Of a DNA stretch of 64,000 nt, positions 1-64,000 are shown one piece after another. Position 1 is the stretch's first letter; each line of letters starts with the position of its first letter. The stretch covers positions 2,790,001 through 2,854,000 of the forward strand of contig JACATO010002204.1 in the NCBI GenBank assembly GCA_018389105.1. The letters run 5' to 3'. The DNA comes from Nautilus pompilius (Eukaryota; Mollusca; Cephalopoda; Nautilida; Nautilidae). The notes beneath the pieces are model-generated. The model saw only the letters and a list, made by a program, of their open reading frames with translations, ran no database searches and was not told where the DNA came from. The translations under genes were made by a program, and so were the position numbers.

Positions 1-994
1 CCTTGCTTTATGTCTTTCTATCTGTCAAAGAAGTTATCTTCAGATACTGTTAATCTTTTTAGATAGATTTCTGGGTCATTACATTTTTCCTATCAGAAAT
101 TGAACCAGTATTTTTAAATTTCTTGATAATTTCTTAAATAGTACATCTTGAAATTTTGGTTATACTAATTTTTCATTGGGTTTTATATAGTTGTTCAAGG
201 AGAAATATTATTATATGTTTATTAGTAATTGATATTTTTTCCATTTTCATTTAGTTATTATTCTGAAAAGAAACAAAACAAGCATAGTGTTGCACAGTAC
301 TATATATATATATATATAAACTTATTTAGTTGTCATATTATTTTCTATATTCTATATGTAGGATTTCATAAGACAAGATCTAGACAGCAAAAAGTTTTAA
401 AATTATAGAAAGGCTTTTCCACAAAAAAGTTTGCATTTAGTCTTATTTAATTTTAAACAAGTATTTATGCTTGCTTTTATTACTACCTGGCTTGATAAAA
501 TATTCCAGGTGAATTCTACAGGATCACTAAAAGATATTTCCTAATATCTAATGAAGAATGTTTTTGATGTATAATAACTTGGTATATGATGTGCCACTAG
601 TATCAAAGAACCTTCTCTATTCCTTTCTTCTCAGAAAAACTTTTAGAAACTTTAATTATATCATTATTAAAACATCAAACTAAGCAACTCAAAGTCGTCA
701 TATTTTTAAAAAAATCTTAGAACATCTTTTATGATATCTATTTCTTTAACATTGTGTAGACTTCATGCCAGAACTACTTACTCTAAAAGGAAGTAATTAT
801 TAATACATAGGAACCAGAATTGCCAAAGTTTTACTGTGAATTGCATAATTTAGCATAAATATTGGCTCATAAACATGCTCTGGCATTATAAGAGAATTAA
901 ATGGTGTCATGCAATCCTGTAAGTTCATTGCAAGCATGAAATGAAATTATGTATCTTTAGCAACAATAAAATGGAATTTTTTTCTTTCATTTAG
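1..994 (+). other. PGS1 intron (5' end outside window)
   Basis: AT-rich non-coding sequence with a short TA repeat near 303-318. No exon or repeat family recognised. Confidence 0.6.
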
Positions 995-1176
995 TGCCAA
1001 CTTAAGTGAATCTTACTTCACCAACCGACAAGATCGCTATGTTTTAGTCAATGACTGTAAGGGGCTATCAGACTTCTTTACCACCCTTGTAAAGACGGTG
1101 TCATCATTTTCATTTCAAGTCACTCCTGATGCTACTGTACATTTCTCAAAAGATTTTAAAATCCATCCATATGAAG
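995..1176 (+). CDS. PGS1: PGS1 exon A
   Basis: Acceptor TTTCATTTAG at 985-994, donor GTAAGATG at 1177. Begins with the last base of a split Gly codon, then reads ANLSESYFTNRQDRYVL and ends KIHPYE plus one base. This follows the first HKD catalytic motif, which must lie in the preceding, unseen exon. Confidence 0.93.
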
Positions 1177-4100
1177 GTAAGATGAAGCAAACAGGTGTTT
1201 TTTAAATATATTGTAGAAATATTTTGAACTCTCCTGCTTACTGGAGATTAACTCTGAAACTATAGCTACTGCTCTACAATTTTATTTGGTGTTTCAAAAG
1301 TTTTCTTTAATTTTTTTTTGTTTAAGTCATTAAAAGTTATTTGTTTTGCAGACTTTGCTTGTATATCATAGTCTACAATGCTCAAAAGGTGTAAAAAATA
1401 TTCTGTCTTGAAATTAAAACCATTTAGAAATATAAAAATTTCTTTTTTTACAATTTTATAGAGCACTCTAAAAGAAAATAATTAACCAAAAAGAACTAAC
1501 TCCAACAGCTGTTATGACAGAAATTAAAGTTTTATTTCTCTACTTATATTATATTCTCTGAAAGAATAAAGATTTGCCTATAGAATTTGTGATGTTTTGT
1601 TACTCTTCTAATTATCTCAAACATAAGTTTGAAAATTTGGGTCACATCAGTTTGAATGACATTAGAATTTTAGGATTTAAGTTAATTGCTTAACTTTTCT
1701 GTAAAATAAAAACTGACTTCAAAAGAATAAGATGTGTGATATTGGTATAATGTATCTGTTAAAATTTGTTAATAATTCAACAGCTGGTTTCAGAAAAAGG
1801 CAGTATAAGTTTATACACATTTATGTTTTCTTGCTTGCTTAGTGGTCTCAGGACATTTCAAAGTATTACTCTCTTGGAGTTCCCAAGAGATAGCTACTCA
1901 AATTTAGAAACTGTATTGTTGGTTTAATGTTTTTGACAAGAATCTTACAAGTATTGGGAACAGTGCTGCCATCCCAACAGAATTATCTGTCTTGGGTATA
2001 TTTTGGACATTCTCTGAGATTGTGTTCAACAGTTTCGGCCATGTTGCAATTGGAGAATGTTTTTGAAGTAGCCACTCCTATCCTACGAACATGGACATTG
2101 AGGAGAAAATGGCCTGTCTGTATGTTGTATACCCTTTATTTGTAGATTCTTGGTTAACTTTCAAAAATCTCTTCACATTTGTTGATTCAAATTTTTTCAA
2201 ATCATGGTATTTGTAGTTTTCAGATTCAACTGTACATAGATCTTTAAATTTTTTGGGTTAACATATGCTTTCATGCTCAAGAAGTCAGTACCATCTTGAC
2301 TCTGAGATAATTTAGTGACAACTATGGCAATTTTGTCAACTTTTTCATTGTATGGTAGGCCATTGTGTCCTGGTACCTATTGTAATATGAATGTTAAACC
2401 TCTTTCAGATAGCTTTATAAATACATTATGTATTCATTGCTTTTTTATCTTCAGACTAATTTTTCTTGCATTTTTCAGAGATTGTAGGACACACTTACTG
2501 TCAGCATACCTTGTGAAAGCATATATTCTGTGCCTTTAAAAAACGCAACTGCTGCAGTAGCTGTTACAGATAACTCTGGTTTAAACTCTACCTTATCATT
2601 CTTTCTATCCAACATTATTGTGTAAACTCCTGCACTACCAGACATAAAACCACCATCTACTGCTCCATCTGTGTCTCTGTGTGTGTGCTTGTGTATCCAC
2701 AATAAGTCCTGAAGTTATGTGGCTAATGTTTCAGTTTATAAGTTGAAAGAAAAAATTTGTTAAAATTTTCTGATTTACTTTTATATTTCTTCTCTCTTTC
2801 TTTCTATTTTTTTTAATTGGTAATGTAGTTATTACAGGGATTATTAGAAGCTGAATTTGGGGATGAAAATGAGGTAGGCCTAAATAGTGGTGAAAATTAC
2901 TCTGATCATGATGAACTTCATGAATGGAGAAAACCTTGACAACAGCATTAGTGATAATATAACTAGCTAAACTGAAAATGAAGGTAAAGAAATTTTGGGA
3001 CGTACAAACAACCACAGCTGCTTACTCAAACAATTTTTGTCAGCATCTAGGGAATAGCAATTACCTATACTAGGTCAGACTCTATAAAAAGATCACTTGA
3101 GCAGATGCCTAGCAACATATGGATGTGGAAGGGAATGATCATGTGCCAACTGTGCTCAGGTGTAAGTGATGACATTATGTAGGACATTATAAATTTTGCT
3201 GTGCAAGCTGCAGAAAGACTGGCTTGACAGAGTGCGCTGAAGGAAGCTCCTGGACCAGCCCCATGTGCAAAATACCACATTACTGAAGAGAGTATAACCT
3301 GCAAGATGACTCGTGGTCAATTTCTTTTAAGGAATTGCATACATTTCTAGCACTACTATATTCAAGTGCCCTGCAACATTTTATCTAGCAGCTGCCAATC
3401 CTCTGATCTTTTACAAGGAAACCACAGGCAAGAGGATCAATAGGAGAAACTTCATATTACAGCCAGCAGAGGAACTTCATCAGACACATGTTGAGGAAAG
3501 ACCAAATGAAAAGTGTAACAGAATCTACAGCAGAAGTTGGTGATTTCCATGTTGACTGCAAGCAATACCAATGACAGGTTAGAGATTCCAAGGGGAATAA
3601 GACAATGACAGCTGTGCTGTGTGCAAGAAGACAGTGATTGTGTGTAGCATCTGCACTGCTCATGTGGAGAAGCATCATGTTTGTGTTGATTGCACAAACA
3701 GATTCCACAAAGTACAGTGCTAGGTGTGTTTTTTCAACATTTCACATTTTGAATATACCACATTTAAAAAATTAAAATTTTGTCCTGTTGTGCATGAGGT
3801 CTTGAAAAACAAAATTTTACAGAATAATATTTTTATACAAGTTTTAGCACAGCAGTCAAAATGACCACTGGTAGTTCTAGGTATATGCCTACTCTTAGTA
3901 GTAGGCATAGTGCTAAACTTTCAATGCTTTTCAAACAACATGTTTGATTGATGCAAATAGCTCTCTCTGAGAACAACTATGTGTTTCATAGTTGTGTGTA
4001 GTGTTGTATAGCATTTGTTTGTACATCATTGTTATGCAGGATGGCAGTCTGCATGGTATCTGTATAGGTTCTGCTTATTATTTTTTTCTCTCACTTCAAA

Positions 4101-7100
4101 AGAGCTGAAAATAACTATAGCAAGATGATAGCTTCTGAAATTTTGATATGCAAATATTTAATTTTTGTGTATATGTATACATACATGCATACATTAAATA
4201 ACACTGGTCAACAAGTATTTTTCATCAAGCATATGTCAAGGTGTACTTAGTGTAGTTTTTAATGCTGATTTCAAATATACAATTAGTTTTTTGACATCAC
4301 GTACAGTTTTCAAGATGAGAAAGTTTTTTGGTTTTAGCTCATGCATTATATAGAAATTCCAATTAATGACGTGTATGCATGTATTTCATTTACATCATGG
4401 AAACATACCTTTAAAATAAAATACATTATTCATTGCTGCATAGTTCAGATGCAATATTTCATCATCTTAAATTAACCAATCAAGTTTTGTCTGATGAAAT
4501 AGGTATTTCAACATCTCAAATTGTCCAGTCATAATTGGTCTGATGTTAATGGGAATGTAAGCAGGTTTCACAAAATACTGTTGTTTCTTGTGTCTATGGG
4601 ATAGTCGGGCAACTGACAGACATTATTCGGAATCAAACTGGCAGACAAGAACATCATACCAGCCAGGACTGTCTAGCGCCAAGAATACGCCTCTTGTAGA
4701 TCCATGTAATGTCCTATTGCCTCCTTTGCACACAAAGCTTGGACTGATGGAACAGTTTGTAAAGACACTAGGGAAGAGAAATGCCAGAGGGTTTGAGTAT
4801 ATTGTAGAAAAGTTTCCAAAAATCACACAGGCGAAGTTGAAAGAGGGTATCTTTGTCGGATCCCAAATTAGAGAAGTACTCAAAGATGTCAACTTCAAGA
4901 CAACACTGGATGAACTGGAACTGCCTGCCTGGAATGCTTTCAATTGGATCTGTGAGAATTTCTTAGGCAACAAGAAGGCAATGGACTACAAGGATGGCAT
5001 CAAGAATCTTCTGAAATGTTACTCAGCAATGGGTTGTCGCATGTCACTGAAAGTTCACTTCTTGGACTCCCATCTGGATTTCTTCACAGATAACCTTGGA
5101 GCAGTGTCTGATGAACATGGTGAAAGATTTCACCAGGACATTAGTGCTATGGAGAAACGGTACCAAGGCTTCTGGAATGACAGTATGCTGGCTGACTACT
5201 GCTGGACACTTTACCGTGATCAACCAGATCAGGAACACCGCAGGAAATCCAAATCACAATGTTTCTAACTCTGTTGTTCTAACTTTGTCAGTTTTGTCTG
5301 ACCCATTTTTTGTGTATTCACTCTTTGTAGAATGATAGTGATGATTTTTAACTCAATAAACTCATTTACTTTCTAAAAATAATATGTCCCTATTTATTAT
5401 GTTAATGATTTCATATATACAAATATGTAAATATTTGCATGTATCTACTGAAAAACTGATACGTGCTGCATACAAATGGAGTGAAATTTTGAAATCAGCA
5501 TGAAAAATTAGTCTAAAAAAGTTGGTTTGCATTCATAATAATACATTTAATTTTGTTGACCAGTGTAATTTGTAATTATAATTTTAGCTTTGAAAATGAA
5601 TCATGAATAATAGTAATATATGTTGAAACTGAATTTCAATGGTTAACCAAATTCACCTTGTACACTATAAACGGTATGTGATTTTAGATATAATTATTTT
5701 TGCATAGTGTGTTTTTCTTTATATACTGAAGATACTATTTAGGCTAAACCATAAAATGTACCTATCATTTAAAAAAAGAAAACTTTAGTAGAGCCTTATA
5801 TGGACAAACAAGTTAAAATCTCATGGTACTGAGGAATCCAGAAAGGGGAGAAGGTGTTCATAATACAGTAGACACTTGCTTATTCAACCTGAATTAGACT
5901 GACTCTTTGTTGGATAAGTTAAATGTCAATTTTGACAGTGGCCAAATGTAAGAACTCCCACCCACCCACAAAAAAAGTTCTATGGATGCATTCCCCTTTC
6001 TATAGCTAAAGTGGAAATGAAATGGCATCTTCCGTTGGTTAAATACACTGCAGCATTCTTGTGTGTGCATGACTGATAGACTCGGATAACCTGGAGTGTC
6101 GGAAGAACATGTTGGATAAGTTAATTTCTTTTGTGATTAGCTGTAGAAAAAAAAATTAATGTATTAAAAGTCCCTTGTGTTTTGACCCAGTAGTTAGACT
6201 ACTGGAATGCCAAGAATGAGGGCCTGAGTTCAGTTCCCATTTAGGGATATCTCCATGGCATGGTTTCTTGCTTCTCTTCACCAGCTGCTGATGTCAGAAG
6301 TGCTGGACCCTTGTGGTGAAGGATAGCCTATGCTCTCTAGTGGATGCCTGTGACACTGTTTCCTGCCAGGGTTGTTTGTCTCCATTGAAGATACTTGTGT
6401 ATGATAACAAAAACAAATGGACGTATGGAAAATGAACCCCGTTTATTACTAATTTTCTTGAAGCTTTATCCTAATCATAGACTTATTCAAAATATTCACT
6501 AAGAATATAAAGAAATTTGTAATAATCCATTTTCTTTATGTTATCAAAAATAAATGAGGTCTGTTGAAAAAGTATCCGACCTTATGTTGGGAAAAAAAAA
6601 TTACGTACTTGGTGGGGTTCAGTTGCTAATCCCCTTTAAGTAGGCCCCTTGTGCCTCCACACACTTAGCCCAGCGATCCTTCCACTGTTCGAAGCATATC
6701 TGGAATGCTTCTTCCGGAATGACTGTCAACTCCGCCATTGCATTCCGCATGATGTCCTCTCAGCTCTCAAAGCGGGAGCCATTCAGTGGCATCTTAATCT
6801 TCATTTCTGGGAACAACCAGAAGTCAGAAGGAGCCATTTCTGGAAAGTAGGGAGTCTGGCGAATGAGCGAAATTCCTTTCTTTGCCAAGAAACCTTGGAT
6901 CTATCAGCTGCGATGAATGAGCCGGGGCGTTGTCATGATGCAGCTGCCAGTTTTGCGAGGCCCACAGATCCGGTCTCTTGCGCTGAACTGCATCACGAAG
7001 ACGTCAGAGGACTTCCTGATAGTACTCCTTTGTAACTGTTTGCCCTTCTGGTGTGTATTCGTGATGCACAACACCTCAGTAGTCGAAGAAAACAGTCAGC

Positions 7101-8917
7101 GTCACCTTGATTTTTCTCTGGACCTTGGCAACGTTGGGTGCTTCCACTGCGATGACTGAGCTTTGGTTTCCAGATCATACCCATACACCCACGTCTCATC
7201 TCCAGTTATCACGGTATTCTGGAACTCAGGATCCCTGTTGGCAGTATCCAGCAGGTCCTGCGCAACCTCAAAACGAAGTTGTTGTTGTTCCTGACAAAGC
7301 AGCTTGGGCACAAATTTCGCTGCCACTCTGCACAAGCCCAAATCCTCCTTTAAAATTGCATATGAGAATCTTTACTGATCCCAACCACATCACCAATTTC
7401 CTGCACCATCAAACGACAATCCTCCATTATCAAGGTTCGCACTTTCTCGATAACAACTGCATTGCGGCTTGTTGACGGCCTCCCAGAACACTGGTCACTC
7501 TCCACCAGTGCGGCCATCTTTGAACCTGTTGTACCATTCTTTAATTTGGGTAACACCCATGGCATTGTCACCAAAAGCCTGTTGAATTTTTCGAATTGTT
7601 TCTGCTTGGGTATCTCCAAGCTTTTGGCAAAACTTGATGCAAGATCATTGCTCCACATGTTCCGTCATCACTGTCGAAATGAAAATGCGATGAGTAAGTA
7701 GTACAGCACCTCACAGGCTGGCTGCCTGACAGCAACTGACGCATCCACAAGCCCGCCAAAAAACCAGCAATCGGCTTGACTATGCACACTTTTGCCTCCC
7801 TAACGTCACTACTTCCCACAGGAAAAAATAAAGTCGGATACTTTTTCGACAGACCTCGTATATATGAGTGTAATTCTTAAACAGTTCTAATTGACTTCAG
7901 TGCTGTGTGTGCACACGTGTGTATGGACACAACACAGTCACCTTGTTCCTCACGCCATTGGGTTCAAGACCACCCATTGAAGAATTGTGGATCACTAGAA
8001 GAAAAAACTGCCTTGCTTCCTTTAAAAAGATCACATACATACACAAAATGATGTAAAATGCAATGATTATAAATACTTTAAAATATCTTAATTGCAACGA
8101 TGATATGCTGGAAAATGTCATGCTGAATGAATTTAACTAATGAAATATTGCATGTAATTTTAATTGGTAATTTGGAAAAAGTGTGCAGTTTACAAGTAAA
8201 CTTTTTTTTTCTCATTTGAAATGGGTGAGGGTGGTGGTATGTGTGCGAACGTGTGCCACCCATCCATCATAACTATCAATAGATACGCATGAAAGTGGTT
8301 GAAACGTTCACCTGCCTAGGAATAATCTGCCCTGTAATGTGCACAGGAAAGACTAGGTTGCTTTCAGAGCCAGCATAGCCTTAGGTGGTATCAGATAACA
8401 ACTATAGAACAAAAGAGGGATCATGCTCAGAACAAACTACAAGGTTGTAAAGCTATAGTCATTACATCTCTACTGTATGCTCGTGGGACATGGATTGCAT
8501 CAGAAAATTGAGCCTCTTTTATCTGTGTTGCCTTAGAAAGATCATGAGAATGAGATGGCGAAAAAAAAATCTCGGCATGGAAGTGCTGAAATAATTCTAA
8601 GCATGATCATGAAAGTAGAGGTGAAATGATTGGGTCATATGATGAGGATGCCAGAAGAGAGGCTTTCCAAAGAAGGAGCTTAACCTGGGATAATTTCATC
8701 TTGCAGAAATGCAGCACTCCAGTGGAAACATGGGAACTTTTAGCAGTAGACAGAAATCAATGGCACAAGATTGTCCATGATGGAACAGAAAAATCTGAGG
8801 CAAAGTGCACTATGGAATTAGAAAAAAGATTGTGCTCACAAAGGACTCTAAAGCCAACAAACAGTTCATCAATGTAAATCAAATTTGTAGATAGAATATA
8901 AAGGCTGTCATAATCAC

Positions 8918-8968
<51 letters not shown>

Positions 8969-11900
8969 TCTTGTTTAAAATTACCATTTTGGAAATTTTT
9001 AGGTTAGATTGTGAAAAATAATCAGACTTGCATTTAGCTCTAGAATGCATAACAGTTGCATCTTATAGAAAACAATGGAAATTCTAATGAAGAATCACAG
9101 GTGTTTTAGGATTTTTTGTTTTGTTTTTTTTTCCCCTCCATTGTTGCAGATAGTGATGATGGCAGTAGATTTAAACGAAAAGCGAGAGAAAAGATTCTTG
9201 AGCTTCTAAGGTGTACAGCCTGGGAAAATCAGGATGCCCATGTGGCTGCTGCTGACACTGACACTTGGCTCTATCCCCTTGTCCAAATGGGTCCCATGGA
9301 TGTGCAGGATGATGAACAGATAACCAAACAGCTGTTACGTAGGACTGCTGCTTGTGACCAGATATTTCTAGCCTCGGGATACTTTAACCTGACTGACCAC
9401 TACATGAACATTATTCTCCAGGAATCTTTTGCTAGATTCAAAATACTTATGGCTTCACCACAGGTAAGTAAAGTAGACCTTTCCCTGCTAAACTGCCAAA
9501 AGAACTGACTTTACTACTGCAGAATTCTTTTGAAACAATTTTATAAAGGGACACCTATATCCCCATTTAAATTTCAGCTTTCAGTTTAGTTGAGAAATAA
9601 AAAGTTTTCAGACAATCAACTGTTATTACTTTAAATGTAAATGTAAACAAATTGTTGCTTATTATGTTTTGTTAGATATAAAAAGGTGGTAATACAAATC
9701 AAAGATGCAAAAACCTTAAATAAAGCCCCTCTTGGGTGCATTTGAACCCCGCAACTATTTAAATCAGTATTACTTAGCACAGGTTGAGTCAGGGGCTCTG
9801 ACACTACCTCATTAATATAACCCTTTGCCTGTATCATTCCAAACTAATATATTTTGCATTATAAGTGTTGACTCACAAATGCTAGTAAGGTAATACCTGA
9901 CAGGGTATATGGAGGGTTAAAAGAAGAAGAAAAACTTATCTTTTAAACTTCTAGCCTTGATAGGTTAATCTGGAAAGGGTTTTCCCTGAATCTACAATGG
10001 CTGAAAAAACACTTTCTAGTTTTTTATTGACTTTGTAAATCTTTGACTATCATTTAAATGAAATGCCTTTGTATTACATCAAGACTTTATAACTTTTAAT
10101 GATTTAGGATGTTATAGAGTGTTTTCAATATTAAGGCATGAGTAGCTAAAGGAATATGTTTTGTCGAGATAAAACTCTTTGTGCATATTCAACTCTAGTC
10201 CAAAGAAAATTTACTGGTGTATATAATTATTTTATATAAACAGTTGTTTTAAAATTCCAAATTTAAAAAAAAATAATTTCTTTGCCAATTTTTAGGTCCA
10301 GTAATTAAAGACTAATTGTTGCATTGTAGATGTATTTTCACAATTATTGACAGATGGGGAACTTATTTCAGGTTCTATACATGCATTTAAAAAGTAACCT
10401 GTTGTGTTTGTGACTTTTAGTTAGATTTAATTGTTTGTTTTCTTTTTCAAAAGCATTTACAGAAATTAAAAGGTAGAGAGTTAGTTTGGGATTTTCCCAT
10501 CCTCTTATTAATATCAGTGCAACTAGCTAATGTAACTACATTTCAGAAAAATACTTCCTCGTCGCCATCATTAAAATTCAGTTCTACCGAGAGCTGGGTT
10601 GTTTTCATTGGTCAAATTATGACATCTAAAAATTTAACGATCAGAGGTCGCAGGTTTCAAGTCACCTGAACATCCACTGCAAAAATAAAAACATTGCACA
10701 CTAGCAGTTTTTTTTTTCGCATTTGTTGGTTCATTTATTAATTATATTACTATTGCTAAAAAGGCAATGGGGAGAAGTCGGAACTAATCCTCTAACATAT
10801 CACTAGTATCTTTATTTTTCCTTCAATGCACAACCATCATAATGGACAAGCTGTTGGAAAGATTGGAGTTATTGTGAATGTTAACCAAATTTATTTTCAC
10901 AAGGAAAACCTCGGAATAGGAGGAGAGGTTGCTGGTTTGAAATTCTAAACCAGATCCTTAATTGACAGGTAGATAATTAACTGGTGTCCACGATTTTTCT
11001 GCATCTCAACTTCATCCACCAAAAGATAGTTAAAAGAAGTTGGATTGATTGGCTGGGTAACAGCTAGATAGACTTTACTTAGACATGGTAGCAAGGAAAA
11101 AATAACTTGACTAAATTCAACAACAGTTGGGTGGCCCACTATTCTCTTAGCTTTACACAAAAAACTAAAGCAGGTGTAGGATAGACCTCAATTATAAACA
11201 GCTGCGACAGCAAAACATGGAACCGATCCAGTTGCATAACAAACGTAAGCAATTTTACATACAGTTATTAACATTATAAGTTAAATAAAATTTGTTAGGA
11301 AGTAGACACAAAAGAAAACCATCAGAATTACATCTTGGTGCAATGTCTTGTGGTTGCAGGTTTGAAATATTTGGTTCTAAGTGACGACACTGATAGGAGA
11401 AAAGTATAAGAGCTTCATTTGCTTTACAATTAAGCATGGTTGTGGAAATGTAAAAGTAAGGGGGGGTTGCACTAGTTTATGACTGGGAATGATAAAAATT
11501 TATGGCACTTTTATAAAAAAGAGATCATAATATTCCACAACTTTGCAATTTCACCAGGGTATTGTTTGATGGGTGATGTATTTATACTGCAATAAGATGA
11601 TGATCAAAAGCACACTGCAAAGCTTAATACATCTTTCTAGAAAAGAATGAGGAATTCTTAAACTCATCATTTGCCTCTGTATATAGATCTGAACTGTATT
11701 GAAGTAGTGTGGGATGAATTAGATCCAACTAATTGTAAGAGAAATGGAGGGATTACTTGCAAAACAGTATTTAGAAATGTTTAATATTGAACAAGATTCC
11801 CAAAATGTGCAGCAGTTATTCATTTTAAAGATGGCTATTTTGATAAAAACAACAATAAATATTTTATATATTTCCATACATGGTTTATGACATGTCATGA

Positions 11901-13222
11901 TTTTATTTGCTGGAATAATGTATTTTCATTAATTAATGTTGAAAAGGCATATACATGTATTTGTATAATTTTCTTGTAATTTTGCATGACAGTGTATATT
12001 TATGCATAATTTCTGTATGAATTTCAAAAACCTTGCAGACTAGTAAATGAATAACTTGTTTTTAAAATATATCCCTAATATTTTTATCAGTTACCAGAAA
12101 TATCAAATTAAGAACTACATAATTATTTTATCTATTAAATTAGTTTTTCATGTTTTTTTTAGGTAAATGGTTTTTTTGGAGCTAAAGGCATAGCTGGAGC
12201 AATTCCACATCTGTATACTAATGTAGCCAAACATTTCTATGCTGCACTCTGCCATCACTGCCAGCAGGAGAGAATCCAGCTCTATGAATATTACAGATCT
12301 AGGTGGACTTTTCATGTCAAGGGACTGTGGTACTATGTATCTGCTGGAAAGTATCCTAACTTGACCCTCATAGGTTCTTCCAATTTTGGTGAGTGGTTTG
12401 TTCTTAGTATATAATTTTTGGAATAGTCATATCTGAGTAGTTTGCAATATGATGTAGCATATAGGTCCATTTGATTCACAGCTACTCTTCTCAGCGGTTC
12501 TGTTATTTTAGAGTTCGGAACTAACCCTTGATTCACGCTTACATATAAGGGAGCTTATTCGTACAGTCTTGTTTATTTACTCATGCCAGTTCAATAGTTC
12601 AATGAAGTCATCAAGGGGAAAAACATACTAGTAAAATTCTATCCATCTTTGACTTTTTATTAAATGTTTTATTTAAATAGCTGCTTTAAAAGTTTTTAAA
12701 AAATATTTTTTTTAAAGTAAAAGTGTGGATTAGATTTCATTTTAGCTGATATAGGATGTGGAAATATGCATTATTTTAAACATTATTACCAAAATCTAAC
12801 TACAGTATAGGTTAATAACTATTTCTTGATAGTTTTCTGAAACTAGATTTTCCAATTTACTGTTATCCAAATTATAATGATTATAATTATCAATTTTGCC
12901 TGTTTCAAATTGTAATATTTTTTACATTAAATTTTATTTTTTACTTGACCAATATAATAATTTATCTGAAAATTAATTAGGTATCCTTTTTAGCATTATC
13001 ATTAGCATATATTTTAGTATCATCTACAGACTTTTTAATATTAATATTTTCTACACTATCAATATGATTGATATAAAACAAAAACGATGCTGGATCTGAA
13101 ATTTAACTTTGCACTCAGCACCTGAAACTTGTTCATATGACAGTGCCATGTAATACTGTGTGTTGTTGTCTTCTCTCTATCTATAAAAGTGTAACCCCCC
13201 CCCTTCCCGAGAGAGAGAGAGA

Positions 13223-13279
<57 letters not shown>

Positions 13280-16200
13280 GTATCCTTAACATTTTAAATT
13301 AATTTTTAACATGAAATCTTATCAAAAACCTTACCAAAATGTAAATAAGCAAAAATTAAAAAAATTTTGTTAGGCAAAATCTATTAGCATGGAAGCTATG
13401 TTGAGAATCTCTTAAAAATATTTTAATTAGATAATTTTGTAAACTATCTTTAATAAAGAATTCTAAAACTCTGCATACTACTGGATTTAAAATAACTGGC
13501 TTATAATTTCCTTTTCTTTTTAAAAATAGATATGCATTTGTTTACATTCAACAGTACTTATATAATGTTTTGCTCCAGAACTTTCTGTAACTGAGTTAGT
13601 ACTCTGTCATACATATAATGATGTGTTGTATATATACAACTGGAGATTCCTGGTTCAAATCCTAGCATCAGCGTTAGCTGTGTACAGTATCTTGAGATAC
13701 TGAAAACACATATATACAGTACTTATATAGTTGTAAATTAGAATATATAATAATCACAAGATAATAGACTTTGCCTTTTTTATTGAAATAACTAAGGCCT
13801 GACCAATTGCCACCAAAATTTATTTTATACAGTATATCCTTTGTACTTGCTTTTCTGTCTCTGCACCCCCCCCTGCCAATAATAATTTTAATGCCATAGA
13901 CATTGCACATGTATATTTATTCTGTAATGTATATACTATTATAATAACTGTTCAGAAAGTAAATTTCAGCATTTGTTAGGTGCATCTTTTGCCTTCTGTA
14001 CAGCTTGTAAGCATCTAGACATGAAATCATCCATATTATCAATAATTACCTGATCCAGATTTTCCTGCAAAGTTTGCTGCATTTCCTGCTGTATGAATAT
14101 TTATTTAGCTGTATTATCTTTCAAGATGCTTCCATAGGTGCTACTGGGGTTTACATGTGGACTTTGTAGGATCCAGGAAAGCAACTACACTCCATTTGGC
14201 ACCTTCCAAGTTCTGGATGGTTAACAATTTGTCCCATCTTCCTGCATGTTATAGTGATTACTGTTGGCAATCTCTTTGTCAAATATAGGAAGAGGGTATT
14301 CTGAAGGATGGATATGTAACCAGTAGAATTTAGATGTTCATTAATTAATGCATGATCTGGTTTACTCCCAAACCAAATGCTCATTTATACTTTTACTCCA
14401 AATCAGCCATGTATGATGATAGCTGGTTGTAAACACACTGGGTCAAAGCCTTGCCATCTTTTCTGAAATGCAAATTATCTGACTCAAGTAAACAGGGAGC
14501 TATATTTTTTCGCCATCATACATTCTGGGAAACTGTGCCTGTCTATCTCATTACTCTACTTTATAATGCTGACTGGTTTAAATGTAAGTCATGGACATAC
14601 TTTCTGGTAGTGTTAAAATTATTGTAGTAAGTATATATTATAAATATTATTAATTTTTTAAAAAATTTATTTGTAAACACTTTTCATATTATGAATACTA
14701 CTTATTGAGGGCTCTGTTTGAGTTTTTCTCTAATTTTTAAAATTATTTTTCCTTGTTTTTAAAGTTTTATTTGTATATTCTGCTTTTGTTAAACTTTTTT
14801 TTTTCATTGCTCTGAGTTTTCCAAATGAAGACAAAAAATAACTTTTTTTCCCTTTGATTATTATTCTGCAAGCATCATCTACCACTGCAAATATATGTGA
14901 GGTTATGTTGTGCCATAGTTACCACTGCCATTCCCAAGCCATGTGTGGTCTGGTATTTCTGACTTAAACAGAAAATAGAAAATTCATGCTAGCCATGCCT
15001 TGGGCGATGTTCCAAACCAACTCAGTCTTGAACAGGGATTGAACTTGAGATTTGTAGATATCTACTACTGATATTATTACTATATGTTTAAAAAATTTAT
15101 AAATATATTTAGAAAGAGACAAGACTGATTACTATACATTTTGAAAGGATTTTATAATATATTTTTTTTATTAAAGGTATTTTTAAAGATTTTTATTATT
15201 ATACAGAGGAGTTCTGAAGCCATTTTAGAAACTCTTTGGAATGAAGACAAAATGGCAGACTATGAATGTGTGTATGTGTGTGTGTGTGAATAGTCTACTG
15301 TAAAATTGTCTTCTATGCAAGTGCCAATAGTAGTGAGAGTTATTTTTTGAAGTTGGATAGGAACATGTCATAGCAAAAAGATTATCTGTTTTCTTATTAA
15401 CTGCTCACAACTTAAAAATAAATGTAATTCTTCTGTTCATTAGTGCTAATTTAAGGTCACAGCACTCTCACAGTACTTTACTTCTGTCATGATTTTGAAA
15501 AGACTGTAGCTCTCCAAAATGGCATTGATTGGTTCTAACCTTAGTATTACAGGTCATCTGGAAGCTTTTGACTGACTAGATAGAGATAATGTGTTTGAAA
15601 GAAAGATGCATAACAAATTTCAATGATATGGTGATAAAAAATCAACAGAATGTACTGAACAGTTTGTCTTTTATTTATACATATAGTTTATTGGTTTTTT
15701 TATTGATGTTATCCTACATAAAGGGAGAGAATCCATTTTCTTTGTACATTCAAGAATCTTACAGATTTTCAAGTCCCCACCAGTTTAAGCAGTATATAAA
15801 TATGATCTACAAGTAAATTGTAAACTGTCTTATTGTGCAGTGAAGCTGTTTGACTTGGGGGGGTCAGACTAAATAAATTAATTCTGTAACTTTCTTGGAT
15901 TGTACATGTATGTGTGCAGCTGGAGGTTTTTTACACTAATTCTGTGATTGCATTTTTATGAATGCATAGAATGCTAGAATTTTTTCACTCTCTTTCTGTC
16001 TCCCCCCCCCCAAACCGCCTCCAAGCAGGTTACAGGTCTGTGAACAGAGATCTTGAATGTCAGCTCGCCATGGTTACAGTGAATACAAAATTGCAACAAC
16101 AGCTACAACAGGTATGACTACTATTGATTTATTTATTTTTTCTCTTGTATGCTCTGCCTGATATGCCTTTGTGAACCTGTCATTAATAATCTTAGCTGCT

Positions 16201-19200
16201 TCATGCTATCAGAGTATTTTATTTATGGGTCACTTTTTTCAGGAAGTGAAATGAAATCTCTTTTAGGTATTGTATTAGAATGACTGATGTCAGATAAAAA
16301 GGGGCCTACTGTTTGTGCTTGCATTTTTTATAGGCTTATTTAAAAAGCAAGGGACGGGTCACCTGTAATCTTTACAGGTCAGGCTTTGAAATCTAAAGAC
16401 ATGGTTTACTGATAATTAAATTTTATTGTTTATTATTTTCACTTAGCCCAGTGGTTCCCAACCTTTTTGGACTCGTGGACCTTTTTCTAATACTCAAAAG
16501 ACCTGTGACCCTCTGCTACACTTCCATAATTGAAAAAAAATCAAAGAGTAAATTTAGCAAAAAAATCACATAGATAAGTTTTTTTTTGAATATATTGACA
16601 TTTTTGAGAGAAATTCACCAGAAAAAAACATCTTACACTCATCCTTCAACACATCTTTCTTTCTCAAAATTTAGTGATTTTTCGGGGAACAACATCTGCA
16701 CACACAGTAAATTCACAACAGCCAAACAGAAATCTGCTGGTATCAGTGAACTCTACTTCTGGTCAGAACAGCTGTGTGGTGTGTCGTGTTAGTGCCCAAG
16801 TTTGCCTAAAATCGAGCTGGGTAGTGTGTGTCCGGCCAAAGTTACAGTCCAGTCCTTGTAGCGTGCTCTGCCCCAGGTGTCATGGTCTGAGTCTTTTAGC
16901 TGCAGGCCCCAATGGCGTTATCCAATGGGAGTGCGGCTCGATTGTGTCAGTCCTACTGTGGAAACAGTTAGAGTTCCAGCCTTTGTCGCCAGTGTGTATT
17001 GTCCGTGTTTCTATGAGGGTGGAAGCTGCCAGGGGGGGTGTTGATGCAAGTGTGTTACTGCAAAGGCCTGTGACACAACCGGGAGTGCCTGAGGTGGGAA
17101 ACAAGCCTTGTACTTTTGGCACTCGGCCTCCCATTTGTGATACAGCGTATTAGATGTAGGATAATTTTTGTATACTTTTTTCTGGAAAATATGGTACATA
17201 TAAACAAAACAAATACATACTCATGAACAGTTTCTTGACTCAGTCATACGACAAAACTTGAAACTTCCACGGTTCTGCGACCCCTTAGGGTTCGTGACTC
17301 ACTGGTTGGGAACCACTGACTTAGCATGCCTTTAAAATAAAGATAAACTACATGCATTCAAGTGATGTCTGAAATGATTCATTACAACAATGAAAAACTA
17401 TAACACAGTCATGGGAAACTTACGTTTCCTTTATTAACAAGCATGATAAATAAAAATTACCAAAAAGTTAGAAATTATGATGACAAAATTTAGTTGAAAC
17501 TACAAAGTTTTTATTTTGTTAATATTCACCAGTAATATTTGTTTCTTTTGAATTCTTTCTTTCTAACTGGAATTGTTTTAACTAATGCCTTGTATGATGT
17601 AATACTTTCTTAAGCCTTCTTAATGATTCTTTATTTCTTGGATGATTGTTTGCAATGCATTTCCCCATCACTGCCCATATGTTCACATTTGAATTTAAAT
17701 TTGGAGAATACCCAGACCAATCTTCAAACCAATGAATTTTATATGTGACATGATGCTTTATTTCCCAGCAAGATGGCAGTTCTTAGCATATTCTACAAAT
17801 TCTGTTTTTAACAGATTCAAATACTATTACCAATTTGTATTCAGTAATGTTCCTTTTGGTAGGATTACCAAATTGCCTTTATCATTAACAGAGAAAAGGC
17901 CAAGATGGAAAAACCTGGATGCTTCTGGGTTGGTAAAATGCAATTTGATTTAAACTTCCATTTGATTTTCTTCTGACTCTCAAAGCACTACTATTACCAA
18001 AAAGATTAAATGAACTTTCATCTGCAAGTATTACCTTGCTTTATTCTTCACAAAAATGAAGTCTCTCTTTGTATGGCAGAAAGTTGTTTTTTAGCTGGAA
18101 TTTGTGATTTGAAGCCCATTATTACCAAATATCTTTTAACAGATCTTGGTAATATTTTTTTTAATTCTCTAATTAATATACCCAATTCTCTAGTTAATAT
18201 ATACCACTTGAGGCAAGTTTATCTTTCTCTTGAAGTCTTGCCAAAACTCACTCACTCTCTGGTGACTTTTTTTTTTTATCTACCTCATTTCTTAGGAGAA
18301 AAGTGTCCAGTTTTCTAAATCATTCTCACTGGATAACTTAAATGCTTACTATACATATTTTCACAATTTTGAATTAATATTTTTAGCTGAGAGATTACTT
18401 CAACATTGACTGAAGATGCTGATATATGAATGGTTATTTATATACTTGAAAAAATTGTAAAGAAATTCCTAGAATTTTCTTGATTTAAAGGAAGTAGCCC
18501 ACCCTTCTGCAAAGCAGCTTTATGCTGACACATCCTGTGGATGAGATTAGCAATTCTGGTCTGGTCTGCAGGATAGCAGCCAATTCCTGGCTCAGTATCT
18601 GTTTTAAGGGGTCTTTGGAGGCACTTTGCATGGATTAGTCAAAGATAACCCACACATGCTCATTGGTGGTTCATGACCAGTGATTGACCAGAGCATGGCA
18701 GAGTTGTGATGCCATAGCTCCCTTTCCATCTTTGCATTTCATTTTATGGGCAGTGTTTGCTGAGGCATTGTCATCTGTAAAAACTCTGTCTTCTTTGGTC
18801 TGATGACCATTGTTATAGATAGGTAGAAGTTCTTTGAGAATTTTGATGTATTGGGCAGAGGTTGCCCCACATCATGACAGACTAACTACAAAATTCTGCT
18901 GTAGCTTGCAAGTGGTTCAATGAAAATTCTTATGCATGACAGTGTTATACATGAACATTATCTGACAACTGAAAACTTGGACTTATTGGGAAAAGTCACA
19001 ACCTTTGAAAAGACATGAGGATGTGGAGGTACCGTATTTGTACTACACATAGCATGGAGGTGTGAAGTGGTTTGTATCTCACCGTTCTTCCTAACCCTTG
19101 CCATAGAAATAATGTCTGATGGTTCTTGTGGATACTTGCACATATTCTGCCACCTTTTCAGCCAATTTCCCAGGTCTGATTTCCACATACCTTTTCAGTC

Positions 19201-19908
19201 TGTTCTATTGGCTTTAGCTATTCTGGTCGTCTGTGACCGTTGCTTTATGTCTTATCTTGAACTAGACATTCACCTTGTCAACAGTTGACAGCAGTTCCTT
19301 GGAGGTTTCTTGCTGGCTTTTACCAATGTCCTATTTGTCACTCTGCATCTCTTCAAAGTCCATCTGTTCCCTGTAATCCTCTTTTGGCTTGTACCTGTTC
19401 TTATAGCTTACAAAAATGTGATTATCATATGCCTGCAATAAGGAATCACCTATTTGAGTCTCAGGAGGTATCTGTTTATTTATTTGAAGTCAGTATATTT
19501 TTCAGAAAAATTAAGTCTTTTATATTTAACTTATAGACATTATTTGGTGACCTAAAACTGTTACACCATTAGTCATATAAATCTTTCATTTTCTATGCAG
19601 TACTAAAGCTTACCTAAATTGTATCAAACAAGTTTTGAAATCTCTTTTAAAAAATTTTAAAAATAGAAATTTGTGAGTATTTTGTTTCATGAAATTACCA
19701 TGTAATCAGAAATCATGACATGCATGTTCAATAGTTCAATTTTTTCTTCTTTCAGACTTGATATTTATTTTTTTTACTTATTTAATAGGAACACATTCAG
19801 CTGTTTCAGAAGGCACAGAAAGTTGGAAGAGAGACTTTTCAACATCCAAAGAGATACATCCCGCTGTGGGTACGACTAGTTACAAGACTTATCAAGGATT
19901 TCTTTTAA
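995..19908 (+). CDS. PGS1: PGS1, CDP-diacylglycerol--glycerol-3-phosphate 3-phosphatidyltransferase (3' five exons; 5' end outside window)
   Basis: Exons at 995-1176, 9150-9463, 12163-12388, 16029-16111 and 19789-19908, joined in phase, give about 307 residues ending in TAA at 19906-19908. Vertebrate PGS1 is about 556 residues, so roughly the C-terminal 55 percent is present. The enzyme transfers a phosphatidyl group from CDP-diacylglycerol to glycerol-3-phosphate in mitochondria, giving phosphatidylglycerophosphate, the first committed step to cardiolipin. It belongs to the phospholipase D superfamily. Visible family signatures are ANLSESYFTNRQDRY just after the first HKD motif (whose HxK lies upstream of the window), SGYFNLT, GFFGAKGIAGAIP, the second HKD-type motif TFHVKGLW, LIGSSNFGYRS and a C-terminal LVTRLIKDFF. 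All splice sites are GT/AG. No frame breaks are seen, so the gene looks functional. The first and second introns shown (8 kb and 2.7 kb) are far larger than the coding exons. Confidence 0.95.
2860..3722 (+). pseudogene. Degenerate piggyBac-like transposase relic
   Basis: Pieces in different frames carry an acidic stretch (LLEAEFGDENEVGLNSGE, with SDHDELHEW), a fragment like the middle of the transposase, and a Cys/His-rich end reading SICTAHVEKHHVCVDC then FHKVQC. The C-terminal zinc-binding CxxC...HxxC..C arrangement resembles piggyBac transposases. Many stops and frame changes show it is dead. No clear TTAA-flanked termini were found. The family call rests mainly on the C-terminal finger. 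Confidence 0.4.
4201..5566 (+). mobile_element. TIR-flanked DNA element carrying a C-terminal fragment of a conserved uncharacterised protein
   Basis: The ends ACACTGGTCAACAA (4201-4214) and TTGTTGACCAGTGT (5553-5566) are perfect 14-bp inverted repeats. Similarity continues subterminally: ATGCTGATTTCAAA occurs near the left end, and its complement near the right end. The 1366-bp element encloses one open frame. The short size, with the frame starting in the middle of a conserved protein, suggests an internally deleted copy. Flanks are AT-rich, so I could not define a target-site duplication with certainty. Confidence 0.7.
4561..5268 (+). CDS. Transposon-linked protein with HGERFHQDI motif, N-terminally truncated
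   Basis: The frame is open from 4561, just after a TAA at 4558-4560, and reads CCFLCLWDSRA before any methionine; the conserved protein seems to be entered in mid-domain, so no natural start is visible. Further motifs are TPLVDP, LLPPLHTKLGLM, GIFVGSQIREVL, FLGNKKA, MSLKVHFLDSHLDFF, NLGAVSDEHGERFHQDI and MLADYCW. I recall multi-copy uncharacterised invertebrate proteins with these strings, which suggests a mobile-element protein family. I cannot name the superfamily or place a DDE triad. Frame integrity over 226 codons implies a fairly recent insertion or a retained function. Confidence 0.6.
   Translation, partial: AGFTKYCCFLCLWDSRATDRHYSESNWQTRTSYQPGLSSAKNTPLVDPCNVLLPPLHTKLGLMEQFVKTLGKRNARGFEYIVEKFPKITQAKLKEGIFVGSQIREVLKDVNFKTTLDELELPAWNAFNWICENFLGNKKAMDYKDGIKNLLKCYSAMGCRMSLKVHFLDSHLDFFTDNLGAVSDEHGERFHQDISAMEKRYQGFWNDSMLADYCWTLYRDQPDQEHRRKSKSQCF
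6190..6420 (+). repeat. Possible tRNA-derived SINE
   Basis: An A-box-like TAGTTAGACTACTGG is followed about 35 bases later by a B-box-like GAGTTCAGTTCCC, the spacing of a pol III promoter. A non-tRNA body and A-rich end near 6405-6420 follow. No second copy was found in the window, so the call rests on the promoter boxes only. Confidence 0.35.
6553..7860 (-). mobile_element. Full-length mariner (DD34D), degenerate
   Basis: A 1308-bp element with TA on both sides (6551-6552 and 7861-7862) and matching TIRs, GAGGTCTGTTGAAAAAGTAT at the left and its near-complement at the right. Read on the - strand, the transposase keeps the N-terminal helix-turn-helix part, VITGDETWVYGYD (first Asp), FFDYRGVVHHEY, LHHDNAPAHS (second Asp) and APSDFWLFP (third Asp). 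The second and third Asp are 34 residues apart, as in mariners. The frame is broken by shifts and stops, for example after RSREKSR and in the YYQEVL segment, so it is not coding-competent. It sits in the 8-kb PGS1 intron, antisense to PGS1. Confidence 0.9.
8280..8880 (+). pseudogene. 3' end of a non-LTR retrotransposon (endonuclease/RT type), degenerate
   Basis: Scattered frames read VETFTCLGIICP, CCLRKIMRMRW, then VETWELLAVDRNQWHKIV. These resemble the region after the reverse transcriptase in LINE proteins (TYLGS, RRILGIRW, WE-LA-DR--WR). The order is correct on the + strand, with frameshifts and stops. The 5' part is missing, as is usual for truncated LINE insertions. Confidence 0.55.
8921..8968. 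repeat. (CAT)n microsatellite, 16 units
   Basis: Uninterrupted CAT trinucleotides just 3' of the LINE relic, which may mark the simple-repeat tail of that element. The antisense frame would encode poly-Asp but lies in an intron and is not a gene. Confidence 0.9.
9150..9463 (+). CDS. PGS1: PGS1 exon B
   Basis: Acceptor TTGTTGCAG ends at 9149, donor GTAAGT at 9464. Contributes 104 complete codons, including the conserved DTWLYPLVQMGP and FLASGYFNLTDHYM segments of the PLD-like core. Ends in phase 0 at ASPQ. Confidence 0.95.
9464..12162 (+). other. PGS1 intron without recognisable genes
   Basis: AT-rich. Weak B-box-like strings near 10650, 10930 and 11350 may be old SINE fragments but cannot be delimited. 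Confidence 0.5.
12163..12388 (+). CDS. PGS1: PGS1 exon C, second HKD-type active-site motif
   Basis: Acceptor TTTTTTTTAG ends at 12162, donor GTGAGT at 12389. Encodes VNGFFGAKGIAGAIPHLY and later TFHVKGLWYYVS, where the His and Lys are the second catalytic pair, then LIGSSNF. Ends with one base of a split Gly codon. Confidence 0.95.
12900..13620 (-). pseudogene. CR1-like LINE reverse transcriptase fragment, split by a microsatellite
   Basis: Read on the - strand, the upper part gives IFAYLHFGKVFDKISC, matching the RT motif usually seen as YLDFxKAFDKV. After the CA/GA repeat the lower part gives SGAECK, FLFYINDIDSVENINIKK and DDTKIYANDNAKK, matching SGVPQGS, LLFxxYINDL and ADDTK. Motif order is that of a non-LTR reverse transcriptase palm. 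Frameshifts are present, so it is a pseudogene. It lies in the third PGS1 intron shown. Confidence 0.65.
13209..13277. repeat. (GA)n(CA)n microsatellite
   Basis: About seven GA units pass directly into about 27 CA units, with a C-run just before it. It interrupts the LINE relic between two conserved RT motifs. Confidence 0.95.
13640..13706 (+). repeat. Half copy of the foldback repeat found at 49726-49866
   Basis: The sequence from GGAGATTCCTGGTTCAAATC to TATCTTGAGATACTGAAAAC matches the right arm of the palindromic repeat at 49802-49866, with the same orientation. GGTTCAAATCC resembles a pol III B box. Confidence 0.6.
13945..14480 (-). pseudogene. Tc1-like transposase relic
   Basis: On the - strand, short frames give INEHLNSTGYISILQNTL, comparable with the Tc1 segment before the second catalytic Asp, then QEMQQTLQENLDQVIIDNMD and SRCLQAVQKAKDAP, which resemble the Tc1 C-terminal end. 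Catalytic residues are not recognisable and several stops are present. Confidence 0.45.
16029..16111 (+). CDS. PGS1: PGS1 exon D
   Basis: Acceptor CCAAGCAG ends at 16028, donor GTATGA at 16112. Completes the split Gly codon and reads GYRSVNRDLECQLAMVTV followed by a Gln-rich stretch, the same order as in vertebrate PGS1. Confidence 0.93.
16449..17318. mobile_element. Non-autonomous hAT element with TIRs and 8-bp target-site duplication
   Basis: The left end CAGTGGTTCCCAACC and right end GGTTGGGAACCACTG are perfect 15-bp inverted repeats of hAT type. The flanks ACTTAGCC (16441-16448) and ACTTAGCA (17319-17326) form an 8-bp target-site duplication with one mismatch. The 870-bp body carries GGACTCGTGGACC-type subterminal sequence and a GC-richer centre, but no transposase motif. 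Open frames in the centre are therefore not taken as genes. It lies in the last PGS1 intron. Confidence 0.9.
17540..18320 (-). pseudogene. Tc1-like transposase pseudogene
   Basis: On the - strand the order is KVILADESSFNLFG (first catalytic Asp segment, usually FSDES-FNLFG), then HWFEDWSGYSPNLNSNVNIW (usually DWP-SPDLNPIENLW), then NHPRNKESLRRLKKVL. Several stops and shifts are present. Adjacent Tc1-like relics lie at 13945-14480 and 18480-19550, in the same orientation. Confidence 0.65.
18480..19550 (-). pseudogene. Possible third Tc1/mariner-like relic, heavily decayed
   Basis: On the - strand, VFTDDNASANTAHKMK resembles the second catalytic Asp segment (DDNAPxHTAH), and PSAQYIKILKELLPIY precedes it as in Tc1-like transposases. 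The end reads ADQTRIANLIHRMCQ, comparable to the IxxLIxSM region. No TIRs were found. Confidence 0.4.
19789..19908 (+). CDS. PGS1: PGS1 terminal exon E
   Basis: Acceptor TTTAATAG ends at 19788. Encodes 39 residues from EHIQLFQKAQKVG to LVTRLIKDFF and the TAA stop. An ATTAAA at 20008-20013, 100 bases after the stop, is a possible but unproven poly(A) signal. Confidence 0.93.
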   Translation, partial: EHIQLFQKAQKVGRETFQHPKRYIPLWVRLVTRLIKDFF

Positions 19909-22900
19909 TTTAAAAAAAAAAAAAGAAATCTGTACCTATTTTATTTATAATTTTACTAAAAAATTTATTGAAAATTTTGTATGAAGATTTATATTATTTA
20001 TCCTTTCATTAAAAAAAATGTAAGAAAATCATTGTTGGACATTAGGTACCAATCAGGGTTCTCCCTAAAGCATCATAAGATGTGTGGTATTGTGCCATTC
20101 TACTTTGAAATGGTGCCACACTAGGATTTTGAAAAAGCAATTTATATGTTTACCTGATAATTATTTTTAGTCTCAAAATGCATCTTCTTATTAAGAATGA
20201 ATCATTTAAACTTGATTTGCAGAGTCCACAGTAATAACCATCCACCATTTTGAATTTGCCATATTACAGTACATGTCTCACTACTTCAGCTTACTAAGTT
20301 TTATCCATTCAGGATGATTGATTAGTATTGCAACAGATAGGTGAAATACTTTACAATCATTCAGCTATTTACAGTGTTCACGTATGATTGTTCACAATGA
20401 CTTTAAAAGTGGAAATCTGTCGTCAATACTTGGTTTTTTAAGGAAAACACCAGAATAGAAGGAAATCAGTCTTCCACTGTTCATCTAGCATTAACTGATA
20501 TATTGTCAGCATCTGGTTCCACTTGTCTGACTCCATGCAAACAGCTACTCAAGGTCCTGGTGAAGTTTTATGCAAATTTATGTTAATAAGTATGACCATT
20601 GTAAGTTTGGCACCACTATGGGAAATTATCTGAGGATAACCATAATAATTAAGTAAATATACATAAACAAAGCTGTCCATAGATAACCATGCTAGCAAGT
20701 AATGAAGTATTCCATGTTCCTTGAGAATAGCCACTTTATTGAAAGCAGTTGATGCATTATAGCCACAAATTACAATCTCTGTATACATAAAGCTTCAAAA
20801 TAAAGATTACTTTGAACACAGGTTTAAAGATAGACCTTTACTGAGATGATAACCACGCCATTAAAAAAGCAGCGGCACCAGAATATATGGTTAGCTATAA
20901 ATAATGCCATGGGCGATATAAAATTAGCAAATCAACAAAAAAAATATACAACAGCAATACAAAATAATAATGTGACATTTAAATGGTCTTTTTATACAAA
21001 TAACAAAATAATTGATTAATTAATTTTTATTTTATAATCATGATTGTGTTTGGATTTCTTATTAGTGAACACGAAAACAATTAGAATCTGCTAATGGGCT
21101 GTCTGATTACTGTATTACAATTAAAGAGTCAAGTGTTTTCAGAAAGTGGTCCATTGCTTTTCCTACATTGGACAAAAGAAAAAAAACTGTTTTTGTGTCA
21201 GTAAATATTCTCTAAGCCTCTTTTTATTAGCAAATGTGATGCAAAAATGCATTTTACTGAGTTTATAAATATGATGAGATTCCATCCAGTGCTGCTATTA
21301 AGTTTTAACGTTAATTTTCTATTAGTTTTTTTTATTATTGACACCCGAGGTTGCATTCTCCAGAAAGGTTTTGTTTTGGCAGTGCGGTTAGTCCTAAAAT
21401 GACTGCACTCTACGATGAGGCTTGTTGTCTACTAACCTAGCTACAAAAAGAAACAACCGTTACCACACCAGCCAGCAGGGCTACTGAGGGCTGAGGTGGG
21501 TGGATGGATCCTTTTTTTCTTATAATATCATGATATGTCATAGTCAGCAATCCTGCCAGGCAGTTGTTTTACTAAAGTGTCAAAAGAATATTTTAGCATA
21601 CTTACTCTGTGCCCATCACTTGCTGAACTGTTTTGGCCTCAGCAGTCGTATCCTTGTAGTTTTATTCTCCAAGGCTGCTGCCTTGTTATTGAAGAGTAGT
21701 AAAAAATGTTGTGATTTCAGAAGCTACAGCCACGACAAAAAGTTTTGCATTACCCTAGAAACATAAATAGCAAAATCTATCTTCAAATTATGCTTATAGC
21801 TTGACACTGTACCCATAACTACTACTTACTAAATGTCTGTTTTTGAATATAGTCAAGTACCTTCAGTCCAGTAGTCCATAATTTGGCAATGCTTTTTTTC
21901 CAGCACTGATTCAGTAGCAGAACCCTACACACACACGGTGCTCTGTGATGTTTTGATAATCCGTTATCTATTGTCCAGGTAAAAACACTACTAAAAGAGT
22001 TATGAACTGTTAGTCCATAATCAGGTCCTCTCAACAGTATGTTATCTATAATCTGGCAAAATCCATATTTCAGTAAGTGTTCAGTCCAAAGGATGTTGGA
22101 CTGGAAGTATTCTAATTTAATTCTAATTGCCTATTCGCATGTTGTCATGATTATAAGACCATTCTGGAAATCATGCATTTGCGTTTTAGATACCAAATTG
22201 TCAGATTTTAGAAATTTTGGTCATTTTCCATTAATTATGTGGAAAACTACAATGTGGTAGGCATTTCAATATGTTAGTGTCACATTATTATGAAAATTCA
22301 GCAGGTTTATTTTGACTTTATCGAGCAAAATTGGCAAAAATTCTATAGCAATGCAAAACGTTTGGCCATTGCTGTATATAAATTTTATACACCTGCTGTC
22401 TTGCACAACCATGCTTCATATGAAGATATTTCTGTGATTTTGTCAGGAGAGCTATGGCATAGCCATTATGTTTAAAAAGTATTGAAAATTAGCGATACAG
22501 GTAAGCTATTTGAGAAATGTTTTTAAGTAAAGAGTAAATTAATTGCTTAAGTCTTTCATCTTAGAAGAGATAGATAAAAACAGTAAACCAATTTTTTTCT
22601 TTTTTGTTTTTAAATTAGAAGAAATTCTAATTGTTTATTTATTTTTTTTGGTACAATTTTTGAGGAAATCTTTCAAGGCCCTGACTGTGTGTGTATTTGT
22701 GTGTTTTTAGGACTTAACTTGCCCAGTATTCATATGGTGAATATACCAAATGTAATTAGACCACTTTCTAAATCATTTAAATTTCTGCTATGCCAACAAC
22801 AGTGACTATATTTTGACAAATGCCAAACTACTTTGTGACAATGCATTCAGAGTAATAGTTCACACAAACAAACAATTTTACTTCTGTTTTGAAATCTAAT

Positions 22901-25900
22901 GAGTTGTTCAGCGTTAGACTGTTGAAGAGTAACTGAAATAGAAAGTGTGGCCCATGAAAAAACTGGTCTGAATGACGTCAGGAGAAGACTGGTTCTGGTT
23001 AAAATAAATGCTCTTTTTTTCTACCTGTTACACTAACATCTACTTTCAAAAGGGAAAAAAAAAAACGTTTACTTATAGGAAAAAATAAATGTGCTTGTGA
23101 GCCCTTTAAGAAGGAAAACATGGATAACCATGCTTTTTTCACTTTTATAAGTAAGCTTGTTAACAAGATTTCTAAAGCGCACTTTATGTATTGTAGTTTT
23201 GACTTAACAGGCGCAATTTCTCATGGATTCAATCTTGTACACATCACACACACACTCTTTTCTCAATAAGTTTTTGTTCAAGTCTAACATAAAACATTTT
23301 AGCCTGTTATGGCATCTGTCCAATTAGATGTTACTTTTTTAGGATATTTAAACCTTGTCATCAGTTAACAGCAGGAGCACCCAGATATTCCTGACTTGTG
23401 CTAGGTGTACTTAGTGTAGATTGCTGCTTACAACTACTTCTTATGAACATGCTGCTCATGATCTATGATGGAGCACCCTGTACACAACTTGGTGATCGTA
23501 CGACCAAGCATAATCTGTTAGATTACTGCTTTTCTAGCACACCTAGCCTAGCCGATATTTTGTGCTCTTCTATTTTGATTTGCCACAGCCACAAGAGATA
23601 GAGTTAAATCAAGCAATTGCTAGGCTCATAGTTCCTAGCCTTTTAATGCCTGGTTTATTTTTTTTAAATATCTCAAGCCCATAAATGAATATGTACTTTT
23701 TATTGTATGTTTTTATGTATTTAAATAATATATTTTTAATATATGTTCATTGTTGCTGTGTTGATTTTTTTCTTTTGGAATTTTAAAAAAAAAATCAAAT
23801 ATGAAGACCAAGGCTAATAAAAGTAAACAGATAAATACATCTTGCTAGTAAAAAAACAAATCAAGGAGAGAAAACAGCGACTTAAAACCAGTTGAATGGT
23901 TTTTATTTTATTTTTTCATTGCCTTTCTAGCTGTTTTTTTTTTTTTTTTGAATAATGTTGCTGCCACTAATTCCATAACAACAGCTACCAAATATTTTTG
24001 ATCAGTGTAAATGTGAACTGCTTAATCCAAAAGAAGCATGTGGGTCTTTTTTGGGGGTGGAAAATCTTAAATGGAAATAAATGATTGATTAATGCAGTTT
24101 TATGAAAGGTCAACATAGATCTTTCAGTAATTCAAGTGTACTAAGTATAGTGCTAAAGTGAAAGCCAACTCAGGTGAGCTATTTTAAGGAAAACTGGATG
24201 AATAACTAGGAGTGAGATACCGTTTGTCACAGTGAACTTACTGTAGCTTATTTAAAAGAGAAATTCAAATAAACTTGAGGGTTGGATACCATTATGGCGA
24301 TGCTATTTCAACTGGGTTTCATTTGAACATTGCTAGTAACCACATCAGTAATTTGTTGAAATTCTAATTGATAGATTCATCTTGTACATGCATAGCAAAC
24401 ATCAACGCCTAGTTTTGGTGATCATAGAAATGATGGATCATCTTATTTCCTGTTAGAGTGTTTCAACTGATCTGTTGAGAAAAAATTGAAGTTTTTTTTT
24501 TAAGTGTAAAAAAAAAAGTTTCTCTGTACTTTAGGTTTTGGTGCTGAGGTTAAAATTTTTTAGGATTTCTTTTTCAGTGAATAAACTTCATTAGTAATCA
24601 GAGAAAATACAGCTGTTATACTAATGTAATAATTTTTTTTTAAATAATCAGTCAGCAAAATTTTGTTCTGCAGTAGATGTTTAATATTTTTATATTTCTT
24701 ATAACTTTAAAAAGTTCTTGTGAATGTGTATAAAACCCTGGTTCAGCATTTCTCATTAACTGGATCATTTTATTAATAAATGGTTTCAAAGAGGGCAGTA
24801 TATGGAATCTAAAACTATTTCCTATCTAACAATACCACAATGCAATGTTACAGAAGCAAATATACCACCCAGTCTAGTAGAACTCTGCCCAAATCCCACA
24901 CTAGAGTTTGATGATGATCATTGCATTAATATTCACAATTGGAAGAAGGATAAAAAGGATTGTGCCATGTTTAGGTTTCAGGTAGTAATGGGTTCGGCTT
25001 TGTAGCATTGTATTATGGGAGCATCTTATAACAAAAAAAAATGCTTCAAATTCCAAAATTGCTGCTAAAGTTTTTTTATTTCTGTTTCTGACAAACCTTG
25101 ATTAAGAACATTTTCTCATTTAGCTTCCCATAATTGACAAGTATATAGGAAACAGACATTTATGTTACCTTCTTTTTTTCTTAAATCTTAAGGATTTTTT
25201 AAAACTATTGTCAGAAACAGAGCTTTAAGAAGATTAGTTTCATTTTGTGATACATTTATTGGAAACAAAAAAAACAAGATGTAAATATTTTGGTAAAAAA
25301 TAGGTAATTATAATTTTTAATAGTGAAATAAATAAAATGCATTCTTTGTTACTTATATTAGAGAAGAATTTAGATTATTTTGTCATCAATAAAGCTAGAG
25401 TACTTTGAATCTGTTAACTAGAATTATGCATTTCTTTAGTTCTCATTAAATTAACACTGACAATATCTCTTATTTTTCATTTTTCCATGACTAATAAATC
25501 AATTTGCTTCAAATGCAATGCAGTATTTTGCCACTGAAATATCATCATTTATAAACTACCTGTAAAAATGGATGTGTTAGACTTTATTTTGAGTAGCTCT
25601 GCTCTCATTAACAAAAGTTCAGGCTATACACAAAGGCCTAGCACACATTCTAGGTAAGACAGCCAAAAATTTACATTGTAAATATAAGATAGCTGGAATG
25701 CTTTGTGCAGTGTCTTTTGTAATTGTGAAATAAAATATATAGTAAGACAAAAAGTATAAAATATGCTTGTAAGAACATGACTTTCAACAGCTATAGTAAG
25801 AAATATAAAAATTTTAAAAAAAGCATTATGATAGATTTATTTTGACTTTTCTGTTTAGAATACACTATAATAACCAAGCACTTGTGATCAGCATTATTTT

Positions 25901-26235
25901 TTATATATGTGCAAAAGATGAATAAAGAAAAGCAGCACTAACATTCTGTCTGCCTCTATGCATGAATACCTTAGTTTTCACCTCATACATAAAATTATTC
26001 ATGCTTCATAAAATGTTTTGTATGAATAGAAAGTACATTGAATATTCTAAATATATCCTGAATGATAATGTCAATTGTGTATTTACACGTATATAGGTTA
26101 TCGTTTTAGAAGAGATTTTTACACAAGTATGGTTACTTAAAAGACAAACTTTAGCCCTTTTACCCTTCAAATTTATATTAAGCAGCACAAGTTGTGCCAT
26201 GGGAGTTGTGATGCATAGTACCTTCTTCAGTAGTA
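19909..26235. other. PGS1-ADSL intergenic region, mostly featureless
   Basis: Apart from the RT fragment at 20545-20795 I see no coding exon. Sequence near 21870-22080 has pogo-MITE-like strings (ATAATCTGGCAAAATCC), but no matching inverted end. Confidence 0.5.
20545..20795 (-). pseudogene. Non-LTR reverse transcriptase fragment
   Basis: The - strand frame reads ICGYNASTAFNKVAI, LKEHGILHYLLAWL and ISHSGAKLTMVILIN. The spacing matches RT motifs LDFSKAFDKV, L--YGI-G-LL-W and VTSGVPQGSVLG-LL, but key residues are changed. The segment is short and lies between PGS1 and ADSL. Confidence 0.4.
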
Positions 26236-27557
26236 CAGGGTGCGGCAAAATGATCTGACACATTTGTATTTTTAATAAAAGCCAAAGAGAGTAAAGAACG
26301 AAAAATGTGTTTTTATTTTCGAAATGTACATAGAATGCCATTTTGTTTCATTTCGTTTACAGTTGCCGACATGAATTGGACGGGCGAACATCGCGCTTTC
26401 ATCGTGGAAACCTTTATCAAAAACAACGAATCCGTAATTGCAACACAAAGAGCATTCCGTGTACACTTCAGGCTTGGTAGACATGATCCCGTACCTACTC
26501 GAAACACGATTTTGTTATGGGTTACCAACTTTAGAGTTAGTGGATCAGCATTGAAACGAAAATCAACCGGCCGACCTCGGACTGCCAGAACTCCGGAAAA
26601 TGTGGCAGCGGTAAGAGGTTCAGTCTCCATGACGTTCGGCATGGAAACACGCCGCTGCTCTTAACCTTTCCGATAGAAGTTTGCGAAGAATTCTTCACAT
26701 GGAACTGCAAATGCATCCGTACAAAATGCTGTTGGCACAACAACTCAGCGAAAGAGACTTTAAAACTCGCAGAGCATCGTGTTTGGAAATTCAACAACAT
26801 GTCCCCCATGCATCTGTTGTGTTGTTCAGTGACGAGGCGCATTTTCACCTGTGTGGCAGCGTGAATAAGCAAAACTTCTGATACTGGGCCGAGAACAACC
26901 CTCGTGAGTTGCACCAACGACCTTTGCATTGTCCTCGGGTAACCATATGGTGTGCGGTAGCAGAATTTGGCATTTGGGGTCCTTACTTCTTCGAAGAAGA
27001 CGATGTTACAGTGACTGTGAACTCTGGTCGATATTGTGTGATGCTAGAGACTTTTCTGAAACCCAAATTGAATGAACTTGACGATAAGGACAATGTTTGG
27101 TTTCAACAGGATGGGGCAACAGCCCGCACTTCTCGACATGTGATGGGAATTTTGAGGGAGATGTTCCCCGGTCATTTGATTTCATTGCGTGGTGACATCG
27201 GTTGGCCCGCCCGATCACCTGATTTGAACCCGTGTGATTTTTTTCTGTGGGGATATCTGAAATCAAAGGTATACACTCATCGCCCTCGATCTATTGAGCA
27301 ATTAAAAGATGTCATTCGCCAAGAAATTGCTGCCATTCCACATGAAATGACCCGCCAGGCTATGGACAACTTTCGTGAACGCCTTCGACAGTGTGTGGAC
27401 AATAACGGTACCCACTTGAGTGATTTAATTTTTAAAACCAAATGGAAAAAAATGGCATTCTATGTACATTTCGAAAATAAAAACAAATTTTTCGTTCTTT
27501 ACTCCATTTGGCTTTTATTAAAAATACAAATGTGTCAGATCATTTTGCCGCACCCTG
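26236..27557 (+). mobile_element. DD41D Tc1/mariner-superfamily element, copy 1
   Basis: A 1322-bp element with TA duplications (26234-26235, 27558-27559) and inverted repeats of about 115 bp starting CAGGGTGCGGCAAAATGATC. The transposase begins near [15 protein letters not shown], has a DUF4817-like N-terminal helix-turn-helix, then [13 protein letters not shown] (first Asp), [10 protein letters not shown] (second) and [14 protein letters not shown] (third). I count 41 residues between the second and third Asp. The frame is broken by a shift near 26640-26655 and by a TGA at 26879-26881 just after the first Asp motif. It is therefore non-autonomous, though its ends look mobile. A near-identical copy lies at 30197-31504. 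Confidence 0.93.
26371..27448 (+). pseudogene. Transposase of DD41D copy 1 (frameshift plus nonsense)
   Basis: Three pieces in order: 26371 to about 26640 (DNA-binding part), about 26650-26881 (from [11 protein letters not shown] to VNKQNF, ending in TGA) and 26882 to about 27448 (catalytic core and C-terminus). The first shift falls just after the AAVRGSV linker. All three acidic residues are retained. Confidence 0.85.
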
Positions 27558-28439
27558 TATAATAACCCTTTATAACTATACATCTGTATTGATCCAACTC
27601 CATGTTGTGCATTGTGTTGGCTAAATATAGCCAGTTCAACACACATACTAACTAGTGCTTCTAGGTTGGGGTGAAGTGGTATGCAAAGGGTTAAAATGGT
27701 TTCATAGATATAATGAATTCAGTTAAATTCTAGTACTATAACAATTAATTATTCATCTGTTTGCTGGAAATCATTTCTTCCTATATTTTTAATAGTAAAA
27801 CCAGATTTTCTCAAATTGTGTCACTAAATCTATTTTACTTTGTGGGGATCAATGTGTGTGTGTGTATACATAGTAGACATATGTGGGTAATGTATTATTA
27901 CTAGACTACAAATTCATATTTTAAAAATCCTGCACCATAATACAGGTTTTCAGAAACCTGTATGATATTTAGAATTAAAGTTCGTTATTCTCTTTCCACG
28001 GTGAATTGGAATTTTTTTCTTTTTTTAAATTGCTTTACATTTGTGTTTAGAATTATTGGATTTGGAATCTAAGGTCTCTCTCTCTCTCGCTGCTCTGCGT
28101 CATTCGCTTTGGGGTAAAGAATGGCTGTGTGAATACTTTTATATGACAAGCGACAGCCTATTTAATAGCTTGTAAGCCGACCTAGAGCAGTATAGTGCGC
28201 TTGGTTAGCCGTAACCTGTTTACAGGTGGAAACAAAAACGAAAGCATTTCCAATTTTGGTGAGTTTAGTGGGTAGTTACTCACCTGGTTGTTGGGGGGGG
28301 GGCGACACTGGCTTTAAAAAAAAAAATTATCGCTTCTTCGCAATAAATATTCAAAGAATATCTTATTTAGAAGTTCTTTTTGGATATATAACAGCGTGTG
28401 GTGCAATTTTATGTCCGTAAGCATTTTTATCTCGGAAAT

Positions 28440-29070
28440 ACCTGGAGACATGGAATCAATCATCCCCGCCTGGGCTCTGACCGGCCGGCCCATAGCAACG
28501 GGAGTAACCGGCGGGACGTGTGTGTTCTAACAGTGCTGAGGAAAGTAATTAGCTGTCAGAAATATCTCCGTAATTACCTGACAGGGGAAAAGGAAAAAAA
28601 AAAAAACAACTAATGATGAGATTGCTCGGCCGGTGATACGGATCGCTCGCTCGCTCTAGCAGATGAACTTTTTAATGCTGCGAGATTTGTGGCTGTCGTG
28701 ATGCTAAATCTATAAGTAGTTCGGATTGGAAGCAGAACGGTTGCTGGATTTATGCTGTTGCTTAATCCCCCGTAGGTAAATTATTAGGACTTTTCGGGTT
28801 TATTTAACGGTAGGTTTTTGTTGTTGTTGTTGTACGAATCGCGTGGTGCTAACGACACACGTAAAATGGGAGAGGCGAAATTAAAAATTCCGATGGCGGC
28901 AGATACGCCTGTGTCGGAGGGGATGGACGTGAGCCGGAGTCCTGTTGTTCCGGCCGAATACTCGAAGTACCGTTCACCTTTAGTATCTCGGTATGCTAGT
29001 CCGGAAATGGCGTATAACTTTAGTGAGATGAAGAAGTTTTCCACTTGGAGGAGGTTGTGGCTATGGCTGG
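28440..29070 (+). promoter_or_regulatory. CpG-rich ADSL promoter / first-exon region
   Basis: CpG and GC content rise clearly over the AT-rich surroundings (e.g. CTGACCGGCCGGCCC near 28480, GATCGCTCGCTCGCTC near 28645) and fall again after exon 1. No TATA box can be assigned, and the transcription start is unknown. Confidence 0.5.
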
Positions 29071-29084
29071 CCAAGGCGCAAAAG
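28866..29084 (+). CDS. ADSL: ADSL exon 1
   Basis: ATG at 28866 with A at -3; donor GTATGC at 29085. 73 codons, phase 0. A second Met at residue 10 (MAADTP) is an alternative start closer in length to the vertebrate protein. [14 protein letters not shown] begins the conserved part. Confidence 0.93.
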
Positions 29085-32000
29085 GTATGCTATATGTACT
29101 CAGTATTACTTGTTAATATGCCTAATTTATTAACAGCGACAGCGTAAATAGATATAATTTTATCCGAAACTTAAAAATTAATAATAAAACAGATTGGAAA
29201 GATAAATTCTTGAGACTTTCTCGGTCTCGCATAGCACCAGTAGTATAATATTTAACTGCCCCCCCCAGGTTTCCATGTCGGTTACTTCCCCTAGACCAGC
29301 TGGCCCATCTTAAAAGCGCCAGTCAGTATGTGTCAAACCTTATATGTTTAATAATCAAACTTAGTCGTGATGAAAAACACGTGGACTTGGAGCAGAAGCT
29401 TAGTGTATCACCGAGGAAGATACTATGCCAAGCCTCTGCGACTTAACGTTAGCCGAGTACAAGATACCTTTATTCGGATAATGGTTTCCAGAGATGAGCA
29501 CCCATGTCCGAATAAAGGTGTGGTCGTCTCTAAACTTTCGGAAATGTCATGAGCTGAATAATACAGATTGTAAGACCAGTGATGTGTTATACAGGAGGTT
29601 AAACACACACCTAGAAAAGCAGCATGAGTTATCGGGGAAAAAAAACAAACAACTCGGCTTCCCCCATAACTTTATTCAGTTCTATAACAGCAGTAAGAAC
29701 AAAATTAAAATAATAAAATAAAATATTACCAAGCCTTCTGAAGGTAAATTATTTCCATAACTTACGCTGTTTTATTCCCGCTTAAGGATCATTTTAGATT
29801 GTTAAGATAGATTTACTCATGCGTGGAGATCTTGTATCGGTGACACTAACTCGCAGGACAGCAGTTATCAAAAGAAATTATGTTATGTAGTAAACTGCTA
29901 AAACCACCACCACCACTATATCCATATAAAAATGTGATATTGCAAAATAAAACCATGAAAATTTAGGCAATCTTCAATTCAGTATAATTTAATTATAAAA
30001 TTTGTGGTAGAAGCAACAAGTAAATTCAATGTGTTGTGCAGAGTCAAGAATAGAAAAACCGGAGCCAAATGTTTAAATGAGAACAAGTGTTAGAGATGGT
30101 TAACGTATACATTATTTTTAATACAAACTTTAATAGCATTGTGGTATTTGTTTTAGAAAATAGAGAATTTTATGGACAACATGAACTGTTAATGTACAGG
30201 GTGCGGCAAAATGATCTGACACATTTGTATTTTTAATAAAAGCCAAAGAGAGTAAAGAACGAAAAATGTGTTTTCATTTTCGAAATGTACATAGGATGCC
30301 ATTTTGTTTCATTTCGTTTTCAGTTGCCGACATGAATTGGACGGGCGAACATCGCGCTTTCATCGTGGAAACCTTTATCAAAAACAACGAATCCGTAATT
30401 GCAACACAAAGAGCATTCCGTGTACACTTCAGGCTTGGTAGACATGATCCTGTACCTACTCGAAACACGATTTTGTTATGGGTTACCAACTTTAGAGCTA
30501 GTGGATCAGCATTGAAACGAAAATCAACCGGCCGACCTCGGACTGCCAGAACTCCGGAAAATGTGGCAGCGGTAAGAGGTTCAGTTCAACCGGAAACACG
30601 CCGCTGCTCTTAGCCTTTCCGATAGAAGTTTGCGAAGAATTCTTCACATGGAACTGCAAATGCATCCGTACAAAATGATGTTGGCACAACAACTCAGCGA
30701 AAGAGACTTTAAAACTCGCAGAGCATTGTGTTTGGAAATTCAACAACATGTCCCCCATGCAGCTGTTGTGTTGTTCAGTGACGAGGCGCATTTTCACCTG
30801 TGTGGCAGCGTGAATAAGCAAAACTTACGATAATGGGCCGAGAACAACCCTCGTGAGTTGCACCAACGACCTTTGCATTGTCCTCTGGTAACCGTATGGT
30901 GTGTGGTAGCAGAATTTGGCATTTGGGGTCCTTACTTCTTCGAAGGCAATGTTACAGTGACTGTGAACTCTGATCGATATTGTGTGATGCTAGAGACTTT
31001 TCTGAAACCCAAATTGAATGAACTTGACGATAAGGACAATGTTTGGTTTCAACAGGATGGGGCAACAGCCCACACTTCTCGACATGCGATGGGAATTTTG
31101 AGGGAGATGTTCCCCAGTCATTTGATTTCATTGCGTGGTGACATCGGTTGGCCCGCCCGATCACCTGATTTGAACCCGTGCGACTTTTTTCTGTGGGGAT
31201 ATCTGAAATCAAAGCTATACACTCATCGCCCTCGATCTATTGAGCAATTAAAAGATGTCATTCGCCAAGAAACTGCTGCCATTCCACATGAAATGACCCG
31301 CCGGGTTATGGACAACTTTCGTGAACACCTCGGACACTGTTTGAACAATAACGGTACCCACTTGAGTGATTTAATTTTTAAAACCAAATGAAACAAAATG
31401 GCATTCTATGTACATTTTGAAAATAAAAACAAAATTTTTCGTTCTTTACTCTATTTGGCTTTTATTAAAAATACAAATGTGTCAGATCATTTTGCCGCAC
31501 CCTGTAGTTTCTCTCTGACAAGAAGATTGTTCGTAGTCTAAACTGAGTTTGCTTGATGTTGAAATTCACAAAAAAAATTGTCTTTTCAAAATAAAGAATT
31601 TACACGAATCTGTTGAGATACTTGCATCCCTGCGGTATAATGGAGTAGTCTCCCTGTTGTTCAAAGGAGGCTTTGTTAATTATATATATATTATAATAAA
31701 CATCACAGAATATAAAGTAAAATTATTTTTTGAAAATGCTTATGGTTTAACTTGAACATTTAATAGTAGAAAAAAAAAAGAGTAATTTCCTATAATGTCA
31801 CTTGCATGCTTCCATTCAAAATTTAAAAGAAAACATGATATTTTTTAAAAATTATTATCTCTGATTGGAAATTACTAGTAAATCGTAAATTTTTGTTTGT
31901 GCTGTAATGATAAAATTTGGCAAATCAGTTATTTTCTAGTTTTTGCACTTTTCTAATTAGAAATATTTTTTCACAGATCTTATTAGTATAAGCTTAATAT

Positions 32001-35000
32001 TAAATATTGTTATACAGTCATTATAAAGTACAACCATCCAACAAGAGGAACCTAATATTTTTTTTGTGAGTAGTTAAATTATTATTTTTAATGAAATGGA
32101 ATTTTCATGGTTTATATTTTTGTTTGTAGACATTAGGGCTTCAGATAACAGATGAACAGATTACAGAGATGGAAGACAATATTACTGAAATTGACTTTCT
32201 GCATGCTGTGAATGAAGAGAAACGAGTACGCCATGATGTTATGGCACACATTCACACATTTGCAACATGTTGTCCAAAGGCTGCTGCTATTATTCATCTG
32301 GGTGCTACTTCTGCTTATGTTGGAGATAACACAGTAATAGTTCTTTAATTGTTTTTAAAATTTATGTGTTTCTATGACATTATTATGCCTTACTTTATTC
32401 AAAATTTTTAATGAATGAACAAAAGATTAAAATAACGTTGATTCGCTACATGTTAAAAAATTTGTACAAAAGAAACTGCACATCATTGTGGAAATATGTA
32501 ATTTTTTTTTTTTTTTTACAGCTAGATTGATTACTTTTTATTTTCAACTTTTCTAAGTATGGAATTTGTTGGCTAGAAGTCTTTTGGCTGCATAATTTCT
32601 AGTTAGCATTGCCATTATTGGCTGTAAGATAACCAAGGTTTAGGAAGAAAATTTTGATTTGATGGACTTGATTTTTTTTTTTTTTTTTGAGTGAACCATA
32701 GTAAACCTGAGTCATTGGAGCAGTTGAAAATAGGGCTAAGGAATTTTGGTAAGGTAATATAAAAGAAGGTAAAGCAAATCAATTCTTCTATAGATACAGA
32801 CAGTCAGAAGGGAGGAAGTTTTTATGAAAGTTTTAAAGCTTCCTTTGCTACAAAGTGTGCTGAGTTTGTCTTGAAATGTTTACACAGCTTCTACTAGCTG
32901 ATTCACCTAAGTATTGCATTGATGTAATTAGACAGCTGTTGGTAATAGAGCCAGTAAGTTAAAGAAAGGTTAATGTTCAAGTAGATTTTAGTTGAATTTT
33001 AATGCTGGATGAAAATTGAAGAATTATAGCTTGAGGATGTTGAGGCAGTAGATGGGGAAAAGGATTAGTTGGTTCAGTGAAGCCAGCGAATATGTAAGCA
33101 TAGCTGGGGATCTATTTTGGTGTTTATTTTTTAAAATCTTATACTTATTGTTGGTCACTGAAAGAAAGCTTATTGTTTTGGAGTTTATTTTTTCCATTAA
33201 AAATGATATGTAGCCTTCTTAAGCAAAATCACTCTAATAACTATAATGACTTAGAACTAATTTATAAATGATGTATCATTACATGTTTTGTGAGGGAATT
33301 TATTTTCTGCTAAGCTACAAGCTTGAGTAATTCAAGAACAATCTATGTTGGTGTTTTGTTATCAAAAATTTACTTTCAATTTCTGTAATTGCTCAGTTTA
33401 TTTAAACAATTATACAATATAATTAGTTGTATCTATTTTAATTTCTTTCTGTCTGTCTGTCTTTTTAACAGGATCTTATTGTTATGCGGGATGCCTTTGA
33501 TATTCTGCTACCAAAAGTAAGAATTGATTTTTTGAAAAAATATATATTTTGGTTAGAAAGAAAATATAATTTAAAGTGTTGATTTTTTAAAAATGATTTT
33601 TCTGTTTTCCTAAATGTTGAGTTTCATGTTATTAACAGTATGCTTATTCATCATTTATGTTATATACTTTAGCCTTAATTCACATCTTGTAATCTTATTC
33701 AAGGCAGAAATTAAGTTGTCAGTGTTATTTTTTTCTATTTAAATCCAAGCTGTCTGGTTGAAGGCTTTAAAGATCTGGATGGAGTAAATAATGTTAAAAT
33801 AGTGAATGCTTTGCTTTCGATGTGCTTAAATTGAGGGGTTTTTTTTTTAATTTTTTTAGTTGGCCAGATGTATCCAGCGCTTAGCTGTGTTTGCAGATGA
33901 ACAAAAGCTGGTACCATGTCTAGCCTATACACACCTCCAGTAAGTTTATATCGGTACAGTTATCTGAACAGCTTCACCAGATCTTTTCACAGGATGAGAT
34001 CTGCTGTGCTTTGTTTTCATCTGTTATACTGGTTCTATTTAAATAGAGCTAATCAAATGTAGCAAGGTATAACTAATCTCTTAACTATGCTGCCCAGCTT
34101 GAAGCTAGATCCCTTTGTAGGTGGAAGGTGCTGAGAGGCATGGTTTTACTAATGGAACAGGGTGGTCATAGGTAACCAAAAAAGCATTTAAAATATGGTT
34201 GGTCAAAACTGGTATAACAGTGAAGTATTCCAGCAAAGAGTAGTGGGTGTCATTGGATTTTTCATTCATAGTTTTCAGTTAAAACTTAAAAAAAAAAAAA
34301 AGATGATTGTATTTACTAAATACTGTTTTATATGTAACTCTTCCTCCACTCTCAGTACTAATTTTATTTCTTCTAGGCATGTATCGAATTTGAGTGCTGA
34401 ATTGTATATAATAATTACCTTTATATAAAATATAAAAAACTTTTAGGAAGTTAAATAGTTTTTTTAAAGATATGTTTTATTGAGAAAAAAATATAGAAAA
34501 GTATATTAAAAATTATAATGTATTAAAATAAATACAACAGCCTTTTTATATTATATTTCCAAAGTAATTAAGCACATGGATTTTAATAACTACAAAATGA
34601 TGCAGCATGTTAAAATACACTTTACAATAGCAGATAATAGTATTGTAAACTCGCTTTATTTTACAGAGGACACCGATCTGAGATATAATAGTGTCTATTA
34701 TAAATTTATGCACTATTTCATGCTGAAATTCCAAAAGTTTTGTAGTAGATGTTAATGGAAAAAAATTATTGTATTGTTTTGCTTGCCTACTTTTGAAACA
34801 TTTGGTAAGAACAGTTTTCTCCATTACTGAAGTATACTATGGCATCATGTTTTTCATGTGTAAAAAGAGTCAAGAAACAGAGTATCTAAAGTCTAAAAAG
34901 TGGTGGGGATTTACAGGATTGTGTCTGTCAGCTTTAGTAAAAGTAATTGTCTAAACATTGTATGTTGGTGGATGCAGTATTTGTAATAAAAGGATAAGCT

Positions 35001-38000
35001 AACAGGATCAGGAGAAAAGGCAAAGGTTTCAAAACATTAAAAATGAAAAACACTGCTAGTGACACAATAGGATTACTTAACAAATGAAGCATACGTTATT
35101 GCTGTCTGTATTTTTAAAGAGATTTTTTAAAATATAGACCAGCTCAGTTAACAACTGTGGGAAAAAGAGCATGTCTTTGGATACAGGATCTTCTCATGGA
35201 CATTCGTAATGTAGAACGGGCTCGAAACGATCTGAGATTTCGTGGAGTGAAGGGAACAACAGGAACACAAGCAAGTTTTCTGGCACTGTTTGAAAATAAT
35301 GAGGATAAGGTAAATATTTATCCTTATTCTTTGGAAAGTTAAGGTTAAAGCTTATTTCATCCGCAAAAACCGAAAAAAACTAATTAAAAATTACTACAAT
35401 TACTATTACTGTATTTTTGGGGTTATAAGTCGATGTCGATGTGGAGTATAAGTCAAATAGATCAGTTTTCCTGTTTTCCAAGCCTTCATTCACATATAAG
35501 TCGATAGTACGATCATACTTTTGTACAGTAATAACAGTATAAAATTCCTGTCAGGGTTATAAAACAGTGGTGTATATCAAATGTTAAAGGAATTTAATCT
35601 GTATTTATTACATTGGTTACGTTAATGGCACACTTCAATCTCATTTCATATGAACTTACAAAAATGTTCAAGCTTTTCCTCAAAATCTGCTGGTAGTTTT
35701 TGTGGTATGGTTGTGCGTTGTCAAATTCTAAGTCCTTTTCTTTTCATAAAAGGGAAACACTATGACGGATCCCCTTTAAAATTTGGTAGTCCAAGTTCTT
35801 CAGTGATTTGTTGGGCTTTGATTCATAATTGGATTGTATTTTGTCCACGACAAGCAGCACGTTGTGTCAGAACAAAGTCTTCAAGCTGATCTTCAACATT
35901 GGTCCATCTAGCTTTGTAACCACGGTTGCCTTTTTGCTTTTTTCAGTCTGTCGTAATGAATTCTTTGTTTTTCGCCAATCACGAACACGTTTCTCACTAA
36001 CGCCATACTGCCGTTCTGTTGCCATATTTCAACCACTGTTTTTAGAAAAATTCACCACTTACAGCTTAAAGGCTGCAGTATATGCTTTCCTTTTCTTTAT
36101 AGCAGGCATTTTCAAGTACAGATTTATATTTTTTTTTTCAACTTTGGCAAATTGAAGCTCCCCTAACACAATGATATCTGTGCCCCCTAAGCACTGAATA
36201 AAAGGGAGGTAACTGAATCTGAGTCAGCATGCACCCACACACGCACATCAGTGTTACAGCTAGGTTTTCAAACGGGCATGGTAAATATTATAAAACAGGG
36301 CACATCGCGTGCAGTCATGGTGCGGAAGCATGGTATTGTGGGCACATTTATTTGCATTAATGACAAGACAAATTTGATAAATAACAGTTTAATACTAGTA
36401 TGATGTAGGTGTTAAGTGAAGTATTACTAACTTATGCAATCATACAAACCTACAAGTTCACATTTATTTGCAACAAAGTCAATGCATGTATATATACATT
36501 TACAAGTTCTCATAATATAATGAAATGCAATAGCTTTAATTGACGACCTTGAATTAGGCTAGATTGTATGTTAAAACGTTGAAGAAAAATGCTCTTAAGA
36601 CTGCCGCTCTTTTGTTAGGTCTTTTGTGTACTCGTGCTATGCTTCGAAGCGTAAACTAAATGGCGTATAATGCGCACGCGCACAAGTTACAACTCCGCAG
36701 AGCGGCTGGAAAATTCCCGCCAGGGGACGCTCAAAAAGTTCTGCATGCGGCGGTTGTATACCTGTACAAAAAGGAAAATCGGGCTTTGTTTTGCACCATT
36801 TGGGGCATGGCATTGTAAATTTAGGGCATGTCATTGTACAAAGAGGTATGGCGCTGTAGACCAGAGGCATGGCGTGGCGCCATGCTAAAAAGGGCTAGCT
36901 GGAACTCTGCACATACAATCATACATAAATTTTCCCATGGCACTTAAGGGTCCCATGTTACCTGTATCATGATTTCGTCCATATATAAGTCAGAGTGGAG
37001 TATAAGTTGATGGTCAGGCCCTTGCAGGAAAAAGAATCAACTTATATGCTTAAAAATATGGTTCTGATTGCCACTGATTATTGTGGGTCAAAATATCAAA
37101 AGCTGCCAAAAACTGAAAATGAAACCAAAATTTTTATAGTTTATACATTGCTGTGTAGGAACTAAATTGAGAATATCTTTAAATGGCAATACAAACCAAG
37201 TAACACTGTACACAGTAGACAGCATAGATTTTTGTGAAAATGAAAGTGAAAAAAAACTAAAATATGAAGCAATTTTACTCTCAGTTGCTTTGTCAATGAT
37301 ACAGGAAGAAAAAATTGTGCAGCTCTTGTACTTGATCATGTAGCTTTCCATTTCTGGCATTCTAACTTTTAATTCTAGCCCTTCTACAGACAATACGCAA
37401 TATTTGCTATGAGAATTTCAAATGAGTAAATGAACACATGGGGAAAGAATTGTTGCTGTAGTTAGAAGACAAGTATGGTAAAAGCATAGCAAACAATCTG
37501 ACTCAAGCACTGTGCATGTCACTTATAGTTTATATGATCAATGATGTAACAATAACATGCCCAAATAGAGTGCTAAAGTATTATTGAACAACACTATCCA
37601 TAAACACCATTGTTGGGGGCCAAGGTAAGTATGTGAGTTGGAAGGTGCACTAACAAACAAGTAAGCAAATATTATGAATAAACAATCAGTTCATAGCTGG
37701 CATAGATGATACTTTCAATGGTAAAGCTGATTTGAAAAGGGATGGTTGATTTTCATGTAGTATTTGTAAATACAGTAATCAAGTATCCTAATACAGACTG
37801 GGCAGTTTTTGATAACCTATTGGAGCATGAACAGAAATTAGAACCAGTATGGCATGTATATTTTTACCAGCATTTAGAAATATAAATGATCTATAACTCT
37901 TTTTTTTTTTTTTTTGTCTCCATATATGATGTGATGACCAAACTTGATGGATTATGTTTTTAAACAGTATTAATTGTTCATTACAATGTGTAAAAATGCA

Positions 38001-41000
38001 TTTTTAACATAGAGCTAATTTGGTATTGCTTTTATATTCATGGGGATTTTGTGCTAATGTAGTAATTTATTTTGTTGATGGTGCTAAAAGAGGAATAAAA
38101 CACTAAACTTTTAAAAAATGCATGCGTTACAATATTATCTTAACTAGAAAATACTATTTTAACAAAAGAAATACATAAATGATAATTTAATATTTAGACA
38201 TTTTTTGGTTAGCGTTGATATAATTACACTTAAACAAAAATGATCAGAATTATTTTGGTTGATGCAGCAATTATGGTCATTGCTACTTTACATAGCTTAT
38301 ATATTTTTAAACATTTGGTTTTAAGTCATCTTTTGAAACCCTTCCATCATGAAAAAGGTTCCTGATAGCACTTCAAGAAGAAGTTTCCAAAATGTAACGA
38401 GTTCTAGATTAACAGTGCACAAGATACAATTTTGTGGTGAAAAGCTGCCAGTATTTCTATTAAGTTGGATTGGGTTGGTATAGTGATTGTTGTTTAAGAT
38501 ATTAAAATCTATTTGACATTTTCATTATAGAGGTTTTTGTTTGTTTTTTAACAGTTGGAAACTGTCTTTAAAAACAAATGTTTGTGCTGGTTTTTGTTTG
38601 TTTTACTTTTTGTTTAACTGCTGAAGTTCCTGTTACACATTTTTTCCATTAGTGGGCATGTGAGTGGATAGTTTTGATTTTACTTTAGGTTGAAATTCTA
38701 GACAACCTTGTGACAGAAATGGCTGGCTTCAAGGAGTAAGTACAAATTTGGTGAATTATCACAGAGACAGGTTAGAAGTAACTCTGGGCTCTCAGTGTCA
38801 CTAAGAATGTACTCTACTAATGGATGGGGATGGACTAGAAAGGTGCTTAACTCATAAGAAGATGCTATTGTAAATGATAAAATAAAACAAACTTGGGTTG
38901 GTGTAATTGTTTTGGCTTAATTTTCTAATGCAAGCAATGAAGTATTTCATAATACCCACTGTGAAATCTCTGGGGAATGGGTTGTCATGAAACTTTAATG
39001 AGCATATGCAAATCTTGTATTAACTTGCTTTACCCTTCATAATTTTTTATGGATTTATGTTTACTTATGTAAAGCCTTTTTTGTGGAATTTCTGTAACAA
39101 ATTTCTAAACTAATAATTTTATTCGCTGAGCAGTTTCAAAAAATATTGTTTATAAGTATGCATTATGATCTAGTTGCAATATATTAAGTTGAAATGGTTA
39201 AATGCTGCTGAAAGATTTTATCCAATTGTTAAAGAAATTCAGATTTTTAAAATGATACCAAGTTTATGACAAAAAGAACAATCCATGATATTCAGGTGAA
39301 GAAAGGAAGGAAAAAATTTTCAATTATCTTTTGAGATTACGCATGTAGGATAAAAAGAAAATAAACTGTTTTATTGTAAGAGATTAAAACCATTGAGTCA
39401 AGATTTTGGAATTGTATAAGAAACAAAACCATTGTTAGATTCTCTATTTTGTCTTTAGGCATTATGGCATATGTGGACAAACATATAGTCGGAAAGTAGA
39501 CATTGACAGTCTCAGTTCTCTTTCCAGTTTGGGTGCCTCAATACACAAGGTAAGAAAGAATTTTGTGATTTTCTTTTTTTCTTGAAGTAGTATTAAATAA
39601 AGCATGAAATCAAAATAATAATTTATTTTAGATAAACTTGTTACTAACAAAGACAGATTTTACTTTCTTAAAAAAAAAAGGGAAGGAGAAGCAAGAATGC
39701 AAATATCTTGAATCTGTATCTACTGATACAAAAAACATAAATTACAACAATATTTATCCAGAAAAATTATTTAAAATTAATATTTCTTACCTCTTTTAAT
39801 CAGTCAAAAGTATAAATGACATGGTTTTGAATATCAGCTTGTATGTTGTAGCTACACTATTTGTGTATCAATCTGCCACCAGTCTGGAGATATATACTAT
39901 AATCCAAGAATTTCTTTGTTGGACATTTTAATTCATGGATTGTTATCTTTTTCTAAATTTTTAGACATTTCTGTGATCAAACCTTAGATGTTTGTCTAGA
40001 GCCGGGGTGGCCAGATTTTAGAGCCATATGATCTACTTTTTTCAAAGACATCCTTTGAAGATCTACCAGCATAATTTCTAATCTCACCTAGTGATACATT
40101 TAAATATGTCGCAGGAAATATGTCCCATACTTACTGATATAGATGAAGAGACAAAAATGTAACAAAAGCACTTTATTGGCAAATATTATTATTTTTATTA
40201 TTTCAGTTAAAATACACCTTATTTATAGTAACTAGTCAAGAAAAAAGACAAGTATTTGTACATTCAATGTACACTGCCCTCATATGAGTAAAAAAAAAAT
40301 GATATTTTAAAAACAAAAAAGAACCATTAAACACTTGATCAATATTGTGTCCAAACTTCAGCTTCCTAGCTGAAATAATGCCTGTGACTGATGGAATAGT
40401 GGAAGGCAGTGTACAAATATATTTTTTATTTTAATTTCGAAAGTATGATTTATTTCCTATGTATTGTGATGATTTGTGTTGGATGGTGTCTGTAAGCTTT
40501 TCATACTCAAGACAGTAGTCGCTTATTGTGAGCCTCAAACCGGCTTCTGCGTGGTCATCAGTCATAGTGGATCAGTATTTAGACTTAATAATCTTTATAT
40601 GTGAGAATGCTGATTCACAAAGGTAGGTGGAACCAAAAAATGCAGTCAAATGAATGACATGTTCAAGTATTTGATATTTTCCAGCAGTTATTAGGTTCCA
40701 AAAGTTTCCCTCTGAGGCTCTGGATTTGACTTGAATGGTGTTTTGTAAAATTAAAATTTCATCCTCAACTGTTGTGTCCATGTGGAACAGTGATGCGATT
40801 CTCAGGGCCATTCCATCACTATCAGTTTTCACACCAAATGGAAAGCACACAAATGTTGCCACAAGTTCTAGTAATGTAAAGTCTTGAAACTATCTGTTAA
40901 ATTCTGATATAACATTTTGCACCTGCTCAATGTAACAACTATTATCAAGGTGTGCATATCCTAAAGTTGTAGCTCTGAAATGGTGTTTTTAAAATTCCGC

Positions 41001-44000
41001 AATTCGTGCTGCTGTAACTGTAAAGATAGCAATTGGAGTTTTTTCCTAAAAGCGCTCACAGAGCTAATCATGTAAACAACATTTTTATCTTTACGTTGCA
41101 ACTCTAAATTCAGTTCTTTCAAAATGGCTGTGAAGTCAGTTAAAAAAGCTGGATCTAAAAGCCATTGTTTGTCTGTAAGTTGCATGTATTCCTCATTTTT
41201 AGTGACCAAAAACTCCTTAATTTCAGGTAAAAGATCCTTAAATCTTTGTAGAAATTTTCCTCTGCTCAGCCATCTAATATCATTATGAAGTAAAAGGTCT
41301 GTGTTCTGCTTTGTTTTCTTCTTATTGATCATATTCAACTTTTAGCGCATAGAGCCTGTTGATGAATTATGCAGTGATTATAAAGAAAACTGGGAAACAT
41401 ATCATCACCTTTCGAAAAGGCAATAAACCTGTTGGCTGGGCCAACCATAGCAGATGTGTGTTGTTAATGAATTCCTTGAATATATTGACCCCTTGAGTGT
41501 GTTCTTTTAATAGTAGTATTTTAAGAAGTTCCTCTTTAAAAGTCATGTCTTCAAACATCATTCTAATAAAAATACATAACAGCGATGTGTTAATCACATT
41601 TGTAGACTTATCAAATTGAAACAAAAAAAAAATACTCGTCTATGTGTCCTTTTTTTCAGTTCCTTCAAATCTTCAGCCATTCCTTAATAGCAGACACTGT
41701 TTTATTTTCAAAATCTGGAAACAACAAATCTGCTGCCTCTAGAAAGGCCTCTTTAATATTGTTCCATCTTGAAAAGGTTTAATGTGTTTTATAAGTATGC
41801 CACTTATTCAGAATGATGCTGTTGTTGCTGCCTTTGTTCTCATGTTGGGCCATGTAAAAAAAAAAAATTTTTGTCCAGTAAGCTGAATTTAGTTCTCCTT
41901 TCGAAGTTCATTTTTAACTGGAAAATTGCTTTCATAGCTCTTGTGAACAGTTTTAAAATACCTTTCCACAAATTTCCTTTTTTGATAAAAGATAATATAT
42001 TCAGAGCAGATAAGAAACACATTTTGAATTATTCATCGTAAAAAAATATTCTTCCATCCACTCAGTATAAAAATGATAAGTTTTCAGTTTCTTAGAACTC
42101 ATTTTAGAGGTTAAATTTTAAGATTTAAAAAAAAAAAGTTAAATTTACTTGTGGTCTGCTAATGACTTAGTATCCAAGTTTTTTCTCTGTAGGTGCAGTA
42201 TTTGTCTTTTGAAATGATTAGCCAGTATGTTCGCCGATTAGGTGTTTCCGACTAATCATTGAATTTTTCAAATCTCTTCAAGAAGAGCAACGAGAAAATT
42301 GAGACAATCTGAGCATTATAGATTAGATTGCAATCACCCCCCCCTGGCCTAGAATATGAGTGAGTAAGGCAAACTGCTTCTGTCAAACCAAGTGAAGTAA
42401 ACCTTCAGCTCAGCTGTGCACGCGCATGTAGGGTAGAAGAGCAATTACTCTTTACCACAGCAATTACAAGTCTCAGATGTAAAGGAAAAATAGTGCTGCT
42501 GAAATAGCAGTACTTACTGAAATTGTTAATATACATTTCGAGTATTACAAAGTACTGTTTTGCATTGAATGCTTGTAGGTCAAAGCCAACAAGATATGTT
42601 TAGTGCATTATCTCTTGAAAAACCATTTAAAATTTGTCATTTGTTTGCAGTCTGAAAATAAATAAGATTTATACCCATCTTTTTGACAAATTATCAATGT
42701 GTTCTTGCCTGATGTGAATGGAGTATACAAACTGGCCATCAGTACATACATAATGAATGGAATAAGTTAAACATTTTTTTGTGCCAAAAGAAAAAAAAAT
42801 TGTTTTACATTTTTAAAGAGGGGGATGGATAAAAAATACCAGATTGTTCTAGTACACTGAACAAAACAATATAAGGATGTTTTGTATGTGACCTCTTGCA
42901 TGACTGTTTGCTGTTGCCTTGGTTATGTGGTTTTATCATTCTTTGTCAATCCAAAGGGTGAGTCATATAACATTTCTCATGCTGCATGGGCCTCTTTGTC
43001 TATAGTATGGTTAAATAAGTATAAAACCTACAAATATTCACACAATGAAGTTATTAAAACTTCAGCAATGACTTGCCAATGAGCAGGAATATCTAGCTAA
43101 ACTAGGCCATAAACTGGAAATAGATAAATGTGGTTGCAAAATGTGGTGCAGCCATCTTTGGCAGAGTGGCTTAGTTCATAAAAGACCTGACAGGGGAGGA
43201 CACCACAGCAGTACTGATCATTATGATACTACAGTTACCTTGAGCCAAGTGATGCAACTATCTTTTCACATTCTATCTAGAACAAATTATCATCATGATG
43301 CCACTAAATGCATCAAACAATGTCTACACAGGCAGCAAAATGAACTGTTAAAATTATATCTATTTTTTAATTAAGGAAAAATTATTGTCACATAATGTAA
43401 AGAATTTATATCAACAATATTCTTATATTGTTTTGATGTGTTTTGAAAAAACTACTTACTGTTATCACTACTCTTTGAAAGGTTATATATTATTCAGATT
43501 TTAGTCTCGTGAATTGTGCCATCTCAGTTTATTTGTAGGATTTTAAGTCACTGCCATTATTTATTAGTCACCTTTTAAATAAAGTATTTAAATTATGTAT
43601 TAAGTATGTTATATTCACAATGTCTTGCAGCTGAAGCTTCAAGAGAACATGCTATAGAAATGGTGTTGATATGTAATGCAGATTTTTTTACTTTACTTCT
43701 AAAATACAAAACTGTCCCCACAAATTCAAAAAAATATCTCACAACCAGTTACTTCCTTGGTCACTGTTCTTAAGCTCAGAAGTTTTGCTGAATTGAGTTT
43801 CTTATGATGACTTTAGATAGTCTGTTTTGCTGCCATCTAACAGTGAGCTTAAGACAAATCTCAAATGTAATCTAGTATTTCAGCTTATTATTGTCACAAC
43901 TAAAAGTAGTATTGGCCTTTTCTGTGTGCATGTCAATTACATTTTGTAATCCACTTTCAGTGTGAGAAATAAAAGCATAATGGTTTATGCAAAATAAAAA

Positions 44001-47000
44001 GTTCTTTTAGTTCTTATTCATGAAGTCATGCCACTTCTAGTATACCGAATAACATCAGAGGATTATGGAAAGCTTTCTTCAATATTACTGAAAAGAAAGA
44101 CAAACTAATGTAGGTGTGAGTACATGGGCTTGCTTAAAACCATTTTAAAATTACAGATTGATCAAAATTATAAGCATCAAACTTTACAGAAGCTTCCAAC
44201 TGTCATGAAAGGATGAGGATGGTATAAAGTTTGTCTGGTCACTGAATCAAAAGCTTTTGTAAGATTGATAAATGCTACATGCAATGGGCACTTTTTCACT
44301 GCATTTTTCCTAGAATTGTCTCAATGTAAAGACCATATCTACTGTATATTTTCCAGACCAAAAACTGTGTTGACTTCAAAAATAATCTTGAGAACCAATG
44401 TCAAGCTAATTGATTTATTAACTTTTTCCAACTATGCCCAAGGAAATGGCTTGTTATACAACATCACAAAGTTAGCATTTTTATTTGGCTAAAACGTCTA
44501 CATACTAACATTAAATCATATAGTTGTTTAGTTACACTCCATTCACCATACTTAAGTTGTTCAGGTGATGTTCCATCTGTTCCTGGCACTTTTAAAATTG
44601 TGAGGTGTTTAATAGCTATGAGGGTTCATAAATTGGTTCAATATTTAGTTTATGCCTAATACATATCTTTTGGATTGGAAGTATAATTTCCATTACTATA
44701 GAGAAATTGAAAATGCTCAACCCACTGGCTTAGTTTAGATTTTTTCTCTGATCAAATTACTATTTTCATTGAGAAATGAAGCAACTTTTTTTGGTACACA
44801 GTCAAATGCTGCCTTGATACCACTATACATTCTGAAAGATAGCAGGGGTGGGGATTCTATCAAATTTAACCAGTATTTCTGAATGCAATTTCTTTCTCAA
44901 GCTGAGATAATTTTGTGCACTTGTCTAACACCTTCAGCCATTGCTTGTGTTTGATTTCAAGATATTTAAAGCACAGTTTTTGTTGTGTTTTTTTTAGCTT
45001 TGACAGCAGGTTACATCAATACTATTACTAAACCAATCAAGTTGTGATTTATTGATTGTACGAAATATTTCAAAGGCTGTATCAAGGAGAGTTTTGTGAA
45101 AGCATAAGTTAAAGTGGTGTGGGAAGTCTCACTTTGGGAAGATATTTTTTGAAACTGATTCATTGATTCAGGATGCTTAACATTCACCACTTTATCCTTT
45201 GTTTGTTAATAATGATGTGTATATGGAGATTAATTTATTAGGATTGGTGTTCCAACTCCCAACACCCAAAATAGATTTTCAGCTTTTCACTATAGTAACA
45301 GCCTGAAAATGACAGAATGATCATGAAGATGTACAAATGCAATGCTTTGTTTACTTAAAATACATTGTGTTTTAATATAAAACTGCAGTTGGTGTGATAC
45401 ATGTAGCAATTACAAATGGTGATATCCAGGAAGCGTAAGATTGATTTTAAAACATAATTTTAATGAAGTTTGGACAGAAAAATACTTCATCCCTCAATCA
45501 GAAAATTGTTTGTTTTGATATTTAACCAAAGGATATTGGTTCCAAAGGAGTATAATGTAAAATGTCACTACAAAACTGTGCTGATAATTATAAAACATTG
45601 AATGGAAAGCAGCATGATAATAAAATTCAGTAACTAAAACAAGCTTTAGTACACAGTCAAGGTGTTTCCACCAAACCAAACCAAACCAGGTATCTGAGGT
45701 AGCAGTGAAAGCAAGCTATCTTTTGGATTACATATTGCTAAAAAAAGTAAGATGATTTCAAGGATTGTATAAAAGACTGTCCAGAAAATACCTCTGCTCT
45801 CTCATCAGTTTGTCCACTCAGACAATCAAATGTAACATTGCTGAAATATGTGATCTCACTGAAGACCGAAAAAAGTAGGGTTGCATATTTTGTGGCTTGT
45901 TAACTGTTGGTGGATGAGAGCATAGATGTAAGTAATATTCATACATGGCATTGACAGCAATTTCAGAATAACAGAACTGGCAACAATGGTAAGCTTTCAC
46001 AAAACAAAAGTTATAGATTGTTTTTTCAAGTAGCATTAACTATTGTTCAGATGATGACAAACTTGTTGCATCAATCACACATGGTGCTCTGCCATGATAG
46101 GAAAAAAGTCAGATTCACTAGAACTGGTGAAAGAAAAGCTTCACAAAAATGTTGCCATTGCATTATTCACCAAGAAGCTTCATGTAACAGGTTGTTGGCA
46201 TGGATCATGTTATGACTGGTTTGATGCCAAACACCATTAGTTTCCTTACCATATTGAAGTGGTTAAGCAACAGAAAAGTTCTGGAATGTTTCTTTGGACT
46301 ATGACTTGAAATAAACAAATTTATGGTTGACAAGTCAAGAAATATTCCACAGTAAACAGATGGTGCGATTGGCTTGTTGATATGATGAAATACTTTAATG
46401 CTCTCGGTACCCAGTTATAAGGCTCTGGTTTTCAAGGTCTGATCAAAAGGTTCTGGGACATCATTTATTAGGGAAATTCAGTTCTCTATATGGATATTAA
46501 ACAAGTAGCATTGTTGGCAACACTTGCTGACATCACACCTCTGACAGTAAGCTACTACCTTGTCTTAATCTTGAGTGAACTGTTTTGTGCAGATGTCTTT
46601 ATTTTTCTGCCCCACTGAAAAATGTCTGACTTGAAGGAGCAACATTTATGCATCAAATTGTGTGTGAAACTCTGTAAGACAGTCATGGAAACCTATGGAA
46701 TCTTTAAAAACTGTACTTAGGGAAGCTCTTGGCTGTTAGAAAACATGTGAATGGTTTGCTTTGGTTTAAAAATGGCTGAACTTCTGTCAATGATCTGCAC
46801 TCTGGCTGCTCATCATCTTAGCCCAGTGAGAAATCAGTTAGTCATGTTCATGATGTGATTCATGGTAACAGATGAAAGACTATTCATAAAGTGGTAAAGA
46901 AGTTTGTATCTCCTATGGCATATGCTAAACAATTTTGACTCAAGATTTGGGAATTAGGTGGGTCTTGGCAAAGTTTGTTTCATGAGTTCTCACTTTGGAA

Positions 47001-50000
47001 CGTCATCTCAGTTTTTCAGTAACTCATTGATCATGCAGTGAGTGATGAAAACTTTGTCTGGCATCATTACAGGTGACAAGACTTGAGTTTATGACTACGA
47101 ATGAGACTAAATGTGAGTCATCTCCGTGGAAGACCCCATCTTCACCTTGACTAAAGAAAGCAAGACAGATGCACTCAAATGCGAAAATGATGATTGTGTT
47201 TCTTGACAATGAAGGTGTTGTGCACCATTAGTTTGTTCCACAAGGTCAGGCAGTGAATTGGTGGTTTTATTTGGCCATTCTGAAATGCCTAAGAGATGCA
47301 GTTTTACAGAAGTGGCTTGAAAAATAGAAGTCTGGTTTGTGAATGTTGCACCATGACAATACACAGTTACTTTCAGCACTCTCCACATGAGGATTTTTGA
47401 CCAAGCACTCCATTTCACTGTTTCTCCGCCTACCATATCAGATTTGACACCCCAATCTAAAACATATCCTAAAAGAAAAGAGATTTCAGGATGTGCCAAC
47501 CTTCATCCAAAATAAGAGTACCAGTGATGTTTCAAAAAAGGCAGGATCATTGGAATCACTGTGTTCAATCAGCGACTACTTTGAGGGGGATAAATTTGAT
47601 TAACTATGTTGTCCTTTAGTTTTGTAAGAATAAGTTTAGATTTGGAACTCTTTTGATCAGACCTTGTACTTGAACATGAAATTTTTGGCAGAATAGTGTT
47701 TCACATCAAATTACTACTGTTTGTAAACCACTTTCAGAACTTGGCACATTTAACCACTTTGCATTATTTCATAACAAATGGAAAAGCTTCAGTGCAATGT
47801 AGAGTTGAAATCAAGATTTACAGATGGTGTTTCAAAATGGCTCTCATTTACAGCCAGAGAGATTTTCCCAACTACATACTCTTTTGGACAAAAGATTTTA
47901 TCTTTGTTTGTTTACATTTATGCTTCCAAATATTTTCTATCATGAAAATTAATAAAATTGGACATAGCATAAAAACAACAAATTTTGCATTAACTATGTA
48001 TTTTGTGGATATGCATACCTTAAGGCTAAAGAAAAAACATCAATAGTTAGGCTATGTATGTATGTATAACTAATTCATTGCACTAATAATAGATCACTGA
48101 ATTTAAGTAATTTATATATTATCAGCAAAGGATTTATTCTTGGTCAATGGTGAGTCTGGCCCATCAGTTAACCCTAGTTCTGCCTGCAGTGTGATGGCAG
48201 AGAGTTTGGGGATCACTTTATTTATGACTGGCATGATAAGCAAACATAGTGAATACCAGCAGAATTAGGGTTAATAAGTTGGAAAGTCCTGGGCTAGAGT
48301 AACTACAGCTTCTCCATTTTCTCTCTTTCTTTTTTACTCTAATGTTGTAGTTTCTCAAAAGTAGAAGTTTAGTGTATTTTGTTTAGCCATCTCATTTCCT
48401 GATAAAATTGTAAGCTTGCTGCATGCATGACAGGAAAAAGATATTAAAAATGTAACAAAATAATGTTATCAACATCTGAATCTTGTGAATAATCTTACAG
48501 TAATTTTGCAATGGAACTGAAGTGATGTGAAAAATATTTCTCTAATATATGACATCTGGTTTGTCTGCTGGTTGAATGGACTTTCAAATTTTTTTTTTTG
48601 CACCATAAGATTAAAAAAAGAAATAACTAGCAGAAAAATTGAAACCAAATATTGAGTATAAAAAGCAAATTTTTATGTTTGAAAAAAGTGAGTATAAAAA
48701 TATTTCTTTGTACCCATATCTGATAATTCCACTCAGATTCTGTGTTCCTATATTGTGAGAGGAAAATTTGTTAAATAATATTCTCAGGTTCACTTTAATA
48801 TTGCTCCCCATTTGTCGTGGAGAATTTTTTTGATTTTTTCTGCCATTTTCTTGTCAATGTTCAGGCTTTCCTCAAGTTCACCATCTCTTGCCATCTGGAT
48901 CATTTTCTCTCCAGTTATTTTCTTCTCTCTGATATCTTTCCTCACCGTTGCAGGCAGGCTGTGTTTCCTTGCCCACAGCAGCATGTATTTTACAGGATAG
49001 TACATGACACATCGTGGCCAGCCAATTGCTTCATAATGCCAACAAGACTCGGCTAGATAAGAGAAAAACAGCATTAAAAGTTTTGTCTCAAGACAGAGAG
49101 CCTATTATTAGGAGAAAAGATAGCGAAGTTTATTTTTACTAATGCTGATAACTTTTTATCAATGAAAGCAGCCAAAAAAAAGAGAGAGAGATTTAAAGAT
49201 ATTTCTGCACAGGTTAGCAGCCCATTATGATACTACTAGATGAAAATTTAAAAAAAAAACAAAACCACTGAAAATAATAGGTAAAATAAAAATATCTAAA
49301 GCAGCACCTGGAGTTTCAGCAATTTTAATGTTGCAGAAAGAAAAGAAAAAACCTTAATCAGTGGAAATTAGATATTTTTAAAAAAATTAATGTTGGTATT
49401 GCTGTGGGGAAGAATATGGATAAAGACAAGAAAAAGATAATTAGACGTGACATCAACCTACCTTATCCAGTATTATCCATAGGTAAAACTGATCAACTTA
49501 AAAAAAGAGGGGGACTAGAACATTTTAAGTGAGTTAATTTATTTACCACTGTCTATTTTAAAAGTTGTGTGTACCCAGTGGATGTCAAACTTTGAGAAAG
49601 GTTAGATTCATTTTGTGGTTACGAGGATACCAGAAGACAACATGGCTAATGCGGAGGCACCCCTGGGAAGAGAAATATTTATCAACACAATTTTTAAATT
49701 GTTGCTGTATCGTATATATATGTGCTTTCAATATCTCAAGATACTGTAGACAGCTGATGCTGACGCTGGGATTTGAACCAAGAATCACCGTTTGCCCCAC
49801 ACTGGAAATTCCTGGTTCAAATTCCAGCGTCAGTGTTAGCTATCTCAGTATCTTGAGATATTGAAAACAAACGCATCTATTTGTTGTTGTATCACTAATG
49901 ACTGCATTTGCTAGTAATTTATTCCTCTCATTCTATCCAAACCCACCTGCAAAAGTTTTTCTAATACTGACTTGTGCTGCAATTTTACCTAGCTTGTAAT

Positions 50001-53000
50001 TATGATCTCTAGTGTTAGAAACTGCATGTAGTAAAAAAAAAAAATTGTCCATGCACTAAAAATCTGATTATTTTCAGAGCCTCTATCAGGTCCCCTGAAG
50101 GTCAACTGAATAGCCTTTCTTAAATTAGCATATTCAAAATGTGTACAAACTAAGGACTTAATGATATAACTATGATGTCTTGTTTTTTGATATTGCAATT
50201 TCATGGTTTTCATAAGAAATGAAATTTGTTGTTCTTCACGTCTAAGATCTTTAAGAATCCTTTTCTAAAACACTTCTACTAACTTATTATTTTCCACAAT
50301 ATAATGCTTTAACTTTTTCAATATGTGGAAGCTAAATATTATTAATTAACTTTATTAGAAGAAAAAAAATTGTAGTTGTAGGCTGCACTTAACAAACTGT
50401 CCAAATGTTTGTTGGTTAATTTATTCTGTATTATTATATTCTGTAAAAAATTAAGCTTGTGCAACATATCCCATTGGTTCACCCTCACAACTTGTATTAC
50501 TCAAGTGGATGGGGGGTTAATAATGCAACACTTTCACATCTGCTGTCCACTGAAAGATTCTTTGTAGATAACAGATGTTCCTGCTAATATCTCTGCACAA
50601 TGGTCAGGGCTATTGTAAATCTGCCTTCTCTATGTCAGTGCCCCCACAGTCTAATTACAACATTAAAGCACTGAGTTTTATGACATTCATATTTCTACAT
50701 TTTGCCTTTTTAATTTATATATTTTTTTTAAATTTTTCATGCAGTTGAAGAGTACTGTTGTTTTTTGAGATTTCTTTTTTCATTGGAGATACCAGTGTTA
50801 ATGGAAGTTTTGATAAAAGAAATACACATTGCTTTTAAGTCAGTTTGCTTTCAGAATAATCCCTTAGTTTTTTAAAAGATGTATTTCTTGACTGTATAAA
50901 TTTAGAATTATCTTAATTTCTATTGAGGTCCATGTTTTTTCTCCAACATCTGAAAAAATAACTCTTGACTGGTTCTCACCTTGACCACCACCAGTTGTAC
51001 CCAAGTAACTTAGGTAGATATCTCATGGCAGTGAACCAAAAAAAGGGCTGTCTTCTACCACAAGGTCAGAATAGGGTCTAAAAAGCCAGTGAGGTCCACT
51101 TTACTTATTCTCATGGCAAACAAACTACATGATAATAGGCAAGAACTTATTCTACTTTTTTTTTTTTAAAAAAAGACAAACCTAATTCTATGGTAAATTA
51201 TCAGTCTGGCTATTCATGCATTAGCATTTTGTTTCATTAATGCAAGCTAGGTATTTGTGTCTGACCTGACTTTCACCACTCCCAGATTTTTCTCAGGTGA
51301 ACCAGCCTGATAACAACTTTTACCTCTGTAATGGTTTTTAATTACAGTAGCCCATTTAACCAAAGCTCAACAGGGGCTGGGGAGGCAACTAACTTAAGTT
51401 TACAAAATTTTCTAAAATGTTACTAATAGTAAATTCAAAATTAAAATGAGTTTACTCCTGAAAGACAGGCAGTGGTATATAATTATATAAATGACTGTAA
51501 ACAAATGTTTCACATTTACATATTAACCCAAACAATTAGTAGAGGATCATACTGAGCTTTATTTTAATAAAATTCTTTTATCAATTCGCAAAATGGTCTT
51601 CATTTTCTTCTAATGGTAAAAAAGATCTCATTTCTGCCTTTGGTCAAAATGTGAGCTTCATGGCGATACTGTTATTGATAAAATATGGCTTATTTATGGA
51701 ATGTTGCAATCTGCTTTAGATAAATGCTAGAAGATTCTAAGGTGGCAAGACTTTTAAAAACCATCTGAGAGTTCATCATCATGTCTAAACCATTTTTTGG
51801 GTGAAAATGATCCACAATCACAAATAGCTGAATATCCTCACATTGTTCCTTGTGTTTTTTTAGCTTTGAAGTGAGAGTATAAAAATATGTCAGAACTATA
51901 TGAACACTAAGGTCACTTTGCATAGTCATTTGTGGTGGTCTTGATAAGAGAGTTTTAGTCCCTTTTCAACTTTGAGATTCACTTGATAACTTCATCTTAG
52001 TTTTGATGTGCAATTTGTTACTGGAATGATGTGTCAAAAGATGTGATACAAGGAGGAAGTTCTGCAACTTTTTTATAAACAAGAAGAGAAACTGATTTCT
52101 TATTTCTTTTAATCATATTTCAAATGTTCACAACTTGCACCCTTTCATTATCTAACAAAGTAATTAGTGTCAATGATAATTGGTGACTTTTGTTAAGAAA
52201 CCATTAGTTCTTTTCATATGTGCAGTAAATTGCAATCAAAATCAATCAATCCACTGTCAACTGACAAACTTTAAGTTATAAAGATAAATTAACATGTAAG
52301 TGCACTTCAAGGGACTAAAAAAAGATGCCTTGACCATCTGACTTTGATGTAGAACAAGTTGGGAGTTATCCATAGTTTATATAATGGGAGAGTCAAGTAT
52401 TTTGCTGGGACGTGTGTCACCTACCATCTGACTTTGATGTAGAACAAGTTGGGAGTTATCCATAGTTTTTATAATGGGAGAGTCAAGTATTTTGCTGGAA
52501 CGTGTGTCACCTAAGGTTAAACAGTATATTTGGGCTATCTGACGGAATTATTGAGCCTGCTATATGTAGGTAAGTAAATTCGCACTCCTCTGAGCCACAC
52601 CTATAGCCCTGTGGTCACTGATAAATAAACACACTTTTCATTCAAAATGTGTCATTTTTTTTTTTTTTTTTTACACCTGTAAATGTAGCAGTGTTTGTCA
52701 GAGTTCGTGTCCATTTTCAGGAAGGCTGACATGAAATTCAGTGATAACTTGTATATTTATTCTCCTTTAACAATTTCTCTCTCCACCTCATAGATGGTTG
52801 GGGGACGCCAACAAATGAGTAATAATATATTGGATGCTAAACTTTCAGCAATTTTCCTTGTGTACAAATTGTCTCTGGTTTGTTAGTTTAAATAGATCCA
52901 TGCTGGTCTCAGGCTTTGACATTGGCAAATTTGTCAAAATGAAGTTAGTCTCTAAATCAACTTTCGTTCATTTTTAACATACCCTTTTTTTAATGTTGCA

Positions 53001-56000
53001 CATATCTAAAATGACAGTCAAATGAATAAACAAATCTACTTAAAATTTGTTTGTTTGTTTTTAAATTTGAAGTATTTAGTGTTTAACATTTTGAATATTA
53101 GTTTAGATCCCATGCTTGGAGTTTGAACTGTCTGTAAATTGAATGTCAGATTATTGCACATTTAATTTGAAGTAAATTCTAAATTTCATGCAGTGGGTAG
53201 TGGCAATTTGACTTGATTAATGTTTTTAGAAAAACACTAATAGTTAGAACAATCCCTTCTGCCTGCTTTTTTTTTGGAGGATAATGAACTAGATATTAAC
53301 AAGCTGGGTGGGGGTCAGGTGATATTGTTATAATTTGTGCACTTAAAATACTCTGTCAGAAATAATTACGGTTGGTAGGTTGGGATTTTAACTAAAGTTT
53401 CTGAATGCCTTGACTAAAACATCTTGTTAATGTGACAGTTTTGCATAAATCACTGAGAGAAAAAAAAAGTCGCATGGATTAGGTTTATCTGACTGATAAT
53501 TTTCGGCGCTATCTCTGGAAACAGAATTTTGTCATGCTTAATAATAAAGTTGAATTTAAAAAAATAAACAAACTTACAGGCATCATCAAACTGGAAACTT
53601 GTCTCCCAACCACATCCTGGCATGGTGCATATAAAGCGTTCGGTTCCATATGATTCTCCATTCATCCGGATCCCAGCCCGCTCTTCTAGCCGCTCAAGGT
53701 CAAAGCTGCCGCAGTTATAACATGCTGCAAAGCTGCTGTTCCAGAAGGCTAGCCGAGTGCTGTCGGCCTGGTCTCCAGCTGAGAACTGTTCGTTCCACAC
53801 CACCATGTTGGGGTCTAGAAAATTAGGAAACCACCAATGATGCCATGTTTTTTCTACTAACTGTGCGAAGTTTCCGCTGGCGACGACTCCTACAATTATT
53901 TGTATGGTGATTGTGCCGTAACAGCAAAAGTATACAATCCACTGTGTAGATACTCAGTAAAATTGGAGTCCTAAATTTAGAGCCACCATCTGATAAAATG
54001 GGGAAAATTTAAAGAAAGAAAAGTGGGGCAGCTTTCTGTCTACATAATCAACTGTTGTTTAGCTGTTGGCTGCGTGCAGTATAATATGCCCCAGAGGTGT
54101 GAGAAAGAAATTAACTAATGAACATTTGGGAGAGCTACCTGACGAAAACTGAAATATCACATCAGCTCTGCTCACAAAACCAAATATGAAATCCCAAGTA
54201 TTTCTTTTTTCTTCATAAAACGTCGATGGTGCACTTTTGTACAGCAGTAGTGAAGAAATACATTAAAAGAGAAAATCTAGAAGTTTTTTAAATGGGTTTT
54301 TGTTAATTCTATTTTTTTTTTTTATCTACCTAAATGAAAATATGAAAGAAAAGCTGCTGTTTTATGCTCAGAGTTTGTCGGAGAGAGACTAGCATTTTTG
54401 TTTTCCCTTTGTGATTATTTATAAATGCCATGAGACTGACTACGTTTACCACCTGTGCAAATTTACCAGACCTGTTGAAATGCTGGTCTTCTGTAAATAC
54501 ATCCTCTCTGTTAATGTTGTCGTGGGGAATTTAAATGCCTCTATGGGAGTTAGGATACGGCTGCTGCTAATTCCCCCGTCTGGACTTGTATTTTAGCAAA
54601 TAGTAAGTGCTGTAATCGGGTGAAGGCTGGTTATCTGTTAATTACGAAGTCGCTGTGCGGGTTAAGGGACGATCTATTTAATCGGGAACCGGACGGAGGA
54701 GAGCCGACCGCCCATCACCTGTTGTTTGCTCTGTGCTGACTGACGAGGGGGTGACACCGGGAAATCGGGCGAATGCCTTCACGTAGGGCTCGCGCCAGTT
54801 TACCTGCTGATGTTTCTGCACTCTTGGTCCGTGTTTACGCCCGCCTTCACGAACGACAGGTGAGAAGGGAAGGGGAGGGGAGGGGGTGACGTCTACTGCA
54901 TGCGGCTGGCGGACGGATGTAGGCTAAAAATAAACACAGCCAACTTACCTTCTGCACAGGTGCGAGCCGTCTGCATGATCGAGCAGCGGGCCGAAAACTT
55001 GGCTTTCTGACACTTTCTGCTCCGAGAAGGAAAGCACAGCTTCAGGACGTTACTCATTCTGCGTGATGGTGCTGATGGTGGTGGTGGTGGTGGTGATCGA
55101 GCCGGGCGAACCCTCTCGGCGCATCCACCGAGGAATGGCTGAGGCGAAGTTCCGCCGAGACAGTCAGCCTTGAACTTCGCCGACGATGTTCGCACCTGCT
55201 GGACCTGCCGGTACAGGCAAGTGTGTGTGTGGGGGGTCCTCGGCGCTGATGTAACCGCGGATGATGTCACAGTTTATCTCACCTTCCTCCCTTGGCTGAG
55301 CTCGCGGTGGATCTGGTGAACGGACGGACGGACGGGGTCGTCGCTGACATCGATCATCGCATCGGGTGGCGCTCCCACCTCGAGGTGGACTAGTTCGGCG
55401 GGATGACAGCCCAACCCCCCCCTCTTTTTTTTTATAAAGGTGAACAATAAAATCCATTCTGTATTTAAAAAAAGGTTAATTATCTACGTGGCTGCTTATC
55501 GCCTGTAATAATAGAGTGGCCTAACAAGGCACGCGGGACTACGACTGACTTGTGGGGGCGTTAGAATAGCTTAACTTAATGTGTGTGTGTCTGTGGTGGG
55601 CGTAGATCCCATCTGTTCCCATTATTTCTCCTCGTGTTGGTTTAGGGACACAGATTAACCCTCTTAATGGAGAAACTTCCTGGGGGGTGGGGGGACAACA
55701 GAGAGATCGATACCTTCCACCTTCTCTATTTACTGTGTCTTTCAGAAGTTTTGCGGTTCATGGGGAAGGGAGATTGGATGGGATCTTGTAAACACATCAG
55801 GGTGATCCTTAAACTGAGAAGGACATTTCCACCAGTCGACTCTCAGTATTAAATTTAAACTTTTGGTGTGAAAGAAAAAGAAATAAAACAAAGATTTCAG
55901 AAACAGGTTGTAAGTACTCTCTGATGGCTCGGTAGCAGAGCTGAGAGGTCAGGGCTTTACTGGGTCCCCGATTTGAGTACATTTTTAGAGACCTCCTCCA

Positions 56001-59000
56001 TCTCCACACTATTCTTCAGTATATAGTGACAAGAAGGAAACATTTCCCCTGTTTACACCTTTTTGTTGTTTTTAACATGCTCACCTTCATCTTCAGGCAC
56101 CCCACCTCCTTAAAAAAAAAAAAAGAAAAGCCAAACGAGAGTTCGGGGTTTAAGATGTGAGCTTTTAATTAAAACCAATCCAAAACTGCCAGTAATGGTT
56201 CTCTAACAGGCCCCTTATTAGAAATCAAGGTTCTGTTATTTTTCTTCAAGCCATCTCGCTACCGGAAAGGGTTATGATGGCATCTGTACCAATTTGTTCA
56301 TTGTGTGTGACCTCTAGATAGATTGTTAACTTCTGCCTTTATGTCTAAAATATTTGTCATCTACTGCATTTCTATTATAATTATTATTTCAATGATGCAA
56401 ATAATATTTTTTAAAAAAAAAATGGAAGGATATTATAACCTAGAGGTATACAGCAGATCTTCTGTGTGCTAGGAACGAACAGTGACACGATGTGATCTAT
56501 GTAACTTTTGGCCTGTCGGCAGGTTCCTTCTGACAGTGCCTTAGGGAGAGTCTGAGGTCTTCTTTTTACATCACTGTGGCCTGTAGTGTATTGTAAGCTG
56601 CTATTCCTTTAATGTAGTTACAAAGAAGTGTACATTTTTTTTTGTTGTTGTTGATTTGTAGAATTTTAAGAATTTGGAATGGGCTGACTAAAATAGATAT
56701 AGTAAACCAGAGGGGTCAGAAGTTGTTAAAATTTATATAAAGCCATGTTCACTAAAAAAAAAAAAGTATGTAATCTTTATTTATTTTGAAAATATTTACA
56801 CTTTCTGCTTCCATTGGTTAGTGAATTTTAAAAATCCTTTCTAACAGAACATTTATACACCTTGTACTTGACACTTAGTGATATGTGATGCTCTAAAGAA
56901 CATTTTTATCTTTGGCTTCTAAAAAGATTGCCAAACCGGGCAACCAAAGCTTCTGCAGCCCTGGCCTAAGAGTGCTGCTAAAGATCCTACCAGCTTCTAG
57001 GCAAATGACTTCTATAGGTTTTATCTATTCTAACCCCCAAATCCTTTTTTCTGCTTTTGTTATTGCAATAATTTATATTAATAGTAAATTTGTTTGATGC
57101 TAGGACATTCACTCTTGGAAACATTGAATTTCATTTGCCATTTGGTAGACCAGTCAACTAAAACAATTAGACTTTATGCTAAACCGGGCATGTATTTAAA
57201 AAAAATAAGCTCAAGAAATGAATCCTGAGATATTCCACTAGTGACATTCAGAATCTCATGTCAGAGTTCTCTATTGCAACTCTCTAAACTGTTATATATT
57301 TCAGTCTATAGTAAAAGATTACCAACCTATGCAACAGTTTTTACATTTCTCTGCTAAACATCTGTACAGAACAAGATCAAGTGCTTCTGACTTGTAAATT
57401 TGCAAGAAACAAACAAATTAGTTACACAGGATTTTAATGAACAAAAGATAAGCTGATTTTTTTTAAGTGAGTTATCTTATCAAATTTCTCCTTTATTATA
57501 CTTTACAAATATCTTGCCTAAAATCTGTGTTAAACCTACTGGCAAATTGGTAATGCAAATACAAAACAAACACTGGAATTGTAACTTATGCAGTATAGTC
57601 TTTAAAATTGCATTTGGTGGTGGAAGTGTTAACCAGTTTAAATGGTTTTGTTTGCTTTATTGTCCTCAATTCAACAGGGTATCTTTACTAGGTGTTACTA
57701 CTAAATTATGATTCATTCCCCATTAAATAATACTGTTAGAAATACGGTACTTTTTCAAGCAAGCAGCCATGTTTGCCCTTTTAATTATTAGTTTTAAGTA
57801 GTACTTGCATCTTTTAACATGTCATCAGTGATCCAGCTGGACGTGTCTAACTTTGTGGGTGCTGGCCTCCTTAAAATTGAGATTACAGTCACCACCCCTC
57901 GACAACTTCTGCTCAGTGATTTTGGTACCGACACCAAATAAATTAGTGATGTGTGTTGTTAAAGCTGTGAACTACAATGTTTCTTCAAAAAATTAGAATA
58001 AAAAGTTATATAAATGCACCCTGGTTATCACGATGAGATTTAATAGTATAGTTAAAAACAGATTTTTTTTTCTTGCTTTGCTAAAATCATATATAAAAAA
58101 ATGAGATTGCTTTGTGGAAATGTAAGTTTGTAAAGAATGAAAGCCTTTAATGTTAAAAAAAAAGAAATAATTCTGTCAAACTGGCTTTCCAAATGATTAC
58201 TACAGGAAATTCTAGCCAGATGGTGCGTCTACTGTTGAATGCTATTTCATTCCAGATTTGCTCTGACATTCGCATCTTGGCGAGCTTTAAGGAATTAGAA
58301 GAACCGTTTGAAAAAGACCAAATTGGTAAGTGAAATGCTGAAGAGTAGATTTTGCTTAAGGTGGTTTGACCTACAAATTCACATGCGCGCAATATTTCTG
58401 AGGTGGAGGAATTTCATTCAGAAAGTGACGAGAAAAAAATGTTTTTCTGAGTTAGTGGTCTAAATGATTGCTTCTGAGAAATACTTGAGCTAAGTACAAC
58501 CTTTTGCGAGAACAATATATCCATAGTGCACCAAATGTAAGTGATGATTTTGTGGTTTCTTGCATTCTCGTGGCTACAAAATTGTTCAGGCAATCTTTGT
58601 CTCCAAACATTTATTTATGAACTACCATTTATTTGGTCTAAAAATTACACTAATGTTTTGTAATTCTACAGAAGTGAGTTGGTCAGGGAAATGTTAATAA
58701 AATATTAAGTGGTTTCAAAACTTTTGTTGGTTTTTTAACGCAACAGTGATACCTCATGTCATTGTTGAACATGAAGTTTATTAATCAAAGTAAGTTCCAT
58801 CACAATCAATGCACTTCTGCCAATGAGTTACAAGCATATTTATACCATTTTGAAAAAAATCTGGATTTTTGGACTCAATAAACTGTTGGAAGGCAGTTTC
58901 AATTGCTACTTGGTTGGAGAAGGATTTCATATGGAGGAAGCTGTTGAGGTGTTTGAAAAGATGGTAGTCTGTGGGAGAAAGGTCTGGTGAATAGGCTGGG

Positions 59001-62000
59001 TAAGGGAGAACTTCGCACTCCAATGTGTTCAGATTCTGAAGAGTTGCAACATGAAGACGAGCATTGTTGCGGAGCAGAATTGGGCCTCTTCGATTCACCA
59101 GTACCGGCTGTCATTTGGAGAGTTTAATTCATGACAGTATCTTTCAGCTGTGATTGTTGTTGCAAGAAGCTATAGTGGATGACACCATTTGCAGTCCACC
59201 ACACAGTGGCCATGACTTTTGGGTGGAGGCTGAGTTTTGGAATGTGGTTAGGTGCCTTGTCTCTCTCAAGCCACTGTGCTGGTCATTTGTGATTGTCATA
59301 AAGGATCCGTTTTTCATCACATAATGATTTGGTCAAGAAATGGGTCATTTTTGTTTCTTATGACAAGCAAAGAGCAGATCTCCAATTGATGATTTTGTTG
59401 TTGTTCATTCACCTCATAAGGCACCCACTTGTCAAGCTTTTTCACCTTGCCGATTGTGCCAAGATGCCAGGAAACACTTGCAGTGCTTATGTCAAGCTCT
59501 CCAGCAATTTTACATGCCGCTTTTCTTGGATCAGCTTCAGCTGAGGCTTTTAGATGGTCATTGTCAGAGGTGGAAGGATGTCCACTACATTTCTTATCTT
59601 AGAGGCTCTCATCTCCTGATTGAAACTTTACAAACCATCGTTGTACTGTGCACTCATTTGCTGTGTCCTCACCTGATGCTTGCTTAATGTTACAAGTTGC
59701 CTCACTCACTTTGTGGCCTGGTTTGAACTTGTGAAGCCAAATAGCATGAAAAACTTTTCTATCCACTCTTCACTCAGAACCTGAAACAAATATCCATTTG
59801 ATGATCTTTAGAAAGGTAGGCTGTGCATAATGTATGCCAAAGCATACACTAAAAAATGATATATAACTTATCTACATACACTGTCACAAGCATGCAAGAA
59901 ATGAAACCAAATTAACATAATATAAAAACCAACAAAATGTTTGTAACGACCTAATAGGAAATTTCTGTATTGCACTTGGTGCTTCATTATTATCTTGAGT
60001 ATTTTATTTTTGAGCATTAATGTATATTATTTTTTTTATTTGGGATAACTGAGGATGTTCATTTGTTGTTTTTCAAAAAATAAATAATTTATTGGTCAAG
60101 AAAAGATAAGTAACAGAAACCAGAAAAGATTTAATATAAGAAATATTTGCTTCCATCCTTTCTCTTTTGCCCATTTGTTTTTCTTATCTAAACATAAAAC
60201 GATCCTCAAGAATTCAGGAAATAAATATTTATGAGTGAGGAACACACGCAAAGCCATTGGAGTGAACCAGATTTATATATATAGAAGAAAGAAAAACAAC
60301 TGATGTGAAGGGACAAATAAAGTAGAGTTGAGATTTCTGGACATGTTAGGAGTTTAAATTCTGATCACTAGTAAAATGTGATTAAATGAAAGTGCTTGTG
60401 CAATTGGAAGAGCAAAGCTGCCTAGCCATTGTGCCAAGGATAAAGCAAACAACTTTGTGCTTGTCTGAGAAGATTTATGGGGCTGCCTTGATTGGGAATT
60501 TAAGTTTGCCAATCAAGAGTACTTGGATACTTCCACAACTCACCGATTGGAGGAATTGGCTTTGTAAGAGGGCAAGGCATTACTACAGGAATGAAACTTA
60601 GTATCTGGTGCAGAAACCATTATATGAGAGCTCTGTTGGTATGTGTGTGTACATGGTGGGACTTTGTATATTGACTTTGATTATATCAAACAAAAGTTTG
60701 AGGCCATGAAGAGTGGCAATGTTGTCTTCAACATGAATTCACTTCTAATGCAAATTTGGACAGTTAATCAGTAAAAGAGAAATTTATACGTATGTATGTA
60801 TTTTCTAAAAAGAAAAAAATTGATAAAATCTCTGTAATTGTATGGTAATTCTGTTATAAAGATGTCTGCTTATGTTTTTTTTCCTTGAATTTTTACATTC
60901 AACAGATCTAATGTTTTGTTGCTTGTAGGATCAAGTGCAATGCCATACAAGCGAAATCCTATGAGGAGTGAACGATGCTGTGCACTCTCTCGACATTTGA
61001 TGTGTCTTGTTCAGGATGCTCTGATGACACAGTCAGTGCAGTGGATGGAACGCACCCTCGATGACAGTGCAAACAGGTGCTGTATCCTGAAGACCTCACG
61101 ATCATGACTTCCTGAGTTGAAGGGAAGTAAAAATTATATTTTATTAAACACATTAAAAAAAAATTGAGGCAAAATTAGTGCAAAAGTTTATTCATCACAC
61201 AATAGATGGACTAGAACTGGGGCTGCAGTACTCCAAGTGTGGTGTCTAGAATTGCAATTTGTTCCTCCAATTTAAAAGTTAAGTATGTTGAAGTTCACAC
61301 TACAATGACTACATTTTGCAAGCAAATAATGGATACAAATGCTCTACTCATTGAATGCATATCAAGTTTAAAGCATTCAAAACAATGGTTTTGTTTTACC
61401 AGTAATGGTACACATTATACTAATGATATTATACATACCAATTCAAAAGTCCTGCAACACAGTGGGTTCTTTGCTCCTGCTTTTCCAGAGTCAGGCTTCC
61501 AGTGTTGGATGTGTACTTGGAACTTTTAGCTGCACATAGGCTTTTGAATGACTAAGGTATGTGGACCCTAAAGCTGAAAGCACCAAACAGTTTAATTTCT
61601 CAGGAAGTAGAGCCAAGCATGTAAAGATAGATCTTTTTCATTAGTTTCAAGTTGTCTACAGATTTCTAAACTTTGATGATCACAAGTGTGTGTTTTAAAT
61701 CTATGCAGAACTGTTTGTCCTGGAAGGTGAACAGTCAGAAACTTTAACTTCCCCTGACCACCTGTCATCATCCAGTTCAGGGTAGTTTGGTCCGTCCTCC
61801 TTTTGTTTTGGATAAAACTACTTGATAGCATTGGGGAATTTTATAAAGCAATCCAACACTTTGCCAAGCTAAGCCAGTGAACATTATTGTGAAGATAATG
61901 TATACATATGATCAATTACTCCTAGGATGGTTTTGAACTCTGTGAATTAGAGCTGAATGAGAAACAGTCCTCACCACAGCATTAAGTTATACATTTTTTA

Positions 62001-63972
62001 TTTTCACACTGAAGCTTCCTTGTTGAAATTTGAGTTGGATACTCAGTTTATTGTTCTAGGAACTGCATACATTCCCTTACCTTTCCCCATCACAGCAGGT
62101 GCACCATCAGTGTTTATACAAAAAAACTTTTTTGTCAACTCCTGTTCATAACGTTTGATAAAAGCTTTCATAAGGTCCTCATCTTTTGTTTCATGCAGTA
62201 GTTCTAAGCAACAGTGTTCTTCTTATTCCATCTCTCAATAATGGCAAGACAGGGAATATCATTATTATCAGCACTTGCATCCAGTGTCACACTGAAAACC
62301 AGTGTTGTTTATTGCTGCAGTTTGGTGGTTTTTGACATTTCCTGTCATTTCACTCACTCACCACTCGACAGTTCTCTCAAGGGACTGACCTTTACTCAAG
62401 ACAAAATTAAGTCCTAATTTTCTAAATCATTGAACACTCATATCTATTAAGAAATGCTTCTTTCAAATACGCTCCATCTGTTAAAGACTTTTCACGTTTA
62501 TTTTGAAATTTTGTTTGCTTAACGACGCAACACTCAAGCTGTGCAATTTGTTTACTATCATTCTTACATACAAATCCATATTGGGTTGTCCATGTAGCTT
62601 GAAATGTCTAATCTACCTATTTTGTGAGCCAATGTTTTGACACACTGCCTTTGTTAAAGAGCAGGATGAATGCACAGAACAGTGCATTATATAAGTAAGA
62701 CAGAACCTGAACAAAACCAGAGTATAGTGGTGAGCATACACTGCCAACCAACTGCTTGTATAATTTTTATATTACCCTGTGGATTTTCAGTCTCCGGTGC
62801 TGTTGGCTAATTGCTTTGGACCTTTGGTGACGGGGATTGTGGGTGTGATTTGTTTGGCTTCTGGTCATTGGCTGACATGAATCATCATCAGATTATAGCC
62901 ATGTGGTGTCTGTCTTTTCAATTTTGTGCAGTCTTGAAAGCAATTTACAACAACAACAAAACACAGTGATGTTATACAAGCCCACGAAAGCCATAGTTTT
63001 CAGAGTTTTGTTTTGGCTTAGTTCTTAGTCTGAACAAAAGCAAGTGGTAAAGGCTGAGTGAAAGGAAATGTTTTCCACATGCTGTGAACTGACTTTGACC
63101 ATTGATTTTTCTTGGGCTTTCAGTAAACTGTTTTATAAATTAATCAGTTTTGAGTAGATATATTTGATTAAAATTTGCTATTGATTTATAGTTTGCAGGC
63201 TTTGATGAAAATGGCCAATTAAAAAATTTGGCATGTATTCCCTTTTCATATAGTGACTGGCCATTGTAAAAGAATAACAAGTAAAAAAAAAAAACAGTCT
63301 ATGTATAATATTAATATGGATATTGTTCAGAGGTGCAGTAACAAAGCAGAGTAATCAAAATTACTGGCAAGAAGTCATGCATTTAGCCTTTTCTCCACTC
63401 CAGCAACTGCATTGAATATTTTCTCAGGAAAATGGACTGAGCTGCAAACAGATAAGAGTCATACTACAGCAGATTCTTTTATAGTTTTGGGACTTAGTAT
63501 ATAAACATCATCAAGCTTTTTTGGGAAGGAAATTAGTAGATGGCCAAGATGGTGCAACGTCAAAGTTAGTTGTGTTTATCAGAGCAATTAGAACCAGTAC
63601 TGTGTATGTTCATATACATCTTTTTTCCAACCCTAGAGTTTTTCTAAGCCCTTGTCAAGTAAATATTAAAAAAAAAAACACCAGTTGCTGGATTAACTTT
63701 TACCAAACAAAGCCAAGATTTCATCAGGAGCTGCTTGCTGCAAGTTTTACTTGGTTTATTATTTTTTTTTTTTGCTCCTTAATAAGAATTGCTATGTATT
63801 TAAATTTTCACCAGTACATTTATAACACAGTTGACTCTATCATTGTTTGTAATCTGATTGGTTTTTGTCTCTTTCCCCCAGGAGACTCAGTTTACCAGAA
63901 GCCTTTTTAACTGCTGACATTCTGCTGAGTACTCTACAAAACATCTTCGAAGGCCTGGTAGTGTATCCTAAG
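28866..63972 (+). CDS. ADSL: ADSL, adenylosuccinate lyase (ten exons, 3' end outside window)
   Basis: Exons: 28866-29084, 32130-32333, 33472-33516, 33860-33939, 35138-35309, 38689-38735, 39459-39549, 58256-58325, 60929-61076 and 63882-63972. All phases join without a break to 389 residues; vertebrate ADSL is about 484, so roughly 95 residues lie past the window. The cytosolic homotetramer cleaves fumarate from SAICAR and from adenylosuccinate in purine synthesis. Visible signatures are [49 protein letters not shown] (catalytic His at residue 181), [21 protein letters not shown]-type [10 protein letters not shown], and the fumarase-superfamily signature [14 protein letters not shown] (residues 311-324, catalytic Ser in the mobile loop). 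The start is the first ATG of the open exon. The N-terminal 35 residues are not conserved. Intron 7 is 18.7 kb and holds another gene. Confidence 0.97.
29466..29519. repeat. 13-bp perfect inverted repeat in ADSL intron 1
   Basis: ACCTTTATTCGGA (29466-29478) and its exact complement TCCGAATAAAGGT (29507-29519) are separated by 28 bases and could form a hairpin in the ADSL pre-mRNA 380 bases after exon 1. Function unknown. Confidence 0.6.
30197..31504 (+). mobile_element. DD41D Tc1/mariner-superfamily element, copy 2
   Basis: A 1308-bp direct repeat of the element at 26236-27557, with TA on each side (30195-30196, 31505-31506) and the same long TIRs. The copies differ by scattered substitutions and a few small indels (a shorter linker near 30590 and GAAGGCAAT in place of a 12-base string near 30943). 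Copy 2 lies in ADSL intron 1, whereas copy 1 is intergenic, so each is an independent insertion. Confidence 0.93.
30332..31391 (+). pseudogene. Transposase of DD41D copy 2 (same frameshift, different stop)
   Basis: Begins [15 protein letters not shown]. The frame changes at the same linker as in copy 1. A TAA at 30831-30833 follows VNKQNLR, one codon later than the TGA of copy 1. The catalytic part continues to DLIFKTK at 31391. All three Asp residues of the DD41D core remain. Confidence 0.85.
32130..32333 (+). CDS. ADSL: ADSL exon 2
   Basis: Acceptor TTTGTAG ends at 32129, donor GTAATAG at 32334. 68 codons from [14 protein letters not shown] to [11 protein letters not shown], including the substrate-binding RHDVMAH segment. 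Confidence 0.95.
33472..33516 (+). CDS. ADSL: ADSL exon 3 (45-bp microexon)
   Basis: Acceptor TTTTTAACAG ends at 33471, donor GTAAGA at 33517. Encodes [15 protein letters not shown] exactly in phase. Confidence 0.94.
33860..33939 (+). CDS. ADSL: ADSL exon 4
   Basis: Acceptor TTTTTTTAG ends at 33859, donor GTAAGT at 33940. Encodes [15 protein letters not shown] through AYTHL plus two bases of Gln; contains the catalytic His. Confidence 0.94.
35138..35309 (+). CDS. ADSL: ADSL exon 5
   Basis: Acceptor AAATATAG ends at 35137, donor GTAAAT at 35310. Completes Gln, then [19 protein letters not shown] through DDLRF-type [18 protein letters not shown] to ENNEDK. Confidence 0.95.
35407..37063 (-). 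mobile_element. Internally deleted pogo-like element
   Basis: The left end ACTGTATTTTTGGGGTTATA and the complement of the right end, CCATATTTTTAAGCATATAA, form imperfect TIRs, and AAGTCGA/AAGTTGA continue inward. The - strand transposase start (ATG at 36107-36109) encodes a DNA-binding domain. The catalytic DDE half is missing, since the element ends about 200 bases after the CENPB-like HTH. The segment near 36600-36900 is unusually CpG-rich. Confidence 0.7.
35650..36109 (-). pseudogene. pogo transposase DNA-binding half
   Basis: On the - strand: [16 protein letters not shown], stop, then [19 protein letters not shown] (Brinker-type HTH), and after a shift [42 protein letters not shown] (CENPB-type HTH). 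In-frame stops follow FKL and precede MATERQ. Confidence 0.75.
38689..38735 (+). CDS. ADSL: ADSL exon 6 (47-bp microexon)
   Basis: Acceptor TACTTTAG ends at 38688, donor GTAAGT at 38736. Encodes [15 protein letters not shown] plus two bases of Glu. Confidence 0.92.
39459..39549 (+). CDS. ADSL: ADSL exon 7
   Basis: Acceptor TGTCTTTAG ends at 39458, donor GTAAGA at 39550. Encodes [18 protein letters not shown] through LGASIHK. Confidence 0.95.
40002..42346 (-). mobile_element. hAT element with degenerate ZBED/GTF2IRD2-like transposase
   Basis: Ends CCGGGGTGGCCA and (complement of right end) CAGGGGGGGGTG are hAT-like. The flanks GTCTAGAG (39994-40001) and GCCTAGAA (42347-42354) agree at 6 of 8 positions, as expected for an old 8-bp duplication. 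The - strand protein runs from about 42022 to 40572 in at least four frame pieces: [20 protein letters not shown], then [19 protein letters not shown], and finally [20 protein letters not shown] (hAT dimerisation region). It is a pseudogene inside ADSL intron 7. Confidence 0.85.
42355..44139. other. ADSL intron 7 segment, nothing recognised
   Basis: AT-rich, no exon-like frame with splice sites and no repeat family recognised on either strand. Confidence 0.5.
44140..45120 (-). pseudogene. Endonuclease/RT-type LINE reverse transcriptase relic
   Basis: On the - strand [19 protein letters not shown] (from about 44277 down) matches the RT motif FIDLTKAFDxVxR. Upstream, [19 protein letters not shown] matches the conserved KAPGxDGIPxELLK. 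Stops and shifts are frequent. It may be the same broad family as the relic at 8280-8880. Confidence 0.6.
45690..46225 (+). pseudogene. hAT transposase fragment (+ strand)
   Basis: In order: [14 protein letters not shown] (hAT AS--VAY-IAK segment), YFVAC then [13 protein letters not shown] (usual LDESTDISDTAQ), and [12 protein letters not shown] (usual HCIIHxEALC). The order agrees with a ZBED/GTF2IRD2-like hAT transposase in its early catalytic region. Multiple breaks; no termini found. It is a separate fragment from the - strand hAT at 40002-42346. Confidence 0.6.
46433..47668 (+). mobile_element. Second mariner subfamily, full-length but decayed
   Basis: The left end CAAGGTCTGATCAAAAGG and the complement of the right end, CAAGGTCTGATCAAAAGA, are TIRs. 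TA flanks the right end, and TT stands at the left. The + strand shows VTGDKT (usual VTGDETW), [52 protein letters not shown] (second Asp) and a damaged third-Asp region. Stops are frequent. The TIRs differ from those at 6553-7860, so it is another subfamily. Confidence 0.85.
48172..48270. mobile_element. 99-bp piggyBac-type MITE
   Basis: TTAA at 48168-48171 and 48271-48274 flank CCCTAGTTCTGC at the left and GCAGAATTAGGG at the right, inverted repeats with one mismatch in 12. TTAA target duplication plus CCC..GGG ends is typical of piggyBac-superfamily MITEs. It is too short to encode anything. Confidence 0.75.
48790..49052 (-). CDS. Nested gene exon 3, terminal
   Basis: Acceptor TTATCTAG ends at 49053. 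86 codons, from [14 protein letters not shown] to [11 protein letters not shown], then TGA at 48792-48790. Predicted helical, charged C-terminus. Confidence 0.8.
48790..55057 (-). CDS. Unrecognised three-exon gene nested antisense in ADSL intron 7
   Basis: Exons (transcript order) 55057-54949, 53814-53578 and 49052-48790, joined in phase, encode 202 residues and a TGA. I do not recognise the protein. Visible parts: a basic N-terminus ([18 protein letters not shown]); an exon-2 domain with [20 protein letters not shown], then CYNC (68-71) and CTMPGC (99-104), a plausible zinc ribbon; then [12 protein letters not shown] and a lysine-rich helical tail ([20 protein letters not shown]) that recalls a SAM-type helical domain, which is only a resemblance. 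The ATG at 55057 has A at -3 and is the first in its frame. The frame stays open upstream without an ATG, to a GTG near 55270. Donors GTAAGT and acceptors TTTTCTAG and TTATCTAG are good. A CpG-rich region covers exon 1, implying its own promoter. Expression is unproven. Confidence 0.75.
49726..49866. repeat. Foldback (palindromic) repeat with about 65-bp arms
   Basis: The left arm (TTTCAATATCTCAAGATACT through TTTGAACCAAGAATC) is the imperfect complement of the right arm (AATTCCTGGTTCAAATTCCA through TCTTGAGATATTGAAAAC), with about 10 bases between. A single right-type arm occurs at 13640-13706. Each arm has a B-box-like GGTTCAAAT. It could be two head-to-head SINEs or a foldback MITE. Confidence 0.75.
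49867..52331. other. Intron of nested gene and of ADSL, no supported feature
   Basis: AT-rich. A - strand frame near 51690-51929 is isolated, without splice context or known motif, and is not called. Confidence 0.45.
52332..52513. repeat. 90-bp tandem duplication (two copies)
   Basis: CCATCTGACTTTGATGTAG starts at 52334 and again at 52424. The two 90-bp units differ at very few positions (TTTATATAA/TTTTTATAA, TGGGACG/TGGAACG), so the duplication is recent. Confidence 0.9.
53578..53814 (-). CDS. Nested gene exon 2, putative zinc-ribbon domain
   Basis: Acceptor TTTTCTAG ends at 53815, donor GTAAGT begins at 53577. 78 complete codons with CYNC and CTMPGC; codon use and residue pattern look like real coding sequence, unlike the surrounding intron. 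Confidence 0.8.
54620..55420 (-). promoter_or_regulatory. CpG-rich promoter region of the nested gene
   Basis: GC- and CpG-rich tract in an otherwise AT-rich intron, including GACGGACGGACGG near 55322 and a GGTGGTGGTGGTGGTG run near 55078. It spans exon 1 and some 350 bases upstream. Contrast with flanking sequence is as strong as at ADSL exon 1. Confidence 0.55.
54949..55057 (-). CDS. Nested gene exon 1
   Basis: ATG at 55057-55055, donor GTAAGT read down from 54948. 36 codons plus one base, Cys/Arg/Lys-rich: [10 protein letters not shown] to ARTCAE. Lies in a CpG-rich region. Confidence 0.65.
55480..56880. other. ADSL intron 7 segment 5' of the nested gene
   Basis: GC falls to background past about 55700. 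No gene or repeat family recognised. Confidence 0.45.
56880..57700 (-). pseudogene. CR1-like LINE reverse transcriptase relic with internal deletion
   Basis: The - strand reads SGISQDSF (RT motif SGVPQGSVLG) and then almost at once [18 protein letters not shown] (usual [13 protein letters not shown]). The YINDL/ADDTK segment that should lie between is missing, consistent with an internal deletion. Stops throughout. Same broad family as 12900-13620. Confidence 0.6.
58256..58325 (+). CDS. ADSL: ADSL exon 8
   Basis: Acceptor TCATTCCAG ends at 58255, donor GTAAGT at 58326. Encodes [18 protein letters not shown] then EKDQI plus one base of Gly. Follows the 18.7-kb intron that holds the nested gene. 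Confidence 0.94.
58705..59954 (-). mobile_element. Hsmar1-like mariner, full-length, inactive
   Basis: TA at 58703-58704 and 59955-59956 flank TIRs: the left end TTAAGTGGTTTCAAAACTTT and the complement of the right end TTAGGTCGTTACAAACATTT. The - strand transposase has [12 protein letters not shown] (first Asp), [34 protein letters not shown] (third Asp) and [13 protein letters not shown] at its end. The usual second Asp (in HDNA) reads Asn here (RNNA), so the catalytic triad is broken in addition to frame breaks. It lies in ADSL intron 8. Confidence 0.9.
60929..61076 (+). CDS. ADSL: ADSL exon 9, catalytic signature loop
   Basis: Acceptor GCTTGTAG ends at 60928, donor GTGCTG at 61077. Encodes [18 protein letters not shown] through [12 protein letters not shown], the fumarase/aspartase superfamily signature. 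Confidence 0.96.
61960..62650 (-). pseudogene. hAT transposase fragment (- strand) in ADSL intron 9
   Basis: On the - strand, [12 protein letters not shown], then a segment like [20 protein letters not shown] (usual LDESTDISD-AQLAIF), then [19 protein letters not shown], whose [14 protein letters not shown] matches the hAT TDGAPAM-GK motif. Shifts and stops; no termini found. Its residues differ from the hAT copies at 40002 and 45690, suggesting another lineage. Confidence 0.6.
62651..63881 (+). other. Remaining ADSL intron 9
   Basis: No recognised feature until the pyrimidine-rich tract and acceptor before exon 10. Confidence 0.5.
63882..63972 (+). CDS. ADSL: ADSL exon 10
   Basis: Acceptor TTTCCCCCAG ends at 63881, donor GTAACC at 63973. 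Encodes [18 protein letters not shown] through EGLVVYPK. Remaining exons lie past the window. Confidence 0.95.
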
Positions 63973-64000
63973 GTAACCTGTGCTATTGTTGTTGTTTTTT

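Follow-up and report, generated by a model that had tools for sequence, protein, structure and literature searches.

A real small gene, protein-coding and served by a CpG-rich promoter of its own, probably lies on the minus strand within one intron of the purine-synthesis gene ADSL in the window (the whole 64,000-nucleotide stretch of Nautilus pompilius DNA analysed here); we place the probability of this reading at roughly 0.7. An earlier note on this DNA had proposed a real antisense gene in an ADSL intron, and this is still the best reading, judged by the exon chain, the codon scores and the CpG peak. The second and third exons are quite probably transcribed, spliced and translated as drawn in Table 1; the same seems probable, with somewhat less assurance, for the first. 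The arrangement is an ordinary one, and the protein is uncharacterised.

Table 1. Coordinates of the nested gene and of its host within the window.
Feature	Position	Strand	Remarks
ADSL exon directly upstream of host intron	39459..39549	+	tblastn match
Host ADSL intron	39550..58255	+	18,706 bases, GTAAGA...TTCCAG
ADSL exon directly downstream of host intron	58256..58327	+	3' end as in tblastn match
CpG-rich 5' region, likely promoter	54501..55500		densest CpG in 64 kb
Putative exon 1	54949..55057	-	ATG, 36 codons + 1 base, donor AAG/GTAAGT
Putative exon 2	53578..53814	-	237 nt, Cys pairs C68/C71 and C99/C104
Putative exon 3 (ends in the stop codon)	48790..49052	-	12-residue segment and charged SAM-like helical tail
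Candidate poly(A) signals	48116..48338	-	AGTAAA 48338, AATAAA 48222 and 48138, TATAAA 48116 (first bases); motif matches only

Results

Host gene and exon chain

The host gene was located by a tblastn comparison of the window with a human ADSL sequence as query. Ten of the 12 matches were collinear on the plus strand, running from 28968 to 63975 and covering residues 13-368 with 50-82% identity; the other two were discarded as chance matches (E 7 and above). The ADSL_C domain follows about 1.2 kb beyond the end of the window, on the same strand and contig. The genome (2558 contigs) gives 14 matches to PF14830, the haemocyanin beta-sandwich family and a marker of molluscs, against none in 14 control genomes, which identifies the host as a mollusc. 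The exons that end at 39549 and start at 58256 join through 14 residues consistent with ADSL, and this junction defines the host intron. All three exons of the nested gene fall inside that one intron and on the opposite strand; with ordered ADSL exons on both sides of it on the plus strand, the ADSL host and the antisense nesting described in the earlier note are borne out.

The nested chain consists of exons of 109, 237 and 263 nt, in total 609 nt, and encodes 202 residues with no internal stop. Both donors, at exon 1 and exon 2, read GTAAGT; the two acceptors (...TTTTCTAG and ...TTATCTAG) each finish in CTAG behind a pyrimidine-rich tract. On recheck, the coordinates, the splice sites, the single phase and the length of 202 residues first reported were all exact. 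The start ATG of exon 1 has an A at -3, and exon 2 opens with a further methionine, Met40. Several other first exons, with weaker donors, also fit the chain, the longest giving a product of 253 residues; under laxer donors, for example, a first exon at 55457-55196 joins exon 2 in frame.

When the 728-Mb genome was searched at E up to 10, one match was listed for each exon, and among the matches listed there was no second copy of the gene; nothing thus points to a repeat family or to a multi-copy transposon gene. The same intron includes other, decayed open reading frames with transposase-like residues (40572-41639 and about 46600-47600), and their presence would fit a different reading, in which the chain is itself a pseudogene, a transposon remnant or a chance product that yields no protein. 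We regard this as very improbable, since the frame is intact over three exons with GTAAGT donors and the genome-wide matches listed include no second copy.

Could the chain arise by chance?

We examined how readily a chain of this kind would form in the host intron by searching both strands for three exons joined by GTRAGT donors and pyrimidine-rich acceptors. A single chain of at least 600 nt was found on the minus strand, which is the nested gene, and none on the plus strand; the minus strand of the intron has only five GTRAGT donors, two of which belong to the nested gene. As a null, 300 block-wise order-2 Markov sequences were generated, every one modelled on a single intron strand; four of these reached 609 nt, the longest null chain being 633 nt, so that by phase and length alone the chance rate is about 1% per strand, or 2-3% for both strands. 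When donors were relaxed (59 in place of 5), 56 chains of at least 560 nt appeared on the minus strand; the exon 2 acceptor was used in 22 of them, the exon 3 acceptor in 11, and both in 4. The earlier statement that the joined exons were unlikely by chance therefore holds in part: the nested gene is the sole GTRAGT chain of at least 600 nt, but 4 of 300 nulls were as long and laxer donors allow 56 chains. The joined phase alone is modest evidence, less than had been assumed.

Coding statistics

Codon usage was scored with a model built from 4223 codons of the same genome (361 from ADSL, the others from open frames at 11 of 33 loci), and the background consisted of 116 intergenic and intronic open reading frames of at least 60 codons, some of them transposase-like. 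Exons 1, 2 and 3 scored 0.247, 0.302 and 0.149 bits per codon, respectively, against a background mean of -0.155 and a maximum of 0.183. Per codon, none of the 116 background frames exceeded exon 2 and four exceeded exon 3; in summed score, one longer background frame (27.5) surpassed exon 2 (23.6). For the best stretch of 60 codons, exon 2 reached 23.3 and was beaten by no background frame, and exon 3 reached 15.0 and was beaten by five. ADSL itself, when held out, scored only 0.07 per codon, which marks the codon model as blunt.

A second comparison employed 5000 random codon draws from the local flanks, with the model restricted to the 11 loci without ADSL and with the main transposase-like frames excluded. 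No draw was as high as exon 2 (0/5000, z 6.0) or exon 3 (0/5000, z 5.7). The score of exon 1 did not exceed the local background, 4227 of 5000 draws being as high. For exon 3 the true frame ranked first of six; for exon 2, two of the five other frames, each with stops, outscored the true frame, and the exon 2 signal is accordingly mostly compositional and not frame-specific. On coding statistics, exons 2 and 3 gain support and exon 1 does not.

Exon 1 is the least certain part of the gene, given its uninformative codons and the alternative first exons. The gene could be real with its start misplaced, the true start being in an upstream exon of the CpG-rich region or at Met40, and the segment 54949-55057 being 5' UTR or not part of the transcript at all. 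Codons no better than the local background, the in-frame exon that lax donors permit upstream and the availability of Met40 all point this way; the donor at 54949, one of the five GTRAGT sites on its strand, argues for exon 1 as drawn, as do the ATG with A at -3 and the in-phase join. On balance we consider a misassigned first exon unlikely, at odds of perhaps one in four or five.

CpG-rich region and ends of the transcript

The CpG-rich 5' region noted earlier proved to hold the highest CpG count among 255 intervals of 500 bases: the interval 54751-55250 has 39 CpGs (median of all intervals, 3), with an observed/expected ratio of 0.92 and a G+C fraction of 0.59. The minus strand carries a TATAA motif 379 bases ahead of the start codon, and four upstream ATGs occur between the two, at 305, 300, 293 and 67 bases before the start. 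At the other end, poly(A)-like signals are found about 0.46-0.68 kb past the stop codon. From motifs of this kind, the CpG region is likely to be the nested gene's own promoter. Other CpG peaks of the window coincide with the start of ADSL (28501-29000, O/E 1.39) and with transposase-looking open reading frames at 26.2-27.5 and 30.2-31.4 kb.

The CpG peak does not hinge on coding, and it would also suit an antisense non-coding RNA, or a regulatory CpG element, in which the promoter is real and the reading frame incidental. About 1% of one-strand nulls yield such a chain, and patterns derived from the protein gave no confirmed homolog in viral contigs (6 pattern matches, 0 confirmed) or in prokaryotic genomes (33 pattern matches, 0 confirmed), both being collections that are not animal and that say little on conservation. 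Searches of the window with Rfam (gathering scores) and with a tRNA scan (bacterial setting) returned nothing. Within the AT-rich intron, exons 2 and 3 stand out as islands of exon-like sequence whose joined frame is open, and they encode a protein with paired Cys knuckles; on these grounds a non-coding origin for the locus appears very unlikely, and the protein-coding gene stays the preferred reading.

The predicted protein

The earlier note had assigned the protein to no known family, and the family searches agree. With the whole 202-residue protein, Pfam gave nothing at the cut-off, the sole sub-threshold match being DUF7119 (E 0.12); exon 3 alone again matched DUF7119 below the cut-off (E 0.031), and exon 2 alone matched no profile at E up to 10, hence no zinc ribbon family profile. 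NCBIfam gave no match to the protein. In the PDB, no chain was found at E < 0.04, and eight sequences at E up to 10; the best was KLF15 (2ent), at E 0.042 over 24 residues, in which a 10-residue segment of the nested protein aligned to FACTWPGCGW, and the other seven were at 0.75 or weaker.

The cysteines previously placed at 68/71 and 99/104 are indeed present in exon 2, where they form two CxxC-like knuckles (C68xxC71 and C99xxxxC104), and a zinc ribbon in exon 2 is plausible from this Cys pattern. The nested protein shares CxxCG and CxxxxCG knuckles with zinc ribbons and C2H2 fingers (of the Sp/KLF-like FxCTxPGCGW kind), but the histidine spacing of C2H2 fingers is absent. Residues 1-35, with eight K/R and no D/E, make up a basic N-terminus.

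The charged tail (residues 131-202) has 17 K/R and 10 D/E, and residues from about 131 to 200 align by eye with the five-helix pattern of SAM domains. We compared the tail with a SAM profile made from 14 domains of the same genome (taken from 30 of 66 SAM matches), and it scored 5.2 bits over a 29-residue core, a local match to the ITGExxxxM...LeesLnI core of the SAM domain (PF00536, PF07647). Among 5000 shuffles, 63 scored at least 5.2 bits and the best scored 14.1 (4822 of the 5000 received a score; the remainder were counted as below). The 14 genuine SAM domains, each scored by leave-one-out, gave 15.4-57.8 bits, all above the 5.2 of the tail. When the genome was searched with SAM_1 (PF00536) and SAM_2 (PF07647) at E up to 10, the locus was absent from the 66 and 52 matches listed, respectively, within the filters of these searches, and membership of the SAM domain family was not supported. 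The SAM-like tail is a weak lead, and not a case of membership.

Discussion

Intronic nesting of genes is common in animals, and its antisense form is already known in Metazoa (PMC3192792, PMC8527503). Among nested human genes, about 63% are reported to be on the strand opposite to the host (PMC3192792); nested intronic genes have been measured in 1058 eukaryotic genomes, a figure legend there naming molluscs as one of the groups, and 2357 such genes are counted in one ctenophore (PMC8527503). The present locus has the same layout as the nested intronic genes of Metazoa, a whole gene within one intron, and is here antisense and multi-exon as drawn; it differs in that none of the libraries searched supplies a family name for the guest protein. 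Judged by titles and the beginnings of abstracts, none of the papers listed on this subject seemed to describe a gene nested in an ADSL intron.

Antisense nesting brings up the idea that the nested gene regulates ADSL by transcriptional interference and has been kept for that role. In human systems, reports of a nested gene and its host interfering with each other concern mainly tandem pairs (PMC3192792); PMC8467205 cites interference as a driver of diverging nested-gene expression in Drosophila, together with properties of mammalian nested genes that fit interference. The same paper finds that expression divergence of mammalian nested genes does not differ statistically from that of unnested pairs, and at this locus the sequence offers no support for coupling with ADSL. 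We therefore consider a regulatory role of this kind quite unlikely. On the preferred reading, that of an ordinary protein-coding gene, the nested gene would be transcribed independently of ADSL, and its position likely reflects the room available in long introns rather than mutual regulation.

As to function, the protein may be a small adaptor, in which a zinc-stabilised ribbon (C68, C71, C99, C104) would precede a helical, SAM-like domain for interactions; we put this forward tentatively, as the likeliest role. The basic N-terminus could be a targeting segment or a nucleic-acid-binding one, and this depends on the uncertain exon 1. A more far-reaching proposal would have the protein represent a new family, perhaps of molluscs or lophotrochozoans only, that combines a zinc ribbon with a divergent SAM-like domain, that has long been kept in the ADSL intron, and whose promoter ties its expression to purine synthesis; we think this improbable.

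What the locus offers is a probable gene that, being reversed within a long intron, is of a sort easily passed over by automatic annotation. If conserved, the nested protein would give its name to a small new family awaiting characterisation.

Repeats and ORFs around ADSL

The second intron of the nested gene (the putative three-exon gene antisense within ADSL) contains a palindromic element. It carries inverted-repeat arms of 38 nt and 24 nt, one pair nested within the other, and contains GGTTCAAATTCC, which we take to be tRNA B-box-like. The genome search, in which 40 of 397 candidates were scored, listed at least 82 matches, often on both strands at one place: the element belongs to a dispersed foldback, MITE-like repeat family. 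The same intron also holds a tandem duplication.

Features in the window
Feature	Position	Strand	Location	Remark
Palindromic element	49723-49869		nested gene intron 2	two nested inverted repeats
Tandem duplication	52333-52512		nested gene intron 2	90-bp unit, 98% identity
Transposase-like ORF sets (two)	26254-27562; 30215-31391		either side of ADSL start	
Decayed ORFs	40572-41639	minus	ADSL intron	
Decayed ORFs	about 46600-47600	plus	ADSL intron	
PGS1-exon-like ORF	9110-9508	+		

The two ORF sets flanking the ADSL start are highly alike and presumably encode mariner-like transposase; their DDE_3 (Pfam) matches were weak and under cut-off, and their CpG counts almost equaled those of the promoters. 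The decayed ORFs within the ADSL intron, which resemble hAT/ZBED-type and mariner-type transposase remnants, had no Pfam support in the pieces scanned. The plus-strand ORF that resembles an exon of phosphatidylglycerophosphate synthase PGS1 gave no match in a Pfam scan at E up to 10, and is a possible upstream neighbour of ADSL.

Elsewhere in the genome, two haemocyanin loci, each with seven beta-sandwich matches, lie on contigs C557 and C1362 in opposite orientation along their contigs; they may be paralogs or alleles.
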